Assembly (NCBI RefSeq): GCF_002735925.1
Contig: NZ_PEDL01000005.1
Span: 1 to 64,000 of the forward strand
DNA from: Sporanaerobium hydrogeniformans
GTDB taxonomy: Bacteria; Bacillota; Clostridia; Lachnospirales; Cellulosilyticaceae
DNA: 64,000 nt
Direction of reading: 5' to 3'
The notes under the pieces: generated by a model
The model's database searches: none
Told to the model about the DNA's origin: nothing
What the model saw: the letters and a program-made list of their open reading frames with translations, nothing else
Shown here: positions 1-64,000 of the stretch, piece after piece
Position numbering within the stretch: the first letter of the stretch is position 1
How the letters are laid out: each line of letters opens with the position of its first letter
Position numbers and translations under genes: made by a program

Positions 1-1
1 C

Positions 2-100
2 TTTCTATGGAAAATGAAAAACATAGAAAGCTTTTTAGGGGATTTGCATCCTTTGCTTGTAAATATCAGGAGTTTATGGCATGATAGTAAAAATAAATAG
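2..100 (+). CDS. C-terminal end of an upstream gene (partial, frame uncertain)
   Basis: An open frame enters from the left edge and stops at a TAG at 98-100, 24 bases before the next start. It encodes about 32 residues ending in SLWHDSKNK. A second frame (1-84) is also open to the edge and ends in YQEFMA, so the frame choice rests only on the operon-like spacing. I do not recognise the family, and no domain can be assigned from so short a tail. Confidence 0.3.
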   Translation, partial: FLWKMKNIESFLGDLHPLLVNIRSLWHDSKNK

Positions 101-124
101 CAATAAAGAAAAGGAGAGGGTCAG

Positions 125-853
125 GTGAAACAGATTGCTGCATTTTTTGATATAGATGGAACCATTTATCGTGAAGGGCTGATTACTGAGGTTTTTAAAA
201 AACTAGTAAGTTATGAGCTTATCGATGGAAGCAAGTGGTACAATGATGTACGCCCTGCCTTTTTAAGCTGGGATAAACGAATAGGAGATTATGATACCTA
301 TCTTTTAAAGATGGTGGATATTTATGTGGAAGCGGCACAAGATATTCATGAAGATCAAATTGCTTATATTGCTAAGAAAGTAATTGAGCAAAAAGGAGAT
401 AGAGTATATACTTTTTCAAGAGAACGTATTAAATGGCATCAAGAAAATCAACATAAAGTCATTGCTATTTCAGGTTCACCTATTGAATTAGTTAAAGAGA
501 TGTCAGAAAAATATGGTATGGATGATTACAAAGGAACGATTTATGAGAAAACAAAAGATGGTAAATACAACGGCAAAGTGGTACCTATGTGGGATGCTGC
601 TAGTAAGAAGAAAGCTATCTTGGAAATGGTAGAGCGTTATGGGATTGATTTAGGAGCCAGTTATGCCTATGGAGATACAGCAGGAGACTTTATCATGCTT
701 AAAATGGTAGGGCATCCTTTTGCTATTAATCCCACTAAAGAACTCCTTACCAAAATTAAAGAAGATGAAGCATTAAAGCAAAAAATTACGATTATTGTTG
801 AGCGTAAGGATGTGACTTATCGCCTAAATATTGAAAGTTTAGATCTTTTATAA
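125..853 (+). CDS. HAD superfamily hydrolase, subclass IB (SerB-like phosphatase)
   Basis: This is a 242-residue haloacid dehalogenase-type phosphatase. Motif I is FDIDGT near residue 8 and holds the nucleophilic Asp and the acid/base Asp. Motif II is the Ser in ISGSPIEL, and motif III/IV is YGDTAGD near residue 187. The long helical cap between motifs I and II (about residues 20-105) and the overall size fit the HAD-IB group of phosphoserine-phosphatase-like enzymes. The substrate cannot be read from the sequence. Translation starts at a GTG preceded by AAGGAGAG. A strong terminator follows directly, so the gene ends its transcription unit. Confidence 0.85.
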   Translation: MKQIAAFFDIDGTIYREGLITEVFKKLVSYELIDGSKWYNDVRPAFLSWDKRIGDYDTYLLKMVDIYVEAAQDIHEDQIAYIAKKVIEQKGDRVYTFSRERIKWHQENQHKVIAISGSPIELVKEMSEKYGMDDYKGTIYEKTKDGKYNGKVVPMWDAASKKKAILEMVERYGIDLGASYAYGDTAGDFIMLKMVGHPFAINPTKELLTKIKEDEALKQKITIIVERKDVTYRLNIESLDLL

Positions 854-881
854 ATAAAGAGTAAGTGAACTTTTTGTAAAG

Positions 882-925
882 AAAATCCTCCATTTTTGAT
901 GGTAAATCAAAAGGGAGGATTTTTT
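882..925 (+). terminator. Rho-independent terminator after the HAD gene
   Basis: The arms AAAATCCTCC (882-891) and GGAGGATTTT (914-923) are perfectly complementary. An inner TTTTGAT/ATCAAAA stem extends them, and a T-tract follows. This isolates the HAD gene from the kinase operon downstream. Confidence 0.85.
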
Positions 926-968
926 GTCTTGCTTTTCTAAAATTTATGTAAAAATTTAAAATATATAG

Positions 969-974
969 TATAAT
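969..974 (+). promoter_or_regulatory. Candidate -10 element of the kinase/VWA/PP2C operon
   Basis: A perfect TATAAT lies 37 bases before the kinase start in an AT-rich stretch just after a terminator. No convincing -35 hexamer is found 16-18 bases upstream, so the call rests on the -10 and on position. Confidence 0.35.
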
Positions 975-1011
975 AAAGCTGAATGAGCAGATAGGGAATA
1001 AGGAGAGGGGA

Positions 1012-2310
1012 ATGCAGGTGACGATTTCAATGCTTCAAAGTGGAGATGAGCTTATTTCTTCTCAGGGTAAGGTCTATAGAGTGATTGCATTACTAGGCAG
1101 TGGTGGACAAGGAGAAGTTTATGAGGTTGAAAGTGAGGGGAAGCATTATGCTCTCAAATGGTATCATGAACATATGGCAACACTAAGACAAAGAGAAATC
1201 ATTGAAAAGCTAGTGGAAAATGGTTCGCCAGATATACGTTTTTTATGGCCAATGGATCGTATTAATGGAAAGCGAACCTTTGGGTACATTATGGCACTAA
1301 GACCTAATCGGTATAAAAGTATTGTAGATTTGATGAAGCGTAAGGCAGAGCCTTCGTTTTGGGCGCTATGTACAGCGGGCTATGAACTGGCAGACTGCTT
1401 TCAAAAGCTACATTCATTAGGCTATAGCTACTGTGATATTTCGTTTGGGAATGCTTTTTTAGATCCTGAACGAGGGGAAGTGCTCATTTGTGATAATGAT
1501 AATGTAGTGGTAACAGGCCTTTCCAAAAGTGGAGTAGAAGGAACGCTTGGTTTTATGGCACCCGAGATTGTTATGGGCAAAACCGGACCTAAGGCAGAAA
1601 CCGATTTATATTCTTTGGCAATCTTACTTTTTTATATGTTTATGCTACATCATCCTTTAGAGGGAGCAAGAGAAGCAGATATCAAATGCTTTGATGCAGT
1701 AGCAAAGCAAGAAATTTATGGACGTACCCCTTTATTTATATGGGATCCACAAGATAAGAGTAATCGTCCTATTGCCGGTTATCAGGAAAATGCTATTATT
1801 TATTGGAATTTGTATCCTAAGTTTATCAAAGATTTATTTATAACAGCTTTTACAGAAGGGTTACATAATCCCAACCGCCGCATTGTGGAGAATCAGTGGA
1901 AACGGGCATTTATTCGCCTAAGAAACAGTATATTACAATGTCCTTCTTGTGGGGTAGAGAATTTCTATAGAGAAAGTGACCAAATTGGTGCAGGTAACAT
2001 ATGCTGGTGTTGCAATAAAAATATAAACAAGCCACCTTCTATCCAAATAGGAAGTACTTTCGTTGTATTAGGTAAGGAAACAGAGCTTTTAGCCCATCAC
2101 CTATATGACAACTTTGACATGCAGACAGTTATAGCAAAAGTTTCTCAACATCCTAAAGATCCTACTAAATGGGGACTGAATAATGTAACGGATAAGGAAT
2201 GGATTTGGATAAAGCCAGATGGCACAAAATCTGCGGTACTACCAGATAAAAACGCACCTCTTTTAAAGGGGTCACGTATTGATTTTGGGGGAGTGGAAGG
2301 GCAGTTTTAA
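1012..2310 (+). CDS. Protein kinase domain protein with C-terminal zinc ribbon (TerY-P triad kinase)
   Basis: This 432-residue protein has a eukaryotic-type Ser/Thr kinase fold. The glycine loop LGSGGQGEVYEV is at about 28-39, the ATP-anchoring Lys of ALKWY at 49, the catalytic segment YCDISFGN at 140-147 (Asp142, Asn147), and the metal-binding DND at 161-163 replaces DFG. The HRD arginine is absent, as in many RD-minus kinases. Near residues 310-334, paired cysteines CPSC and CWCC form a zinc ribbon. Kinase plus ribbon, followed by a TerY-like VWA gene and a PP2C gene, is the arrangement known as the TerY-P triad in tellurite/stress-type systems. The start ATG has AAGGAG six bases upstream. 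Substrates are unknown; the PP2C product is the obvious antagonist. Confidence 0.85.
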   Translation: MQVTISMLQSGDELISSQGKVYRVIALLGSGGQGEVYEVESEGKHYALKWYHEHMATLRQREIIEKLVENGSPDIRFLWPMDRINGKRTFGYIMALRPNRYKSIVDLMKRKAEPSFWALCTAGYELADCFQKLHSLGYSYCDISFGNAFLDPERGEVLICDNDNVVVTGLSKSGVEGTLGFMAPEIVMGKTGPKAETDLYSLAILLFYMFMLHHPLEGAREADIKCFDAVAKQEIYGRTPLFIWDPQDKSNRPIAGYQENAIIYWNLYPKFIKDLFITAFTEGLHNPNRRIVENQWKRAFIRLRNSILQCPSCGVENFYRESDQIGAGNICWCCNKNINKPPSIQIGSTFVVLGKETELLAHHLYDNFDMQTVIAKVSQHPKDPTKWGLNNVTDKEWIWIKPDGTKSAVLPDKNAPLLKGSRIDFGGVEGQF

Positions 2311-2381
2311 AAGAATAAAGATGAAAAGACAAAAGATAGAAAGTAAGGCTTCTATAAGGGAAAAACAAAGGAGGAGTTAGA

Positions 2382-3083
2382 ATGACAGAAGGATTTAAAA
2401 GACCAGGAGGAGAGATGGCGTCAAGGCCACTTCATTTTATATGGATTTTAGACTGTTCAGGCTCTATGATGGGAGAAAAAATTCAGTCTCTTAACTATGC
2501 TATTAAACAAACCATTCCAGATATGCGGGCAGCAGCAGCAGAAAATCCAAATGCTAAACTTTATGTGCGTGCCGCTAAATTTTCTGAAGGAGCAAGCTGG
2601 CATGTTGCTACGCCTACTACTATTGAGGAGTTTGAATGGTTGGATATTGAAGCAGATGGACTAACTGATATGGGTAAAGCCTTTCATTTAGTAGCAGATC
2701 AGCTAGAGATGCCGCCTATGCCAGAACGAGCCTTGCCACCTGTTTTAGTGCTTCTTTCAGATGGACAACCTACTGACTCCTATAAGGAAGGTTTAGAACG
2801 CCTTCTAAGTTTACCTTGGGGCAAAAAAGCTGTAAGGATTGCTATTGCCATAGGTAGTGATGCAGATACCACTGTATTAAAGGAATTCATTCACCAGAGT
2901 GAGATACCTGTTTTACAAGCGAATAATCCGGAGGCACTGGTAAAATATATTAAATGGGCCTCTACGGTAGCTAAACAAGTATCTAGCCCGAATAGTCGCG
3001 TTTTAACAGCTACCTCTAAAGCTAGCCCTATTGACTTAGAGGCTATTCCAGTTATAGGAGAAGAGGATAGTGATGTATGGTAA
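2382..3083 (+). CDS. VWA domain protein, TerY-like
   Basis: A 233-residue cytosolic von Willebrand factor A domain with an intact metal-ion-dependent adhesion site: DCSGS (Asp24, Ser26, Ser28), TD at 95-96, and the Asp in LLSDGQPTD near 127. The size and the flanking kinase and PP2C genes match TerY of the TerY-P triad, where the VWA protein is thought to act as a metal-dependent scaffold. There is no signal peptide or membrane segment. The ATG at 2382 follows AGGAGG. The 3' end overlaps the PP2C gene by 11 bases, indicating translational coupling. Confidence 0.85.
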   Translation: MTEGFKRPGGEMASRPLHFIWILDCSGSMMGEKIQSLNYAIKQTIPDMRAAAAENPNAKLYVRAAKFSEGASWHVATPTTIEEFEWLDIEADGLTDMGKAFHLVADQLEMPPMPERALPPVLVLLSDGQPTDSYKEGLERLLSLPWGKKAVRIAIAIGSDADTTVLKEFIHQSEIPVLQANNPEALVKYIKWASTVAKQVSSPNSRVLTATSKASPIDLEAIPVIGEEDSDVW

Positions 3084-3915
3084 TAAAGTACATATAAAGG
3101 ATTGGAAAGCTATAGGTGAATCCGTTCAAGGAGCCAGTCATTTGCGGTCAGGTAAGCCTTGTCAAGATGCTCTTTTGCTTGAGAGTCTAGAAGGACAGAA
3201 GTTGCTATGTGCTTTAGCAGATGGGCATGGAAGTGAACGCTGTAAATACAGTAAGGATGGAGCAGAACTTGGTGTAAAAGTTATACACTGGTTTTGGGAG
3301 GAGCTTTTAAAAAGCCATTCGGACTTATTTCTTTATGAGTTTTTAAGCCAAACCAAAGATATTGACTTACCTAAGGCACTGGAAAAAGAGTGGAAGCAAG
3401 CAGTAAAGGCTTTTCATCAAAAAAGTGGAAGGCAAGAGGCTGAGAGTGACCAAGAATTATGGACTTGGTATGGTTCCACCTTACTCTTTATATTAGTTAC
3501 GAAGCAACTGGTTTTTGCCATGCAATTAGGTGATGGGGATATTTTAGCAGTTTTTGAAGGAGGTGAAACCTCTTGGCTTTTGCCTTATGAAAAACAATAT
3601 GGCACAGAAACTTACTCTTTGTGTCAAAAGAATGCATGGCAGTACTTTAGAAGTTTTTTAGCACCTTTATCTTATTATACTACCAGACCACAGCTTTTTT
3701 TACTTAGTACTGACGGCTATGCTAATAGCTTTATAAGTAGTGAAGGGTTTTTACAAATAGGAGAAGATTATTTAAAGCTTTTAAAACAGAAATCTTCCCT
3801 TTATTTAGAAAGTCATTTAAGGGAATGGCTAGAGGAAGCTACCCGTTGTGGAAGTGGAGATGATATTACTGTAGCAGTGATTTATACTACCGAGCTTGAG
3901 AAAGGAGGATGCTAA
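3073..3915 (+). CDS. PP2C-family serine/threonine phosphatase of the TerY-P triad
   Basis: About 280 residues with the PP2C metal-site motifs in order: QDA near 32, ADGHGSE near 50, LGDGDIL near 155, STDGYAN near 217 and GSGDDITVA near the C-terminus. All the acidic residues that bind the dinuclear Mn/Mg centre are present, so it should be active. It probably reverses phosphorylation by the kinase two genes upstream. A GTG at 3070 lies immediately before the ATG at 3073; the ATG is preferred because AGAGGA sits at a better distance. The stop codon overlaps the next start as TAATG. Confidence 0.87.
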   Translation: MYGNKVHIKDWKAIGESVQGASHLRSGKPCQDALLLESLEGQKLLCALADGHGSERCKYSKDGAELGVKVIHWFWEELLKSHSDLFLYEFLSQTKDIDLPKALEKEWKQAVKAFHQKSGRQEAESDQELWTWYGSTLLFILVTKQLVFAMQLGDGDILAVFEGGETSWLLPYEKQYGTETYSLCQKNAWQYFRSFLAPLSYYTTRPQLFLLSTDGYANSFISSEGFLQIGEDYLKLLKQKSSLYLESHLREWLEEATRCGSGDDITVAVIYTTELEKGGC

Positions 3916-4985
3916 TGCGTAAAAAAATCATTCGTCAAATCCTTTTTTTGAAAAATACTTATGGGGAAGAGTTGTTGCAAGATAAAAAGCGCCTCATGGC
4001 CTTTGTGAGAGATTACTTTCCTTTTGCCAAATGGGAACATCAACTTTTGCAGCTTGGCCTGGCAAGTGATATTTATGGACAACTAAAAGGTTGTGATATT
4101 CATACCTGTATGCTAAAACGCAATGAGTGTATCTGCCTTTTGCAAAAGGAGCAAGGCTGTGAACGGCGTTTGGCAGAAGAAGCTGTTGATTTATGGATGA
4201 GTCTTATTAAAAAAGAAAAAAATATAGATACTGCCTTTAGTGAGGATAAGCCTTTGGTACAAAAGTTAGGAGAAGCTTCTGGTAAACAACAAGAAAAGCT
4301 GATGCTTTCTGAAAAGGCTGAGGCTATCTTGAGGCGTGGAGATGCTTTTTATAGTGGTGAAGGTATACGCCAAAGCTATAAGGAAGCTCTGAAGACTTAT
4401 GAAGAGGCAGCTAGTTTAGGTAGTGTGGCCGCTATGAAGTATTTAGGGAATATGTATTATATAGGACAGGGTGTTGGGCAGGATTATGAGAGAGCACTTT
4501 TTTGGTATAAGGAGGCAGCTAGTCAAGGAAGTGCCACAGCAATGAATTATTTAGGAAATATGTACCATGAAGGAAAAGGAACAACTGCTCAGCAAGAAAA
4601 GGCATTACAGTGGTATCAGCGAGCTGTAGCTTTAGGCAACTATACTGCTATGTTTAATATCGGGTATTTGCAACATGAAAAGCATCTTCAAAAAGAGCAA
4701 CAATCCTTTGAATGGTACGAAAAAAAAGCCCAGCTAGGAAATAAAGAGGCTATTTATCATTTAGCGTATTTATATCATACAGGAGATGGTGTGGAACAAG
4801 ATTACGAAAAAGCTATGAAGTGGTATAGGAAGCTAGCAGAGGATGGTTATACGTATGCAATGATTTGGATTGCCTATATGTATCTCAATGGGCAAGGGGT
4901 AGAAAAAGATTATCATGAGGCGATGAGCTGGTGTGCCAAAGCAGCTCAGTTCTTAGAGCCACTAGAGAATAAAAGAGATTGTTAG
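3915..4985 (+). CDS. Sel1-repeat protein, fourth gene of the kinase/VWA/PP2C operon
   Basis: About 356 residues. The N-terminal 130 residues are a charged helical region that I do not recognise confidently. From about residue 145 there are five to six Sel1-like repeats of roughly 36 residues with the pattern A-x-x-x-Y-x-x-A-A-x-x-G-x-x-x-A-x-x-x-L-G-x-x-Y-x-x-G-x-G (for example YLGNMYYIGQGV and YLGNMYHEGKGT). Such solenoids mediate protein-protein contacts, so it may supply substrate or adaptor specificity to the triad. The ATG at 3915 has AAAGGAGG six bases upstream; an ATG two codons earlier lies too close to that site. A terminator overlaps the stop codon. Confidence 0.8.
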   Translation: MRKKIIRQILFLKNTYGEELLQDKKRLMAFVRDYFPFAKWEHQLLQLGLASDIYGQLKGCDIHTCMLKRNECICLLQKEQGCERRLAEEAVDLWMSLIKKEKNIDTAFSEDKPLVQKLGEASGKQQEKLMLSEKAEAILRRGDAFYSGEGIRQSYKEALKTYEEAASLGSVAAMKYLGNMYYIGQGVGQDYERALFWYKEAASQGSATAMNYLGNMYHEGKGTTAQQEKALQWYQRAVALGNYTAMFNIGYLQHEKHLQKEQQSFEWYEKKAQLGNKEAIYHLAYLYHTGDGVEQDYEKAMKWYRKLAEDGYTYAMIWIAYMYLNGQGVEKDYHEAMSWCAKAAQFLEPLENKRDC

Positions 4986-5016
4986 AAGATAAGGATCATC
5001 TAGCAGTCTCTTTTTA
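4974..5016 (+). terminator. Terminator of the kinase/VWA/PP2C/Sel1 operon
   Basis: Thirteen paired bases (4974-4986 with 4999-5011, two of them G-U) with a 12-base loop are followed by TTTTT. The 5' arm overlaps the end of the Sel1 gene. Confidence 0.8.
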
Positions 5017-5039
5017 TAGGCAAAAAATAAAATAAAAAC

Positions 5040-5068
5040 TTGATTTTTTGAAATAAACCTACTATACT
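5040..5068 (+). promoter_or_regulatory. Promoter of the histidine operon
   Basis: TTGATT (5040-5045) and TATACT (5063-5068) are separated by exactly 17 bases, a good sigma-A promoter. The transcript leader would be only about 45 bases, too short for a T-box or a classic His leader-peptide attenuator. None is visible, so control would have to be at initiation or by HisG feedback. Confidence 0.65.
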
Positions 5069-5121
5069 TACTTTAGTGATTTATTAATTTACTACTTTAA
5101 TTGAGTGAAGTGGAGGGCGCT

Positions 5122-6366
5122 ATGAAAAATTACACGTTACATATCCCAGAAGGGGTTAGAGATTATATAGGAGAAGAGGCCAGTATCAAGGAAACCTTAC
5201 AAAATCAAATTAAAAAGGTTTTTACTGGTTATAGCTACAATCTAATAGAGACACCTACCTTTGAATACCTAGATGTTTTTACCCTTGGGGAAAATAGTTT
5301 TCAAAAACCTCAGCTTTATCATCTTATTAATCGTCAAGGAGAAGTTGTAGCTCTTCGAAGTGATATGACACGAGCTATTGCCAGGGTGGCTTCCACACAA
5401 AATAGTCAATGTCCTTTCCCACAGCGCTATGCCTATATGGCAAATAGCTTTCGCTATCCTGAACGTTACCAAGGAAAATTACATGAATTTACTCAAGGGG
5501 GGATTGAACTCATTGGGATTAATAGTATAGAAGCTGATGCAGAGGTCATTAAGGTAGCGATTGATGCCCTACGTGCAGTAGGAGTGGAGGATTTTACGAT
5601 TCATATAGGAAGTAGTCAGTTTTTAGAATATACATTAAGTGACATTGGGTTAAGTGAAAAGAGTAAAGAAGCTGTCTATAAAGCCATTGATCATAAGGAT
5701 GCAGTCAGTTTAAGAAGTATTTTAGAAGCTGCTCACATGGATAGTGAAACATTAGAAATGCTTCTAGAGCTTATGCAGTGTGCAGGAAAGATTGAACTTT
5801 TACGCAGTGTAAAAGAAAGGATGAGTGCACCTGCTTCAAAAGCAGCCCTTACTTATTTAGAGGAGCTTTATGAAGTTTTAGAAGATTATGGTGCATCCCA
5901 GTATGTGCTTTTTGATTTTAGTCTCCTTTCTTATGCGAACTACTACACAGGGGTTATGTTCCAAATCTTTACCAAAGGCGTAGGAAGTGCCATTGTAGAA
6001 GGTGGACGTTACGATGGGCTGCTTCAAATGTTTAAGGAAAACAGACCTGCTGTAGGTTTTGGGGTACATATTCATCTGCTCTTACAAAAGCTTTTAAAAG
6101 AAAAGGTAGTCCCCTCTATGAATAAGAGCCGTACTTTAGTTTTTTATAAGAGAGAAGCGCGTCAAATGGCTTTAAAAGTAATAGAAGGTTTTAGAAAAGA
6201 TGGTCTAGTCGTGGAAACGAGTTTTTTTGATACGTTTGAAGAGACACTTGCTTATGGTAAACAAATGGGCATGGGAGGTGTACTTTACTTTAAAGAAGAC
6301 GATAAAGTAGAAATTTATAATTTAGAAAAAGATACGATGCAAGAGACCAACGTAAATGCTTTATAA
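5122..6366 (+). CDS. hisZ: ATP phosphoribosyltransferase regulatory subunit HisZ
   Basis: A HisRS-like class II synthetase fold of 414 residues without tRNA-charging function. Visible are the N-terminal IPEGVRDYIGEEA, the motif 2-like LRSDMTRAIAR, and the late EGGRYDGLL. It activates the short HisG encoded next and is required for histidine feedback. The ATG at 5122 has GGAGG five bases upstream; a TTG at 5101 is in frame but has no ribosome binding site. The C-terminal part after about residue 320 is short, as in HisZ proteins that lack a full anticodon-binding domain. Confidence 0.93.
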   Translation: MKNYTLHIPEGVRDYIGEEASIKETLQNQIKKVFTGYSYNLIETPTFEYLDVFTLGENSFQKPQLYHLINRQGEVVALRSDMTRAIARVASTQNSQCPFPQRYAYMANSFRYPERYQGKLHEFTQGGIELIGINSIEADAEVIKVAIDALRAVGVEDFTIHIGSSQFLEYTLSDIGLSEKSKEAVYKAIDHKDAVSLRSILEAAHMDSETLEMLLELMQCAGKIELLRSVKERMSAPASKAALTYLEELYEVLEDYGASQYVLFDFSLLSYANYYTGVMFQIFTKGVGSAIVEGGRYDGLLQMFKENRPAVGFGVHIHLLLQKLLKEKVVPSMNKSRTLVFYKREARQMALKVIEGFRKDGLVVETSFFDTFEETLAYGKQMGMGGVLYFKEDDKVEIYNLEKDTMQETNVNAL

Positions 6367-6378
6367 GGGGGAGAAAAA

Positions 6379-7014
6379 ATGAGTCAAATAACCTTTGCTT
6401 TAGCGAAAGGGCGATTAGCCAAAAAAGCCATGGGCATTTTAAAAGAAATAGGCATTACCTGCAGTGAAATGGAAACAGAAAGTCGTAAGTTACTTTTTAC
6501 CAGTGATGATGGTAAGTTTCGCTTCTTTTTAGCCAAAGCCTCTGATGTACCCACCTATGTAGACTACGGTGTAGCCGATATTGGGATTGTAGGAAAGGAT
6601 ACCATTGTGGAAGAAAATCGCAATGTCTATGAGGTCTTAGATTTTGGTTTTGGTAAGTGTAAGATGGCAGTAGCAGGTGAACCAAGCAAAAAAGAACTTT
6701 TAGCGAGTGGTGCTTTTATACGAGTAGCTACTAAGTATCCCACCATTGCGAAAAGCTATTTTGAAAAGACCAATCGTCCTGTAGAGATTATTAAGCTGAA
6801 TGGGTCTGTAGAGCTTGGACCCATTGTAGGGCTTTCAGATGTTATTGTAGATATTGTAGAGAGTGGCAAGACTTTAGAAGAAAATGGTCTAGTAGTACTT
6901 GAAGACATTATTCCTCTTTCAGCGCGTTGTATCGTCAATACGGCTAGCATGAAGGTGAAACACGATACCATTCATCATCTATTAAGAGAAATGGAAAAAA
7001 GGAGGGACGTTTAA
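6379..7014 (+). CDS. hisG: ATP phosphoribosyltransferase, short form (HisG)
   Basis: It catalyses the first step of histidine synthesis, joining ATP and PRPP. At 211 residues it is the short form that lacks the C-terminal regulatory ACT-like domain and needs HisZ, which is encoded just upstream. Motifs include the N-terminal FALAKGRL and the PRPP-region ADIGIVGKDT. The C-terminal VDIVESGKTLEENGL is typical. It is followed without a gap by hisD (stop 7012-7014, start 7015). Confidence 0.95.
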   Translation: MSQITFALAKGRLAKKAMGILKEIGITCSEMETESRKLLFTSDDGKFRFFLAKASDVPTYVDYGVADIGIVGKDTIVEENRNVYEVLDFGFGKCKMAVAGEPSKKELLASGAFIRVATKYPTIAKSYFEKTNRPVEIIKLNGSVELGPIVGLSDVIVDIVESGKTLEENGLVVLEDIIPLSARCIVNTASMKVKHDTIHHLLREMEKRRDV

Positions 7015-8313
7015 ATGCTAAAAAAGATAGAAACACATGAAGCAAGGGCAGATTTTTTAAAGACTTTAGAAGTAAGAGGGAATATGGATACAGGTATCTA
7101 TGCCCAAGCGACACGGCAAATTGTAGATGCCGTTCGACAAGAAGGTGATGCAGCCCTTTTCCGTTATACGAAGCAGTGGGACTCTGAAAGTCTCACACCA
7201 GCTAATGTGAAAGTTAGTAGAGAAGAAACAAAAGCAGCTTTTGAACGCCTTCCTGAAAGCTTGCAACAAGCCATTACTTTAGCAGCTGCTCGCATTGAAC
7301 GTTTTCATGCCCAACAAAAACAGAAGTCTTGGATGGATTTGAAAGAAACAGGAGAAATTCTGGGGCAACGTGTGACGCCTCTTGAAAAGGTGGGTGTCTA
7401 TGTCCCAGGAGGTAAAGCGGCCTATCCTTCTTCTGTTTTAATGAATGTGATTCCAGCTAAAGTAGCAGGTGTTAAACAAATTGTGATGGTAACACCTGCT
7501 TCTAAAGCAGGTACCCTTCAAGATGAAGTTTTAGCAGCAGCTTATGTAGCTGGAGTAGATGAAGTGTATAAAATCGGTGGAGCACAAGCCATAGCTGCTC
7601 TTGCTTTCGGAACAGAGACCATTCCTAAAGTGGATAAAATCGTAGGACCAGGGAACATCTATGTAGCTCTTGCTAAACGAGAGGTCTTTGGTTATGTAAG
7701 TATCGATTCCATTGCAGGCCCTAGTGAAATTCTTATCATTGCTGATGAGAGTGCTAATCCCACTTATGTGGCAGCTGATTTTCTTTCTCAGGCAGAGCAT
7801 GATGAACTAGCTTCAGCAGTCCTCATTACAACGAGCAAAAACTTAGCACAAGAGGTGCAAAAAGAAGTCATGCGTTTCTTTGAAGAATTGCCACGCAAGG
7901 AAATTTTATTGGAATCTCTTAAAAATTATTGTGCCATTATCCTTGTAGAGGATCTGGAAGAAGCTTGTCAACTCTCCAACGCCATTGCTCCAGAACACTT
8001 AGAACTTGCGGTAAACGCACCCTTTGAAGTGTTAACCAAAATCACCAATGCAGGAGCGATTTTCTTAGGGCACTATACGCCTGAACCAGTAGGAGACTAT
8101 ATGGCAGGACCTAATCATGTGCTACCTACTAATGGCACAGCACGTTTCTTTTCACCTCTAAGTGTGGATGACTTTATCAAAAAGAGCAGTATTCTTTCCT
8201 TTACCAAGGAAGCCCTTATGCCCCTTGCAGATAGTATCATTGCGTTTGCAGAAAGTGAAAGACTCTTTGCACATGCCTTATCTGTTAAGGTTAGAAAAGA
8301 AGGAGTGAACTAA
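7015..8313 (+). CDS. hisD: Histidinol dehydrogenase (HisD)
   Basis: A zinc- and NAD-dependent enzyme that oxidises histidinol to histidine, the last two steps of the pathway. The 432 residues are full length. Diagnostic segments are VGPGNIYVALAKREVFG, IAGPSEILIIAD, the zinc/substrate region QAEHDELA, and the catalytic Glu-His of APEHLEL. The ribosome binding site GGAGGGACG lies inside the end of hisG, so the two genes are translationally coupled. Confidence 0.96.
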   Translation: MLKKIETHEARADFLKTLEVRGNMDTGIYAQATRQIVDAVRQEGDAALFRYTKQWDSESLTPANVKVSREETKAAFERLPESLQQAITLAAARIERFHAQQKQKSWMDLKETGEILGQRVTPLEKVGVYVPGGKAAYPSSVLMNVIPAKVAGVKQIVMVTPASKAGTLQDEVLAAAYVAGVDEVYKIGGAQAIAALAFGTETIPKVDKIVGPGNIYVALAKREVFGYVSIDSIAGPSEILIIADESANPTYVAADFLSQAEHDELASAVLITTSKNLAQEVQKEVMRFFEELPRKEILLESLKNYCAIILVEDLEEACQLSNAIAPEHLELAVNAPFEVLTKITNAGAIFLGHYTPEPVGDYMAGPNHVLPTNGTARFFSPLSVDDFIKKSSILSFTKEALMPLADSIIAFAESERLFAHALSVKVRKEGVN

Positions 8314-8314
8314 T

Positions 8315-9370
8315 ATGCCTTTTATGAAACAAAATCTAGCAGGTCTTGAAGCCTATAAAGCCCCTTATATCACAACAGGGATTAAATTAGATGCCAATGA
8401 AAACACACACCCTATCCCACAAGCTTTACGTGACCATATGAGAGAATGGGTAGATTCGATGCTCATTTCTCTTTATCCAGACACCAATAGTATAGCACTT
8501 TGTGAAGCCCTTGCAAGGAACTATGAGGTGCCTAGTGATTGGGTGGTTTGCGGAGTGGGTTCAGATCAACTTATTGATTACCTTTTACGTGCTGTATTAA
8601 AGGAAGGAGATAAGGTATTAGCTCCTGGTCCTTCCTTTAGTATGTATCGTCAAAGCACCTTTATTAATGGAGGGCAGCTTATAGAAGTGCCTTTAGCATC
8701 TGATTTTAGTTATGATGTGCCAGCCTTTTTAGAAGGCATCCGTAAGGAACAGCCTCAACTCATCTTTATTTGCAATCCCAATAATCCAACGGGGTGTGCC
8801 TTAACCAATGAAGAGATGGAACGTATTGTAACGAGTACCTCCGCTCTTGTTATTATTGATGAGGCGTATGGAGAGTTTTTAGGAGAAACAGCTATACCAC
8901 TGGTTAAAAAATACAGCAATTTAATTGTTTTAAAGACTTTTTCAAAAGCTTATTCTTTAGCAGGTGCTCGTGTGGGGTATGGTGTGGCTCAGGCGCCTCT
9001 TATTACTATGATTAATAAAATAAGGCCACCTTTTAATCTTAATATTTTTGCGCAAGAAGTAGCTCTTTGGGTCATTACTCATCAAGAAGCTTTTGCACCT
9101 TCTATTGCGGCTATTGTGAGTGAAAGAGAGAGATTAATTAAAGCCTTAAAGGAACTAGGGTTAACAGTTTATAACTCTAAAGCCAACTTCCTTTGGGTAG
9201 AAACCCCTCTTGCTTTGGATGAAATCCTAACAAAGGAAGAGATATTTATTAAGAAGATGGGGTATAATGGCAAGCCTTATTTCCGTATAAGCATTGGGAC
9301 ACCCAAAGAAAATACACTACTTATAAATGTTTTAAAAAAGGAGGCGAGAGTATGCGCACAGCAAGCTTAA
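8315..9370 (+). CDS. hisC: Histidinol-phosphate aminotransferase (HisC)
   Basis: A PLP-dependent fold-type I aminotransferase of 351 residues that converts imidazole-acetol phosphate to histidinol phosphate. The N-terminal KLDANENTHP, the PNNPTG motif, the YGEF segment and the PLP-lysine motif KTFSKAYSLAGARVGY are all present. It starts one base after hisD ends, and its 3' end overlaps hisB by 19 bases. Confidence 0.95.
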   Translation: MPFMKQNLAGLEAYKAPYITTGIKLDANENTHPIPQALRDHMREWVDSMLISLYPDTNSIALCEALARNYEVPSDWVVCGVGSDQLIDYLLRAVLKEGDKVLAPGPSFSMYRQSTFINGGQLIEVPLASDFSYDVPAFLEGIRKEQPQLIFICNPNNPTGCALTNEEMERIVTSTSALVIIDEAYGEFLGETAIPLVKKYSNLIVLKTFSKAYSLAGARVGYGVAQAPLITMINKIRPPFNLNIFAQEVALWVITHQEAFAPSIAAIVSERERLIKALKELGLTVYNSKANFLWVETPLALDEILTKEEIFIKKMGYNGKPYFRISIGTPKENTLLINVLKKEARVCAQQA

Positions 9371-9942
9371 AACGAAGTACAGCAGAAACGACTATTGAAA
9401 TAAGTTTAACGATTGATGGAGAAGGCAAAACCCAGGTTGATACAGGGATTGGTTTCTTTGACCATATGCTTACCCATATTGGTAAACACTCTTTAAGTGA
9501 TTTAAAGGTAGAAGCCAAGGGTGATTTAGAGGTGGATTGTCATCATACTGTAGAAGATACAGGGATTGTTTTAGGAGAAGTTTTAAAGATAGCTCTTGGT
9601 AACAAAGAAGGCATTACCCGTTATGGGCATGCTATTATCCCTATGGAAGAAGCCCTTATTCTTTGTGCGGTAGACATTTCAGGACGTCCTTATGTGGATA
9701 TTGAGGCGCCTTTTACAGTAACTAGGGTAGGTGACTTTGATACGGAGATGGTAGAGGAATTCTTTCGTGCTGTAGCCATTCACGCAGGACTTAATCTCCA
9801 TATTCAAGTTTTAAAAGGAAAGAATAATCACCATATTATTGAAGGAATGTGCAAGGCTTTTGCTAAAGCCATGCTAGATGCTATGAGTCTCCATCCAAGA
9901 GTTAAAGGTGTGCCTTCAACAAAGGGCATCTTGGAGGTATAG
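9352..9942 (+). CDS. hisB: Imidazoleglycerol-phosphate dehydratase (HisB)
   Basis: A monofunctional 196-residue IGP dehydratase without the phosphatase domain found in enterobacterial HisB. The two manganese-binding repeats are visible: FFDHMLTHIGKH with DCHHTVEDTG, and HHIIEGMCKAFAKA. The ATG lies inside hisC and has AAAAGGAGG upstream. A separate histidinol-phosphate phosphatase is therefore needed; none is inside the his operon. Confidence 0.96.
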   Translation: MRTASLKRSTAETTIEISLTIDGEGKTQVDTGIGFFDHMLTHIGKHSLSDLKVEAKGDLEVDCHHTVEDTGIVLGEVLKIALGNKEGITRYGHAIIPMEEALILCAVDISGRPYVDIEAPFTVTRVGDFDTEMVEEFFRAVAIHAGLNLHIQVLKGKNNHHIIEGMCKAFAKAMLDAMSLHPRVKGVPSTKGILEV

Positions 9943-9945
9943 AAG

Positions 9946-10572
9946 ATGGGAATAGCTATAGTTGATTACGGGATGGGGAATCTAAAAAGTGTTTATAAGG
10001 CTTTTTATTCTCTAGGATTAGAGGCGGAAATTACATCCTCACCTGAGAGGGTTTTAAAAGCCGAAAAAGTAGTTTTGCCTGGGGTAGGAGCTTTTAGAGA
10101 TGCTATTTCAGAGCTAAACCGAACAGGTTTAGGTGAGGCCGTTTGTGAAGTGGCCCAAAAGGGTACACCCCTTTTAGGGATTTGCCTGGGCATGCAGCTT
10201 TTATTTAATAAAAGCTATGAGTATGGGGAATATGAAGGTCTGAAGCTTTTACCAGGTGAAATTGTAAAATTTAAGCCTGAGAACATGGTAGATGAAGCAG
10301 GAGTCAGCTTAAAGGTACCACATATGGGGTGGAACAATCTAAATTTTTTGAAGAATGCTCCCTTATTTGAAGGATTAAAAGAAGGAGATAGTGTCTACTT
10401 CGTTCACTCTTATTATTTAGAAACAATGGCAGATGTAGTGAGTGCCACTACGGATTATGGCACCACCATTGCTGTAGCTGCTCAAAAGGATAATATCTTT
10501 GCCACACAGTTCCATCCTGAGAAGAGTGGAACGGTAGGCTTACACATACTGAAGAACTTTGGAGGATTATAA
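9946..10572 (+). CDS. hisH: Imidazole glycerol phosphate synthase, glutaminase subunit (HisH)
   Basis: A class I glutamine amidotransferase of 208 residues that feeds ammonia to HisF. The nucleophilic Cys lies in LLGICLGMQLL and the His/Glu of the triad in TQFHPEKSG. The N-terminal VDYGMGNLKSV is typical. It begins three bases after hisB and is followed by hisA after two bases. Confidence 0.96.
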   Translation: MGIAIVDYGMGNLKSVYKAFYSLGLEAEITSSPERVLKAEKVVLPGVGAFRDAISELNRTGLGEAVCEVAQKGTPLLGICLGMQLLFNKSYEYGEYEGLKLLPGEIVKFKPENMVDEAGVSLKVPHMGWNNLNFLKNAPLFEGLKEGDSVYFVHSYYLETMADVVSATTDYGTTIAVAAQKDNIFATQFHPEKSGTVGLHILKNFGGL

Positions 10573-10574
10573 GG

Positions 10575-11291
10575 ATGAAACTTTATCCAGCGATTGATTT
10601 AAAAGCAGGGAGCTGTGTAAGACTCTTTCAAGGAGATTACAACCAGGTGACCGTTTTTGGGAATAGCCCAGTAGAGATGGCAAAAAAGTGGGAGAGCTTA
10701 GGTGGTGCTTACCTTCACATTGTGGATTTAGATGGGGCAAAGGAAGGCAAGGGCATGAATGATACCGCTATTACTGAAATGGTGAAGGCTTTACATATTC
10801 CTATTGAATTAGGCGGTGGCATCCGCACTTTAGAGGATATCAAGGCAAAGTTAGACCTAGGTGTAGACCGTGTTATCTTAGGGAGTGCAGCTGTTAAAAA
10901 TAAAGCTTTAGTCAAAGAAGCTTTAGAAATCTTTGGGCCAGAAAAAATTGTTATTGGTGTGGATGCCAAAGGGGGTAAGGTCGCCATTGAAGGTTGGTTA
11001 GAAGTGACAGATACTACAGCCCTTGAATTTTGCAAAGAACTAGAAAGCATGGGTGTAAAAACTGTTATTTATACGGATATTGCCAAGGATGGCATGATGC
11101 AAGGTCCTAATATTGAGGAGACAGCTAAGCTTGTAGAAGCAACAAAGCTGGATATTATAGCATCTGGAGGGGTATCTAGCCTTGAAGATTTAGAACGTCT
11201 TGAAGTGATTGGAGTGCATGGAGCCATTATTGGTAAAGCGCTTTATATCGGTGCTATTGATTTAGAAGAAGCTGTGAAACGTTTTCAGTAG
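10575..11291 (+). CDS. hisA: ProFAR isomerase (HisA)
   Basis: A beta/alpha-barrel of 238 residues that isomerises ProFAR to PRFAR. The first catalytic Asp is in [18 protein letters not shown] and the second in [13 protein letters not shown]. The phosphate loops [10 protein letters not shown] and [10 protein letters not shown] are intact. The gene sits between hisH and hisF in the usual order. Confidence 0.95.
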
Positions 11292-11306
11292 AAAGGAGGA
11301 GAAGTA

Positions 11307-12068
11307 ATGCTCTGTAAACGTATTATTCCTTGCCTAGATGTTAAAGGTGGGCGAGTTGTAAAAGGAGTTAACTTTGTTAATCTCATTGATGCAGGTGACC
11401 CTGTTAAAGTTGCTAAGGCATACAGCGATGCAGGAGCAGATGAAGTGGTCTTTCTAGATATTACCGCTTCTTCGGATGAGCGTAATATTATTTTAGATGT
11501 GGTAGAAAAAACAGCTGAACAGGTCTTCATCCCCCTTACAGTAGGGGGAGGTGTTCGTTCATTAGAAGACATCCGCAACATTTTAAATGCAGGGGCAGAT
11601 AAGATTGGCATGAACTCTGCTGCCATTAAGGATCCTGACCTCATTTCTCAGGGAGCAGAACGCTTTGGGGACCAATGTATTGTAGTAGCTATTGATGCCA
11701 AACGTAAGGTAAATGAATCAGGCTTTGAAGTTTATATGCATGGTGGCCGTATCCCAACGGGCATGGATGCAGTAGAATGGGCACTGGAAGCCGAGAAGCG
11801 TGGAGCAGGCGAAATCCTTTTAACCAGTATGGACTGTGATGGAACCAAGGCAGGCTATGACTTAGCCTTAACCCGTGCTATCAGTGAGGCGGTTTCAATC
11901 CCTGTTATTGCATCAGGTGGTGCAGGAACCAAAAGACATTTTTTAGAAGCTTTTGAAGAAGGTAAGGCAGATGCAGCGCTAGCAGCTTCTCTCTTTCATT
12001 TCAAAGAGCTAGAAATTAAAGATTTAAAAGATTATTTAGCGGCGCATCAGGTTCCCGTTAGACGATAG
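11307..12068 (+). CDS. hisF: Imidazole glycerol phosphate synthase, cyclase subunit (HisF)
   Basis: A 253-residue barrel partner of HisH that forms IGP and AICAR. The catalytic Asp residues lie in [15 protein letters not shown] and [15 protein letters not shown]. The phosphate-binding [10 protein letters not shown] and [11 protein letters not shown] are present. AAAGGAGG precedes the ATG. The C-terminus ends shortly after the standard [12 protein letters not shown]. Confidence 0.96.
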
Positions 12069-12077
12069 GAGGCACAT

Positions 12078-12746
12078 ATGAAATACGAAGCATTTCTTAA
12101 AGCAGTGAAATACGATGCACAAGGCTTAGTCCCTGTTATCGCTCAAGATAAACACTCTAAAAAGGTACGCATGATGGCCTATATGAACGAGGGAGCCCTG
12201 AAGCTCACTCTCGAAACAGGTAAAGTTCACTACTATAGCCGTAGTCGTCAGTCTCTATGGCTCAAAGGAGAAACCTCTGGTCACTTCCAATACCTCAAAA
12301 GTATCAGCATAGACTGTGATGGGGATACCTTACTCCTTCAAATCGAACAAGAAGGTGGCATCTCTTGCCACACTGGTAACTCTAGCTGCTTCTATCGTGA
12401 GCTAGAAGAAGACTTACCAGAAATAAAAAATCAAGAAAGCGTAGTAGCACCTTTTTTAAATGAAGAAAGTGCCCACGAATTCAGCGCTCTTTACAAGGTA
12501 GTTATGGATCGCAAAGTGCATCCCAAAGAAGGCTCTTACACCAACTACTTACTTGATAAAGGGGTTAACAAAATCCTCAAAAAAGTAGGAGAAGAATGTA
12601 CGGAAGTCGTTATCGCAGCCAAAGAAGAAGAAAGCAGTGAGCTTGTCTTTGAAGTAGCAGACCTTATGTACCACCTCACTGTACTTATGGCACTAAAAGG
12701 TATCACTTGGGAACAAGTTGAAGTAGAATTAGGTAAGAGAAAATAA
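12078..12746 (+). CDS. hisIE: Bifunctional phosphoribosyl-AMP cyclohydrolase / phosphoribosyl-ATP pyrophosphatase (HisIE)
   Basis: A fusion of HisI (about residues 1-120) and HisE (about 130-222) that catalyses steps 3 and 2 of histidine synthesis. The HisI part shows [27 protein letters not shown], and the metal-binding DCDGDTLL with GGISCHTG. The HisE part shows the acidic pyrophosphohydrolase helices [17 protein letters not shown] and [12 protein letters not shown]. It is the last his gene, and a strong terminator follows. Confidence 0.96.
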
Positions 12747-12750
12747 TATA

Positions 12751-12790
12751 AAAAGTCATGTGAGCATTTGAATGCTCACATGACTTTTTT
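12751..12790 (+). terminator. Terminator of the histidine operon
   Basis: An almost uninterrupted inverted repeat of 18 bases per arm (12751-12768 with 12771-12788) has a very small loop. The descending arm runs into a T-tract. Confidence 0.9.
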
Positions 12791-12849
12791 GTTTTGTAAG
12801 TGATACAATAACGAAAAAAGTATTTATATTTGAGGAAGGAGGCAATAAG

Positions 12850-13371
12850 GTGAAATTAAAAAAATATAGTGTTCCTTTAGTGATGCTTATATTTATAGGA
12901 TTTTTAATAGGCTTTTTTATTAACAAAAGTAAATGGAGTGGTGCTACCATTGAAAGCAGAGAACTTAGGTTAAGAGAAATCAGCAATTTAGGTGAGGCTA
13001 CCACCATCGACCAAGAGATTATGATTGATGGCTATATTATTAGCGGCTATACTACTAAAAACAATAGACACGGATTAGCCGTTTTTGCACCGATAGGTAA
13101 TGATAAATATGAATTTCAAACAAATGTTACTAGACCCAATGATAAATTAATCTTTACAACTGCTACCATTAATCAAAGACTTTATAACTTGTTTTGGGCA
13201 AATAAAGCAGATTTAGATTATGCAGAAATAACCTATACGATGGATGGCAAAACTGGGGAAGCAATAAAGCTAGACGCCCGAAACAATAAAATTATTTATA
13301 AGGAAGCCCCCTCAAATGACTTCTCCGTTGAATGTTATTTTGTTGATGTAAATGGAAAGCGTTATGAGTAA
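12850..13371 (+). CDS. Small membrane-anchored protein of unknown function
   Basis: A 173-residue protein that I do not recognise. Residues 1-6 are basic and about 7-26 form one hydrophobic segment (PLVMLIFIGFLIGFFI), suggesting an N-terminal anchor with the rest outside the cell. The outer part is beta-rich and has no cysteine cluster or catalytic motif that I can identify. The GTG start has GGAAGGAGG upstream. It stands alone between the his terminator and its own terminator. Confidence 0.6.
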   Translation: MKLKKYSVPLVMLIFIGFLIGFFINKSKWSGATIESRELRLREISNLGEATTIDQEIMIDGYIISGYTTKNNRHGLAVFAPIGNDKYEFQTNVTRPNDKLIFTTATINQRLYNLFWANKADLDYAEITYTMDGKTGEAIKLDARNNKIIYKEAPSNDFSVECYFVDVNGKRYE

Positions 13372-13395
13372 ATAGCTTAAGAGCTAAGGAATGAA

Positions 13396-13432
13396 ATCAT
13401 CAACTTGAGTCATGAAGTTGGTGATATTTTTG
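13396..13432 (+). terminator. Terminator after the membrane-anchored protein
   Basis: The arms ATCATCAACTT (13396-13406) and AAGTTGGTGAT (13415-13425), with one G-U pair and an 8-base loop, are followed by ATTTTT. Confidence 0.75.
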
Positions 13433-13531
13433 TTTCAAATTTTAGCACAAAGGAGTATAATTATTATATAATAATAGAAATTAGAGCTGAAATAAGTAGT
13501 AGTTTGAAATAAACGTAAGGAAAGGGTAGCC

Positions 13532-14329
13532 ATGGAAGAAGAAAAGCTTATTCGAATGATAAAAAATAATCCTGATGTGATTAAGACTATTTCTCATCCT
13601 ACAGAGGAGATGAAAAGGCTAGCTGTTAGTGAAAAGGGTTTAGTACTAGCTTATATTGAAGATCCTATAAGGGAAATAGAAGAGTTAGCTATGAATCAGG
13701 ATGTAAGAGCAATTAAGTTTATTAAAGAACCCACGGAAGAGATGATGTTACAGGCAGTTAAGGAAAGCTGGGTTCTTTTGGAATTTATAAAAAATCCTAC
13801 TCAGAAGATTTTGAAATTAGCCTTAGAGCAATCTGGTTGGGCCATTCAGTATGTTAAAGAACCTAGTGAAGAATTACAGTTATTAGCTGTACGGAAGAAT
13901 GTAGATGCTATCAAATATATAAAAGCGCCTTATGAAAGCGTACAGGAAGAAGCTGTGAAAGGAAGCTATGAGTCACTAAGATATATTGCTGAGCCAAGCT
14001 TAAAAGTAGAGACAATGGCCATTCAAAGGAATGAAAGAGCCATTCAATTTATCAAATATTTAGATCAGGCAAAAAAGCGCACCTTTTTAGGGGTGAATAG
14101 TTTAGTCATAAAATATATAGAAAAGGATATTACCCAAGAGGAGGTTGAAGAAGTACTAAAGGAAGTAGTGGCGCAAGAGGATGTAAGTGATAAATATATA
14201 AGAGATTTCCTAAATTGTCGTACGATGGATCGCGTGTTGTCACATAGGGATAAGATGCTATTTATTGATAGGTATGGCAGTAAAAAAGCAAAGAAGATAG
14301 CAGTAGATGAAAAACTAAAGAGGATATAG
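13532..14329 (+). CDS. Helical-repeat protein with about seven 24-residue repeats
   Basis: A 265-residue protein whose residues 1-170 are a tandem repeat of about 24 residues with the pattern P-x-E-x-x-x-x-A-V-x-x-x-x-x-A-I-x-Y-I-x-x (for example EPTEEMMLQAVKESWVLLEF and EPSEELQLLAVRKNVDAIKY). The repeats suggest an alpha-solenoid that binds other proteins. The C-terminal 90 residues are highly charged. The gene lies 12 bases before the MoxR-type ATPase gene and appears to share its operon. I know no function for it; an adaptor for the AAA+/VWA pair is an inference from context. Confidence 0.65.
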   Translation: MEEEKLIRMIKNNPDVIKTISHPTEEMKRLAVSEKGLVLAYIEDPIREIEELAMNQDVRAIKFIKEPTEEMMLQAVKESWVLLEFIKNPTQKILKLALEQSGWAIQYVKEPSEELQLLAVRKNVDAIKYIKAPYESVQEEAVKGSYESLRYIAEPSLKVETMAIQRNERAIQFIKYLDQAKKRTFLGVNSLVIKYIEKDITQEEVEEVLKEVVAQEDVSDKYIRDFLNCRTMDRVLSHRDKMLFIDRYGSKKAKKIAVDEKLKRI

Positions 14330-14341
14330 GAGAAGGTAAGC

Positions 14342-15466
14342 ATGAATTTTAATGATACATTAAAGAGTGCCGAGTTGGTACTAGCTACAGGAGAAGTTCC
14401 TCTCATTGTAGGGGAAAGTGGCATAGGCAAAACAGCCCTAGCCAAAGAGTTAGCAAAGAAAAAGGGTTGGAAGCTCATTGTCATAGATGGCAATTTGCTT
14501 AAAGAGGGAGAAATAGGTGGATTGCCAACCATAGAAGCTTATATAACAAGGGATGAAAAGGGTCATCCTATCGAAAAAAAAACCACAGTCTACGCAGTGC
14601 ATACCAAATTAAGAGAAATAGATGAAAAGCTTGCTAAAGGTGAGAGTGTTCTTTTATTTATTGATGAGATCAATCGTTGTGAGCATACTGTTCAACAAGA
14701 GCTGATGAATCTCATCTTAAATCGAGAAATTAATGGCTACAAGCTTCATGAGGAGGTTAAGGTTTTGGCAGCCATGAATCCTTCTAGCAAGTATGGTGCG
14801 GATTTTGAATATCAAGTCGTAGATATGGATGTGGCTCAAGAAAATCGATTTGTTTGGCTTTTTATGGAGAGTGATGTCACTCAATGGTTACAATGGGCTA
14901 TAAAGGAGAAGTTAGAACAAAAGGTTATCGCATTTATTTCAACTTTTCCAGAGTATCTAAATAAGAAAAATGAAGGGGATGTTCGTGCTACACCCCGTAG
15001 CTTTGAAAGGATTTCAAAAAGTTATACGTATTATAAGGCCAATAAAGAGCTACTATCTAGAGCGGTTTTTCTGAATGTTGTAAAGGGAAATATAGGAAGG
15101 GTTTTGGCAGAGGAGTTTCTTCATTTTATAGAGAGTGACTATAAATCCTTAGTGACTTTTCAAGATGTTTTTTTGGGAGAAACTTTGAGTGAATATGTAG
15201 CAGAAAGAATACAAAAAGAGAGTCATACAAGGCTCTATTTAACAGCCAGAAATATTTTAAGTTATCTAGAAAGCCATATGGAAGAGTTAGAAATAGAGCC
15301 TAGTATTAAAAGACTTATTGCATTTATAAGACTTTATCCTGTAGATCTTAGGATTGGGATTATGAAAGATATGAAAGAGAGTTATAGGGCTGTCTACGAA
15401 ATAGCTATGGAAAACGAAGCATTTGTGGCACTTTATTTTGAGGCGCATCGTTTAATGAGAGGTTAA
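14342..15466 (+). CDS. MoxR-type AAA+ ATPase
   Basis: A 374-residue AAA+ ATPase. Walker A is GESGIGKT at 24-31, Walker B LLFIDE at 104-109, and sensor 1 lies in AAMNPSSKYG. MoxR-type ATPases act as chaperone-like remodelers for partner VWA proteins. The next gene, five bases downstream, encodes such a VWA protein. The C-terminal 170 residues are helical. Confidence 0.85.
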   Translation: MNFNDTLKSAELVLATGEVPLIVGESGIGKTALAKELAKKKGWKLIVIDGNLLKEGEIGGLPTIEAYITRDEKGHPIEKKTTVYAVHTKLREIDEKLAKGESVLLFIDEINRCEHTVQQELMNLILNREINGYKLHEEVKVLAAMNPSSKYGADFEYQVVDMDVAQENRFVWLFMESDVTQWLQWAIKEKLEQKVIAFISTFPEYLNKKNEGDVRATPRSFERISKSYTYYKANKELLSRAVFLNVVKGNIGRVLAEEFLHFIESDYKSLVTFQDVFLGETLSEYVAERIQKESHTRLYLTARNILSYLESHMEELEIEPSIKRLIAFIRLYPVDLRIGIMKDMKESYRAVYEIAMENEAFVALYFEAHRLMRG

Positions 15467-15471
15467 AGGTT

Positions 15472-16794
15472 ATGGAAACTTATTTTGAAAAACAAACCCA
15501 AGCCCTTTATACAGAGGCTATAGAGCTTTTAAAAGAAACAGAAAAGGAAATACCTGAAGATTTCCGAAAGGCTTTTTTTAAGCTTATTGACCAAGTAAAT
15601 ATGAGTTTAATGGAAGAAAAAAATGATTTTTATAGTTATTTTTTAATTCAAATGGATAGGGAAATTCGCTTAGATTTAGAATACTATACAGGTGTAAATT
15701 TTAAAGGTGCACATTATGTGATTTATTTTAATCCCCTTTTATTTTTAAATTTAACATTAGAGCAAATGAAATCTTCTATTAAACATGAGATCCATCATAT
15801 TCTCTCTTTGCATTTAGTAAGAGCCAAAGAGCTCAAAGAGAAGTATAGCTCACTTGCTATAGATAGAGCGATGGATATTGTTGTAAATCAATATTTAAAA
15901 GACCTACCTCCTTATGCAACTACCTTAGAACAAATAAATGTGAAATATGACTTAAAGTTAAAGCCTTATGAGCCCTTTGAATACTATGTGGAGAAGCTTC
16001 AAATAGAAATAGATTTGTCAGAGCAAACTGAGGAGGAGGACATGCATGCGATTTGGGAAGAGTCTGAAGTATTAGATGAAAAGCTACTACGAGACTTTAC
16101 AGAAAAGTTTGTAGAGGCTTCTCAAAAAGGAAAGGTTCCTACTTATCTAGAGGGGCTACTAAATGGCCTCAAAAAGAATAAAGAGGAATTGCCTTGGCAA
16201 CTTTATCTTAAACAGCTAATGGGAACAGTAGAGGGGCATAAAAAAAAGACTAGGATGAGACGAAGTAGAAGACAGCCTGACAGGCTAGATTTACGAGGTG
16301 AATTAAGAGCACATCGAGCAGAAATAGCTGTGGCACTAGATATAAGTGGGAGTATGAGTGATGAAGAATTTAAGCAGGCCATTAAAGAAGTTCTTGGTAT
16401 TGTTAGGAGTGTGAATTATGAAATAACTGTCTTGGAATGTGATGATCAAATCAGACGTATCTATAAAGTGAAATCTGAAAAGGATTTAAAAGAGAGAAAC
16501 CCTATACGAGGTGGCACGAAATTCACCCCTGTTTTTGACTATGCCAATCAGCATAAAATAAATGTATTAATTTATTTCACAGATGGCAAAGGAGAAGAGA
16601 AACTAGAGATAGTTCCTAGAGGGTATAGGGTGTTATGGATTATTTCAGGAAGGGGTGACAAGCTTTCCTTAAAAGAACCTTATGGTAAGGTAAAGAAACT
16701 AAGTCAAATAGCAGTCAAAGAAGTTTATTTAGATATGAATGATGTAAGAGCAGATGGCTACTCTATGAATAATCAAGCACCTGGCATTCTTTAA
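15472..16794 (+). CDS. DUF2201 protein: putative metallopeptidase domain plus VWA-like domain
   Basis: A 440-residue protein. The N-terminal half carries a zincin-like HEIHH at 105-109, as in the putative metallopeptidase domain of the DUF2201 (COG3864) family. The C-terminal half is VWA-like, with DISGS at 290-294 and TDGKGEE near 365. A basic linker (RMRRSRRQPDR) joins them. Pairing with a MoxR ATPase is the standard arrangement for this family. Whether the HExxH is catalytic is not known to me. No signal peptide is seen, so the complex is probably cytosolic. Confidence 0.82.
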   Translation: METYFEKQTQALYTEAIELLKETEKEIPEDFRKAFFKLIDQVNMSLMEEKNDFYSYFLIQMDREIRLDLEYYTGVNFKGAHYVIYFNPLLFLNLTLEQMKSSIKHEIHHILSLHLVRAKELKEKYSSLAIDRAMDIVVNQYLKDLPPYATTLEQINVKYDLKLKPYEPFEYYVEKLQIEIDLSEQTEEEDMHAIWEESEVLDEKLLRDFTEKFVEASQKGKVPTYLEGLLNGLKKNKEELPWQLYLKQLMGTVEGHKKKTRMRRSRRQPDRLDLRGELRAHRAEIAVALDISGSMSDEEFKQAIKEVLGIVRSVNYEITVLECDDQIRRIYKVKSEKDLKERNPIRGGTKFTPVFDYANQHKINVLIYFTDGKGEEKLEIVPRGYRVLWIISGRGDKLSLKEPYGKVKKLSQIAVKEVYLDMNDVRADGYSMNNQAPGIL

Positions 16795-16809
16795 AGCCTC
16801 TAGAAATAT

Positions 16810-16837
16810 TTGCCCTAGTAACTATCCTTGTTATACT
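16810..16837 (+). promoter_or_regulatory. Candidate promoter of the flavin reductase-like gene
   Basis: TTGCCC (16810-16815) and TATACT (16832-16837) are 16 bases apart, 40 bases before the start codon. Confidence 0.45.
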
Positions 16838-16876
16838 ATTAAAAGGAAATCATAAAAGACTAAGGAGAATGAGAGA

Positions 16877-17533
16877 ATGAAAAAGCAAAAGTGGAAAGCA
16901 GGAAATATGATTTACCCTTTACCTGCTGTAATGGTAAGCTGTGGCACAGTAGAAAAGCCCAATATTATTACGATTGCGTGGACAGGAACGATTTGTACCA
17001 ATCCAGCTATGACGTATGTCTCTATTAGGCCCTCTCGCTTTTCTTATGAACTGATAAAAGAAACCGGTTATTTTGTCATTAACTTAACGACGAAAGAGCT
17101 TCTTAGGGCAACTGATTATTGTGGGGTAAGAAGTGGACGTGACCATGATAAGTTTTCCGAGATGCAGCTGACACCCGACTATGAGAATGAATCTGGTTGC
17201 CCTATGATTTTAGAAAGTCCAGTAAGCATTGAGTGCAAGGTCAAGCAAATCATGCCTTTAGGTTCTCACGATATGTTTATTGCAGAAGTGATGAATGTCT
17301 ATGTTGATGAGAACTATATGGATGAAAAGGGAAAATTTCAGCTGAATCAAACAGGACTTATTGCCTATTCTCATGGTACGTATTTAGAGTTAGGTCAAGA
17401 ATTAGGCACCTTTGGCTATTCGGTAAAAAAAGGAAAGAAAATCCAAAAGAAAAATAAGGAATCAGAAAGATTGAATAATCAAAAGACAGGTGAAAAATCT
17501 AGAAAGAGAAATAAAAAATCTAAAAAGAGATGA
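16877..17533 (+). CDS. Flavin reductase-like (FMN-binding split barrel) protein
   Basis: Residues 1-175 match the flavoredoxin/flavin reductase-like domain, with the conserved N-terminal PAVMVSCG, the NIITIAWTGTICTNPAMTYV strand pair and the SYELIKETGYFVINL segment. Proteins of this family bind FMN and pass electrons in anaerobes or reduce flavins; the partner here is unknown. The last 40 residues are an extremely Lys/Arg-rich tail (KKGKKIQKKNKE and similar) that is not part of the domain and could bind nucleic acid or simply be disordered. Confidence 0.85.
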   Translation: MKKQKWKAGNMIYPLPAVMVSCGTVEKPNIITIAWTGTICTNPAMTYVSIRPSRFSYELIKETGYFVINLTTKELLRATDYCGVRSGRDHDKFSEMQLTPDYENESGCPMILESPVSIECKVKQIMPLGSHDMFIAEVMNVYVDENYMDEKGKFQLNQTGLIAYSHGTYLELGQELGTFGYSVKKGKKIQKKNKESERLNNQKTGEKSRKRNKKSKKR

Positions 17534-17564
17534 GCCTTAAGTAAAGTGAAAGGTACATGAGTAT

Positions 17565-17600
17565 AAAAAGCAGATGCTTCTTTGAGGGCATCTGCTTTTT
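17565..17600 (+). terminator. Bidirectional terminator between convergent genes
   Basis: AAAAAGCAGATGC (17565-17577) and GCATCTGCTTTTT (17588-17600) are perfectly complementary with a 10-base loop. T-runs appear on both strands, so the hairpin can end both the flavin reductase gene and the convergent DUF4397 gene. Confidence 0.85.
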
Positions 17601-17629
17601 GGACTTTTAAGAGGTGTATCTTCATATAT

Positions 17630-18250
17630 TTATAAATAAGAAGGTCCATCTAAAGGGAGGATGGCAAGGTAAGGATAGTCTTTTGTTCCCTGACCTACTG
17701 CATAAACCGAATAAAAACGATAGGGTTTTAATTTTATGGATTGAGTAAAAAGGACAGTATGTGTAGCTGCTTCTTGAAGTTTAAGGGTGTAGTTGCCAGG
17801 TGGAAAAGCAGTATAGGAAGAAAGTTCACCAAAGCTTATATGGCGAAAGAGTGTTTTCTCTTCCTCTAAGCTAAGTTCCAAACGACTTATAGTAGCTGCA
17901 AAGTGACCTAGTCGTATAACAAGGTGACCATCTGGCAAGGGACGTCTTATATCTTCTAAAAAGAAGCAAATAGGTGTGAGAAGTTTGAAGGAAGCTGGAG
18001 CGATGAGGCAGGTATAAATTTTTTGATTAAAGACGCTGATTTTTTTAGTTGTAATCATTTCATGTGTATGTGTATGACGGAGTTCTAGGGTATGCGTACC
18101 TGGTTCAAGGGAAAAATAATGAGTGAAGTCTTCAAAAAGTAAATCTTGAGCAAGAGGTTTTTCATCCAAATAAAGTGTGAAGCTTTCCCCAGAAGGGAAG
18201 GCATGGAAGAATCGAATAAAGGCTTGTGGTACCATTTCTTTTTTTTGCAT
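17630..18250 (-). CDS. DUF4397 domain protein
   Basis: A 206-residue beta-sandwich protein with two DUF4397-like units: FIRFFHAFPSGESFTLYLDE near the N-terminus and IRLGHFAATISRLELSLEEE in the second half. Each is followed by a YxFxPGxYxLxL-type strand (YFSLEPGTHTLEL, YTAFPPGNYTLKL). Members are usually cell-envelope proteins, but this one shows no signal peptide from the chosen start. The start at 18250 is decided by AAGGAG seven bases upstream; the frame is open 30 codons further but without a ribosome binding site. It is the only protein gene on this strand. Confidence 0.75.
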   Translation of the reverse strand: MQKKEMVPQAFIRFFHAFPSGESFTLYLDEKPLAQDLLFEDFTHYFSLEPGTHTLELRHTHTHEMITTKKISVFNQKIYTCLIAPASFKLLTPICFFLEDIRRPLPDGHLVIRLGHFAATISRLELSLEEEKTLFRHISFGELSSYTAFPPGNYTLKLQEAATHTVLFTQSIKLKPYRFYSVYAVGQGTKDYPYLAILPLDGPSYL

Positions 18251-18370
18251 AAAGCCACTCCTTAAGAAAGAATTAGTATAGTATATGATTAAAAAAGAGT
18301 AGATAGGCATAGGAGATAGAATTTCAAGGAGTGAAGACATGCCGTTAGAGAATAAAGATAGGGATCCTGC

Positions 18371-18400
18371 TTGTCACAACTCAAGTTTCCATGCTAAAAT
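18371..18400 (+). promoter_or_regulatory. Candidate promoter of the AlbA_2/DRTGG/sensor operon
   Basis: TTGTCA (18371-18376) and TAAAAT (18395-18400) are 18 bases apart and lie 49 bases before the GTG start. This is the only reasonable promoter before a run of six closely spaced genes. Confidence 0.45.
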
Positions 18401-18448
18401 AAAATATAAAATTATAACAATTTTGACATATAAGAAGGGAGCCTATCA

Positions 18449-19573
18449 GTGAATAGACAAAAAATCAAACAGTTATTAGCACAGGATGAAGGGTTTAAAC
18501 TGGATTTTAAGCTGAAGCTTTCTTTAGAACTTGAATCAGAGAAAAAAGAGTTTGTAAAAGATGTTATTGCCATAGCGAATACGCCAGATGGAAGAGGTTA
18601 TATTTTGTTTGGTATAGAAGATAAGACCAAAGCTATTGTAGGTATTGAAGAGGTACCAACTGATATAGAGGAACGTATTCAACAAATCATAGTGAATCGG
18701 AGTGTTCCGCCTGTTCCAGTTAAATTTGAATTAGAAGAAATAGAGGAAAAGACCATTGGGATATTAACTATTTTTAAAAGCATGCAAGTTCCTCATCAAA
18801 TGCTACAAACAGGTGCATTTTATGTGCGCCGAGGTTCTACCACAGATAAAGCAACCCGTCATGAGATAGCTAGTATGCTCCAACAATATGGCATGCTAAG
18901 TTTCGAAAATGTACCTTGTAGGCAAGCCACTTTAGAGGCATTAGATTCAGTTCTTTTGCAAAGTGTCTTAGGTTATTTTGTAGATTATAAAGAACAGGAT
19001 AAATTGATTTTAAGCACCCTTGGGATTATTGCGCCAGAACCTGAAAAAGAAAGATATTATCCAACTTATGGTGGCTTATTACTTTTTGGTAAAAATCCTC
19101 AAGATTTTATTGCGCAAGCTGTATTAGAGATTAACTATAAAGGAAAAGTAGAAGCGATTACAGGAAACATTACAACTATGCTTAAAATTTTTCAAGAACG
19201 TATGCAAGTACTTCTTCCAGAGCAGTATCCCATTCAAGGCCTTTTAGAGGTCGTTACTAATGCAATGATCCACCGGGATTATTGGAATAACACCCAGTAT
19301 ATTGAAGTTAGGATAGAAGAAGAAACGCTAACAGTCACCAATCCCACCAGTTGCATGTATACAGAGATAAGAGAAGGAAGAGTTAGGATAAACCCTTGGT
19401 TATATTCAAGACTTCTTATTTTAGGACAAAAGGGCAATAGCTTTCATTTAGGTATTGGACTTTCTAAGGCAAAAGCTTTATTTGAAAATAAAAAGGAAAT
19501 ACAAATAACTACTCATTTGGAAAGTAATACCTTAGAGGTTATATTACCAGGTGTTCACTATTATAAAGTATAG
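18449..19573 (+). CDS. AlbA_2 / ATP-binding domain transcriptional regulator-like protein
   Basis: A 374-residue protein. Residues 1-125 form an AlbA_2 (Schlafen-like) domain: ESEKKEFVKDVIAIANTPDGRGYILFGIEDK, split by its glycine-rich strand, and the downstream YVRRGSTT. Residues of about 245-365 resemble the helix-Asn-HATPase-like module common in these proteins (LLEVVTNAMIHRDYW). AlbA_2 proteins are often transcription regulators or nucleic-acid enzymes. The first gene of a probable operon, it ends 12 bases before a DRTGG gene of the redox cluster. The GTG start is supported by AAGAAGGGAG. Confidence 0.72.
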   Translation: MNRQKIKQLLAQDEGFKLDFKLKLSLELESEKKEFVKDVIAIANTPDGRGYILFGIEDKTKAIVGIEEVPTDIEERIQQIIVNRSVPPVPVKFELEEIEEKTIGILTIFKSMQVPHQMLQTGAFYVRRGSTTDKATRHEIASMLQQYGMLSFENVPCRQATLEALDSVLLQSVLGYFVDYKEQDKLILSTLGIIAPEPEKERYYPTYGGLLLFGKNPQDFIAQAVLEINYKGKVEAITGNITTMLKIFQERMQVLLPEQYPIQGLLEVVTNAMIHRDYWNNTQYIEVRIEEETLTVTNPTSCMYTEIREGRVRINPWLYSRLLILGQKGNSFHLGIGLSKAKALFENKKEIQITTHLESNTLEVILPGVHYYKV

Positions 19574-19585
19574 GAGGCTACAACA

Positions 19586-19936
19586 ATGAAAATGAAAAAG
19601 GTACAAGAAATTTTAGAGGCCCATATTTGGGCAGGAGAAGAGGACTTAGAAGGAGAAGTGTATGCAGCATGTGGTTGCGACCTTATGAGTGATGTGTTAG
19701 CTTTTGCTAAAGAAAAGGTACTTCTACTTACGGGACTTGTTAATCCTCAAGTGATTCGAACAGCGGAAATGTTAGATATCCGAGCTATTGTATTTGTGAG
19801 AGGTAAAGAGCCCTCTAAAGAAATGATTGAAATGGCAAATCATAAAGGTATGATTATTTTATCCACACAAGAACCACTTTATATGGCTTGTGGCAAACTT
19901 TATGCAGCAGGATTAATGTGTGAAAGTGAGGATTAA
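19586..19936 (+). CDS. DRTGG domain protein
   Basis: A 116-residue stand-alone DRTGG domain, a fold found in regulatory parts of phosphotransacetylases and CBS proteins. The characteristic pattern GCDLMSDVLAFAKEKVLLLTG followed by a strand pair (IRAIVFVRGKEP) is visible. Two such genes in this operon flank an RsbW-like ATPase and a hydrogenase-like sensor, as in other clostridial hydrogenase loci. The ligand is unknown. Confidence 0.8.
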   Translation: MKMKKVQEILEAHIWAGEEDLEGEVYAACGCDLMSDVLAFAKEKVLLLTGLVNPQVIRTAEMLDIRAIVFVRGKEPSKEMIEMANHKGMIILSTQEPLYMACGKLYAAGLMCESED

Positions 19937-19937
19937 G

Positions 19938-20351
19938 ATGAAGTTACATTATGAAGTAGATGGGGATAATTTTTTAGTAGCAGGAGAAGCTTCTGGTGCA
20001 GTGAAGCGTACCTTGAAACAAATTGGCATAGATGCAGCCATAATAAGGAAAATTGCAATTTCCATGTATGAAGCAGAAATGAACATGGTGATTCATGCCG
20101 ATGGAGGAGAAATTGATGTAGAGATTACCTCTGAAAAAGTGAAGATTGTGTTAAAGGATAGAGGACCTGGTATCCCTAATATAGATTTAGCGATGAAAGA
20201 AGGATACTCTACTGCTTCCCATGAGATTAGGGAACTAGGCTTTGGGGCAGGGATGGGGCTGCCTAATATGAAGAAGTACAGTGATGACTTAAAGATTACA
20301 TCTGAGGTAGGCGTGGGGACTACAGTACAGTTAGTTGTTTTTTTGCACTAG
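19938..20351 (+). CDS. RsbW-like ATP-binding protein (anti-sigma-factor-type GHKL ATPase)
   Basis: A 137-residue GHKL ATPase without a sensor or dimerisation domain. The N-box is YEAEMNMVIHA, the G1 box LKDRGPGIPN and the G2 box GFGAGMGLPNMKKYSD. RsbW/SpoIIAB-type proteins of this size phosphorylate a partner Ser/Thr protein or bind a sigma factor. No STAS or sigma gene is adjacent; DRTGG proteins are the neighbours. The ATG at 19938 has GAGG six bases upstream; an upstream GTG overlaps the previous gene. A SpoIIE-type phosphatase in the same region could be its opponent. Confidence 0.82.
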   Translation: MKLHYEVDGDNFLVAGEASGAVKRTLKQIGIDAAIIRKIAISMYEAEMNMVIHADGGEIDVEITSEKVKIVLKDRGPGIPNIDLAMKEGYSTASHEIRELGFGAGMGLPNMKKYSDDLKITSEVGVGTTVQLVVFLH

Positions 20352-20391
20352 ATAAAGAGTAAAAAAGGAAGCTAAGAGAGGAGGAATGCAG

Positions 20392-21696
20392 ATGTATAGC
20401 CATTCTGTAAGATTAGAAAAGGAAAAATGTATTGGATGTACAGATTGCATTAAACGTTGCCCAACAGAAGCTATACGCGTAAGAGGGTCTAAGGCTCAAA
20501 TTATAGAGGAGCGTTGTATTGATTGTGGAAACTGTATTCGTATATGTCGCAATGGTGCCAAGAAGGCGGTGACGGACGATTGGCGTATGCTAGGTCGATT
20601 TAAACATCGTGTTGCCTTACCTGCACCTTCTTTTTATGCTCAATTTCCTAAAGCTAAAAGTATTGAGCACATCTTAAATGCCTTATATGCCATTGGTTTT
20701 ACAGATGTATTAGAGGTAGGTGCAGCGGGTGAGGTGATAGCAGAAAAAACCTATGCATGGTTAGAAGAAGCCACACATTTTCCTGTTATTTCATCTTCAT
20801 GCCCAGCTATTGTAAGGCTTATTCAGCGGCGGTTTCCATCTCTTATTCACCAAGTACTTCCTATTATCTCACCTATGGAACTAGCAGCCAGATATGTAAG
20901 GGAATGTTATAAGAAGCAAGGGGCTTCTAGAGAAGAGGTAGGGATTTTCTTTCTTTCACCTTGTCCTGCTAAAGCTACGGAGATAAGGCGCCCTAAAGGA
21001 ATTAAGGAGTCCGAAGTAGATGGAGTTATTGGGATGCAGGATATTTATAAAAAAGTACTTCCTTATTTAAATAGTGAGGGAGTAGATAAGATTATACGTC
21101 AAACCAGCTTAGAAGGATTAAAGTGGGCAAGGCGAACAGGTGGATTAAATGAAGTACGTTTAAAGAGTCATTTATCTGTTGACGGGATGGACAATGTTAT
21201 TGGAATTTTAGAAAAGGTTGAAGATGGGACACTGACAGAAGTACATTATATAGAAGCTTTAGCTTGTACAGGAGGTTGTTTAGGGGGAGCATTGACCGTG
21301 GAAAATCCTTTTGTAAGCCGCTGTTATCTTCAAAAATGGATGGAGCAAGATAAGAAAGAAAAAAGAGTACAAAATACGGAGTTATTAGAAGATATAGCTA
21401 AAATGCCTGTGAGATATGAAAAGAGTATTGTGCCACGACCAGTATTTTCGTTAGATCATGATACGCAAAAAGCTATAGAGAAAATGCAAGCTATTGAGGA
21501 GCTTTATACTCAATTACCTCAAATTGATTGTGGTTCTTGTGGAGCACCCACTTGTCGTTGCTTTGCAGAAGATGTGGTACGTCATAATGCTCAAATTGAA
21601 GAATGTATTTTTATGTTTAGGAAGAAAGTGAAGGAGCTTTCCGAAAATATGCATGAGCTTACACAAACAACTCTTCCTACAGCAGATGAAAATTAA
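20392..21696 (+). CDS. Hydrogenase-like Fe-S protein: 2x[4Fe-4S], H-domain, C-terminal [4Fe-4S]
   Basis: About 434 residues. The N-terminal ferredoxin has two CxxCxxCxxxC motifs (CIGCTDCIKRC and CIDCGNCIRIC). A [FeFe]-hydrogenase large-subunit-like H-domain follows, with L1 SSSCPAIV, L2 SPCPAKATE and L3 ACTGGCLGG, then a C-terminal Fes cluster (CGSCGAPTCRCFAED). The four Cys that would ligate the H-cluster are present, but the proton-relay Cys of L1 is Ser. It resembles HydS-type putative redox/H2 sensors rather than a catalytic hydrogenase. The ATG at 20392 fits GGAGG seven bases upstream better than the ATG two codons earlier. Confidence 0.82.
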   Translation: MYSHSVRLEKEKCIGCTDCIKRCPTEAIRVRGSKAQIIEERCIDCGNCIRICRNGAKKAVTDDWRMLGRFKHRVALPAPSFYAQFPKAKSIEHILNALYAIGFTDVLEVGAAGEVIAEKTYAWLEEATHFPVISSSCPAIVRLIQRRFPSLIHQVLPIISPMELAARYVRECYKKQGASREEVGIFFLSPCPAKATEIRRPKGIKESEVDGVIGMQDIYKKVLPYLNSEGVDKIIRQTSLEGLKWARRTGGLNEVRLKSHLSVDGMDNVIGILEKVEDGTLTEVHYIEALACTGGCLGGALTVENPFVSRCYLQKWMEQDKKEKRVQNTELLEDIAKMPVRYEKSIVPRPVFSLDHDTQKAIEKMQAIEELYTQLPQIDCGSCGAPTCRCFAEDVVRHNAQIEECIFMFRKKVKELSENMHELTQTTLPTADEN

Positions 21697-21712
21697 AAGG
21701 AGGTTACGGAAA

Positions 21713-22045
21713 ATGACTGTGGAGTATATAGTAAATACATTAAAAGTAGAGGTAATAGCAGGTAAAGAAGGGCTTTCTAATGAAGTAAGTGGAGGATATA
21801 CAGGTGATTTATTAAGCTTTGTCATGTCTCATGCGAAAGAAAAAAATATATGGCTTACCATTCAGGGGCACATTAATTCGGTAGCAGTTGCTAGCTTGCT
21901 TGGACTCTCAGCTATTGTTCTTACAGAAGGGGTAGAAGCTGATCAAGAGATGCTAGATAAGGCTAATGAGGAAGGTATCCCTATTTTAAAAACCCTCTTT
22001 AATAGTTTTGATTTTGCTGTAAAGCTAGCACAAATAGAAGGCTAG
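21713..22045 (+). CDS. Second DRTGG domain protein
   Basis: A 110-residue DRTGG domain, the paralogue of the protein at 19586-19936. It has GGYTGDLLSFVMSHAKEKNIWLTI followed by strands containing LSAIVLTEGVE. The ATG at 21713 is chosen because AAAGGAGG lies upstream; the frame is open earlier inside the preceding gene. It probably works with the H-domain protein immediately upstream; the ligand is unknown. Confidence 0.8.
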   Translation: MTVEYIVNTLKVEVIAGKEGLSNEVSGGYTGDLLSFVMSHAKEKNIWLTIQGHINSVAVASLLGLSAIVLTEGVEADQEMLDKANEEGIPILKTLFNSFDFAVKLAQIEG

Positions 22046-22053
22046 GTGAGTTT

Positions 22054-22761
22054 ATGAAGCTAGCCTACGACTTCCATATTCACACCGCAGCCTCACCTTG
22101 TGGTGATCAGTGGATGTCTCCACATAATATTGTTAATATGGCACTTTTGAATGGTTTAGATGCCATTGCTATTACCGATCATAACACCTGTGCTAATTGT
22201 GCTTCAGTTATGAAAGTAGGCAGAGCAAAGGGCCTTCTTGTCATCCCAGGAATGGAAATTGAGTGCCAGGAGGAGTTTCACACAATAGCCCTCTTTCCAA
22301 GCTTAGAAGCAGCTTATGAAGTGGAACGAAGTGTTAAAGAAGGGTTGCCTTCTCTTAAAAATCGTATTGATATTTTTGGCAATCAGTGGAAACTAGACGA
22401 GGAAGACGAAATAGTAGGTGAGATTGATCAGTTTTTATTAACAGCTACATCACTTACTGCACAAGAAGTTTTTAGAAAAGTACGCGAAGTAGGTGGTATT
22501 ATTTATCCTGCTCATATTGATAGACAGAGTTATAGTATCCTCTCTAATTTAGGTTTTATTCCACCAGAATTAGGAGTAAATGCTATAGAAATATCAAAGG
22601 GAGCTCCTAAAGAAGTATATGAAAGGAATTATATAAATTACCAATTATTGCAGTCTTCCGATGCACATTATTTACAAGATATCTCAGAAAGAAGGCACTT
22701 TTTGTCGGCAGAAGCATGTACAATTTATGAAATCTTCAAGGTTATAGACAAAAAAACTTAA
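22054..22761 (+). CDS. PHP-domain phosphoesterase
   Basis: A 235-residue PHP metal-dependent phosphoesterase. Metal ligands are visible in DFHIHTAASPCGDQ (HxH), ITDHNTC, the Glu of GMEIECQEEFH, and SSDAHYL near the C-terminus. It could hydrolyse a phosphorylated small molecule or nucleic acid. As the last gene of the sensor operon, eight bases after the DRTGG gene, a role in second-messenger turnover is possible but is inference. No terminator is seen before the hydrogenase promoter. Confidence 0.85.
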   Translation: MKLAYDFHIHTAASPCGDQWMSPHNIVNMALLNGLDAIAITDHNTCANCASVMKVGRAKGLLVIPGMEIECQEEFHTIALFPSLEAAYEVERSVKEGLPSLKNRIDIFGNQWKLDEEDEIVGEIDQFLLTATSLTAQEVFRKVREVGGIIYPAHIDRQSYSILSNLGFIPPELGVNAIEISKGAPKEVYERNYINYQLLQSSDAHYLQDISERRHFLSAEACTIYEIFKVIDKKT

Positions 22762-22824
22762 ATTATTTAAAAATGAATTAAATTACACATAAATAGTGTT
22801 AATTCGAAGTAAAAAGATAATTAA

Positions 22825-22853
22825 TTGACATTCCATTTTTTTTGTGTTATTTT
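22825..22853 (+). promoter_or_regulatory. Promoter of the hydrogenase operon
   Basis: A perfect TTGACA (22825-22830) is followed by TATTTT (22848-22853) at 17 bases. The Rex operator candidate lies about 25 bases downstream of the predicted transcription start. Confidence 0.55.
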
Positions 22854-22883
22854 CATAAAGTAAGTGGTTATTTTATAGGGTTT

Positions 22884-22901
22884 ATGTTAAAAAATTAACA
22901 A
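22884..22901 (+). promoter_or_regulatory. Rex (NADH/NAD+ repressor) operator candidate
   Basis: TGTTAA-AAAA-TTAACA at 22885-22900 is a perfect 16-base palindrome. It matches the clostridial Rex consensus TTGTTAANNNNTTAACAA at all positions except the outermost left T. It lies between the hydrogenase promoter and the hydC start, the right place for a roadblock or repressor. Rex is known to repress hydrogenase and fermentation genes when NAD+ is high. No rex gene is in the window. Confidence 0.7.
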
Positions 22902-22947
22902 AAGAAAGCTACAAGAATTAAAAAAATAGTCATAAGGAGGATGCATT

Positions 22948-23436
22948 ATGTCATGTGAAAGCTGCACAAATGAACTGACAAAGAGCCTGTATTTGGAACT
23001 TGAAAAGTTCATCAATGAACTACCAGAAAAAAGAGGGGCACTCATTTCTGTACTTCATAAAGCCCAATCATTATTTGGTTACTTACCAAAGGAAGTACAA
23101 GTATTTGTAGGGAAGAAATTAGGGGTACCTGTTTCTCAAGTTTATGGTGTAGTCAGTTTTTATTCTTTCTTTACTATGCTTCCAAAAGGAGAACATCCCA
23201 TTTCTGTTTGTCTTGGGACAGCTTGCTATGTAAGAGGTGCAGATAAAGTATTAGATGCCTTCAAGAAAGAGTTAGGTATTGAAATAGGAGAGACAACACC
23301 AGATGGTAAGTTCTCATTGGATGCTTTAAGATGCGTAGGTGCTTGTGGGCTTGCTCCAGTTGTCTTAATTGGAGACAAAGTATATGGACGTATTAACACT
23401 GCAGATGAAGTTAGAAAAATTCTTAGCGAATATTAA
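22948..23436 (+). CDS. hydC: Electron-bifurcating hydrogenase subunit HydC (NuoE-like [2Fe-2S])
   Basis: A 162-residue NuoE-family thioredoxin-fold subunit. The four [2Fe-2S] Cys are in the pattern CLGTACYVRG and RCVGACGLAP. The N-terminal helix bundle includes KAQSLFGYLPKEVQ. In complex with the NuoF- and HydA-like subunits it belongs to the NAD(H)- and ferredoxin-linked (bifurcating) [FeFe] hydrogenase. First gene of the operon, preceded by AAGGAGG. Confidence 0.92.
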   Translation: MSCESCTNELTKSLYLELEKFINELPEKRGALISVLHKAQSLFGYLPKEVQVFVGKKLGVPVSQVYGVVSFYSFFTMLPKGEHPISVCLGTACYVRGADKVLDAFKKELGIEIGETTPDGKFSLDALRCVGACGLAPVVLIGDKVYGRINTADEVRKILSEY

Positions 23437-23454
23437 AATAGAGGAGGATTACCT

Positions 23455-23853
23455 ATGCCTAAGATCATGTCTTTAGATGAATTAAAAGCTCTTAGAGATA
23501 ATGTGAAAAATAAAGTAGATTTACGTATAAAAGGCGAAAACGTAGATAAAATGGTCGTTGTACGTGTGGCTATGGCAACATGTGGGATTGCTGCTGGAGC
23601 AAGAGAGATTATGAATACTTTTGCTGATATGGTAAGAGAGCATGACCTTGATTATGTCATGATTACACAAAGTGGTTGTATGGGATATTGCTATGCAGAA
23701 CCTACTGTAGAAGTAACACTTCCAGGTCAAGAGCCTGTTGTATATGGTCATGTAACAAAAGAAAAAGCAAAAGAAATTTTAGAAAAACATATCCAAGGTG
23801 GGGAAATGGTAGATGGTATTATTCCAGTTGCTCACAAATCATTAGATGAGTAG
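23455..23853 (+). CDS. Thioredoxin-like [2Fe-2S] ferredoxin of the hydrogenase operon
   Basis: A 132-residue thioredoxin-like ferredoxin. The cluster Cys lie in ATCGIAAGARE and QSGCMGYCYAEP. Such small proteins are encoded between hydC and hydB in many Clostridia and Thermoanaerobacterium-type hydrogenase operons. They correspond in fold to the N-terminal domain of HydB, so this may be an extra electron-transfer subunit. Confidence 0.85.
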   Translation: MPKIMSLDELKALRDNVKNKVDLRIKGENVDKMVVVRVAMATCGIAAGAREIMNTFADMVREHDLDYVMITQSGCMGYCYAEPTVEVTLPGQEPVVYGHVTKEKAKEILEKHIQGGEMVDGIIPVAHKSLDE

Positions 23854-23864
23854 GAGGCCTGTCA

Positions 23865-25652
23865 ATGTCAAAATATAATATGCACATTTTAGTTTGTGGA
23901 GGTACAGGGTGTCTTTCTTCACAATCTAATTTAATTGTGGAAAATTTAGAACGTTACATAAAAGAAGCCAATATGGAAAATCAGGTACAAGTTTTAAAGA
24001 CAGGTTGTTTTGGTTTTTGTGAAAAAGGACCTATTGTTAAGATTCTTCCAGATAATACTTTCTATGTACAAGTTAAACCAGAAGATGTAGAAGAGTTAGT
24101 AAAAGAACATGTGATTAAGGGACGTCGTGTAGATCGCCTTCTTTACCAAGATCCAACAACAAGTGAACATGTCGAAGATTCTAAACATATGGATTTCTAT
24201 AAAAAACAACAACGTGTAGCTCTTCGTAATTGTGGGTTCATTGATCCAGACAATATTGAAGAATATATTGCAAGAGACGGCTATGCTGCTCTCGGTATGG
24301 CACTTAGTATGTCTACACAAGAAGTTATTGATGAAGTGAAAAAATCAGGTCTTCGTGGACGTGGGGGTGGTGGTTTCCCAACAGGACTTAAATGGGAATT
24401 TGCCTCTAAAAATGCAGCTGATCAAAAATATGTGGTATGTAACGCAGATGAAGGGGACCCAGGTGCATTCATGGACCGCTCTATCTTAGAGGGAGATCCA
24501 CACTCTATCGTAGAGGCGATGGCAATTTGTGGTTATGCTATTGGTGCCACAAAAGGTCTTGTGTATATTCGTGCAGAATATCCTTTAGCAGTAAACCGTT
24601 TACAAACAGCTATTCGTTCTGCAAGGGAATATGGTTTGTTAGGTAAAAATATTTTAGGAACAGATTTTGAATTTGATATTGAAATTAAATTTGGTGCAGG
24701 TGCCTTTGTATGTGGAGAAGAAACAGCACTTATTCATTCGATGGAAGGTATGAGAGGTGAACCTACTACGAAACCTCCATTCCCAGCGGCAAGTGGTTAT
24801 TGGGGAAAACCAACCAATGTAAATAATGTTGAAACCCTTGCTAATATACCTGTTATTTTCCTAAAAGGAGCAGATTGGTTTGCTTCTATCGGAACAGAAA
24901 AATCAAAAGGTACAAAAGTATTTGCTTTAGCAGGTAAAATTAATAATGTGGGTCTTATTGAAGTACCAATGGGTACAACTTTGAGAGAAGTTATTTATGA
25001 TATCGGTGGTGGTATCAAAGATGGTAAGAAATTTAAAGCAGTACAAACAGGTGGACCATCTGGTGGCTGCTTAACAGAAGAAGACTTAGATACACCTATT
25101 GACTTTGATAACCTTATAGCAAAAGGCTCTATGATGGGGTCTGGTGGTATGATTGTTATGGATGAAGATGACTGTATGCCTGCAGTTGCTAAATTCTACT
25201 TAGAGTTTACAGAAGAGGAATCTTGTGGTAAATGTACTCCTTGTCGTATAGGAACAAAGAGACTTTCTGAGATTTTAAGCAAAATTGTATCAGGTAAAGG
25301 AACAGAAGAAGATCTTGAGATACTTAAAGAGCTTAGTCAAGTAATTAGGGATACAGCACTTTGTGGTTTAGGCCAAACTGCTCCAAATCCTGTTCTTTCT
25401 ACACTTAATAAATTTGAAGATGAGTATATCGCTCACGTACGGGAGAAGAGATGTCCAGCTGGTCAATGTAGTGCACTTTTACAATACAAAATTACAGATA
25501 AATGTATTGGCTGTACAGCCTGTGCAAGAGTCTGTCCTGTTAATGCTATTACAGGAGCTGTTAAGGCAAAACATACGATTGATCAAGAAAAATGTATTAA
25601 GTGTGGCGCTTGTATGGAAAAATGTAAGTTTAAAGCCATTGTAAAAGAATAG
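23865..25652 (+). CDS. hydB: Electron-bifurcating hydrogenase subunit HydB (NuoF-like, FMN/NAD-binding)
   Basis: A 595-residue flavoprotein subunit. Residues 1-90 are a [2Fe-2S] thioredoxin-like domain (CGGTGCLSSQ, KTGCFGFCEKGP). The NuoF core follows: NAD/FMN loop GLRGRGGGGFPTGLKWEF, CNADEGDPGAFMDR, and the [4Fe-4S] motif ESCGKCTPCRIGT. The C-terminus carries two ferredoxin-type clusters (CIGCTACARVC and CIKCGACMEKC). This is the NAD(H) site and probable flavin bifurcation site of the complex. Confidence 0.94.
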   Translation: MSKYNMHILVCGGTGCLSSQSNLIVENLERYIKEANMENQVQVLKTGCFGFCEKGPIVKILPDNTFYVQVKPEDVEELVKEHVIKGRRVDRLLYQDPTTSEHVEDSKHMDFYKKQQRVALRNCGFIDPDNIEEYIARDGYAALGMALSMSTQEVIDEVKKSGLRGRGGGGFPTGLKWEFASKNAADQKYVVCNADEGDPGAFMDRSILEGDPHSIVEAMAICGYAIGATKGLVYIRAEYPLAVNRLQTAIRSAREYGLLGKNILGTDFEFDIEIKFGAGAFVCGEETALIHSMEGMRGEPTTKPPFPAASGYWGKPTNVNNVETLANIPVIFLKGADWFASIGTEKSKGTKVFALAGKINNVGLIEVPMGTTLREVIYDIGGGIKDGKKFKAVQTGGPSGGCLTEEDLDTPIDFDNLIAKGSMMGSGGMIVMDEDDCMPAVAKFYLEFTEEESCGKCTPCRIGTKRLSEILSKIVSGKGTEEDLEILKELSQVIRDTALCGLGQTAPNPVLSTLNKFEDEYIAHVREKRCPAGQCSALLQYKITDKCIGCTACARVCPVNAITGAVKAKHTIDQEKCIKCGACMEKCKFKAIVKE

Positions 25653-25669
25653 GAAAGGGAGTGGAAAAT

Positions 25670-27424
25670 ATGTCAGAAATTAAAATTACAATCGATGGCA
25701 CCGACGTGATGGTTGCACCAGGTGCAACAATATTAGATGCTGCTAAGAAAATAGGTGTACATATCCCTACTCTTTGCCATTTAGATTTACATGATACAAA
25801 AATGGTGAATCAAGGTGCTTCATGTAGAATATGTGTTGTAGAAGTAGAAGGACGTAGAAATTTAGCGCCTGCTTGTGCAACGCCTGTTACAGACGGAATG
25901 ATCGTTAATACGCGTTCTATTAAAGTACTTCATGCTAGAAAGGTAGTACTTGAACTGCTTTTATCAGACCATCCAAAAGATTGCTTAGTATGTGAAAAAT
26001 CAGGGAATTGTGAACTCCAAGATTTAGCTATTACTTTTGGCATACGTGATATTAAAATAGGTAAAGATGGTGCACAATCCACTTATAGAAAAGATGTAAG
26101 TGAAGCCATAGTTCGTGATATGGATAAATGTATTATGTGTAGACGTTGTGAGACAATGTGTAACAAGGTGCAAGCAGTAGGTGCTTTATCAGGTGTCAAT
26201 AGAGGTTTTAATGCCGTAGTAGCACCCGCTTTTGAGGTAGACCTTATTGATTCGGTATGTACACATTGTGGACAATGCGTAGCTGTCTGTCCAACGGGCG
26301 CTCTTTGTGAAAAGGAACATATATGGAGTGTAGTGGATGCTTTAGCTGATAAAGACAAAATTGTTGTTGTGCAAACTGCACCAGCTGTTAGAGCCGCTTT
26401 AGGTGAAGAATTTGGTATGGAGCCAGGTACACTTGTAACAGGTAAAATGACAGCAGCACTTAGAAGATTAGGATTTAATTATGTATTTGATACAGATTTT
26501 GCTGCTGATGCAACGATTATGGAAGAAGGCGCTGAACTTGTTGACCGTCTAACAAGATTCCAAAATGGTGATCCAACAGTAAAACTACCTATTCTTACAA
26601 GTTGTTGTCCTGCTTGGGTAAACTTTTTTGAAAGTCAATTTCCAGATCTTTTAGATGTACCTTCAACAGCTAAATCACCTCAACAAATGTTTGGTGCTAT
26701 TGCAAAAAGTTATTTTGCTGAAAAAATGAATATTCCAAGAGAAAAAATGGTAGTTGTATCTGTTATGCCATGTTTAGCTAAAAAATATGAAGCTTCTCGT
26801 CCTGAATTTAATAGAGATGTAGATATTTCTATCTCAACAAGAGAGCTTGCACATCTTATTAAGCAAGCTAATATTGACTTTGTAAATCTCCCAGACGAAG
26901 ACTTTGATAATCCATTAGGTGAATCAACAGGTGCATCTGTTATATTTGGTACAACAGGTGGTGTTATTGAAGCTGCTGTACGTACGGCTTATGAAGTCAT
27001 TACAGGGGAGACTCTTGAAAAGGTAGATTTTGAAGAGTTAAGAGGCTTTGAAGGCATAAGAAATGCTACTGTAAAAGTAGGTAATCTAGACCTTAATATA
27101 GGTATTGCCCATGGCCTTAGTAATGCAAAAGCACTTCTTGAAGAAATCAGAAATGGTAATCCAAAGAATTTCCATGCGATTGAAATCATGGCTTGTCCAG
27201 GTGGATGTATAGGTGGAGGTGGTCAGCCTTATCACCACGGCAATAGTGAGATTCTTAAGAAACGCCAGACAGCAATTTATAATGAAGATAAGAATAAGGT
27301 TCTTCGTAAATCTCATGAAAATCCATTTATTAAAGAAATGTATAAAGATTATTTTGAAAAACCAATGAGCCATAAAGCACATAAACTTCTTCATACTTCA
27401 TATGAAGCAAAGGAAAAAATGTAA
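25670..27424 (+). CDS. hydA: [FeFe] hydrogenase catalytic subunit HydA
   Basis: A 584-residue M3-type [FeFe] hydrogenase. In order: N-terminal [2Fe-2S] ferredoxin (CHLDLH, ASCRICVVEVEG), a His-Cys3 [4Fe-4S] segment (DHPKDCLVCEKSGNCELQ), two [4Fe-4S] clusters (CIMCRRCETMC, CTHCGQCVAVC), then the H-cluster with canonical L1 TSCCPAWV, L2 MPCLAKKYE and L3 MACPGGCIGGGGQPY. All ligands and the proton-relay Cys are present, so it should produce or take up H2. A GTG at 25661 is in frame; the ATG at 25670 fits GGGAG better. A terminator follows. Confidence 0.96.
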   Translation: MSEIKITIDGTDVMVAPGATILDAAKKIGVHIPTLCHLDLHDTKMVNQGASCRICVVEVEGRRNLAPACATPVTDGMIVNTRSIKVLHARKVVLELLLSDHPKDCLVCEKSGNCELQDLAITFGIRDIKIGKDGAQSTYRKDVSEAIVRDMDKCIMCRRCETMCNKVQAVGALSGVNRGFNAVVAPAFEVDLIDSVCTHCGQCVAVCPTGALCEKEHIWSVVDALADKDKIVVVQTAPAVRAALGEEFGMEPGTLVTGKMTAALRRLGFNYVFDTDFAADATIMEEGAELVDRLTRFQNGDPTVKLPILTSCCPAWVNFFESQFPDLLDVPSTAKSPQQMFGAIAKSYFAEKMNIPREKMVVVSVMPCLAKKYEASRPEFNRDVDISISTRELAHLIKQANIDFVNLPDEDFDNPLGESTGASVIFGTTGGVIEAAVRTAYEVITGETLEKVDFEELRGFEGIRNATVKVGNLDLNIGIAHGLSNAKALLEEIRNGNPKNFHAIEIMACPGGCIGGGGQPYHHGNSEILKKRQTAIYNEDKNKVLRKSHENPFIKEMYKDYFEKPMSHKAHKLLHTSYEAKEKM

Positions 27425-27460
27425 ACGCAAAGAAAGTTTTATTGAATAATAGAAGAATAA

Positions 27461-27500
27461 AAAAGATAGAAGGCAAAGGATTTGTTTTCTATCTTTTTTT
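27461..27500 (+). terminator. Terminator of the hydrogenase operon
   Basis: AAAAGATAGAA (27461-27471) pairs with TTCTATCTTTT (27487-27497) and is followed by more T. It separates hydA from the HydS/SpoIIE operon. Confidence 0.85.
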
Positions 27501-27769
27501 ATTTGAACAATAAGTTTTAATAGATTTCTACTTAATCAAACTTATAGTTAGCTTTTGACAAGAAAGAACTGATTCATTAAAGATATAAGTAAACTGCTAA
27601 AAGTTATGAAAGGAATAAAGGGAGGATAGATGAATTTAAAAGAAAAGCAAAGTAAGAAGGGATAAAAAAAAGTCAAGAAAATAAGAAATCATTTGATTGA
27701 CTAAAAAATAACAATGGAGTATGCTAGATTGAGAGAAGCAAATGAGGTTCTAGTAAAGGAGTGGGGAAA
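27501..27769 (+). promoter_or_regulatory. Long intergenic region with two candidate promoters before the second sensor operon
   Basis: The 345-base gap after hydA holds a terminator, then two promoter-like pairs. One is TTGACA (27555-27560) with a weak TAAAGA at 17 bases. The better one is TTGACT (27697-27702) with TATGCT (27720-27725) at exactly 17 bases. Between them lies a tiny open frame with a strong ribosome binding site (27630-27665). I see no perfect Rex site here. Confidence 0.45.
27630..27665 (+). CDS. Possible 11-residue leader peptide (speculative)
   Basis: An ATG with AAAGGGAGG correctly spaced upstream begins the frame MNLKEKQSKKG and stops at TAA. The frame is far too short to judge by codon use. 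A chance occurrence is possible, but the ribosome binding site is better than that of many real genes nearby. Confidence 0.2.
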   Translation: MNLKEKQSKKG

Positions 27770-28015
27770 ATGAAGGTTGTTAAAATTTGTATTGGAAGTG
27801 CTTGTCATCTCAAAGGCTCCTATCATGTAATAGAGGCTTTTAAGGGATTGATTGAAGAATATAAGCTTGAAGAAGAAATAGAATTAAGTGCTGCTTTTTG
27901 TGTAGGAAAATGTACTGAAGCAGTATCTGTTGTGAGATGGGATGGTGAAGTGCTATCCGTTACCAAAGCTAATGCAAGAGAGATATTTATTAACCAAATT
28001 GTTGCCTATCTTTAA
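27770..28015 (+). CDS. Small NuoE-like [2Fe-2S] thioredoxin-fold protein
   Basis: An 81-residue protein equal to the C-terminal [2Fe-2S] domain of NuoE/HydC. The Cys pattern is CIGSACHLKGS and FCVGKCTEAVSV. It has lost the N-terminal helical domain. It probably delivers electrons to, or senses redox state with, the H-domain/PAS protein 13 bases downstream. The ATG at 27770 is favoured over the GTG at 27761 by the GGAG spacing. Confidence 0.8.
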   Translation: MKVVKICIGSACHLKGSYHVIEAFKGLIEEYKLEEEIELSAAFCVGKCTEAVSVVRWDGEVLSVTKANAREIFINQIVAYL

Positions 28016-28028
28016 GGAGTGACTACCT

Positions 28029-29744
28029 ATGTGGATTATTAATTTTTCAGAAGCAGATTGTAAAAATTGTTATGCTTGTGTAAGAGCCTGTCCAGTACAT
28101 GCTATTGAAGTAAAAGCAGAACAAGCTCAAATTATGAAGGAAAGGTGTATCGGTTGTGGCAGATGTCTCAAGGCATGTCCTAAAAATGCCAAGCAAGTAA
28201 AGCCTGAATTAGAAAGCGTAAAAGAATATGTGAAAAGACCTGGAAAGGTTGTAGCTACTGTAGCACCTACTTATGTGGGTGTGTTTGGCGAAAATGCAAG
28301 TAAGCTTAGCACAGCTCTTAAAATGCTAGGTTTTGATGCAGTAGAGGAGACAGTAGTAGGTGCTGACTTTGTAACCGAGCAATATGAAGCTTATGCCCAA
28401 AAAGAGGATGATGCTTGTTATATTACAAGTTGTTGTTCTTCAGTAGTTTATTTGATTGAAAAGCATCACCCTAAACTTATCCCTCATTTAATTCCAGTGG
28501 TTTCACCTGTTGTGTGTCATGCTAGAATGTTAAAGCAAACTTATGGTACAACTAGCAAGGTAGTTTTCATTGGTCCATGTCTTTCTAAAAAGATAGAAGG
28601 CCATGAGGAAGAAAGTATAGATGCCGTACTTACTTTTGATGAATTAGAAAAGTGGCTAGCAGAAGAAAATATTCATTTAAATGATTTAACTAAAAGTGCT
28701 TTTGACCAAACCAATAGTAAACAGGCCTTTTACCCACTTGTAGGGGGAGCTACTAAAACGGTTAAACAAGAGGGACTTAAAAAGCAAATTATCCCTGTAG
28801 ATGGTGTAGAGGAATGTAAGGAAGTACTAAAAGCTATAGAAGAAGGAAGCCTTAAAAACATTCTCTTCGAAATGAATTGTTGTAGACATAGCTGTGTAGG
28901 TGGTCCAGGACTTTCAGAAGATGGTAGAAGCGTTTATGAACGTAAAGAATGGATTAAGAAATATGTAAAAGAGCAACAAAAGCAAGGTGAAGGATGTAAA
29001 CAGACAGATATGAGAGCTATAAAAGGCTTAGAGATAGGACGCCGTTTTGAGCCACTTTATGTACCACTTAAAAAACCTAAAGAAGGACAAATACGTGAGA
29101 TTTTGGGAAGTATTGGTAAGTATACCGAAAATGATGAACTTAATTGTGGAAGCTGTGGTTACCCTACTTGTCGAGATAAAGCTATTGCTGTTTTTAATGG
29201 TATGGCAGAACCCAATATGTGTTTGCCTTTTATGCGTCAAAAAGCAGAAACTTTAAGTAATGTTATTTTTGATGCGACACCCAATCTCATTATTATTGTA
29301 AATAAAGAATTAGAAATTATAGACTTAAATCCTTCAGCTGCTCAATTCTTTCATACAACAAAGGAAAGTATGATCGATCTACCTATTGAGATTTTATTGG
29401 ATACCGATATTTTTATGCAGGTAAAAGAAGCTAAACGTAATGTGGTTAGTCAAAAAAAGATAGTTAAAAATACACAATCTACAGTTATTCAAAGTGTGAT
29501 TTGGATTGAATATCATCAGGTGATGCTTTGGATTGCACATGATATCAGCCGAGATGAAAAATTAGAAAAGCGTCTTCAGACCATGAAAATTGATGCGATT
29601 AATATGGCACAACAAGTTATTAATAAGCAGATGACAGTAGCTCAAGAAATTGCAAGTCTTTTAGGGGAGACCACTGCAGAGACCAAGGTAACGCTAACTC
29701 AACTTAAACATTTGATTCAAACAGAAGAGGACGTGAAACCATGA
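28029..29744 (+). CDS. HydS-like sensor: ferredoxin, hydrogenase H-domain, Fes cluster and PAS domain
   Basis: A 571-residue protein. Two [4Fe-4S] motifs (CKNCYACVRAC, CIGCGRCLKAC) lead into an H-domain with L1 TSCCSSVVYL, L2 GPCLSKKIE and L3 NCCRHSCVGG. A Fes cluster (CGSCGYPTCRDKA) and a PAS domain from about residue 410 (FDATPNLIIIVNKELEIIDLN) follow, then a helical tail. The H-cluster Cys ligands are kept while the surrounding residues differ from HydA, as in HydS-type proteins proposed to sense H2 or redox state. It overlaps the SpoIIE-type phosphatase gene by four bases (ATGA), suggesting that PAS output controls the phosphatase. Confidence 0.86.
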   Translation: MWIINFSEADCKNCYACVRACPVHAIEVKAEQAQIMKERCIGCGRCLKACPKNAKQVKPELESVKEYVKRPGKVVATVAPTYVGVFGENASKLSTALKMLGFDAVEETVVGADFVTEQYEAYAQKEDDACYITSCCSSVVYLIEKHHPKLIPHLIPVVSPVVCHARMLKQTYGTTSKVVFIGPCLSKKIEGHEEESIDAVLTFDELEKWLAEENIHLNDLTKSAFDQTNSKQAFYPLVGGATKTVKQEGLKKQIIPVDGVEECKEVLKAIEEGSLKNILFEMNCCRHSCVGGPGLSEDGRSVYERKEWIKKYVKEQQKQGEGCKQTDMRAIKGLEIGRRFEPLYVPLKKPKEGQIREILGSIGKYTENDELNCGSCGYPTCRDKAIAVFNGMAEPNMCLPFMRQKAETLSNVIFDATPNLIIIVNKELEIIDLNPSAAQFFHTTKESMIDLPIEILLDTDIFMQVKEAKRNVVSQKKIVKNTQSTVIQSVIWIEYHQVMLWIAHDISRDEKLEKRLQTMKIDAINMAQQVINKQMTVAQEIASLLGETTAETKVTLTQLKHLIQTEEDVKP

Positions 29745-30901
29745 AATTCTTTATAGATTTTGCAACAGGGAGTTTAAATAAACAAGGTGAAGAATTATGT
29801 GGAGATAAAGTGGAATTTGTACAAGAGGAAGAGAGTTTTATAGCTGTTCTTTCTGATGGATTAGGAAGTGGCGTGAAGGCAAATATTTTAGCTACTTTAA
29901 CGGCTAAAATTGCCATTACAATGCTTAAAGAGGGACTATCTATTGAAGAGGTTGTAGATACCATTATTCATACTCTACCGGTATGCTCAGTACGTAAATT
30001 AGCTTATTCGACCTTTACCATTATTAAAGTTAATAAAGAAGGTATGGTGTATGTAGTAGAGTTTGATAATCCAAGTGTGTTTTTTCTTAGAAACAATCAA
30101 GTGATTCCTCTTGATACAACAGTGAAGGAGATTAACGGACGTCAAATCAAAGAGAGTCAATTTGAATTACAGGAAAAAGATATTCTTGTTTTTGTCAGTG
30201 ATGGAGTGATCCATGCAGGAGCCGGTATGATTTTAAATTTAGGTTGGAGCTGGAAAGAAGTGGCAAATTACTTGCAGACAGTCACAGACCGAGAAACAAC
30301 AGCCAAGATGGTAACTAATCTTTTGTTAGGGGTTTGTGAGGATCTTTATATCAAACGTCCAGGAGATGATACAACAGTAGCAGCTATTAAAGCCATTACG
30401 CCAAAGAAAGCTACTTTACTTTCAGGCCCACCTGTTGATAAAAATAGGGATAAAGAGATGATTAGTCATTTAATGCATACTATCGGGAAAAAAATTGTAT
30501 GTGGTGGAACAGCTGCTAATATGGTTGCACGGGAGTTAGGAACAGAGATTAAAACGAGTTTTGAGATGCCTGATCCCAATATCCCACCTATTGGCTACAT
30601 ACGAGGAATTGATTTGGTAACTGAGGGAATCTTAACTTTAAAAGGAGCGGTAGAACGATTAGAAAGAGTAAAGGTATCTAAAGAGCTGGATTTTCTTTAT
30701 GCAGGTGATGGTGCCTCTCAGCTAGCACGTATCCTTTTTGAAGACTGTACACATATTAAAATGCTTATAGGAAGGGCTATTAACCCAGCTCATCAGAATC
30801 CGGATTTTCCTAATGAATTAAGTATTAAACTTCATGTGTTGCATCGATTAGAGCAAGTTTTAATCAGCTTGGGAAAAATTGTAGAAGTAGAATATTACTA
30901 A
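29741..30901 (+). CDS. SpoIIE-family PP2C phosphatase
   Basis: A 386-residue protein. Residues 1-220 are a PPM/SpoIIE phosphatase: GDKVEFV, SDGLGSGVKAN, VFVSDGVIHAG and RPGDDTTVAAIKA carry the metal ligands. Residues of about 225-386 form an additional C-terminal domain found in hydrogenase-associated members (VCGGTAANMVARELG, GYIRGIDLVTEGILTL); its function is unknown to me. It should dephosphorylate a partner in a switch controlled by the upstream PAS/H-domain sensor. The transcription unit ends at a terminator. Confidence 0.88.
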   Translation: MKFFIDFATGSLNKQGEELCGDKVEFVQEEESFIAVLSDGLGSGVKANILATLTAKIAITMLKEGLSIEEVVDTIIHTLPVCSVRKLAYSTFTIIKVNKEGMVYVVEFDNPSVFFLRNNQVIPLDTTVKEINGRQIKESQFELQEKDILVFVSDGVIHAGAGMILNLGWSWKEVANYLQTVTDRETTAKMVTNLLLGVCEDLYIKRPGDDTTVAAIKAITPKKATLLSGPPVDKNRDKEMISHLMHTIGKKIVCGGTAANMVARELGTEIKTSFEMPDPNIPPIGYIRGIDLVTEGILTLKGAVERLERVKVSKELDFLYAGDGASQLARILFEDCTHIKMLIGRAINPAHQNPDFPNELSIKLHVLHRLEQVLISLGKIVEVEYY

Positions 30902-30904
30902 TCT

Positions 30905-30944
30905 AAAAAGTGATAGGCGACAGATAAGTCTCTATCACTTTTTT
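30905..30944 (+). terminator. Terminator after the SpoIIE-type phosphatase gene
   Basis: AAAAAGTGATAG (30905-30916) pairs with CTATCACTTTTT (30932-30943), with a 15-base loop and a T-tract. Confidence 0.85.
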
Positions 30945-30983
30945 AGGTGTTTAAATTAAAATAATTAAACATTATCTTCTTTA

Positions 30984-31012
30984 TTGCTAATTAAAAAAGT
31001 ATTTGATATACT
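30984..31012 (+). promoter_or_regulatory. Promoter of the L,D-transpeptidase gene
   Basis: TTGCTA (30984-30989) and TATACT (31007-31012) are 17 bases apart, 41 bases before the GTG start. Confidence 0.6.
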
Positions 31013-31053
31013 TAAAAGGTAAAAAATGGAAATTAGTAATAGGGGGATAAAAC

Positions 31054-32586
31054 GTGAAAAAAATACCAGTGATGTTATGTACTGCAGCATTTTGTACACA
31101 AATAATTTGGGGAAATGACGTAGTAGGAAAGACAGTAACTAACTTGAATCAAGTCCAGCAACTGGAGACAGTTGAAAAGGAGCAGATAGTTACTCAAGAA
31201 GAGGAAATAAAAGACATAGCTATAAATCGCCCACTACAGAAATGGGATTTTGATATTAAGAAGCCTTTAGGTAACTTACAGCTAAGCAAAATAAAAGTAA
31301 GTTTAGCAGATAGAAGCTATGATACATATGAACTTGAAGGAGGAGTGTATATTCCCCTTCTTGCTTTAGAGAATATGGGATTTGTCATTCAAAAATTAGA
31401 AGGTGGATTAAAACTTAACTGGAAGAATAGTTCAGGGTCAAAAACAATACCAACACTGCATAATCAAGTTGTAACCTTTAGTGAACAAGTTGTTTACATA
31501 GGACCTTTTCGTTTTTTTTGTTTGCAAACTAAAGATCAACTTTTAATTTCTGTTAAGGCACTAGAGAATTATTTTGAAATAATAGCGACTTCAACAGAAA
31601 AAATTCTCTCTCCCTATATATATATACCCGAGCATTACATAGAGGTAGATGAAGAAGGCATAAAGAATGTGGGAGCTGAAGTATTAGAAGTTGATTTTCA
31701 GCGTCTTTACTGGGAAAAAGGGCAAGTTGTTGAGGAACCAGCTCAAAAATGGCAACTTAGTCCAGGAGAGAAAAGAGCTTTTGATACACCACAAGGTATT
31801 TCGAAGGATGCAAAGTTTTTAACGACTCACCTCTTAGAATGGCTTTGTGAAGGAATACGCATGGAAAGTACTTTACCTATAGGAAAAGAGGAAATAGCTC
31901 TTTTAAAAGAATACGAACAGAAAATAACTAAAGAAGAACAAAATACTGAAGAATCTATACTTTTTCCTACTTTTGTTATTGAAGGGACTATGAAATATGC
32001 GACAAATGGTTTTAAAAAAGGGGAAAAAGTACAAGTTTGGGCTGCACAAGATGGTTTTTATTATTGGGTGATTTCAGTAAAGGGGCAAAAGGTTAAGGTG
32101 CCTTGGAGAAGTGTAAGTATTCCTAAAAATCCTCAACCTCTTAAAAATCAGCCAACGAAGGAGCAAATAGAAGGCTTTATTAATAGTACAGGGATGAAAA
32201 GTAAGACAGCTTATTTGATTTGGTCAGACTTATCACGTCAGTATACCTATGTTTTTGAGGACAAAGGGAAAGGGTGGGAACTTATCCGGCGTATGGCTTG
32301 TTCTTCTGGTAACAATGTAACACCTACTCCAACAGGTGAATTTGAGTTAACCAATCGTGTACCTTATTTTGGACTTGATAAAGGCTATCGTTGCAAAAAT
32401 GCCTATCAAATCTTTGGAGATTACTTGTATCATTCTGTTCTTTTTGATGTAACGGGTTCTCGTATTATTAGTGGTTATAATCAGCTTGGACAGCAAGCTT
32501 CTCACGGATGTATCCGTTTAGCACCTGAGGATAGTTTATGGCTTTATGAGACAATGCAAAAAGGGACTAAGGTGTGGATCCGCTAA
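31054..32586 (+). CDS. Secreted L,D-transpeptidase (YkuD domain)
   Basis: A 510-residue exported protein. The N-terminal KKIPVMLCTAAFCTQIIWG is a signal peptide. Residues of about 75-190 look like a copper amine oxidase N-terminal-like (stalk protein) domain, with paired VYIPLLALENMGF strands. An SH3-like region (KGEKVQVWAAQDGFYYWV) precedes the C-terminal YkuD catalytic domain with SHGCIRL (Ser483, catalytic Cys486). It should form 3-3 cross-links or attach proteins to peptidoglycan. Single gene with its own promoter and a GTG start after GGGGG. Confidence 0.88.
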   Translation: MKKIPVMLCTAAFCTQIIWGNDVVGKTVTNLNQVQQLETVEKEQIVTQEEEIKDIAINRPLQKWDFDIKKPLGNLQLSKIKVSLADRSYDTYELEGGVYIPLLALENMGFVIQKLEGGLKLNWKNSSGSKTIPTLHNQVVTFSEQVVYIGPFRFFCLQTKDQLLISVKALENYFEIIATSTEKILSPYIYIPEHYIEVDEEGIKNVGAEVLEVDFQRLYWEKGQVVEEPAQKWQLSPGEKRAFDTPQGISKDAKFLTTHLLEWLCEGIRMESTLPIGKEEIALLKEYEQKITKEEQNTEESILFPTFVIEGTMKYATNGFKKGEKVQVWAAQDGFYYWVISVKGQKVKVPWRSVSIPKNPQPLKNQPTKEQIEGFINSTGMKSKTAYLIWSDLSRQYTYVFEDKGKGWELIRRMACSSGNNVTPTPTGEFELTNRVPYFGLDKGYRCKNAYQIFGDYLYHSVLFDVTGSRIISGYNQLGQQASHGCIRLAPEDSLWLYETMQKGTKVWIR

Positions 32587-32670
32587 ACCGTATAGAGATA
32601 AATAGAATAAGGATGGAACGGGCATACTTGAATAAAAGCGACTGAGTAACTGTAGAATTTTAGAAAATTA

Positions 32671-32679
32671 TGGTATACT
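32671..32679 (+). promoter_or_regulatory. Candidate extended -10 promoter of the M18 aminopeptidase gene
   Basis: TGGTATACT is an extended -10 (TGn plus TATACT at 32674-32679), 29 bases before the start. The -35 position holds only a weak TGTAGA. Confidence 0.4.
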
Positions 32680-32707
32680 ACAGCTAGCAACTGATAAGGA
32701 GGATAAC

Positions 32708-34102
32708 ATGACAACATTGAAAAAAGAGTATAAAACCGTATGGTCTCAGTATTCTGAGGCAGATTTAAAGGCACTGTTTGCTTATGGTGAGCGTTATAAA
32801 GCATTCATTTCTAACTGTAAAACAGAAAGAGAATGTGTACGCACAATGGTGAAGTATGCTGAGAAAGAGGGCTATCAAAATATAGAAGAGCTAATGAAGC
32901 AAAATGCCCAAATTGGCCCTGGGGCAAAAGTATATGCCAATTATAAGGATAAAACACTTATTCTCTTTTGTGTAGGTGAGCGTCCTTTAGAAGAAGGGCT
33001 TAACTTATTAGGAGCTCATTTAGATTCACCACGCCTTGACTTAAAGCCTAACCCACTTTATGAGGATAATGAACTAGCTATGTTTAAAACACACTATTAT
33101 GGTGGCGTAAAGAAATACCAATGGGTAGCCCTTCCCTTAGCTATTCATGGTGTAGTGGCTAAAAAAGATGGGACAGTTGTAAATATTCATATTGGTGAAG
33201 CAGAAGAAGACCCTGTAGTAGGTATTTCTGATTTACTGATTCATTTAGCGAAAGAACAGCTAGAGAAAAAACTAGGAGATGCTATTTCGGGTGAAGATCT
33301 TAATATTTGTTTAGGTAGTATGCCACTAGAGGGTGAAGAAAAGCAAGCTGTAAAAGCGAATATTTTACATTTATTAAATGAAAAATACGGTATTGACGAA
33401 GAAGACCTTGTGTCTGCTGAAATCGAAATCGTACCAGCTGGTAAGGCGAGAGATTATGGTCTAGATCGTAGCATGATTATTGGCTATGGACAAGATGACC
33501 GTGTATGTGCTTATGCTTCTTTTGAGGCACAGCTTGAAGTGACAAATCCAAAGAAAACAACAGTATGTGTGCTTGTAGATAAAGAAGAAATTGGCAGCGT
33601 AGGAGCTTCGGGTATGCAATCTAAGTTTTTCGAAAATAGTGTAGCTGAGCTGCTTAATTTAGTAGGTGACTATTCAAGCCTTAAATTACGTCGTACTTTA
33701 GCTCATTCTAAAATGCTTTCTTCAGATGTAACAGCAGGCTACGATCCAAACCATCCTACGGTTTTAGAAAAGCAAAATGCGGCTTATTTTGGGAAAGGTG
33801 TGGTATTTAACAAATACACTGGTTCCAGAGGAAAATCAGGTTCTAACGAGGCAAATGCAGAATATTTAGCTGAGCTTCGTCGTATTATGGCCGATAATCA
33901 TGTAACATGGCAAACTTCTGAACTTGGTCGCATTGACTTAGGTGGTGGTGGAACAATTGCTTATATACTTGCCAACTACGGTATGGATGTTATAGACTGT
34001 GGAGTAGCAGTGCATAGTATGCATGCACCATGGGAAATCACCAGTAAGGCAGACATCTATGAAATGCGAAAGGCTTATATAGCCTTTTTACAAAATGCTT
34101 AA
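32708..34102 (+). CDS. M18 family aminopeptidase
   Basis: A 464-residue cytosolic aspartyl aminopeptidase-type enzyme. Dinuclear-metal motifs are visible: LLGAHLDSPRLDLKP (first His/Asp), DKEEIGSVGASG (Glu pair), and the C-terminal AVHSMHAPWEI (last metal His). The insertion carrying the DDR-type segment YGQDDRVCAYAS is present. It trims N-terminal residues from peptides. AAGGAGG precedes the ATG. A cyclophilin gene follows 21 bases later. Confidence 0.92.
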   Translation: MTTLKKEYKTVWSQYSEADLKALFAYGERYKAFISNCKTERECVRTMVKYAEKEGYQNIEELMKQNAQIGPGAKVYANYKDKTLILFCVGERPLEEGLNLLGAHLDSPRLDLKPNPLYEDNELAMFKTHYYGGVKKYQWVALPLAIHGVVAKKDGTVVNIHIGEAEEDPVVGISDLLIHLAKEQLEKKLGDAISGEDLNICLGSMPLEGEEKQAVKANILHLLNEKYGIDEEDLVSAEIEIVPAGKARDYGLDRSMIIGYGQDDRVCAYASFEAQLEVTNPKKTTVCVLVDKEEIGSVGASGMQSKFFENSVAELLNLVGDYSSLKLRRTLAHSKMLSSDVTAGYDPNHPTVLEKQNAAYFGKGVVFNKYTGSRGKSGSNEANAEYLAELRRIMADNHVTWQTSELGRIDLGGGGTIAYILANYGMDVIDCGVAVHSMHAPWEITSKADIYEMRKAYIAFLQNA

Positions 34103-34123
34103 AGAAAAGTGGAGGAAAATAAA

Positions 34124-34630
34124 ATGGAAAATACAAACCCAGTTGTAACAATTACAATGGAAGATGGCAGTCAAATTGTAGGAGAGCTTTATCCAGAAAT
34201 TGCACCTGAAACAGTTAAGAACTTCATAAATCTTATCCAAAAAGGTTTTTATGATGGTTTAACTTTTCACCGTGTTATCAGTGGCTTTATGATCCAAGGT
34301 GGATGCCCACAAGGGACAGGAACAGGTGGTCCAGGTTACCATATTAAAGGTGAATTTAGTGCCAATGGCTTTAAAAATGATTTAAAACATACACGTGGTG
34401 TATTCTCCATGGCACGTGCAATGGATCCTAACTCTGCAGGCTCACAGTTTTTTATTATGCATCAAGATTCACCTCATTTAGATGGACAATATGCAGCCTT
34501 TGGTAAAGTGATAGAAGGAATGGATATAGTAGATGCTATTGCAAGCACCCAAACAAACTTTATGGATCAACCCACTGTACCTGTTGTAATGAAAACAGTT
34601 ACTGTAGATACAAAAGGTAAAGACTACTAG
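34124..34630 (+). CDS. Cytosolic cyclophilin-type peptidyl-prolyl isomerase
   Basis: A 168-residue cyclophilin with the active-site segments FHRVISGFMIQGG, FSMARAMDPNSAGSQFFIM and FGKVIEGMDIVD. It lacks a signal peptide and should assist prolyl folding in the cytosol. The ATG at 34124 has GGAGG eight bases upstream; an in-frame GTG at 34109 precedes that site and is rejected. It lies between two peptidase genes. Confidence 0.93.
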   Translation: MENTNPVVTITMEDGSQIVGELYPEIAPETVKNFINLIQKGFYDGLTFHRVISGFMIQGGCPQGTGTGGPGYHIKGEFSANGFKNDLKHTRGVFSMARAMDPNSAGSQFFIMHQDSPHLDGQYAAFGKVIEGMDIVDAIASTQTNFMDQPTVPVVMKTVTVDTKGKDY

Positions 34631-34656
34631 ATGAAAGAAAGAAGAGGGGGAGCTAT

Positions 34657-35577
34657 TTGGCAATTATTGATTTTCATTGTGATACCATTGCTAAACTCTA
34701 TGAAAATAAAGGAAGCTTAAGAACCAATACGTATCATGTGGATCTTGAAAAATTAAAAGCATCAAAGTACTTGGCTCAGTGGTTTGCAATTTTTATAGAT
34801 AAAGAACAAGTAGAGAGTTCTTTAATAGAAAAAGCTCTTGAAATGCTTACTTATTTTAAGGAGCAGTTAACACTTTGTAGTGACACCATAACCCTAGCAA
34901 CTAGCTACGAAGCTTATGAAAGGATAAAAAAACAACAGAAAATAGCTGCTTTTTTATCCTTGGAAGAAGGGCAAGTGATAGAAGGCTCACTAGAGAATCT
35001 TATAAAGCTTGTAGAAGAAGGAATTCGTTTAATGACTCTCACATGGAACTATGAAAATACCCTTGCTGCCCCGCATTGGAGTACGAAAGGACTGACTTCC
35101 TTTGGAAAAGAGGTAGCACAGCTTGCTAATACACTTCCACTTCTTTTAGATATTTCACATGCTTCAGAAGGAGTGTTAAAGGATTTACAAGGCTTGTATC
35201 ATAAGCCTATTGTAGCTTCTCATTCCAATGCTTATGCCATTTATCCACATACCCGTAATCTGTCCGATGGAGCCATCCGCCAGGTGGCAGAATCAGGGGG
35301 AGTTATAGGAATTAACTTTTATAGTGTGTTTTTAGATGGAAGCATGTATAGTACGATTGAGGCCATAGAACGTCACCTTAATTATATTCTTAAAGTAGGT
35401 GGTGAAGAAGTCATTGCTTTAGGCTCTGATTTTGACGGCATTGTCTGCAAAAATGAGGTATGTCATGCTGGAGAAATGGGTAAACTGACACAGAGCCTAA
35501 GTAAGAAATACAGTCCAAGACTTATTGAAAAGTGGACCTATCAAAATGCAGAACGCCTTTTAAGGGAAAACTTCTAA
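34657..35577 (+). CDS. M19 family membrane dipeptidase-like protein
   Basis: A 306-residue renal-dipeptidase-like amidohydrolase. Zinc ligands appear in DFHCDTIAKL (HxD), the bridging Glu of LSLEEG, DISHAS and ASHSNAY, and GSDFDG supplies the last Asp. It probably cleaves dipeptides, including D-amino-acid-containing or cell-wall ones; no signal peptide is present. The start is a TTG, fixed by GAGGGGGAG upstream and by the family's N-terminus beginning just before DFHCD. Confidence 0.88.
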   Translation: MAIIDFHCDTIAKLYENKGSLRTNTYHVDLEKLKASKYLAQWFAIFIDKEQVESSLIEKALEMLTYFKEQLTLCSDTITLATSYEAYERIKKQQKIAAFLSLEEGQVIEGSLENLIKLVEEGIRLMTLTWNYENTLAAPHWSTKGLTSFGKEVAQLANTLPLLLDISHASEGVLKDLQGLYHKPIVASHSNAYAIYPHTRNLSDGAIRQVAESGGVIGINFYSVFLDGSMYSTIEAIERHLNYILKVGGEEVIALGSDFDGIVCKNEVCHAGEMGKLTQSLSKKYSPRLIEKWTYQNAERLLRENF

Positions 35578-35587
35578 AGGAAAGGGC

Positions 35588-35615
35588 TTGGAAAATTTAC
35601 ACAGTATGCTATAAT
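35588..35615 (+). promoter_or_regulatory. Promoter of the DUF1292 gene
   Basis: TTGGAA (35588-35593), a 16-base spacer with a TGC extended -10, and a perfect TATAAT (35610-35615). Confidence 0.6.
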
Positions 35616-35649
35616 AAAACAGAAATCCATTCCTAAGGAGGAACGAAAC

Positions 35650-36006
35650 ATGGAAGAGAACAAAAAATGTGGTTGTAACCATGAAGAAAATACCTGTGAT
35701 TGCTCACACGAGGAACATGACTGCGAATGTGGTTGCAACGAAGAAGGTTCTGTTATTTATATTACCTTTGAAGACGAAGATCAAGAAGTGCCATGTGATG
35801 TACTGAGCATTTTTGAAGTAGATGATGTGGAATACATTGCTGTTGCCCCACAAGATGAAGAAGAAGTACTTATCTTCCGTTATTCAGAAGAGGGAGAAGA
35901 AGTCAAATTAGATGAAATTGAAACAGATGAAGAATATGAAAAAGTAGCAGCAGAATTCGATGAACTATTCTTTGGTGAATTTGAAGAAGGTTCAGAAGAA
36001 GAATAA
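35650..36006 (+). CDS. DUF1292 protein with Cys-rich N-terminal extension
   Basis: A very acidic 118-residue protein. Residues of about 33-100 are the DUF1292 domain (YITFEDEDQEVPCDVLSIFEVDDVEYIAV, split by its turn). The first 32 residues hold seven Cys in CxC-type pairs (7, 9, 16, 18, 25, 27, 29) with interspersed His, which could bind zinc or another metal. The function of DUF1292 is unknown. Monocistronic with its own promoter and terminator. Confidence 0.8.
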   Translation: MEENKKCGCNHEENTCDCSHEEHDCECGCNEEGSVIYITFEDEDQEVPCDVLSIFEVDDVEYIAVAPQDEEEVLIFRYSEEGEEVKLDEIETDEEYEKVAAEFDELFFGEFEEGSEEE

Positions 36007-36030
36007 AAGAGGCTTAGCCTCTTTTTTTTT
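36005..36030 (+). terminator. Terminator after the DUF1292 gene
   Basis: A compact AAAAGAGGCT/AGCCTCTTTT hairpin with almost no loop is followed by a nine-base T-run. It overlaps the stop codon region. Confidence 0.85.
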
Positions 36031-36138
36031 GCTTTTTTGTAAAATATAAAGACGGGAAATCTAAAAGCAAGACGCATTAGGACAAAGTATAAAAAAAGCA
36101 GGAATACCCCATACTTAATAAAAGGAAAGGGGTGTGTT

Positions 36139-36789
36139 ATGAGAAAAATAGTTAAGATAGGACTTCTTGTTTTCTGTCTGACCTTAATGGGAGGAGTAGC
36201 TTATATGGAAAGCCGAGCGAAAACTTCACCAAAGGATTGGCCACATCCTATTGTAACAGTAACTTTAGAAAATGGTGAAGTATTTAGAATAGAATTATAT
36301 CCAGAAGAAGCACCTAATACAGTTAATAATTTTATAACACTTGCTCAAAAACGTTTTTATAATGATCTTGCCATCAGTAAGGTTATTCCAGACTACCTCA
36401 TTCAGACAGGGGATCCTCTAGGAAATGGTAGAGGTTTTCCTGGGTATCTCATTAAAAGTGAATGTAGGCAAAATGGCGTGTCTAACAGCCTACCCATTGA
36501 AGCTGGTACAGTATGTATGGCACGAAGTAGTCGATTTAATACAGAAGGCTCTCAGTTTTTCATTCTTCTTCAAAAAGACAGCCGTTTAGAAGGCTATTAT
36601 ACAGCTTTTGGAAAAGTGATAGAAGGACTTCCCATACTAGAGGAGCTATCTAATGAACCAGCTAGTGGCAAAGGAGTACTTCAAACAGAGAGAAGAGTAA
36701 AGACCGTTACTATTGAAACGTTTGGATATGCCTACGACGAACCGGAAGTTTTATCTCCTGTACAAGTACGCGAAGCAAGTCATTTTTAG
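36139..36789 (+). CDS. Membrane-anchored or exported cyclophilin-type peptidyl-prolyl isomerase
   Basis: A 216-residue cyclophilin with an N-terminal hydrophobic segment (IGLLVFCLTLMGGVAY, about 6-22), so the enzyme acts outside the membrane. The domain is recognisable from SQFFILLQKD and YYTAFGKVIEGLPILEEL. The usual FHRVI is diverged to ISKVIPDY, so the catalytic Arg is not seen there. Extracytoplasmic folding of secreted proteins is likely; full activity is uncertain. Confidence 0.82.
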   Translation: MRKIVKIGLLVFCLTLMGGVAYMESRAKTSPKDWPHPIVTVTLENGEVFRIELYPEEAPNTVNNFITLAQKRFYNDLAISKVIPDYLIQTGDPLGNGRGFPGYLIKSECRQNGVSNSLPIEAGTVCMARSSRFNTEGSQFFILLQKDSRLEGYYTAFGKVIEGLPILEELSNEPASGKGVLQTERRVKTVTIETFGYAYDEPEVLSPVQVREASHF

Positions 36790-36811
36790 AAACTTATACA
36801 AGATTTAAAAC

Positions 36812-36840
36812 TTGACAAGAAGTAGGGTTTTCTTTACAGT
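36812..36840 (+). promoter_or_regulatory. Candidate promoter of the topoisomerase pair
   Basis: A perfect TTGACA (36812-36817) is followed at 17 bases by TACAGT (36835-36840). Confidence 0.45.
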
Positions 36841-36873
36841 TATAGGATAAGAAGAAATTTATAGGTGATAGAG

Positions 36874-38841
36874 ATGAAAGAGAAAACATATGGTAACCAA
36901 AGTATATCTGCCTTAAAAGGGGCAGATAGGGTAAGACTTCGTCCAGGAGTTATCTTTGGGTCGGATGGATTAGAAGGTTGTGAACATTCAGTATTTGAAA
37001 TATTAGCCAACTCAATTGATGAAGCAAAGGAAGGTTACGGCAGTGTCATAGAAGTAACCTTACATACGGACTATTCCATTACTATCCAAGATTATGGAAG
37101 GGGTATTCCCTTAGATTTTAATGAGGTAGAGCAGCGTTATAATTGGGAATTAGTTTTTTGTGAGCTATATGCTGGGGGAAAATATAATAATAATGAGGGT
37201 GAAAACTATGAATTTAGTTTAGGGCTAAATGGACTAGGTTCATGTGCAACCCAATACAGTTCAGAGTTTATGGATGTAGAAGTAAAACGAGATGGCATGA
37301 TTTATGAATTGCATTTTGAAAAAGGGGAAAACATAGGAGGGCTTCGCAAAACTCCAGGAGAGTTTAAAAGGACAGGAACGCGCATTCATTGGAAGCCAGA
37401 TAAAGACGTTTTTACAGAAGTGGATATTCCAGCCACTTATTTTCAAGATGTCCTAAAACGACAAGCAGTGGTGAATAAAGGGCTTAAATTTAACTTTAAA
37501 AATGAATTGGAAGGCATAACAGAAAGTTATTATTATGAAGAGGGGATTGTGGGTTATGTAAAAGAATTAGCTGTAGGCAAAAATTTTACAGATATTCGAG
37601 TAGCAGAGCAGGAAACAAGAGGGCAAGATAGTCCAGACCGTCCAGAATATAAGCTTAAATTTCAAATAGCTTTTTGTTTCTGTAATGAAAAGAATAGTTT
37701 AGAGTATTACCATAACTCAAGCTATCTTGAGTATGGTGGTTCACCAGATAAGGCTATAAAAAACGCCTTTGTTTATGCCATTGATCAGTATCTTAAAAAT
37801 GAAGGTATTTACAATAAAGATGAAAAGAAAATTACTTTTGTAGATGTTCAAGATAGCTTGATTTTAATTGCTAACTCTTTTTCAACCATAACAAGCTATG
37901 AAAACCAAACTAAAAAAGCAATTACAAATAAATTTATTCAAGAGGCGATACAAGAATATCTTAGGGAATACTTATTTATTTATTTTACAGAAAACAAAGA
38001 TGAAGCAAGTAGGATTGCTAAGCAAGTTTTAGTTAACAAACGTAGCCGTGAGAAGGCAGAGCGCACACGTATTAATGTGAAAAAGCAGTTGAGTGGCTCC
38101 ATTGATATTAGCAATCGTGTTAAAAAGTTTGTGGATTGCCGAACAAAGAAGGTAGAAGAACGCGAACTTTATATTGTAGAAGGTGATTCAGCGCTAGGTT
38201 CTTGTAAGTTAGGACGTAATGCAGAGTTTCAAGGTATTATGCCTGTACGTGGTAAAATTCTTAATTGCTTAAAGGCAGATTACGATAAGATTTTTAAAAA
38301 TGATATTATTGTAGATCTTTTAAAAGTATTAGGCTGTGGGATTGAAATTACATCAAAGCATAATAAAGATCTGCATACCTTTGATATAGACAATTTAAGA
38401 TGGAATAAAATTATTATCTGTACAGATGCAGATGTAGATGGTTATCAGATTCGTACGCTTATTTTAACGATGCTTTATTCCTTGGTACCAACATTAATTA
38501 ATAAAGGCAAGGTATTTATTGCAGAAACACCTCTTTATGAAATTAACACAAAGGGTAAAACCTATTTTGCGTATTCAGAATATGAAAAAGGACAGATTCT
38601 AAAAACTATTAAGACGAAATATACATTACAGCGTTCAAAAGGGCTGGGTGAAAATGACCCGGATATGATGTGGGAAACCACTATGTGTCCAGAGACAAGA
38701 CGTCTTATTCAAGTTGTTCCAGAAGAGATAGAAGCAACGAAAACGATGTTTGATAAACTTTTAGGAGATGACCTGGCTGGTCGTAAGGAGTATATTGCTA
38801 CAGAAGGTCATCGCTATTTAGAGTTAGCGGATATGAGCTAG
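36874..38841 (+). CDS. parE: Type IIA topoisomerase ATPase subunit (ParE/GyrB-like)
   Basis: About 655 residues. The GHKL ATPase domain has HSVFEILANSIDEA, DYGRGIPLD and GLNGLGSCATQY. The TOPRIM domain follows, with IVEGDSALG, PVRGKILNC and CTDADVDGYQIR. Together with the downstream subunit it would form a topoisomerase IV-like decatenase or a second gyrase. The ATG at 36874 fits AGGTGA five bases upstream; the earlier in-frame GTG overlaps that site. Motifs diverge from housekeeping GyrB, which supports the ParE assignment, but gyrase activity cannot be excluded. Confidence 0.82.
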   Translation: MKEKTYGNQSISALKGADRVRLRPGVIFGSDGLEGCEHSVFEILANSIDEAKEGYGSVIEVTLHTDYSITIQDYGRGIPLDFNEVEQRYNWELVFCELYAGGKYNNNEGENYEFSLGLNGLGSCATQYSSEFMDVEVKRDGMIYELHFEKGENIGGLRKTPGEFKRTGTRIHWKPDKDVFTEVDIPATYFQDVLKRQAVVNKGLKFNFKNELEGITESYYYEEGIVGYVKELAVGKNFTDIRVAEQETRGQDSPDRPEYKLKFQIAFCFCNEKNSLEYYHNSSYLEYGGSPDKAIKNAFVYAIDQYLKNEGIYNKDEKKITFVDVQDSLILIANSFSTITSYENQTKKAITNKFIQEAIQEYLREYLFIYFTENKDEASRIAKQVLVNKRSREKAERTRINVKKQLSGSIDISNRVKKFVDCRTKKVEERELYIVEGDSALGSCKLGRNAEFQGIMPVRGKILNCLKADYDKIFKNDIIVDLLKVLGCGIEITSKHNKDLHTFDIDNLRWNKIIICTDADVDGYQIRTLILTMLYSLVPTLINKGKVFIAETPLYEINTKGKTYFAYSEYEKGQILKTIKTKYTLQRSKGLGENDPDMMWETTMCPETRRLIQVVPEEIEATKTMFDKLLGDDLAGRKEYIATEGHRYLELADMS

Positions 38842-38858
38842 AGAAAGGAGAACGTTTA

Positions 38859-40988
38859 ATGGAAGATCATGTGATTCGCCAGAACATTACCGAAACACTT
38901 GAAAATAATTATATGCCTTATGCCATGAGCGTTATTGTCTCTCGTGCATTGCCCGAAATAGATGGATTTAAACCCTCTCATCGTAAATTGTTATATACCA
39001 TGTATCGTATGAATCTTATCAAAGGAGCACGAACCAAATCAGCTAATATTGTAGGACAAACCATGCGACTTAACCCCCATGGAGATATAACTATTTATGA
39101 AACCATGGTACGCTTAACGGAGGCGAATGGGGCACTTAATCTACCTTTTGTTAATTCAAAAGGTAACTTTGGTAAAGTATATTCCCGTGATATGGCTTAT
39201 GCAGCAGCTAGGTATACAGAGGCTAAGCTAAGTCAAGTATCAGCAGAGCTTTTTAATGATATAGAAGAAAATGCAGTAGATTTTGTGGATAATTATGATG
39301 GTACTATGAAGGAGCCTGTTCTTCTTCCAGTTACCTTTCCCAATATTTTAGTTAATCCTAACCAAGGGATTGCTGTTGGGATGGCAAGCAATATTTGCAG
39401 CTTTAATCTTAGGGAAATTTGTGAAGCAACGATTGCGTACCTAAAAGATGAGAAAGCAGAAATGATGGACTACATTATTGCTCCAGACTTTCCAACAGGA
39501 GGCAGTATTGTATATGATGCAAGCGAAATCAAGAATATATTAGATACAGGTAGAGGAAGCTTTAAAATACGCTCACATTATAGATACATGAAAAAAGAAA
39601 ATTGTATTGAAATTACTGAAATTCCCTATACCACTACAGTAGAAACGATTATCGATAAAATTGAAGAGTTAGTGAAAGAAGGAAAAATTAAGGAAATCAT
39701 AGATGTGCGTGATGAAACAGATTTATCTGGTTTAAAGCTTACCATTGATTTAAAACGTAATACAGACCCTGAACTTTTGATGAGTAAACTCTTTAAAATG
39801 ACAGCACTTGAAGATAGTTTCAGCTGTAATTTTAATGTGCTCATCGGTGGGATGCCACAAGTGATGGGGGTAAAAACGATTATTGGGCACTGGTGTGACT
39901 TTAGAAAAGAGTGTATTGTAAGAAAATACACCTTTAATTGTGAAAAGATGGAAAAGAAACATCATCTCTTATTGGGTCTTAAAAAAATCTTATTAGATAT
40001 TGATAAGGCTATTTACATTGTGCGTCATACAGAAAAAGAAAAAGAAGTTGTACCTAATCTGATGCAATCTTTTGATTTAAGTGAGATGCAAGCAGAATAT
40101 GTAGCTGAAATTAAATTGCGTCATTTAAATAAACAATATATCTTAGAAACCTTAAAGGAGCTGGATGTATTGGAGGCAGAAATGAAACGTTTGAGAGAAA
40201 TCATTTCTAGTGAAGCAAAGATAAAAAAGGTTATTAGCGATGAACTAAAGCAAATTCATAAAAAATATGGTAGAGACCGACGTACACAAGTGATTAAGCA
40301 TACGGAGATAGTAAAACCTAAGGCAGAAGTTTTTATAGAAGATTACCGTGTAAAACTTTTCTTTACAGATCATCAATACTTAAAGAAGATTACCTTAGTT
40401 TCCTTAAGAAGTAGTGGAGAGCAAAAGTTAAAAGAAGATGATGTCATCTTACAAGAAATGGAGAGCAGCAATAAAAATGAGTTATTACTTTTTAGTAATA
40501 AATGTAATGTATATAAGTTAAAGCTCCATGAAATTGAAGATACAAAAGCCAGTCAATATGGAGTGTATTTACCGAATTTATTGGAGATGGAAGAAGGTGA
40601 ACAGATTATCTTCATCCATCCAACGGCAGATTATAGTGGATTTATAGCCTTTGGTTTCTATAATGGAAAGGTAGCTAAAATCCCTGTGAAGGCTTATGAG
40701 ACAAAAACCAATCGTAAAAAGCTCGTTAAGGCATACTCTGATAAAGTACCTTGTGTAGGAATGGCTTATGTAGAGGAAGAGGATTTTGTAAAATTAGTAA
40801 GAGAAGATGAGAAAGTAGCTATTGTACCTACTTATCTTATTAGCGAGAAGCAAAAGAAAGACTCGGCAGGCATTCAGGTTTTGAACATTACTAAAAAGAT
40901 TGGAATGAGTCGGATTGAAAAAGTAGAAGATGAGGCCCTTACAAAAGGGGCTGTAAAAACTATTCCAGCGGCAGGAAAACATTTATAA
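38859..40988 (+). CDS. parC: Type IIA topoisomerase cleavage subunit (ParC/GyrA-like)
   Basis: A 709-residue DNA-cleaving subunit. The winged-helix region has PSHRKLLYTMYRM, KSANIVGQTM and the catalytic Tyr of AAARYTEAKL. The coiled coil and a reduced C-terminal wrapping region follow. At 709 residues it is shorter than a typical GyrA (about 800 or more), and I see no QRRGGKG GyrA-box, which favours a ParC-type enzyme. It follows parE after 17 bases in one operon. Confidence 0.85.
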   Translation: MEDHVIRQNITETLENNYMPYAMSVIVSRALPEIDGFKPSHRKLLYTMYRMNLIKGARTKSANIVGQTMRLNPHGDITIYETMVRLTEANGALNLPFVNSKGNFGKVYSRDMAYAAARYTEAKLSQVSAELFNDIEENAVDFVDNYDGTMKEPVLLPVTFPNILVNPNQGIAVGMASNICSFNLREICEATIAYLKDEKAEMMDYIIAPDFPTGGSIVYDASEIKNILDTGRGSFKIRSHYRYMKKENCIEITEIPYTTTVETIIDKIEELVKEGKIKEIIDVRDETDLSGLKLTIDLKRNTDPELLMSKLFKMTALEDSFSCNFNVLIGGMPQVMGVKTIIGHWCDFRKECIVRKYTFNCEKMEKKHHLLLGLKKILLDIDKAIYIVRHTEKEKEVVPNLMQSFDLSEMQAEYVAEIKLRHLNKQYILETLKELDVLEAEMKRLREIISSEAKIKKVISDELKQIHKKYGRDRRTQVIKHTEIVKPKAEVFIEDYRVKLFFTDHQYLKKITLVSLRSSGEQKLKEDDVILQEMESSNKNELLLFSNKCNVYKLKLHEIEDTKASQYGVYLPNLLEMEEGEQIIFIHPTADYSGFIAFGFYNGKVAKIPVKAYETKTNRKKLVKAYSDKVPCVGMAYVEEEDFVKLVREDEKVAIVPTYLISEKQKKDSAGIQVLNITKKIGMSRIEKVEDEALTKGAVKTIPAAGKHL

Positions 40989-41015
40989 GTCGCAAGAAAA
41001 TGAGGGGGCAATAAA

Positions 41016-41825
41016 ATGTGCGAGGCTACACGTGAAGCTATAAAGAAAGCAAAAAGAATTGTTATTAAAATAGGAACTTCTTCACTTACTCATGAAAATG
41101 GGCGTGTGAATTTGGATAAAATGGAGAAATTAGCTAGAGTATTAACGGATATTAATAATTCAGGTAAAGAAGTAATCCTTGTTTCTTCGGGAGCAATTGG
41201 AGCCGGAATGCAACGAATCGGGCGTAATAAAAGGCCTGAAGATTTACCTTTAAAGCAAGCAACAGCAGCTATTGGACAAGCTATTTTAATGCAAATGTAT
41301 CAGAAATTTTTTGGAGAATACAATCAAGTAATAGCACAGATTCTTTTAACTAAAGATGTGATGGAGGATGAAATTAAAAAGGTAAATGCTAAAAATACCT
41401 TTGAGACTTTATTAGATTTAGGGGTTATTCCTATTGTTAACGAAAACGATAGTATTTCTACGGCTCAAATTGAAGGATATCGCTTTGGCGATAATGACAC
41501 GCTTTCAGCCACAGTAGCTCATCTTATTGGAGCTGATCTTTTAATTCTTCTAACAGATATTGATGGACTCTATACAGCTAATCCGAAGGAAGATGCATCG
41601 GCAACTTTAATCCGCACAGTAGAGGAGATTACGGAGACTATCAAGAATTTAGCAGGTGATGCAGGTTCGCATTTGGGTACAGGAGGAATGATTACTAAAA
41701 TTATGGCAGCAGAAATTGCTAAAGCATGTGGTGCGCATACCATTGTAGCTTCTGGAGACCATATAGATATATTAAATGCCATTTTAAATGGTGAAGAAAT
41801 AGGCACTTGGTTTGTGGCCAACTAG
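41016..41825 (+). CDS. proB: Glutamate 5-kinase, short form
   Basis: A 269-residue amino acid kinase that phosphorylates glutamate for proline synthesis. Visible are the N-terminal VIKIGTSSLT, VSSGAIGAGM, VNENDSIS, FGDNDTLSA and GTGGMITKI. It lacks the C-terminal PUA domain found in longer ProB proteins. No proA gene is adjacent; the next gene is a DUF896 protein. Confidence 0.92.
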   Translation: MCEATREAIKKAKRIVIKIGTSSLTHENGRVNLDKMEKLARVLTDINNSGKEVILVSSGAIGAGMQRIGRNKRPEDLPLKQATAAIGQAILMQMYQKFFGEYNQVIAQILLTKDVMEDEIKKVNAKNTFETLLDLGVIPIVNENDSISTAQIEGYRFGDNDTLSATVAHLIGADLLILLTDIDGLYTANPKEDASATLIRTVEEITETIKNLAGDAGSHLGTGGMITKIMAAEIAKACGAHTIVASGDHIDILNAILNGEEIGTWFVAN

Positions 41826-41838
41826 AAAGGAAAACAAT

Positions 41839-42066
41839 ATGGAAATGAATAAACTTATTGCACGTATTAATGAGCTTGCACGTAAACAAAAGGATGAGGG
41901 TTTAACAACCCTTGAGCAAGAAGAACAAGCAAATCTTAGACAAGAATATTTAGCCATTTTCAGAGGTAATTTTAAAAATCAATTAAAAAATACAAAAATT
42001 CAAACACCAGATGGTAAACTTCACCCTCTCACCTATAGACCAAGTGATAAACAAGTTAAGCATTAG
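41839..42066 (+). CDS. DUF896 (UPF0291, YnzC-like) protein
   Basis: A 75-residue basic protein matching the DUF896 family: MNKLIARINELARKQKDEGL, TTLEQEEQANLRQEYL and the conserved C-terminal TYRPSD. In Bacillus the YnzC member is SOS-induced, but no SOS box precedes this one. The ATG at 41839 has AAAGGA upstream. Its 3' end overlaps the cyclo-ligase gene. Confidence 0.88.
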   Translation: MEMNKLIARINELARKQKDEGLTTLEQEEQANLRQEYLAIFRGNFKNQLKNTKIQTPDGKLHPLTYRPSDKQVKH

Positions 42067-42637
42067 GCAATCAATTAGGGAACAGCGTAAAAGGCAAGAG
42101 CAAGCGGAAATAGAGTGGGCTTCTAAGCAAATAACTGAAAAGCTTAAAACCTTAGAAGCATATCAAAACGCAACAAAAATATTGAGTTATGCCGCTATGC
42201 CTTTAGAAATACAAACTTCTACTATCCATCAAAAAGCACGAGAAGAGGGGAAGCAGGTGGCCTATCCATTGATGGGACCTAATGAAGGAGAAATGACTTT
42301 TTATGAGGTAGATAGGTTAGAGGAGTTAGAAGTGCATTATTATGGTTCTTTAGCCATAAAAGAGCCTAACCCTTCGTGTCATACGTTAATCATTCCAAGC
42401 AAGGGAGATATTATGCTTGTTCCTGGCTTGGCTTTTGATAGAAAAGGTGGACGAATAGGGTATGGAGGTGGTTTTTATGATCGCTATTTAATCAAGTATC
42501 CCTTTCTATATACCATAGGGGTAGGACAAAAATTTCAACTTTTAGAAACAGTGCCTATGGAAGAAACAGATCAACTCCTTAAAGCACTTTTAATCAGTGA
42601 TAAGTCATGGGGGTGTGAGGAAATACAGGTAATATAG
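42044..42637 (+). CDS. 5-formyltetrahydrofolate cyclo-ligase
   Basis: About 197 residues. It converts 5-formyl-THF to methenyl-THF with ATP. The N-terminal basic helix SIRQSIREQRKRQ and the C-terminal ATP/substrate loops LVPGLAFDRKGGRIGYGGGFYDRYL are family signatures. The start is uncertain: GTG at 42044 gives the usual N-terminus, while an ATG at 42011 adds 11 residues. Neither has a clear ribosome binding site, and both lie inside the DUF896 gene, so translation is probably coupled. Confidence 0.85.
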   Translation: MINKLSIRQSIREQRKRQEQAEIEWASKQITEKLKTLEAYQNATKILSYAAMPLEIQTSTIHQKAREEGKQVAYPLMGPNEGEMTFYEVDRLEELEVHYYGSLAIKEPNPSCHTLIIPSKGDIMLVPGLAFDRKGGRIGYGGGFYDRYLIKYPFLYTIGVGQKFQLLETVPMEETDQLLKALLISDKSWGCEEIQVI

Positions 42638-42659
42638 CCTGCTTTCCTTGCATCCTTAT

Positions 42660-42688
42660 TTGCTATTTTTCACCAGATAGTATACAAT
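42660..42688 (+). promoter_or_regulatory. Promoter of ruvAB
   Basis: TTGCTA (42660-42665) and TACAAT (42683-42688) are 17 bases apart. The predicted transcription start falls inside the SOS box. Confidence 0.6.
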
Positions 42689-42690
42689 AA

Positions 42691-42702
42691 GAACAAATGT
42701 TC
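42691..42702 (+). promoter_or_regulatory. LexA (DinR-type) SOS box before ruvAB
   Basis: GAACAAATGTTC is a perfect GAAC-N4-GTTC site, the Gram-positive LexA core. It lies two bases after the -10 and 20 bases before the ruvA start, so bound LexA would block the promoter. ruvAB is a known LexA target in several Firmicutes. Confidence 0.78.
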
Positions 42703-42722
42703 TAAATCATGAGGAGTCAAGG

Positions 42723-43310
42723 ATGATTACGTATATTAGAGGTAAATTAGTAGAACTGGGTGAAAGTTTTATTGTTATTGAAACAAATGGCATAGGTTAT
42801 GAGATATTTTGTAATGGTTACACCTTTGAGGTGACTTTAGGTAAAGAAGAAAAGATTTATATTTATGAGCATATAAAAGAAGATAGTTATGATCTTTATG
42901 GATTCAAAACGAAAGAGGATAAAGAACTCTTTAAAAAACTTATTAGTGTCAGTGGTATTGGTCCTAAGGGAGGCATGCAAATTTTAAATAAGTATGCAAC
43001 AAGTGAGGTCATTGGCTATATTACACAAGGAGACACTAAAGCACTTAGTAAAGTGAGTGGTATCGGCCCTAAAACAGCTCAACGTCTAGTGCTTGAGCTT
43101 AAAGATAGTTTAGCCAAACTAGCTCTTGCAGAAATACCTCTCTTACAAACAGGTAAGGAAGATTATAAAGAAGTAAAGGAAGAAGCAATTGAAGCTTTAA
43201 TGATTTTAGGCTACGGACAAAATGAATCAAAGAAAGCTGTTGAAGCTCTCTTTGAGTACCAGGATACCAGTGAGAAGCTCATTAAAAAAGCCTTAAGTTT
43301 ACTAGGCTAG
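42723..43310 (+). CDS. ruvA: Holliday junction DNA helicase subunit RuvA
   Basis: A 195-residue junction-binding subunit. The N-terminal OB domain ([12 protein letters not shown]), two helix-hairpin-helix motifs ([31 protein letters not shown]) and the C-terminal RuvB-binding domain ([20 protein letters not shown]) are complete. It begins after the SOS box and precedes ruvB by 13 bases. Confidence 0.96.
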
Positions 43311-43323
43311 AAAGGGGGAAAAG

Positions 43324-44325
43324 ATGACAAAACGCATGATGTCTTCAGATTTACAGCTAGAAGACTCGGAAATAGAAAGTAATATTCGTCCCTTGACATT
43401 AGAGGACTATATTGGTCAAACTGCTATTAAAGAAACAATCCGCATTTTTATAGAGGCAGCTAAGAAGCGTGACGAACCACTCGATCATGTGCTTTTATAT
43501 GGACCACCGGGTCTTGGAAAGACAACACTTGCAGGTGTTATAGCCCATGAGATGGGGGTTAAGTATAAAGTAACCTCTGGTCCAGCTATAGAAAAACCAG
43601 GTGATTTAGCAGCTATTTTAAATAATTTACAACCAAGAGATATCTTATTTATTGATGAGATTCATCGTATGAGCAGACCTATTGAAGAAGTGTTATATTC
43701 CGCCATGGAAGATTACTGTATTGATATAGTGGTAGGGAAAGGGCCAGCTGCAAAATCTATTCGTCTGACCCTTCCACCTTTTACGCTAATAGGAGCTACC
43801 ACAAGGGCAGGTATGCTAAGTTCACCGCTCAGAGATCGGTTTGGAATTATACAACGACTGGAGTATTATACAGATGAAGAGTTGGCGCAAATTGTAAGTC
43901 GTACCGCACGTCTTTTAGAAACGCCTATTATAGAAGAGGCCGCTCTTGAGATTGCTAAAGCCAGTAGAGGGACTCCAAGAGTTGCTAATAGGTTGTTAAA
44001 GCGTATAAGAGATATTGCACTTATCAAATATGAGAAAAACATTGATTTTACAGTATGCTTAAAGGCTTTAGAGTTATTAAATATTGACCGAAGAGGTTTG
44101 GATGAAATTGATAGGCGAATTATACAGGTTATTGCAACTCAGTTTAAAGGGGGACCGGTAGGTCTTGAAACTTTAGCAGCTGCTATTGGAGAGGAAAAGG
44201 ATACATTAGAAGATGTGTATGAGCCCTATCTTTTGCAGCAAGGCTTGTTGCAACGTACACCTAGGGGACGTATGTTAACACCTTATGCTTATGAATGCTT
44301 TGAGTTAGGAAGTCTATCTTTGTGA
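43324..44325 (+). CDS. ruvB: Holliday junction branch migration ATPase RuvB
   Basis: A 333-residue AAA+ motor that drives branch migration with RuvA. Walker [10 protein letters not shown], Walker B LFIDEIH, sensor 1 [10 protein letters not shown] and the C-terminal winged helix ([13 protein letters not shown]) are intact. The N-terminal [11 protein letters not shown] is typical. It is translated from GGGGGAAAAGATG after ruvA. Confidence 0.97.
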
Positions 44326-44365
44326 GGAATGTTAGAGAGAAAGAGTAGGTTTTTTAACATCCCTA

Positions 44366-44374
44366 TGGTATAAT
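44366..44374 (+). promoter_or_regulatory. Candidate extended -10 promoter of zapA
   Basis: TGG followed by a perfect TATAAT (44369-44374) forms an extended -10, 41 bases before the zapA start. The -35 is weak. Confidence 0.45.
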
Positions 44375-44414
44375 GACAAAAAAGGTAAAACTAAGCGTAT
44401 AGGGGTGGTGAGTG

Positions 44415-44792
44415 ATGTCAAAAAATAAGGTAGAAGTCATTATTGGCGGAACTATTTTGGCACTTCAAGGGGAGGAATCAGAAGAGCATATTCAAAAGGT
44501 AGCTAGCTTGATAGACAAACAACTCATGGCAATTCAAAAAAACAATGTGAGAAAGAACTTAAATCCTACAAAGGTGTATATGCTAGCAGCCTTAAATATT
44601 GCCAATGAATATATTAAGGCTTTAGAAGAGCTAAGTGTATGTATGGATGAAATTCAATCTTTTGAAGAGGAAAAAGAACGGCTTAAAAGAGAGCTTTCAG
44701 CTTTAAAAGAAGAGAATGCAAAGCTTCAACTCTTAGAACAACCCACTTATGCGTCCGTTAACAGAAAGAAACATATTAACAGGGGGAGGTAA
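44415..44792 (+). CDS. zapA: Cell division protein ZapA
   Basis: A 125-residue FtsZ-associated protein. The N-terminal ZapA domain (KVEVIIGGTILALQGEESEEH, split by its turn; YMLAALNIANEYIKA) is followed by a coiled coil (EEEKERLKRELSALKEEN). It cross-links FtsZ filaments at midcell. The ATG at 44415 is preferred over the adjacent GTG. A stable hairpin overlaps its stop codon. Confidence 0.85.
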   Translation: MSKNKVEVIIGGTILALQGEESEEHIQKVASLIDKQLMAIQKNNVRKNLNPTKVYMLAALNIANEYIKALEELSVCMDEIQSFEEEKERLKRELSALKEENAKLQLLEQPTYASVNRKKHINRGR

Positions 44793-44806
44793 TACCTTCC
44801 CCTGTT
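44778..44806 (+). other. Stable hairpin overlapping the zapA stop codon
   Basis: Arms 44778-44790 and 44794-44806 form 13 pairs (one G-U) around an AAT loop that includes part of the stop codon. No T-tract follows, so it is not a standard terminator. It may stabilise the mRNA 3' end or reduce read-through into the U32 gene. Confidence 0.5.
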
Positions 44807-44838
44807 CATTCTATAAAGAGAAAAGGTGAACGATTTAG

Positions 44839-47163
44839 ATGGTAGAATTATTAGCCCCTGTGGGAAAACTAGAAAACGCTTATGCGGCTATTGAAAATGG
44901 AGCCAATGCCCTTTTTGTAGGAGGCAAATGCTTTAATGCAAGGAAGTATGCAGACAACTTCACAGACGAAGAACTAGAAACGATTGTACGGTATGCGAAA
45001 CTTCGTGATGTAGCTGTTCACGTCACAGTCAATATTGTGATTAAAGAGCAAGAAATGGAAGAACTCATTGGCTATTTAACGTATTTAAATGAGTTAGGTG
45101 TAGATGCCCTTATTGTACAAGACTTAGGAGTGGCACGTTTGGTAAAAACACATTTTCCTCAGATGGTATTACATGCCAGTACACAAATGTCAGCACACAG
45201 CATCGAAGATGTCTTATTCCTCAAGGAAGCTGGGTTTAGTCGTGTCGTCTTAGCACGTGAATTGCAATTAGATGAAATAAAGGATATTTGTGAAAAATGT
45301 GATGTGGAGATTGAAACGTTTATCCATGGGGCCATGTGCTATAGTTATTCAGGGCAATGTCTAATGAGCAGTTTAATTGGTGGGCGTAGTGGTAACCGTG
45401 GACGTTGTGCACAGCCTTGTCGTATGCGCTATACCCTTCAAGAGGGAAACCGTTCACTTACAGAGGATACATTTATGCTGAGTCTAAAGGATATGTGTAC
45501 ACTAGAGGATTTACCTACCCTTATAGCAGCGGGTATAACCTCTTTTAAGATAGAAGGGCGTATGAAATCACCTGAATATGTGGCTTCTGTAGTAAGTACT
45601 TACCGTAAGTATATTGACCTAGCTGAAAAACAGCTAACCTATCAAGTGGCTCGTGAAGATTGGGGAAGAGTGGAAGGAATTTTTAATCGTGGGGGCTTTT
45701 CAAAAGGTTATTATTTTCAAAAGTCAGGAGTGAATATGATAACAGAAGAAAGTCCTAAACATTTGGGTGTGCGTATAGGTACAGTCATAGCTTTTTCTCC
45801 CAAAACGTCTACAGCGACCATTCGATTGGAAGGCAATTTAAATGCAGGAGATGGCATTGAAATACTAAGAACGGGTAAAGAAAGTGTGGGTGCCGGGATT
45901 TCAAGAGCTTATAAAAAAGGAGATACTCTTATTCAAAAATTGGAGGGATATGTAGCACCTTCAAGTCCTGTTTATTTAACCAAAAATCATCAGCTGATTA
46001 AAAGCTTAAAGGCATCTTACCAAAAGCCATTACGTAAAATCCCAGTAGAACTTTTAGTCGTTGGTAAAATAGGAAAACCTCTTTATTTACAACTAAAATA
46101 TAAAGACCTAACCGTTACTTATCAAGGTGAAATAGTACAACAAGCATTAGAAGCTCCACTTACAGAAGAAAAGGTGATGAAACAATTAACCAAATTTGGG
46201 AATACTTCTTTTGTAGTGGCAACTTCAAGTGCCCAATGGACAGAGGGTGCTTATTTAGCAATTAGTCAGCTTAACGAAGCACGAAGACAGGTTATTGCAT
46301 TATTAGAAGCAGCACTTTTAAAAAAGGAAAACATGCAACAAAAACCGATTATACGTGAAACACCTAAGACATTGGAAAATAGTAATTGGCATGTAGGTGT
46401 ACGAACACTACAGCAATTAAAGATTTGCCTTGATTATACAGAAATAACACGTATTTATTGGGAATGGCAATATAATAATGAAGATACACAAATAGCATTG
46501 GAACAGACAAAAAAAGCAGGGAAAGAGTTTTATATTGCCTTTCCAAGTATCATAAAAACAGCTCATTATACGCGCTATAAAAAAGATTTCTTCATATGGG
46601 AGAAGTCAATTTGTGATGGGTATTTAGTGCGTACCTATGGTCTTTGTTATCTTTTTTCAGGAACGACTAAAAAGATTCAGTTAGATTACAACTTTAACCT
46701 GCTTAATAATGAAGCTGTTCTTTTCTGGCAGGATAAAGGGATAGATGGTATGACGCTTTCGCCAGAACTTACAAGAAAAGAAAGTGAAGCATTAAGAGGA
46801 CCATTAGAACGTTTAGTTTATGGTTATTTGCCAGTCATGACTACCTCGCAATGTCTTTTAGGGAATTATAAGCAGTGTCAAAAAGGTAAAGATACAAAAA
46901 GAAGTTTGTATCTTAAAGACCGAAAAGATAGTAAATGGCCGATTGTAACAGATTGTGAAGGGTGTGTCATGCAGCTTCTCACTCCAAAACCGTTAGTTGT
47001 TAAACAAGTAGAAAGTTTCAATAGACAGAGAACAACACATTTAAGGTTGCAATTTACTTTTGAAAAGGATTATGAAATCAAACAAATTTGTGAAGCTTAT
47101 TTGTATAAAGATGAAAAGTCTATTACTACCTTAGATGGGGTAGCTTTTAAAACTGTTGAATAA
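44839..47163 (+). CDS. U32 family peptidase with DUF3656-like C-terminal region
   Basis: A 774-residue U32 (YhbU/RlhA-like) protein. The N-terminal barrel has ELLAPVGKLENAYAAIENGA, STQMSAHS, the signature ETFIHGAMCYSYSGQC, and the Cys-rich SGNRGRCAQPCRMRY, which can hold an Fe-S cluster. A collagenase-like/DUF3656 region fills the middle, and a second set of barrel-like Cys segments (DCEGCVMQL) lies near the end. Some members modify rRNA or tRNA by hydroxylation rather than cleaving protein, so the peptidase name may be historical. Confidence 0.85.
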   Translation: MVELLAPVGKLENAYAAIENGANALFVGGKCFNARKYADNFTDEELETIVRYAKLRDVAVHVTVNIVIKEQEMEELIGYLTYLNELGVDALIVQDLGVARLVKTHFPQMVLHASTQMSAHSIEDVLFLKEAGFSRVVLARELQLDEIKDICEKCDVEIETFIHGAMCYSYSGQCLMSSLIGGRSGNRGRCAQPCRMRYTLQEGNRSLTEDTFMLSLKDMCTLEDLPTLIAAGITSFKIEGRMKSPEYVASVVSTYRKYIDLAEKQLTYQVAREDWGRVEGIFNRGGFSKGYYFQKSGVNMITEESPKHLGVRIGTVIAFSPKTSTATIRLEGNLNAGDGIEILRTGKESVGAGISRAYKKGDTLIQKLEGYVAPSSPVYLTKNHQLIKSLKASYQKPLRKIPVELLVVGKIGKPLYLQLKYKDLTVTYQGEIVQQALEAPLTEEKVMKQLTKFGNTSFVVATSSAQWTEGAYLAISQLNEARRQVIALLEAALLKKENMQQKPIIRETPKTLENSNWHVGVRTLQQLKICLDYTEITRIYWEWQYNNEDTQIALEQTKKAGKEFYIAFPSIIKTAHYTRYKKDFFIWEKSICDGYLVRTYGLCYLFSGTTKKIQLDYNFNLLNNEAVLFWQDKGIDGMTLSPELTRKESEALRGPLERLVYGYLPVMTTSQCLLGNYKQCQKGKDTKRSLYLKDRKDSKWPIVTDCEGCVMQLLTPKPLVVKQVESFNRQRTTHLRLQFTFEKDYEIKQICEAYLYKDEKSITTLDGVAFKTVE

Positions 47164-47177
47164 AGAAAGGAGAATCT

Positions 47178-48533
47178 ATGGCCTATTTTAATTTGGCAAT
47201 TTTATTAAGTCGTGCTATTTTTGCAGGGTTTAGTTTGCTCTTTATTATTGTTGCCTATAGCTTTATGCAGCCTTTTACGCATTATGCTCTGGGACATTCC
47301 AGAGAAAAAAATAGGTTCCTTTATCTCTGCCTAACCTTTATTCATTTAGGTGGTATAGCTATTTTAGCAGGAAAGACAACAGACGTAGTGGCACGAGTGG
47401 CTATTTTGCGTAATGGACTTATTGTTTTTATCCTGATGAGTCTGACACTTTGGCTTCTTAGATTTTGGCGAAGAGATAAAGAAATTGTTTTATGGAATCT
47501 TGTTTTTTTCTTGATGGATATGGGTTATTTGATGTTAGAGCGTTTAGATCACGATTTGGCAACAAAGCAAATAATTGCCTACCTATTAGGAGTAAGCTTT
47601 GCCCTTGTACTTCCAAGCCTTTTTTCACTAGTAATTCGTGCCAGCAATCGCTACTTGTATCTAGGCATCTTACTACTTACAATGCTTTTACCCTTTATTG
47701 CTGGAGATACCATATTAGGAGCGAAGAATTGGGTTAATATCGCAGGCTTACGTTTTCAACCTTCGGAAATTGGAAAAGTTGCTCTAGTCCTTTACTTGGC
47801 AGCACTATGGGGTGGAAAAAAGAAGATGACTTTTTTAGAAATTTTACAAGGCTCTTTAGTGGTAGCTATAGCTCTTGGCTGTTTGATTATTCAGCGTGAT
47901 TTGGGAGCTGCCCTTTTATACTACATGACTTTTCTAGTGCTACTTTTGTTAGCTACTGGTAAGCTTTTACTTCCTTTATTAGGACTAGGATTAGGTGGTT
48001 TAGGGGGAGTAATGGGCTATTTTCTCTTTTCACATGTACAGGTACGTGTTGAGGCATGGCAAAACCCCTGGCAAGACATTACTGGTTCAGGATATCAAGT
48101 TGTTCAAGGTCTTTTTGCTATGGGAACTTGGGGATGGCTTGGAAGTGGCCTAACTCGTGGAACACCAAGTGTCATTCCTTTTGCTTCTACAGATTATATT
48201 TTTCCAGCTATTTGTGAAGAATTTGGAAACTTTATGGGGATTATTTTACTCCTATGCTATTTAGGGATTATTTTACAAACTTTACAAATTACAAGAAGAC
48301 AACATAAGCGTTTTGAACTCTTGGTAACAATGGGAATAGGTGCTTTATTTACCTTACAAACTTTTATTATTTTAGGTGGGGTGCTTAAGATTATTCCACT
48401 TACAGGAATTACCACACCTTTTATGAGTGCAGGTGGTTCTTCTCTTGTTGTGAGCTTTGGCATGATTGGGCTACTTACCTATTTATCCTATCAAAGTAGA
48501 AAGCAAGACATAGAGGAGGGGGAAAATGACTAA
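47178..48533 (+). CDS. FtsW/RodA/SpoVE-family peptidoglycan glycosyltransferase
   Basis: A 451-residue polytopic membrane protein (about 11-12 segments). SEDS signatures include FQPSEIGKVALVLYLA, IQRDLGAALLYY and the late FMSAGGSSLVVSFG. It has an N-terminal set of extra transmembrane segments as in clostridial and actinobacterial RodA/FtsW-like proteins. It polymerises lipid II with the class B PBP encoded next, whose gene overlaps by eight bases. Confidence 0.88.
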   Translation: MAYFNLAILLSRAIFAGFSLLFIIVAYSFMQPFTHYALGHSREKNRFLYLCLTFIHLGGIAILAGKTTDVVARVAILRNGLIVFILMSLTLWLLRFWRRDKEIVLWNLVFFLMDMGYLMLERLDHDLATKQIIAYLLGVSFALVLPSLFSLVIRASNRYLYLGILLLTMLLPFIAGDTILGAKNWVNIAGLRFQPSEIGKVALVLYLAALWGGKKKMTFLEILQGSLVVAIALGCLIIQRDLGAALLYYMTFLVLLLLATGKLLLPLLGLGLGGLGGVMGYFLFSHVQVRVEAWQNPWQDITGSGYQVVQGLFAMGTWGWLGSGLTRGTPSVIPFASTDYIFPAICEEFGNFMGIILLLCYLGIILQTLQITRRQHKRFELLVTMGIGALFTLQTFIILGGVLKIIPLTGITTPFMSAGGSSLVVSFGMIGLLTYLSYQSRKQDIEEGEND

Positions 48534-50019
48534 AAAAAAGGAAAAAATCCCTTTTAAACCTATTAAAGAAAATGCTAAAATTTATCAAAAAAGTCGACCT
48601 AAAAAACCTATTACCTCTTTGGAAAACAATATGCGTTATACAGGTCTTGTAGGCGGTATGTATATAAGCCTATTTATGTTATTAATTGGTTATTTAGTTT
48701 ATTTTACAGCTTTTAAACAAAAACAAATTGCAACACATCCTTATAATACACGATTAAACGTTATGGAAGAAGAAGTAGTAAGAGGGAATATTTATGATGC
48801 CAATGGAGAACTTTTGGCAATAAATAAAGAAGGGATACGTTATTATCCACAAGGTAATCTTTACGCTCATGCTGTAGGTTATGCTCAAATGGGTAAAACA
48901 GGTATGGAGGCGGTTGCCAATACCCAGCTTCTTTACCCAGACTATTCTTTTACTTCACTTTTTAAAAATGCTTTTCAAAATGAAAAATTTGAAGGGCGAA
49001 ATGTGGTACTTACCTTAGATCAACGTTATCAAGAAGCTGCTGCAGAAGCTTTAGGAGACTATAAAGGTGGTGTAGTTGTATTAGAACCTTCTACAGGTAA
49101 GGTAAAAGCAATGTATTCAAGTCCTACCTTTAACCCTAATAATTTAAAGGAAAATTGGGAAGAACTAAGACAGGATACAGAACGCTCACCTTTAGTGAAT
49201 CGTGCAACGAGTGGCTTATATCCACCAGGCTCTATTTTTAAAACACTGACAGCTCTTGCTTTTTTAGAAGAAAAAGGGGAGAATGCATATGACTTTACTT
49301 ATACCTGTGAAGGAGAAATAAAAGGTGAAGATTACACAATTCAGTGTTATAATAAAACAAAGCATGGCAAGGTAGATTTAAAGCAAGCCTTTGCAGTATC
49401 TTGTAATACGTACTTCGTAAAGCTGACTCAAGAGATGCCGATAGAAAATCTAAAGGCTATGGCTGAAAAATGTGGTTTTAACGAAGTTTTAGCTTTTGAT
49501 ATGGATCATGCGATGAGTAGATATCAGCTTCTTGCGAGTGATACAGCTTTTGAGAAAGCTGCAACGTATATTGGGCAAGGTAAAACGCTGGTAAGTCCTT
49601 TGCATATGGCGATGCTTGCAGGAGCTATTGCTAATGATGGCATTTTGATGAAACCTTATCTTTTAGACCGTGCCACCAATCAAAAGGGAACAGATAAAAT
49701 GAAAGTACTTCCTCAATATGTTTCAGCCATACTGGATGAAAAGCTTGCTAAGCAAATGCAAGAGCTTATGAGACAAGTGGTAAAGGAAGGAACAGGAAGT
49801 AAACTTGCCCGTAAAAATATTCAAGTAGCTGGTAAGACAGGTACAGCTCAAAATGAGACAGGTAAAGATCACTCTTGGTTTATGGGTTTTGCAACAGCTC
49901 TAGATAACAGCAAAGAGCCTATTGCTTTTGCAATTATTGTTGAAAATGGTGGGAAGGGTGCAAAAGCTCTTGATGTGACCAATAGACTATTACAGGTATA
50001 TGAGAAGATAGAGGAATAG
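48526..50019 (+). CDS. Class B penicillin-binding protein, transpeptidase (PbpA/FtsI type)
   Basis: A 497-residue bitopic protein with a cytoplasmic basic tail, a transmembrane segment at about 40-62, a short dimerisation region (VRGNIYDANGELLA) and the transpeptidase domain. The active site has SIFK (Ser236, Lys239), SCN in AVSCNTYF and KTGTAQ. It is the cross-linking partner of the SEDS glycosyltransferase just upstream. The short pedestal resembles mycobacterial PbpA. Confidence 0.9.
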   Translation: MTKKKEKIPFKPIKENAKIYQKSRPKKPITSLENNMRYTGLVGGMYISLFMLLIGYLVYFTAFKQKQIATHPYNTRLNVMEEEVVRGNIYDANGELLAINKEGIRYYPQGNLYAHAVGYAQMGKTGMEAVANTQLLYPDYSFTSLFKNAFQNEKFEGRNVVLTLDQRYQEAAAEALGDYKGGVVVLEPSTGKVKAMYSSPTFNPNNLKENWEELRQDTERSPLVNRATSGLYPPGSIFKTLTALAFLEEKGENAYDFTYTCEGEIKGEDYTIQCYNKTKHGKVDLKQAFAVSCNTYFVKLTQEMPIENLKAMAEKCGFNEVLAFDMDHAMSRYQLLASDTAFEKAATYIGQGKTLVSPLHMAMLAGAIANDGILMKPYLLDRATNQKGTDKMKVLPQYVSAILDEKLAKQMQELMRQVVKEGTGSKLARKNIQVAGKTGTAQNETGKDHSWFMGFATALDNSKEPIAFAIIVENGGKGAKALDVTNRLLQVYEKIEE

Positions 50020-50049
50020 TGAAAATGTAAAGAGTAAAGAGGGACGTGT

Positions 50050-50484
50050 ATGATAAGAATGGTAAGCTGTGGAGGGGTTGTTATCCATAAGGGAAAGATG
50101 CTCCTGCTTTATAAGGATTATAAACAAAAATATGTAGGCTGGGTACTTCCTAAAGGGACTGTAGAACCAGGAGAAACTCACCAGACGACAGCTCTTAGAG
50201 AAGTAAGAGAAGAGACAGGTGTTGAGGCGCGTATTATTCGGTTTATCGGTTCAAGTGAGTATACCTTTCAAGGTCATGAAGACCGTATTTGCAAAACAGT
50301 ACATTGGTATCTGATGCAAGCAGATAGCTTTTATTGCAAACCCCAACGTGAGGAATATTTTATTGATGCAGGATACTATAAATATTACGAAGCCTATCAT
50401 CTTTTAAAGTTTAGTGATGAGCGTTATATTCTTAAAAAAGCTTACCATTTATACAACGAATACCGTGGGCTCCATCATTCTTGA
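50050..50484 (+). CDS. Nudix hydrolase
   Basis: A 144-residue Nudix enzyme with an intact box (Gly36-x5-Glu42-x7-Arg50-Glu51-x2-Glu54-Glu55-x-Gly57). The N-terminal RMVSCGGVVIHKGKMLLLYK is typical. The substrate may be a dinucleoside polyphosphate or mRNA cap-like end; this cannot be read from the sequence. It ends at a terminator. Confidence 0.9.
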   Translation: MIRMVSCGGVVIHKGKMLLLYKDYKQKYVGWVLPKGTVEPGETHQTTALREVREETGVEARIIRFIGSSEYTFQGHEDRICKTVHWYLMQADSFYCKPQREEYFIDAGYYKYYEAYHLLKFSDERYILKKAYHLYNEYRGLHHS

Positions 50485-50514
50485 AAGTCTTATCTAGAAG
50501 GATAGGGCTTTTTT
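50485..50514 (+). terminator. Terminator after the Nudix gene
   Basis: AAGTCTTATC (50485-50494) pairs with GATAGGGCTT (50501-50510) using several G-U pairs; a T-run follows. Confidence 0.7.
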
Positions 50515-50516
50515 AA

Positions 50517-50545
50517 TTGAATATTATAGAGGATAGTGATAGAAT
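50517..50545 (+). promoter_or_regulatory. Promoter of the B12/radical SAM gene
   Basis: TTGAAT (50517-50522) and TAGAAT (50540-50545) are exactly 17 bases apart. Because the -10 is at 50540, a start codon at 50536 is excluded and the ATG at 50587 is supported. Confidence 0.55.
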
Positions 50546-50586
50546 GGAAGAAGTATGAAAAAAAGTGTCGAGGAGTGCAACAAGAG

Positions 50587-52086
50587 ATGACCAATAAAAG
50601 AGTATTATTAGTAGGATTTTATAATGAGAAAGCATTAGGTGTGAGGTATTTAGCTAATGCCATAGAAAAACATGGGTATGAACCACATGTTTTATTTTTT
50701 AAAGGCTTTAATAGTATTGAGCCCAGTAAAGCTACTGAAAAAGAATTAGAAATGCTCAGAGAGCTTATAAAAGAAATTAAACCCTGCTTTATTGGACTGA
50801 GTGTTATGAGTTCTTTATATTTAGAAACGATTTATCTTGTAAATAAAACAATTAAAGAGCATTTTGATATTCCTGTAGCTTGGGGAGGGGTATTTGCAAC
50901 GCTTATGCCTGAAAAAGCAATAAAGGAATGTGATTTTGTTATGCGTGGTGAGGGTGAAAAAACCATTGTTGAGCTTTTAGATGCCTTACAAAACGGAGAA
51001 AGTTATGAAACAATCCAAAACCTTGCTTATTTAAATGCACAAGGTGAATACATATGTAATGAAATTCGTCCACTTGAACAAGATATTGACCTGTATGGTT
51101 ATCCAGCCATTGGAGCAGAAAATATGTATCTAATCCATGGGGATAAAATACATAGAGGTGATCCTCAACTCAAGTCTTTTACTTATGAATTAAATGCTTC
51201 TAGAGGTTGTCCTTTTTCTTGTTCTTATTGCAGTGCTATTAACTTACGTCGTCTTTATAAAGGCAAAGGACGCTATGTACGTTTCCGCACTGTTGAAAGT
51301 GTAATGGATGAGTTAAATGAAGCGAAGCGCAAAATTCCTAAACTCCGTGTTATTCACTTTTGGGATGAGATTTTTTCAGATGAAGAAGGATGGGTAGAGG
51401 AATTTGCAAGACGTTATAAAAAAGAAATTGGTATTCCTTTCCGTATATGGGGGCATCCGATGAAGGTAGATAAAAAGATTATTACTCATCTTGTAGATGC
51501 AGGCTTACATCAAATTGTAGTAGGGATTCAAAGTGGTTCACCAACTGTAAGAAAAGATACTTTCCATCGTCCAGAGACGCAAGAACAAATTATAGCATCC
51601 AGTCATATTCTTTCAGAGTGTAAGGTGCCTAAGGTTTATTATGACTTTATGATTCGCCATCCGTTCGAAAACCAAGAGCAGCTTAAGGAAACCTTCTATT
51701 TATGTTTAGAGCTAGCTCATCCTTTTAGTCTCAATATCCATGGACTCAACTTTTTACCTGCTACGGATATTGTGCAAATGGCTATAGACCAAGGCTATCA
51801 TACAAAAGAAGAGTTAGACAGTATGATGTTTAGTTCCATTCAGGAGCAATATGATCAATATTGGGGACCCAATGTATATCATAAAATTACAGCAGATAAC
51901 CTCTGGGTAGCTCTTATTTATCTTACTCAATTTCCACAAATAAGAGAAGAAGTACTTCGTTTAGCTAAAGAAGTAGAAGCAGGTAGAGGTCAAAAAGAAG
52001 TCTTAAAGTTGAAGGATAAGATGGAGAGAAAAACAAAAATAAGTGAGTATATAAATAAAGCAAAATTAGTACTTAAAATAAAGTAA
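50587..52086 (+). CDS. B12-binding domain radical SAM protein
   Basis: About 499 residues. An N-terminal cobalamin-binding Rossmann domain (KRVLLVGFYNEKALGVRYLA; WGGVFATLMPEKA) is followed by a radical SAM core with CPFSCSYC at about 213-220, where the three Cys bind the [4Fe-4S] cluster that cleaves SAM. Family members methylate or modify lipids, tetrapyrroles and antibiotics; the substrate here is unknown. The gene stands alone with its own promoter and terminator. AGGAG lies 11 bases before the ATG. Confidence 0.82.
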   Translation: MTNKRVLLVGFYNEKALGVRYLANAIEKHGYEPHVLFFKGFNSIEPSKATEKELEMLRELIKEIKPCFIGLSVMSSLYLETIYLVNKTIKEHFDIPVAWGGVFATLMPEKAIKECDFVMRGEGEKTIVELLDALQNGESYETIQNLAYLNAQGEYICNEIRPLEQDIDLYGYPAIGAENMYLIHGDKIHRGDPQLKSFTYELNASRGCPFSCSYCSAINLRRLYKGKGRYVRFRTVESVMDELNEAKRKIPKLRVIHFWDEIFSDEEGWVEEFARRYKKEIGIPFRIWGHPMKVDKKIITHLVDAGLHQIVVGIQSGSPTVRKDTFHRPETQEQIIASSHILSECKVPKVYYDFMIRHPFENQEQLKETFYLCLELAHPFSLNIHGLNFLPATDIVQMAIDQGYHTKEELDSMMFSSIQEQYDQYWGPNVYHKITADNLWVALIYLTQFPQIREEVLRLAKEVEAGRGQKEVLKLKDKMERKTKISEYINKAKLVLKIK

Positions 52087-52100
52087 GATATCAATAAAGA

Positions 52101-52129
52101 ACATCGGCACCCATTGCTGATGTTTTTTT
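52101..52129 (+). terminator. Terminator after the radical SAM gene
   Basis: ACATCGGCA (52101-52109) pairs with TGCTGATGT (52115-52123), one G-U, and is followed by a seven-base T-run. Confidence 0.8.
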
Positions 52130-52156
52130 AATTCTAAGAAGAGATAAAGACATACA

Positions 52157-52186
52157 AAAAAGCACATCTATATAGATGTGCTTTTT
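52157..52186 (-). terminator. Terminator of the tRNA-Leu gene
   Basis: A nearly perfect palindrome (AAAAAGCACATCTA / TAGATGTGCTTTTT, 52157-52186) ends in a T-run on the - strand just beyond the tRNA 3' end. It has T-runs both ways, so it could also stop + strand transcription. Confidence 0.75.
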
Positions 52187-52188
52187 AA

Positions 52189-52271
52189 TGCCGGCAGTGG
52201 GACTTGAACCCACACGTAGTTACCTACAACAGATTTTGAGTCTGCCTCGTCTGCCATTCCGACATGCCGGC
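52189..52271 (-). tRNA. tRNA-Leu (anticodon CAA)
   Basis: An 83-base class II tRNA. The acceptor stem is GCCGGCA with TGCCGGC, the anticodon loop CTCAAAA gives CAA for UUG, the long variable arm is TGTAGGTAACTACG, and the T-loop is GGTTCAAGTCC. The discriminator is A, as expected for Leu. CCA is not encoded. Its promoter and terminator flank it on the - strand. Confidence 0.93.
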
Positions 52272-52300
52272 CAATCTTGAATTGTTTTAAGACAAGTAGT

Positions 52301-52329
52301 ATATTACCATATTCTAACTGAAAGTGCAA
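52301..52329 (-). promoter_or_regulatory. Promoter of tRNA-Leu
   Basis: On the - strand TTGCAC (52329-52324) and TAATAT (52306-52301) are 17 bases apart, 30 bases before the tRNA. Confidence 0.5.
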
Positions 52330-52383
52330 GTAAAATGTAAAGATATTCAGTGGTTTTTTGTAACTCACTAAAAAAGGAAAAGA

Positions 52384-52412
52384 TTGTATCTTAATGCTTA
52401 ATCGATTACAAT
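52384..52412 (+). promoter_or_regulatory. Promoter of the ECF sigma/anti-sigma pair
   Basis: TTGTAT (52384-52389) and TACAAT (52407-52412) are 17 bases apart. This looks like a sigma-A promoter; no obvious AAC-type ECF site is seen. Confidence 0.5.
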
Positions 52413-52470
52413 AAAAGTAATGGCCTAAGATTTAAAGTAGAAGTTGGCCCATAGAAAGGAGGACAAGCTC

Positions 52471-53076
52471 ATGGAAGAAGCAAGGGAAAGAATGCTGATT
52501 GAAAAAGTGAAAAGTGGCGACATGGAAGCTTTTGAAGAGCTACTCTTTCACTATGAGAAGCCCATTTATACTATTTGTTTACGCTTATTAAAGGATGAAG
52601 AAGAAGCCATGGATGCAGCACAGGAGGTTGCGCTTAAGTTATGGAAGCAGCTCCATCTTTTTAAATATAAATCAAAACTCAGTACATGGATTTATCGATT
52701 AACGACTAATCAATGTTTAGACCAGCTAAGAAAATGGAAGCATAAAAAAGATATTTCCCTCTTTCAACAAGATACTCATAAGAAAGAAGAATGGATATTT
52801 GAAAAACCAGATGAAGAGATTAGTATAGAAAAGCAAATCGAACAAAAAGAACTTCAAGCTATTTTACAACAAGCACTTATGGAATTAAAAGAAGATTATC
52901 GTACAATTTTAGTGCTACGTGATATACAACATTATGCTTATGAAGAGATTGCAGAGGTCTTAAATATCACTTTAGGAACGGTGAAATCGAGACTGTCCCG
53001 TGCAAGAGGGGCTCTTAAAAAAGTTTTGGAACAAAACAAGGAACCCTACCAATCTTTTTTTCGTCTAAAAAGGTAA
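52471..53076 (+). CDS. ECF-type RNA polymerase sigma factor
   Basis: A 201-residue sigma-70 family factor with only regions 2 and 4. Region 2 covers FHYEKPIYTICLRLLKDEEEAMDAAQEV and STWIYRLTTNQCLDQLRKWKH, each split by helix turns; region 4 holds the helix-turn-helix YEEIAEVLNITLGTVKSRLS. The ATG at 52471 follows AAAGGAGG; the in-frame TTG upstream is rejected. The next gene, 15 bases later, is its probable membrane anti-sigma factor. Confidence 0.9.
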   Translation: MEEARERMLIEKVKSGDMEAFEELLFHYEKPIYTICLRLLKDEEEAMDAAQEVALKLWKQLHLFKYKSKLSTWIYRLTTNQCLDQLRKWKHKKDISLFQQDTHKKEEWIFEKPDEEISIEKQIEQKELQAILQQALMELKEDYRTILVLRDIQHYAYEEIAEVLNITLGTVKSRLSRARGALKKVLEQNKEPYQSFFRLKR

Positions 53077-53091
53077 TAAGGAGTGTGTCCT

Positions 53092-53910
53092 ATGAAATGT
53101 AAACATTGTATAGAGAGGCTATCAGAGTACTACGATAACCAACTTAATAGTAAAGAACAACAACAAATAGAAGCACATCTTGGCACATGCACTTATTGCC
53201 AAGAAGAGTGGCGAAAATGGAAATTTATTTTAGAAGAAGTACATCATTTAGAAGAAGTTCCTGTACCAGAAAATTTACATGAGCGTATGTTAGCAGGTGT
53301 AAAAAAGGAACAAAGTAAAGAATTAATAGATAAAAATCACAAAACTTTTACTAAGTATTGGTATAATCGATCATGGATAAAGGTTACGGGAAGTGTGGCA
53401 GCTGTTTTTATACTTGTCATAACTTTATCTCAACAAGGGGGATTTTTTAGAAAAGAAAGTAAAACCGAATCAGGGGTAGAACCTTTAACGGTTGCTCCTT
53501 ATGAAGCACAAAGCATGATAACGGAAAGCGTGGGACCACAGACACGCATGGCTATACCTGAAGAACAAAATATACCAGAGGCAGCCTCTGCAGCAAATCA
53601 TGCAGATACACAGGCAAATCAAAAGAGAGAGGGAACTATAAAACAAGATAATCAAGCAGTTGTAGAGCAATGGGTAGTTACGAACAAAGATCAAAAAAGT
53701 CTTTTAGAGACATTACAGACTTATAGTATAGAACAAGGTTTCACTCTATTTATGGAACAGGAAGATGTAGGGACAGAAGGTATCTACTTAACAGGTGTTA
53801 ACGATAAGCAAGCTCTTAAAACTTTTTTAGAAGAAAGAGGAGCAGAAGTACAGATTACTGTGCAAGAAGCAGGAAAAGACCTTAAACTTTTTTTACAAAC
53901 TGGGCAATAG
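53092..53910 (+). CDS. Zinc-finger membrane anti-sigma factor
   Basis: A 272-residue protein. The N-terminal zf-HC2 (ZAS) motif has His29-x3-Cys33-x2-Cys36 with nearby N-terminal Cys. One transmembrane segment lies at about 96-113, and an extracytoplasmic domain of about 155 residues has a Gln/Glu-rich linker and a folded end (TLQTYSIEQGFTLFMEQEDV). It would hold the upstream sigma factor at the membrane. The ATG at 53092 is set by AAGGAG. Confidence 0.85.
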   Translation: MKCKHCIERLSEYYDNQLNSKEQQQIEAHLGTCTYCQEEWRKWKFILEEVHHLEEVPVPENLHERMLAGVKKEQSKELIDKNHKTFTKYWYNRSWIKVTGSVAAVFILVITLSQQGGFFRKESKTESGVEPLTVAPYEAQSMITESVGPQTRMAIPEEQNIPEAASAANHADTQANQKREGTIKQDNQAVVEQWVVTNKDQKSLLETLQTYSIEQGFTLFMEQEDVGTEGIYLTGVNDKQALKTFLEERGAEVQITVQEAGKDLKLFLQTGQ

Positions 53911-53952
53911 GTCATAAAATTATAGAAATAAGGGAAGAGTGAAAGGAAGGAC

Positions 53953-53981
53953 TTGACAGTTTCTATGGTTTTTGCTACATT
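53953..53981 (+). promoter_or_regulatory. Promoter of the glycine T-box and glyQS
   Basis: A perfect TTGACA (53953-53958), a 17-base spacer with TGC extended -10, and TACATT (53976-53981). Confidence 0.65.
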
Positions 53982-53989
53982 AAGAGCGT

Positions 53990-54197
53990 AAAGTTATAAT
54001 CCTTGCAGTGAAAAAGAAGAGTAGCATCTTTTAAAGATTTTTTAGCGAGATTGGGAGGGTGGAAGCCAATCAAATCCTAGATGTGAAGGCACTTTGGAGC
54101 AAGACTTAAAAGAGGAATAAGTCTAGGCTTATTCAATAAGGGTGGAACCGCGGAAGTTACCTTTCGTCCCTTGCCAGGGATGGGAGGTTTTTTATTT
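53990..54197 (+). promoter_or_regulatory. T-box riboswitch (glycine, specifier GGC)
   Basis: The leader has the T-box hallmark AGGGTGGAACCGCGG (54139-54153), which pairs with the uncharged tRNA end. A Stem I with the AGCGAG and GGTGGAAGCC elements is present, and the specifier loop GTGAAGGCAC carries GGC at 54088-54090. GGC is a Gly codon, matching the downstream synthetase. The 3' part is a terminator (54160-54171 with 54176-54187, then T-run) whose 5' arm competes with the antiterminator. Uncharged tRNA-Gly should turn glyQS on. Confidence 0.93.
54160..54197 (+). terminator. T-box attenuator hairpin
   Basis: Twelve pairs including G-U, with a TGCC loop and a T-rich tail. It is the regulated terminator of the glycine T-box. 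Confidence 0.85.
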
Positions 54198-54225
54198 TAT
54201 CCAAAAATGAGGAGGAGTCAATGAA

Positions 54226-55611
54226 ATGGTTGAAAAAAGTATGCAACAAATAGTAGCTGTAGCTAAATCAAGAGGATTTGTTTATCCAGGATCTGAAATT
54301 TATGGTGGTCTTGCAAATTCATGGGATTACGGTCCACTAGGGGTAGAATTTAAGAATAATATAAAAAGAGCTTGGTGGAAAAAATTCATTCAAGAAAGTC
54401 CTTATAATGTAGGAGTAGATTGTGCCATTCTAATGAATCCACAAGTATGGGTAGCTTCAGGGCACGTTGGTGGCTTCAATGATCCACTTATGGATTGTAA
54501 AGCATGTAAGGAACGTTTTAGGGCAGATAAAATCATTGAAGATTATTTAGAAGAACAAGGTACTCCAGAAGTGGTAGATGGATGGACAAATGAACAGATG
54601 CAAAGCTTTATTAAAGAAAAGAATATTGCTTGTCCAACCTGTGGTGCCCATGACTTTACAGATATTCGCCAATTCAATTTAATGTTTAAAACTTTCCAAG
54701 GTGTAACCGAGGACTCTAAAAATGTAGTTTATCTACGTCCAGAAACTGCACAAGGTATTTTTGTTAATTTTAAGAGTGTACAACGTACAAGTCGTAAAAA
54801 AGTACCTTTTGGTATTGGTCAAATTGGTAAGTCTTTTAGAAATGAAATTACGCCAGGTAACTTTATCTTCCGTATTCGTGAGTTTGAACAAATGGAGCTT
54901 GAATTTTTCTGTAAACCAGGTACAGAGCTTGAATGGTTTGACTATTGGAGAAGCTATGCCAAAAACTTCTTATTAAATTTGGGAATTAAAGAAGAGAATA
55001 TGCGTCTTCGTGACCACTCAGCAGAAGAACTTTCTCACTATAGTAATGCTACAACAGATATTGAGTTTCTTTTCCCATTTGGTTGGGGCGAGCTTTGGGG
55101 AATTGCAAGTCGTACAGATTTTGACTTAAAACAACATCAAACACACTCTGGAGAGGATATGCAATATTTTGATCCAACGACAAATGAAAAATATATCCCT
55201 TATTGTGTGGAGCCTTCTTTAGGAGCAGACCGTGTGACACTTGCTTTCTTATGTGAAGCATATGATGAAGAAACATTAGAAGATGGTGATACACGTACAG
55301 TTTTCCGCTTCCATCCTGCTCTTGCACCTGTGAAAGCTGCAGTACTTCCTCTTTCTAAGAAGCTTTCAGAAGAAGCAACTAAAGTATATGAACTACTTGC
55401 CAAAGAATTTAATGTAGAATTTGATGAGGCAGGTTCAATTGGTAAGCGTTATAGAAGGCAAGATGAAATAGGTACACCGTTCTGTATCACCTTTGATTTT
55501 GATTCGTTAGAAGACCAAATGGTAACTGTGCGTGATCGTGATACGATGGCACAAGAGCGTATTGCTATTAGTGAGCTTGTTAGTTATATTCATGACAAAA
55601 TGAAGTTTTAG
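54226..55611 (+). CDS. glyQS: Glycyl-tRNA synthetase, single-chain class II type
   Basis: A 461-residue homodimeric (alpha2) GlyRS, unlike the alpha/beta enzyme of many bacteria. The N-terminal [13 protein letters not shown], zinc-like Cys pairs ([17 protein letters not shown]), motif 2 [20 protein letters not shown] and motif 3 [12 protein letters not shown] are present. It charges tRNA-Gly and is controlled by the T-box just upstream. A terminator follows. Confidence 0.96.
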
Positions 55612-55613
55612 AC

Positions 55614-55655
55614 AAAAAATAGCCAAAATCTAAGAAGATTTTGGCTATTTTTTTA
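55614..55655 (+). terminator. Terminator after glyQS
   Basis: AAAAAATAGCCAAAATC (55614-55630) pairs perfectly with GATTTTGGCTATTTTTT (55637-55653), with a six-base loop and more T. Confidence 0.9.
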
Positions 55656-55702
55656 TTAATATAAGAAAACAAAAGGATATCTAAAAGAAAAAAGAAGGAT
55701 AA

Positions 55703-55718
55703 TGGTAAAAAATTAACA
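55703..55718 (+). promoter_or_regulatory. Possible Rex operator before ppdK
   Basis: TGGTAA-AAAA-TTAACA differs from the Rex palindrome before hydC at one base. It lies about 90 bases upstream of the best -10 of ppdK, which is far for a repressor. A weaker promoter-like pair (TTTACT 55729, TATTAT 55753) is nearer. Confidence 0.35.
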
Positions 55719-55809
55719 AAAAATAATATTTACTAATGTGAATAATGTTTAATATTATAAATGAAGTCATAAAAGTTTAAAACACTATGTCCTAATCTAA
55801 ATTTTATGT

Positions 55810-55815
55810 TATAAT
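55810..55815 (+). promoter_or_regulatory. Candidate -10 element of ppdK
   Basis: A perfect TATAAT lies 98 bases before the ppdK start; no good -35 is seen. It implies a leader of about 90 bases that contains a hairpin. Confidence 0.4.
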
Positions 55816-55834
55816 AGGAAAGGAATGAAAAAAG

Positions 55835-55878
55835 GGGCAGGTCTGTAAATTCGCCGCCAATTGATTTACACCAGAACC
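55835..55878 (+). other. Structured leader of ppdK, unassigned
   Basis: TGTAAAT (55844-55850) pairs perfectly with ATTTACA (55864-55870) around a 13-base loop, and flanking GGT/ACC can close a lower stem. The GC-rich loop and flanks stand out in this AT-rich region. It does not match any riboswitch class that I can recognise. Apart from this, the glyQS terminator and the sites listed, the 302-base gap holds nothing visible. Confidence 0.35.
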
Positions 55879-55913
55879 TTAATCATTATGCATAAAATTT
55901 AGGAGGGAAATAA

Positions 55914-58538
55914 ATGAGTAAGAAATGGGTTTATATGTTTCAGGAAGCAGAAGCTGGAAACAAAAATTTATTAGGTGGAAAAGGTGCCAATCTTGCAGAG
56001 ATGACACAACTAGGTTTACCTATTCCTCAAGGATTTACAGTAACTACAGAAGCATGTACTGGTTACTATGAAAATGATAAAACACTTTCAGAAGAAATGA
56101 TGAATCAAATTAAAGAATGCCTTGGCAAACTAGAAGAACTTGCAGGCAAAAAATTTGGTGACACAGAAAATCCACTTCTTGTTTCTGTACGTTCTGGTGC
56201 TCGCGTATCTATGCCAGGTATGATGGATACCGTTCTTAACTTAGGTCTTAATGATGTGGCTGTAGAAGGTCTTGCTAAAAAAACAGATAATGTACGTTTT
56301 GCATATGACTCTTATCGTCGCTTTATTCAAATGTTCTCAGACGTTGTAATGGAAATTCCAAAACCACGTTTTGAAAAAATTATAGATGAAATGAAAAAAG
56401 AAAAAGGTGTAGAACTTGACACTGACCTTACAGCAGACGACTTAAAAGAAATGGTTGTACGCTTTAAAGCACTTTACAAAGAAGAAAAAGGTGTAGATTT
56501 CCCACAAGAACCTGAATTCCAATTGATGGAATCTATCAAAGCTGTTTTCCGCTCTTGGATGAATCCACGTGCCATTATTTATAGAAGAATGCATGACTAT
56601 CCATCTGAATGGGGTACAGCTGTAAACGTGCAAATGATGGTGTTTGGTAACATGGGAGAAACTTCTGGTACAGGCGTTGCCTTCACAAGAAACCCTGCAA
56701 CAGGTGAAAATAAAATTTATGGTGAATATTTAATCAATGCACAAGGTGAGGATGTTGTTGCGGGTATTCGTACGCCTAATCCAATTACTCAGCTTGAACA
56801 AGACATGCCAGAGGTATACAAGGAGTTTACAGAAATCTATACAAAACTTGAAAATCACTACCGTGATATGCAAGATATGGAGTTTACTGTTGAAGAAGGT
56901 AAATTATTCTTCCTTCAAACACGTAATGGAAAGAGAACAGCACAAGCTGCTCTTAAAATTGCTGTAGACCTTGTAGCAGAAGGGAAAATTGATGAAAAAA
57001 CAGCTGTTTGCCGTGTTGATCCTAAACAACTTGATCAACTACTTCATCCAACCTTTGATACAAAGGCATTAAAAGCTGCTAAGATAATTGGTAGTGCACT
57101 TCCAGCTTCACCAGGTGCAGCAACAGGTAAAGTATATTTCACAGCTGAAGATGCAAAAAATGCAGCAGCTGCAGGTGAAAGAGTTATCCTTGTTCGCTTG
57201 GAAACTTCTCCAGAAGATATTGAAGGTATGGTAGCTGCTCAAGGTATCTTAACTGTACGTGGTGGTATGACTTCTCACGCAGCAGTAGTTGCTCGTGGTA
57301 TGGGGACTTGCTGTGTATCTGGTTGTGGAGAAATCAAAATTGATGAAGAAGCTAAATACTTCACACTAGGTGGAACTACCTATAAAGAAGGCGACTACAT
57401 TTCACTAGATGGTTCTACAGGTAATATTTATGGTGAAGAAATTAAAACAGTGGAACCAGAAATTACAGGTGACTTTGAAACACTTATGGCTTGGGCTGAC
57501 AAAGCAAGAGTACTTAAGGTAAGAACCAATGCAGATACACCAAAAGATGCAGCCAATGCAGTACGCTTTGGTGCAGAAGGTATCGGGCTTTGCCGTACAG
57601 AACATATGTTCTTTGAAGAAGATCGTATTATGAAAATTCGTAAAATGATTGTTTCTAAAACAGTTGAAGATAGAAAAGAAGCCCTTAAAGCTCTTCTACC
57701 CCTTCAAAGAGGAGATTTTGCAGGCATTTATGAGGCGATGGAAGGTAGACCGGTTACAGTTCGTCTTCTTGACCCACCACTTCATGAGTTTGTACCTCAC
57801 ACAGATGAAGATATTGCAGAGCTTGCAAAAGAAATGAAACTAGATTTTGAAGATCTTAAAGCAACGGTAGAAGGACTCAAAGAGTTTAACCCAATGATGG
57901 GGCATCGTGGTTGCCGTTTAGCAGTGACTTATCCTGAAATTGCAGAAATGCAAACACGTGCTATTATTGAAGCTGCTGTACAAGTGAAGAAAGAAAAAGG
58001 TTACGACATTGTACCAGAAATCATGATTCCACTTGTAGGCGAAAAGAAAGAACTTAAATTTGTGAAAGATGTTGTTGTTCGTACAGCAAATGAAGTTATT
58101 AAAGAATCAGGTATTGAAATGGAATACCATGTAGGTACAATGATTGAAATCCCACGTGCTGCACTTACAGCAGATGCTATTGCAGAGGAAGCAGAATTCT
58201 TCTCATTTGGTACAAATGACTTAACACAAATGACCTTTGGTTTCTCTCGTGATGATGCTGGTAAATTCCTACCTGCTTACTACGATACAAATATTTATGA
58301 AAGCGATCCATTTGCAAGACTTGATCAAACAGGTGTTGGTCAACTTATAGAGATGGCTGCTGAAAAAGGACGACAAACACGTCCAAACATTAAACTTGGT
58401 ATCTGTGGTGAACATGGTGGTGATCCATCTTCTGTAGAGTTCTGCCATAAAGTAGGTTTAAATTATGTATCTTGTTCACCATTTAGAGTGCCAATTGCAA
58501 GACTTGCTGCTGCACAAGCTGCGCTTACTCAAAAATAA
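55914..58538 (+). CDS. ppdK: Pyruvate, phosphate dikinase
   Basis: An 874-residue enzyme that interconverts pyruvate, ATP and Pi with PEP, AMP and PPi. The N-terminal ATP-grasp domain (LLGGKGANLAEMTQLGLPIP), the central phosphohistidine domain with GGMTSHAAVVARGMG (catalytic His) and the C-terminal PEP-binding barrel ending in CGEHGGDP and VSCSPFRVPIARLAAAQ are all complete. In anaerobes it serves PPi-linked glycolysis or PEP supply. AGGAGGG precedes the ATG. Confidence 0.97.
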   Translation: MSKKWVYMFQEAEAGNKNLLGGKGANLAEMTQLGLPIPQGFTVTTEACTGYYENDKTLSEEMMNQIKECLGKLEELAGKKFGDTENPLLVSVRSGARVSMPGMMDTVLNLGLNDVAVEGLAKKTDNVRFAYDSYRRFIQMFSDVVMEIPKPRFEKIIDEMKKEKGVELDTDLTADDLKEMVVRFKALYKEEKGVDFPQEPEFQLMESIKAVFRSWMNPRAIIYRRMHDYPSEWGTAVNVQMMVFGNMGETSGTGVAFTRNPATGENKIYGEYLINAQGEDVVAGIRTPNPITQLEQDMPEVYKEFTEIYTKLENHYRDMQDMEFTVEEGKLFFLQTRNGKRTAQAALKIAVDLVAEGKIDEKTAVCRVDPKQLDQLLHPTFDTKALKAAKIIGSALPASPGAATGKVYFTAEDAKNAAAAGERVILVRLETSPEDIEGMVAAQGILTVRGGMTSHAAVVARGMGTCCVSGCGEIKIDEEAKYFTLGGTTYKEGDYISLDGSTGNIYGEEIKTVEPEITGDFETLMAWADKARVLKVRTNADTPKDAANAVRFGAEGIGLCRTEHMFFEEDRIMKIRKMIVSKTVEDRKEALKALLPLQRGDFAGIYEAMEGRPVTVRLLDPPLHEFVPHTDEDIAELAKEMKLDFEDLKATVEGLKEFNPMMGHRGCRLAVTYPEIAEMQTRAIIEAAVQVKKEKGYDIVPEIMIPLVGEKKELKFVKDVVVRTANEVIKESGIEMEYHVGTMIEIPRAALTADAIAEEAEFFSFGTNDLTQMTFGFSRDDAGKFLPAYYDTNIYESDPFARLDQTGVGQLIEMAAEKGRQTRPNIKLGICGEHGGDPSSVEFCHKVGLNYVSCSPFRVPIARLAAAQAALTQK

Positions 58539-58551
58539 GAATATATTTCAT

Positions 58552-58592
58552 AAAAGTGCTACATAAGGCTTGCCTTATCGTAGTACTTTTTG
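58552..58592 (+). terminator. Terminator after ppdK
   Basis: AAAAGTGCTACATAAGG (58552-58568) pairs with CCTTATCGTAGTACTTTT (58573-58590) with one bulge; T-run follows. Confidence 0.8.
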
Positions 58593-58718
58593 TTTGTGCG
58601 ATTATACTAAAAAAAATGTGCTTTTATGACACTTTTTGTTTCTTTAAACAAATTTGTCATTTAAAAAAGGAAATGGAGAAATTATGTAGTATTACTAATA
58701 GTATGTGAGGTGATAAAA

Positions 58719-59726
58719 ATGTGCCATCGAAGAAGGCAAGAGGCATTTGAAAAAGAGTATTTAAGTCCTTATGCTATGCGAGTGAGTCAATCTAAAGGGC
58801 GAGAGCGTTTAGAAGAGGAATGTGAAGTTCGAACAGCCTTTCAACGTGATCGTGATCGTATCTTACATTCAAAAGCTTTTCGAAGGATGGCTCATAAGAC
58901 ACAAGTTTTTATTTCACCAGAAGGAGATCATTATAGAACGCGGTTAACACATACGCTAGAAGTAGCGCAGATTGCACGAACACTTGCAAGAGCTCTAAGG
59001 CTGAATGAAGATTTAACAGAAGCTATTGCCTTAGGACATGACTTAGGACATACGCCCTTTGGACATACAGGTGAGAGAGTTTTATCAGAATTAACAGAAA
59101 GACGTTTTTCACATAATAAACATAGTTTGCGTGTAGTTGAGAAACTAGAAAATGAAGGAAAAGGACTTAATTTGACCTATGAAGTGCGGGATGGTATAGT
59201 TAATCATCCCACCAGTGGACATCCTCAGACTTTAGAGGGATGTATTGTTCAAATTGCTGATAAAATAGCTTACATTAATCATGATATTGATGATGCAATT
59301 AGAGGGAAGGTATTGACACAAGACGATTTACCCCTAAAGTATCGTCAAGTATTGGGGGAGACATCTAGTATTCGGATTAATCGTATCATTATGGATCTTA
59401 TTAATGAGAGTAATGGAAAATCCATGATAAAAATGAGTCAATCTATGCAGACAGCTTTTTATGGTATGCGTCAGTTTTTATTTGATAAGGTCTACATTGG
59501 TTCTTCTGCTAAAGAGCAGGAAGGAAAGGCAGAGCAAGTAATTCGTCAGCTTTATGCTTACTATATCCATAAACTAGAGGCATTGCCACCTCATATTTAT
59601 CAAAAATTAGAGTATGGAGAAACAAAGGAACAACTTGTTTGTGATTATATTGCAGGGATGACAGATCGTTATGCGATTCATTGTTTTTGTGATTTGTTTT
59701 TTCCTGCATCTTGGAATATTTACTAA
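58719..59726 (+). CDS. dgt: dGTP triphosphohydrolase-like HD protein
   Basis: A 335-residue dNTPase-type HD-domain protein that hydrolyses dNTPs to nucleosides and triphosphate. The HD metal motif spans RTRLTHTLEVAQIARTLAR and ALGHDLGHTPFGHTGE (HD pair). QVFISPEGDHY upstream is the family's N-terminal signature. The start is the ATG after GAGGTGAT; an in-frame GTG overlaps that site. The gene sits before dnaG and rpoD, a location common in Clostridia. Confidence 0.9.
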   Translation: MCHRRRQEAFEKEYLSPYAMRVSQSKGRERLEEECEVRTAFQRDRDRILHSKAFRRMAHKTQVFISPEGDHYRTRLTHTLEVAQIARTLARALRLNEDLTEAIALGHDLGHTPFGHTGERVLSELTERRFSHNKHSLRVVEKLENEGKGLNLTYEVRDGIVNHPTSGHPQTLEGCIVQIADKIAYINHDIDDAIRGKVLTQDDLPLKYRQVLGETSSIRINRIIMDLINESNGKSMIKMSQSMQTAFYGMRQFLFDKVYIGSSAKEQEGKAEQVIRQLYAYYIHKLEALPPHIYQKLEYGETKEQLVCDYIAGMTDRYAIHCFCDLFFPASWNIY

Positions 59727-59779
59727 GAATAGAATAAGGTTTCTTTAAACATAAGATTAGATAGAAAGAAGGAGAGTAG

Positions 59780-61537
59780 ATGTATCCCCAACATGTGATT
59801 GAAGAGATTAGACAACGCAGTGATATTGTATCTATTATCTCCGAACATACGAGTCTTACAAAAAAAGGAAATAATTACACAGGTTTATGTCCCTTTCATA
59901 CGGAAAAAACACCTTCTTTTTCTGTCAGTGAGGATAAGCAACTTTATTATTGTTTTGGATGCGGAGCAGGTGGCAATATACTAACTTTTTTGATGCAAAA
60001 AGAGAATATGAACTTTGTAGAAGCACTTAAATATTTAGCAGAACGTGAAAATATATCTCTAGAAGAAGATTATCTTTCACCAGAGGAAGTGGAACGTACA
60101 CATCATCGTCAAAAACTTCTAGAAGTTTTAAAGGAAGCAGGTAAATATTTTTATTACATGCTAAGAGATGCTACTCATAAAGAGGTACTTCATTATTTAA
60201 CAGAACGTGGTCTGAATTTAGATACAATTAAACAATTTGGTATTGGTTATTCTCCAGCTACGTATAATGGATTATATAAATATTTAGAACAAAAGGGCTA
60301 TTCTAAAGAACTTCTTATGGAGTCTGGATTATTTGTAGTAGGTAAGCAGTCACAAGTTATAGCAGATCGTTTTATGGGACGTGTAATTTTTCCAATTTTT
60401 GATACAAGTAAAAAAGTAATTGCCTTTGGGGCCCGTGTATTAGATAATAGTTTACCTAAGTATTTAAATTCACCTGAAAATCTTTTGTTTAATAAAAGTA
60501 ACACATTATATGGTTTACATTTAGCAAGAAGTAGTGCCAGTACCTATTTTATTTTAGTAGAAGGCTATATGGATGTTATAGCTATGCATCAAGCTGGATT
60601 TACTCAGACAGTAGCTTCATTAGGTACGGCTTTTACGCCACTTCATGCAAAGCTTTTAAAGCGTTATACAAAGGAAGTGGTTATTCTCTATGACAGTGAT
60701 AGTGCGGGTATTAAGGCTGTTCAGCGTGCTATTCCTATTTTGCGAAATGAAGGGCTCAAGGTAAGGGTACTACAGCTTAAGGAAGGGAAAGATCCTGATG
60801 AATACTTAAAAACTCATGGTAGAGAAAGTCTAAAACGTTTATTGGAGGAGGCAACGACAGATGTATGGTTTGAGATTTCACGTTTAGAACTTCAATATGA
60901 TTTAAAGGTAACAGAACAAAAGGTGAAGTTTTTACAAGAAGTTGCTTACAAGCTAAGTGATTTAGAAAGTAGTATTGAGCAAACGCTTTATGCAGAGGAA
61001 ATAAGTGAACAATATGGGATTGACCTCAATGTTTTAAAAGCAGAGATTGTTCAACATTATAAGCGCAAGCAGCTCCTTCCTAGAGGCTATAATGCCAAAG
61101 CATCTGTACCTGTTAAAAAGCCAGTGTTAAGTGCAGAAGTAAACTTTTTAGCAACTATTTATCATTATCCACATATTGGAAAGCAAATAGGAGATTATGT
61201 GACATGGGAGATGTTTGAAACGCCTTTATTACAGGATTTAGCTAGAGTTATTAATGAAGTACTTGTGGAACAGAAACCCTTGGATATGGATTATTTTGCA
61301 GCTACCTATCCAGAAGCTCAAGACCAAACTATTATTTCATATGTTTTAATGAACTATGATGAGCGTTATGAGGATCAGAGTGTTCTAGAAAAAATGGTGC
61401 TAGAAAATATAAAAAGAATTAAGAAAAGTTATATTGAGAAAAAAAGCAGAACAGCAAAAGATGTAACCGAGATACAGAATCTACTATTACAAAAAAACGA
61501 CCTTGACAAATTGTATATTGATTTTAGAAATGGTTAG
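59780..61537 (+). CDS. dnaG: DNA primase
   Basis: A 585-residue primase that makes RNA primers at the replication fork. The CHC2 zinc-finger is CPFHTEKTPSF with YYCFGCGAGG. The TOPRIM domain has LVEGYMDVIAMHQAG and ILYDSDSAGIKA. The C-terminal helicase-binding region is present. It is followed by rpoD after 30 bases, the conserved macromolecular-synthesis arrangement. Confidence 0.96.
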   Translation: MYPQHVIEEIRQRSDIVSIISEHTSLTKKGNNYTGLCPFHTEKTPSFSVSEDKQLYYCFGCGAGGNILTFLMQKENMNFVEALKYLAERENISLEEDYLSPEEVERTHHRQKLLEVLKEAGKYFYYMLRDATHKEVLHYLTERGLNLDTIKQFGIGYSPATYNGLYKYLEQKGYSKELLMESGLFVVGKQSQVIADRFMGRVIFPIFDTSKKVIAFGARVLDNSLPKYLNSPENLLFNKSNTLYGLHLARSSASTYFILVEGYMDVIAMHQAGFTQTVASLGTAFTPLHAKLLKRYTKEVVILYDSDSAGIKAVQRAIPILRNEGLKVRVLQLKEGKDPDEYLKTHGRESLKRLLEEATTDVWFEISRLELQYDLKVTEQKVKFLQEVAYKLSDLESSIEQTLYAEEISEQYGIDLNVLKAEIVQHYKRKQLLPRGYNAKASVPVKKPVLSAEVNFLATIYHYPHIGKQIGDYVTWEMFETPLLQDLARVINEVLVEQKPLDMDYFAATYPEAQDQTIISYVLMNYDERYEDQSVLEKMVLENIKRIKKSYIEKKSRTAKDVTEIQNLLLQKNDLDKLYIDFRNG

Positions 61538-61567
61538 AATAGTAGACAGGAGAAAGGATGGATAATC

Positions 61568-62656
61568 GTGAAAGATATGGCAGAACAGAAGCTAGCGTTT
61601 AAGACGAAGCTTGACCAATTAATGACTATTGCAAAAGAAAAAAAGGGGGTACTTGAACAAGACGATATCAATGATGTTTTCGCAGATATGGATTTGGACC
61701 CCACTAAGATTGAACAGATTTATGAATATTTAGAATCTCAAAATATTGATATAATAGGTAATATCACAGAAGTTGAGTTAGAAGTAGAGGAAGAGGATAT
61801 TGATATTACCAATCTACCAGATGGTATCAGTATTGATGACCCTGTACGTATGTACCTTAAAGAAATCGGCAAAGTACCTCTGTTATCAGCAGACGAAGAG
61901 ATTCGTTTAGCAGAACGTATGCAAGAAGGTGACCAAGAAGCTAAGAAAAAATTAGCAGAAGCAAATTTAAGACTTGTTGTTAGTATTGCTAAACGTTATG
62001 TGGGACGAGGGATGCTTTTTCTTGACCTTATACAAGAAGGGAATTTGGGGCTTATCAAAGCTGTTGAAAAATTTGACTATACAAAAGGTTTTAAGTTTAG
62101 TACCTATGCGACTTGGTGGATTAGGCAGGCAATCACTCGTGCTATAGCAGACCAAGCGCGTACCATCCGTATTCCTGTGCATATGGTAGAAACCATCAAT
62201 AAGTTAATGCGTGTTTCACGTCAACTTCTTCAAGAGTTAGGTCGTGACCCACAGCCAGAAGAAATTGCTAAAGAAATGGAAATGAGTGTAGCTAAGGTAC
62301 GTGAAATTATGAAAATTTCTCAAGAGCCTGTTTCGTTAGAAACACCCATTGGAGAAGAAGAAGATAGTCACTTAGGAGATTTTATTCCTGATGAGGATAT
62401 TCCTGTACCAGCAGAAGCAGCAGCCTTTACACTTCTTAAAGAGCAGCTTATAGAAGTTTTAGATACCTTAACAGAAAGAGAACAAAAAGTTCTTCGCTTA
62501 CGTTTTGGATTAGATGATGGTAGAGCAAGAACTTTAGAAGAAGTCGGCAAGGAGTTTAATGTAACACGTGAGCGTATTCGCCAAATTGAAGCTAAAGCAC
62601 TCCGTAAATTACGTCACCCAAGTCGTAGTAAAAAATTAAAAGATTACTTAGAGTAG
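61568..62656 (+). CDS. rpoD: Primary sigma factor RpoD (sigma-A)
   Basis: A 362-residue housekeeping sigma factor. Region 1.1 is short, region 1.2 has [21 protein letters not shown], split by its turn, region 2 has [16 protein letters not shown] and [18 protein letters not shown], and region 4 ends [20 protein letters not shown]. The large non-conserved insert of proteobacterial RpoD is absent. The GTG at 61568 is chosen; an ATG three codons later is an alternative. Confidence 0.97.
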
Positions 62657-62682
62657 AAGTTGACTTGTCAACTTCTCTTTTT
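62655..62682 (+). terminator. Terminator after rpoD
   Basis: AGAAGTTGAC (62655-62664) and GTCAACTTCT (62667-62676) form a perfect ten-pair repeat with a tiny loop followed by CTTTTT. The 5' arm overlaps the rpoD stop codon. Only 17 bases separate it from trmK, so some read-through is likely. Confidence 0.75.
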
Positions 62683-62699
62683 GATAGAGAGGATAGAAT

Positions 62700-63395
62700 A
62701 TGGAAGTACAATTATCCAAAAGATTACAAGCTATTGCAGATTGTGTACCTGCTGGAAGCCGTGTGGTGGATGTGGGAACAGACCATGGCTATATTCCTAT
62801 TTATTTAATTCAAAATCATATTGTGAAGAGTTGTATTGCAACAGATATTAATAAGGGGCCAGTTGCTAATGCCAAAAGGCAAATTGCACGTTTTGGTTTA
62901 AAGGATATTGATGTACGATTAGGTAGAGGGCTTGAGCCTATCCGAGAAGGGGAAACGGATGTTCTTATGATTTCAGGTATGGGTGGCTATTTGATTTGTG
63001 ATATTCTTAAAGCAGCACTTCCCTTAGTTAAGAAGAGCTCGCAGCTTATTTTACAACCTCAGCAAGATGTGCCTGTAGTACGCCGTTTTTTACACACCAT
63101 AGGTTTCTGTATAAGTAATGAATGCTTTGTAGAGGATGAAGGGAAATATTATACTATTCTTGTGGCACAACCAGGTAAAGAGTGTTATACAAAAGAATAT
63201 GAGTATACTTATGGCAAATGTCTTATTGAAAAGAGAGATCCTATTTTTAAAGAGTGGCTCCTTTTAAAACAAAAACGGTTGGAAGCTATTGAAGCGCAAT
63301 TAGAAGGGGTAGAGACGCCTACTAGCTTAAAACGCAAAGAAGCTTTAAAAAAAGAAAAATTAATGCATAAAGAGGTAATGGCATGTATATTTTAA
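62700..63395 (+). CDS. trmK: tRNA (adenine(22)-N(1))-methyltransferase TrmK
   Basis: A 231-residue SAM-dependent methyltransferase that modifies A22 of tRNA. Motif I is VVDVGTDHGYIPIYL, and the catalytic region has MISGMGGYLI. The C-terminal coiled region is typical. Linkage to rpoD and to the Nif3-like gene (overlap of 13 bases) is conserved in Firmicutes. Confidence 0.93.
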   Translation: MEVQLSKRLQAIADCVPAGSRVVDVGTDHGYIPIYLIQNHIVKSCIATDINKGPVANAKRQIARFGLKDIDVRLGRGLEPIREGETDVLMISGMGGYLICDILKAALPLVKKSSQLILQPQQDVPVVRRFLHTIGFCISNECFVEDEGKYYTILVAQPGKECYTKEYEYTYGKCLIEKRDPIFKEWLLLKQKRLEAIEAQLEGVETPTSLKRKEALKKEKLMHKEVMACIF

Positions 63396-64000
63396 AGGAT
63401 ATAATGACTTATTTGGAGCAACTGGCTCCTTTGAAATTGGCTGAAAAATGGGATAATGTAGGACTCATGCTAGGAAGTCGTAGACAGTCTGTTCAAAAGG
63501 TATTATGTGCACTTGATGTGAATGAAGAAGTTGTGGAAGAAGCTATAAAGAGTAGGGTGCAATGTATCATTACACACCATCCCTTTTTCTTTTCAGAGAT
63601 TAAGTGTGTAGATTTAGATACTAAAAAAGGGATGCTCATTGCTCAACTGCTCTCACATTCTATAAGTGTTTATAGTATGCATACGAATTTCGATAGCGCT
63701 CCCTCTGGTCTAAATGATTTCTTATGTACACAGCTAGGTCTAAAAAATTGTCAAGTTCTACAGATAACAGGTCGTGATAGCCTTTACAAGGGGATAGTAT
63801 ATGTACCAGAAACACACTATGAAAAGGTGCGTGAGGCAATTATTACCCATAATCCATATAAGCTAGGTATGTATACTGGTTGTACATTTACAAGTCAAGG
63901 AGAGGGAACTTTTAAGCCACTCGAGGGAAGCCATCCATACATAGGCAAGCAGCAGCAGTTGGAGAAGGTAGCTGAAAAGAAGATTGAGTGGTTATGTAGG
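63383..64000 (+). CDS. Nif3-like dinuclear metal centre protein (partial, cut by the right edge)
   Basis: The first 206 codons of a Nif3/YqfO family protein; the 3' end lies outside the window. The metal-binding THHPFFF and YSMHTNFDSAPSGLN are visible, and the N-terminal EKWDNVGLMLGSR is a family signature. The middle insertion (CIIF-like/PII-fold domain) begins near residue 130. The ATG at 63383 lies inside trmK with AGAGG seven bases upstream. Its reaction is not settled. Confidence 0.9.
   Translation, partial: MYILKDIMTYLEQLAPLKLAEKWDNVGLMLGSRRQSVQKVLCALDVNEEVVEEAIKSRVQCIITHHPFFFSEIKCVDLDTKKGMLIAQLLSHSISVYSMHTNFDSAPSGLNDFLCTQLGLKNCQVLQITGRDSLYKGIVYVPETHYEKVREAIITHNPYKLGMYTGCTFTSQGEGTFKPLEGSHPYIGKQQQLEKVAEKKIEWLCR

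Follow-up and report, generated by a model that had tools for sequence, protein, structure and literature searches.

The window analysed here is a stretch of 64,000 nucleotides from Sporanaerobium hydrogeniformans (contig NZ_PEDL01000005.1, positions 1 to 64,000), and the sensor-phosphatase pair and its hydrogenase-related neighbours described below lie on its forward strand. The two genes under study are an ORF of 571 aa at 28029..29744, identified by Pfam matches and by its pairing with the following gene as a HydS-type sensory [FeFe] H-domain protein similar to HfsB and to HydDB group C3, and an ORF of 386 aa at 29741..30901 encoding a SpoIIE-type PPM phosphatase similar to HfsC. The first-pass annotation had described the two genes as overlapping by four bases, which is correct: the phosphatase starts at 29741, and the ATGA at 29741..29744 is common to both ORFs as stop and start. 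An overlap of exactly four bases recurs in 27 of 88 relatives in the order-wide set and 17 of 77 in the named-genome set described below. Upstream of the sensor, at 27761..28015, is a gene for its small thioredoxin-like [2Fe-2S] partner protein (PF01257, E=2.4e-6), preceded at 22948..27424 by genes of an NADH-linked [FeFe]-hydrogenase, i.e., NuoE (22948), a 2Fe-2S protein (23455), NuoF (23865), these three names being assigned by eye from the ORFs, and HydA (25661-27424), which belongs to group A6 (NF040763, 892 bits against a cut-off of 765). This gene set is possibly co-regulated with the sensor-phosphatase pair. A further neighbouring block at 19920..22761 comprises an HATPase (19920), HydS1 (20386), a DRTGG protein (21653) and a PHP protein (22054). 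The sensor under study had been called the second of its kind, and there is indeed another sensory-type H-domain protein at 20386-21696, by eye without a PAS domain; the whole genome has five H-domain matches, and in the ORF list of the window none follows the pair.

The sensor begins with a 2x[4Fe-4S] ferredoxin domain (residues 5-54, 28041..28190; Fer4-type Pfam matches), whose cysteines 11, 14, 17, 21, 40, 43, 46 and 50 are invariant or nearly so in sensor alignments A1 and A4. It continues with the H-domain (residues 73-293, 28245..28907; Fe_hyd_lg_C, PF02906, E=4.3e-54), a C-terminal four-Cys FeS domain (residues 371-400, 29139..29228; PF04060, E=5.2e-11), whose four cysteines are all present in 84 of 84 sensors, and a PAS domain at residues ~413-507 (29265..29549). 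The PAS assignment rests on Pfam PAS-family matches, among which PAS_8 (residues 413-456) exceeds its cut-off with 24.7 against 21.8 bits and the remaining models stay under theirs. The PAS domain does not follow the H-domain directly, as had been proposed, because Pfam places a linker of ~75 residues and the four-Cys FeS domain between the two. The order of H-domain, Fe-S domain and PAS is that given for group C enzymes (PMC13104023, PMC8163306). Membership in group D (TamHydS-like [FeFe] proteins), which is characterized by having no PAS, was considered and rejected since the window sensor has one. Four H-cluster cysteines, a C-terminal Fe-S domain with PAS and a linked phosphatase gene are among the features of HydDB group C3; all are found here, and by its anatomy the pairing itself is a member of this described class.

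The H-cluster motifs of the window sensor are TSCC (L1), GPC (L2) and NCCRHSC (L3). In the alignment of 175 sensors, all have Cys at the ligand positions 136, 184 and 285, and 173 have it at 289. The contrast drawn earlier between an L3 of NCCRHSCVGG and one of ACPGGCIGG holds, the former being found in the sensor (residues 283-292, 28875..28904) and the latter in the neighbouring catalytic HydA. The extra cysteine of this motif is likewise present, as Cys284, but the weight placed on it is unsupported: it is restricted to one lineage, occurring in three of the 175 aligned sensors (the window's, L036 and L038), whereas 96 sensors have Ala there and the others vary. We consequently rejected Cys284 as a functional feature, and the idea that the unusual L3 marks new H-cluster chemistry, for which the added cysteine and the loss of the CPGGC pattern could be cited, appears very improbable. 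By our own reading, we take positions 135, 182 and 284 to be equivalent to C299, M353 and position 498 of CpI. Position 135 is Cys in 125 of the 175 sensors, including the window's (within L1 TSCC), and position 182 is Gly in 168. These two positions bear on the alternative that the main role of the H-domain protein is that of a slow hydrogenase or an electron valve and not of a sensor. A Cys at the C299 position, reported in 17% of sensory sequences, would suit such a role, but Gly at the Met353 position is shared with about half (~51%) of sensory sequences (PMC10055695), and the PAS domain, the conserved tail described below and the adjacent phosphatase also point away from it, leaving this alternative improbable.

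The phosphatase consists of two parts. Residues 1-221 (29741..30403) form a PPM/SpoIIE catalytic domain, in which SpoIIE (PF07228) matches residues 31-217 with E=6.9e-16, no Pfam match being found beyond these. Residues 22, 39, 154, 209 and 210 are Asp in all 175 aligned phosphatases. The AlphaFold model of the protein has a mean pLDDT of 88.7, and its residues 1-221 match 3pu9 (Z 24.8, rmsd 2.8, 219 residues aligned) and the SpoIIE structure 5ucg (Z 23.8, rmsd 2.8, 214 aligned). Profile, catalytic Asp residues and PPM fold together place the protein in the PF07228 family. It was rejected as the sporulation protein SpoIIE itself, as it scores 40.3 bits with the equivalog model TIGR02865 where 490.8 are required. 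Within the catalytic domain, helices 44-63 and 68-78 (29870..29974), which we propose by position and by analogy with RsbU to be the PPM switch helices alpha1 and alpha2, are a candidate contact for the sensor tail, suggested by the secondary structure of the model and by covariation. Residues 222-386 (30404..30898), modelled with pLDDT 92.5 when folded alone, are predicted to be a Rossmann-like domain, which we leave unnamed: the window member has no Pfam match and no Foldseek match at E<=0.001 in this part, and the best VIA match (6s6y_F, Z 9.1, rmsd 2.9, 113 aligned) is too weak for naming. The next VIA matches, to a formylmethanofuran dehydrogenase subunit and complex I subunit G (Z 8.5), are also weak, as is the one match from phmmer, to a phosphoheptose isomerase (E=0.014).

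In order to find how regularly the two genes occur together, we used the C-terminal part of the phosphatase as the query against 295 genomes from the order. It was found in 88 of them, the window's own genome counted, and every listed match outside that genome gave one region, 92 in all, except that a copy broken in two was represented by its first piece. HydS lies directly upstream of the phosphatase in 88 of the 92, with two of these 88 pairs gapped by 105 and 1,057 bases (the latter at L081). Two of the four exceptions are phosphatases cut at a contig end (L093 and L118), one is an intact phosphatase beside other neighbours (L054), and the last, L122, has a phosphatase in pieces behind other hydrogenase-cluster genes and no HydS2 (9007-9730, oriented by the phosphatase); from this locus it seems that sensor and phosphatase decay together. 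A second set from named genomes, comprising the best 80 of at least 551 confirmed matches and biased to tail-bearing sensors because its search patterns were taken from the tail as well as the Fe-S domain, has the phosphatase following the sensor in 77 of the 80, two of the rest being contig ends and the third, L186, having the phosphatase ~3.3 kb from the sensor. A third set consists of the 21 weakest tail matches; the phosphatase is next door in all 20 loci fetched from these, and at the twenty-first (L259) the ORF after the sensor was judged SpoIIE-like by eye. The order-wide, named-genome and weak-tail sets overlap in part (e.g., L078/L154 and L068/L161). The pairing of sensor and phosphatase is near-obligate and more than chance.

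At two loci (L146 and L159) HydS is present in two tandem copies, the second of which is followed by the only phosphatase; the first of the two at L146 was used in the paired alignment. At L207 (9891-11098) the phosphatase match is split into two ORFs of 309 and 87 aa beside a full-length HydS. Fusions were looked for as ORFs with matches to sensor and phosphatase alike, and none was found across the order-wide, named-genome and weak-tail regions; the 175-pair set is filtered by length and therefore could not contain one. One candidate fusion, a 972-aa open frame read through a stop (G387:C22), was rejected as an ordinary pair of two ORFs.

What distinguishes the sensors of these pairs is their C-terminal end. 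Residues 528-561 (29610..29711) form a conserved helix, predicted from the sequence, with the consensus KQMxVAQEIASLLGETTAETK. This tail is the most conserved of the seven sensor regions compared: in a set of 98 sequences retained for being <70% identical, its mean pairwise identity is 0.66, compared to 0.57 for the FeS domain, 0.52 for the ferredoxin domain, 0.38 for the H-domain, 0.28 for PAS, 0.27 for the residues just before the tail and 0.22 for the linker. With a tail HMM, every one of the 175 paired sensors reaches 60 bits or more (98 of them being its training set), and the 193 matches of this HMM at E<=1 among the 9,428 ORFs in the regions retrieved are all labelled HydS. As a control, 398 genomes of the phylum were searched with sensor residues 1-424, and among the matches listed 20 loci were picked by eye for having no prior tail match, a non-exhaustive choice. 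Three of these 20 sensors do have a tail, of divergent sequence (40.9-52.7 bits), and all three have a phosphatase next door. The other 17 are without a tail (one reaching 3.2 bits) and without a match to the phosphatase HMM in the 6-12 kb fetched. Pfam was applied to ten of the 17 and identified a sigma-54 AAA+ domain in seven and a histidine kinase in two, with neither in the tenth; as nine of the ten thus carry a fused output, the tail occupies the place of a fused output in the paired sensors. New here is this conserved sensor tail travelling with the phosphatase, a candidate output element; among the matches listed in a search of the open-licence PMC literature, we found no paper title describing the HydS tail in such a role.

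The controls include some further protein types. L239 and L240 encode sensory H-domain proteins of 574-575 aa that lack the tail and have no phosphatase match in their vicinity; L239 is also without a Pfam PAS match, which leaves its C-terminal part unassigned. At seven loci (L243, L244, L246, L251, L253, L256 and L257) a sensory-type H-domain, an Fe-S domain and sigma-54 AAA+ are found in one protein, the ORF at L243 ending inside the sigma-54 AAA+ domain. PAS was matched in L246 and L257, and six of the seven match an HTH model too, L246 below the cut-off. From their domain content such proteins are possible one-component H2-responsive activators. The sigma-54 output is not named in the HydDB group C list consulted here (PMC5037454), and no title among the matches listed describes it.

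If the tail contacts the phosphatase, the two would be expected to vary together. In the 98 sequences, pairwise distances in the tail correlate with those in the phosphatase domain with r=0.87 (partial correlation 0.72), compared to 0.51 for PAS and 0.45 for the H-domain. Without the seven most divergent sequences (91 left), windows in the tail reach 0.70 versus at most 0.53 for windows wholly outside it, and the partial Mantel correlation of tail and phosphatase is 0.65, while the highest value among 500 shufflings of the labels, a lenient null, is 0.23. The case does not rest on this mirror-tree lead because it is much smaller within subsets: the tail has r=0.66 versus 0.65 for PAS in the order set alone, 0.66 versus 0.68 for the H-domain in the named set and 0.82 versus 0.83 for the H-domain in the weak-tail set. 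Rank correlations place the tail ahead in the order set (0.62 versus at most 0.54) and the named set (0.59 versus at most 0.49) and do not favour it in the weak-tail set (0.67 versus 0.79). A scan by mutual information assigns five of the top 100 inter-protein pairs to the tail and phosphatase residues 41-82 (0.9 expected) and 17 to the tail overall (9.6 expected), the largest class being the H-domain with the phosphatase C-terminal domain (25, with 18.1 expected). The covariation of tail and phosphatase is mostly between clades, and its reading as a contact is suggestive.

Other genes of the neighbourhood were considered for a part in signalling. A homologue of the small [2Fe-2S] protein is found upstream in 66 of the 92 order-wide regions (E<=1e-5) and an H-domain ORF downstream of the pair in 52. 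With both searches of 295 genomes taken as the same draw and a match threshold of E<=1e-10, the HATPase of the cluster and the phosphatase are both present in 33 genomes, the HATPase only in 34, the phosphatase only in 55 and neither in 173. Their co-occurrence in 33 genomes compares to 20 expected (odds ratio 3.05). This enrichment, together with the frequent [2Fe-2S] protein, is what would be expected if the phosphatase were merely co-transcribed and HydS signalled otherwise, e.g., by passing electrons to the small [2Fe-2S] partner or via the HATPase/DRTGG block, but 55 of the 88 phosphatase genomes are without an HATPase match, and the tail is present in sensors paired with the phosphatase and was absent from those without it, so that we regard signalling by such another route as unlikely. 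The same 55 genomes led us to reject the HATPase as an obligate opposing kinase; it is enriched, not required, and the block of HATPase, HydS1, DRTGG and PHP proteins is not an obligate part of the sensor-phosphatase system.

Possible targets of the phosphatase were sought in the whole genome, which has two SpoIIE-family matches, the window phosphatase and a frame of 789 aa. STAS is likewise matched twice, by a frame of 551 aa and by one of 126 aa that neighbours a SpoIIAB-like HATPase. Of two matches to Hanks-type kinases, one is in the window at 1075-1686. ORFs for a Ser/Thr kinase, a vWA-like protein, a PP2C-like phosphatase and a Sel1-like protein stand in a row at 1012-4985 of the window, in what we take, by eye, to resemble a kinase-vWA-phosphatase triad. 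The genome search found no dedicated STAS substrate of the kind that partner switching calls for. The 126-aa STAS protein is probably SpoIIAA and may serve as a substrate of the phosphatase; a dedicated STAS protein is unlikely to be the phosphorylated target.

Several described systems resemble the window pair. HydDB divides group C into kinase-linked, chemotactic and phosphatase-linked (C3) subtypes, all marked putative, as is H2 sensing by C3 proteins (PMC5037454). Like C3, the window has a sensory H-domain protein beside a Ser/Thr phosphatase (PMC5037454); in the window a group A6 enzyme precedes the pair, and the H-domain ORF that is found downstream in 52 of the 92 order-wide regions is absent. 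A group C PAS sensor with a putative Ser/Thr phosphatase was described in Ruminococcus albus in 2019 (PMC6776011). Consequently, the pair is no departure from a usual HydS-histidine kinase arrangement, as had been thought, since HydDB lists a phosphatase-linked class and the R. albus pair was known. The locus in R. albus 8 (L191) has, like the window, small [2Fe-2S] proteins, HydS with the same tail and a phosphatase, plus an H-domain ORF; its HydS is 38% identical to the window sensor in the best segment, and the neighbours differ. The cluster containing the group C sensor in R. albus fell 111-fold in co-culture, which its authors link to the H2 level (PMC6776011).

A described parallel with genetic data is the hfs operon of Thermoanaerobacterium, in which HfsC, homologous to serine phosphatases, is encoded together with the PAS-bearing HydS-like HfsB (PMC11837493). 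By this description HfsB-HfsC is like the window pair, and it differs in that its operon includes hfsD, no such gene following the window pair. In T. saccharolyticum, deletion of hfsA or hfsB raised the ethanol yield ~1.8-fold and the adhE transcript two- and three-fold, deletion of hfsC or hfsD caused no significant change in adhE, and a high ethanol yield needed wild-type hfsC and hfsD (PMC5707799). These genetics fit a sensor that restrains a phosphatase branch. In T. thermosaccharolyticum, deletion of hfsABCD with over-expression of hfsD led to a high-ethanol phenotype (PMC11837493), and HfsC is therefore not strictly needed.

A mechanistic parallel is provided by RsbP and RsbU of Bacillus, where PAS or partner input reaches a PPM phosphatase via a helical linker (PMC12143880, PMC3183031). 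RsbP is a single chain and the window pair two, and, unlike for RsbP/RsbU, no dedicated STAS substrate was found in the genome of the window. An RsbP-type phosphatase, in which a single chain carries PAS, coil and PPM, was accordingly rejected as a classification, the ORFs being separate in the window. By analogy with the RsbP/RsbU linker, we infer that the C-terminal helix of the sensor acts in trans on the phosphatase.

Taken together, we consider it fairly probable that the window pair is a phosphatase-linked sensory [FeFe]-hydrogenase, C3-like by anatomy and similar to HfsB/HfsC, with the tail acting in trans on the phosphatase. The first-pass annotation had suggested a direct output from sensor to phosphatase. 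Such an output is supported by adjacency, by the tail and by the hfsB/hfsC genetics (PMC5707799, PMC11837493); a direct contact of the two proteins is a prediction. Binding of H2 or the redox state of the H-cluster would be relayed by the Fe-S domain and then PAS, reaching the C-terminal helix; this helix would contact the phosphatase in trans, most likely at the switch helices, and set its activity, such that the two proteins would act like a split RsbP (PAS-coil-phosphatase). Judging from the published genetics of the hfs operon, the sensor may restrain the phosphatase branch at low H2, and its release may tune genes for fermentation and for hydrogenases, e.g., adhE. A more specific reading, which we put forward tentatively as somewhat short of an even chance, is that the C3 tail is a dedicated and transplantable docking element on the PPM switch helices, i.e., a split RsbP with H2 as the input, where the Rossmann-like domain would provide a second input (perhaps nucleotide or redox) or substrate recognition and the target would not be a STAS protein.

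The homologous hfs operon affects ethanol yield in thermophiles of biofuel interest (PMC5707799, PMC11837493), and a related cluster responds to co-culture in a rumen bacterium, a response credited to H2 by the authors (PMC6776011). As to how sensory [FeFe]-hydrogenases relay the H2 signal, a 2026 paper notes that the C-terminal cluster had been proposed, without a test, to take part in sensing or signalling (PMC13104023). A conserved tail tied to the phosphatase offers a short segment on which binding assays and mutagenesis could be focused to learn how this relay may work.
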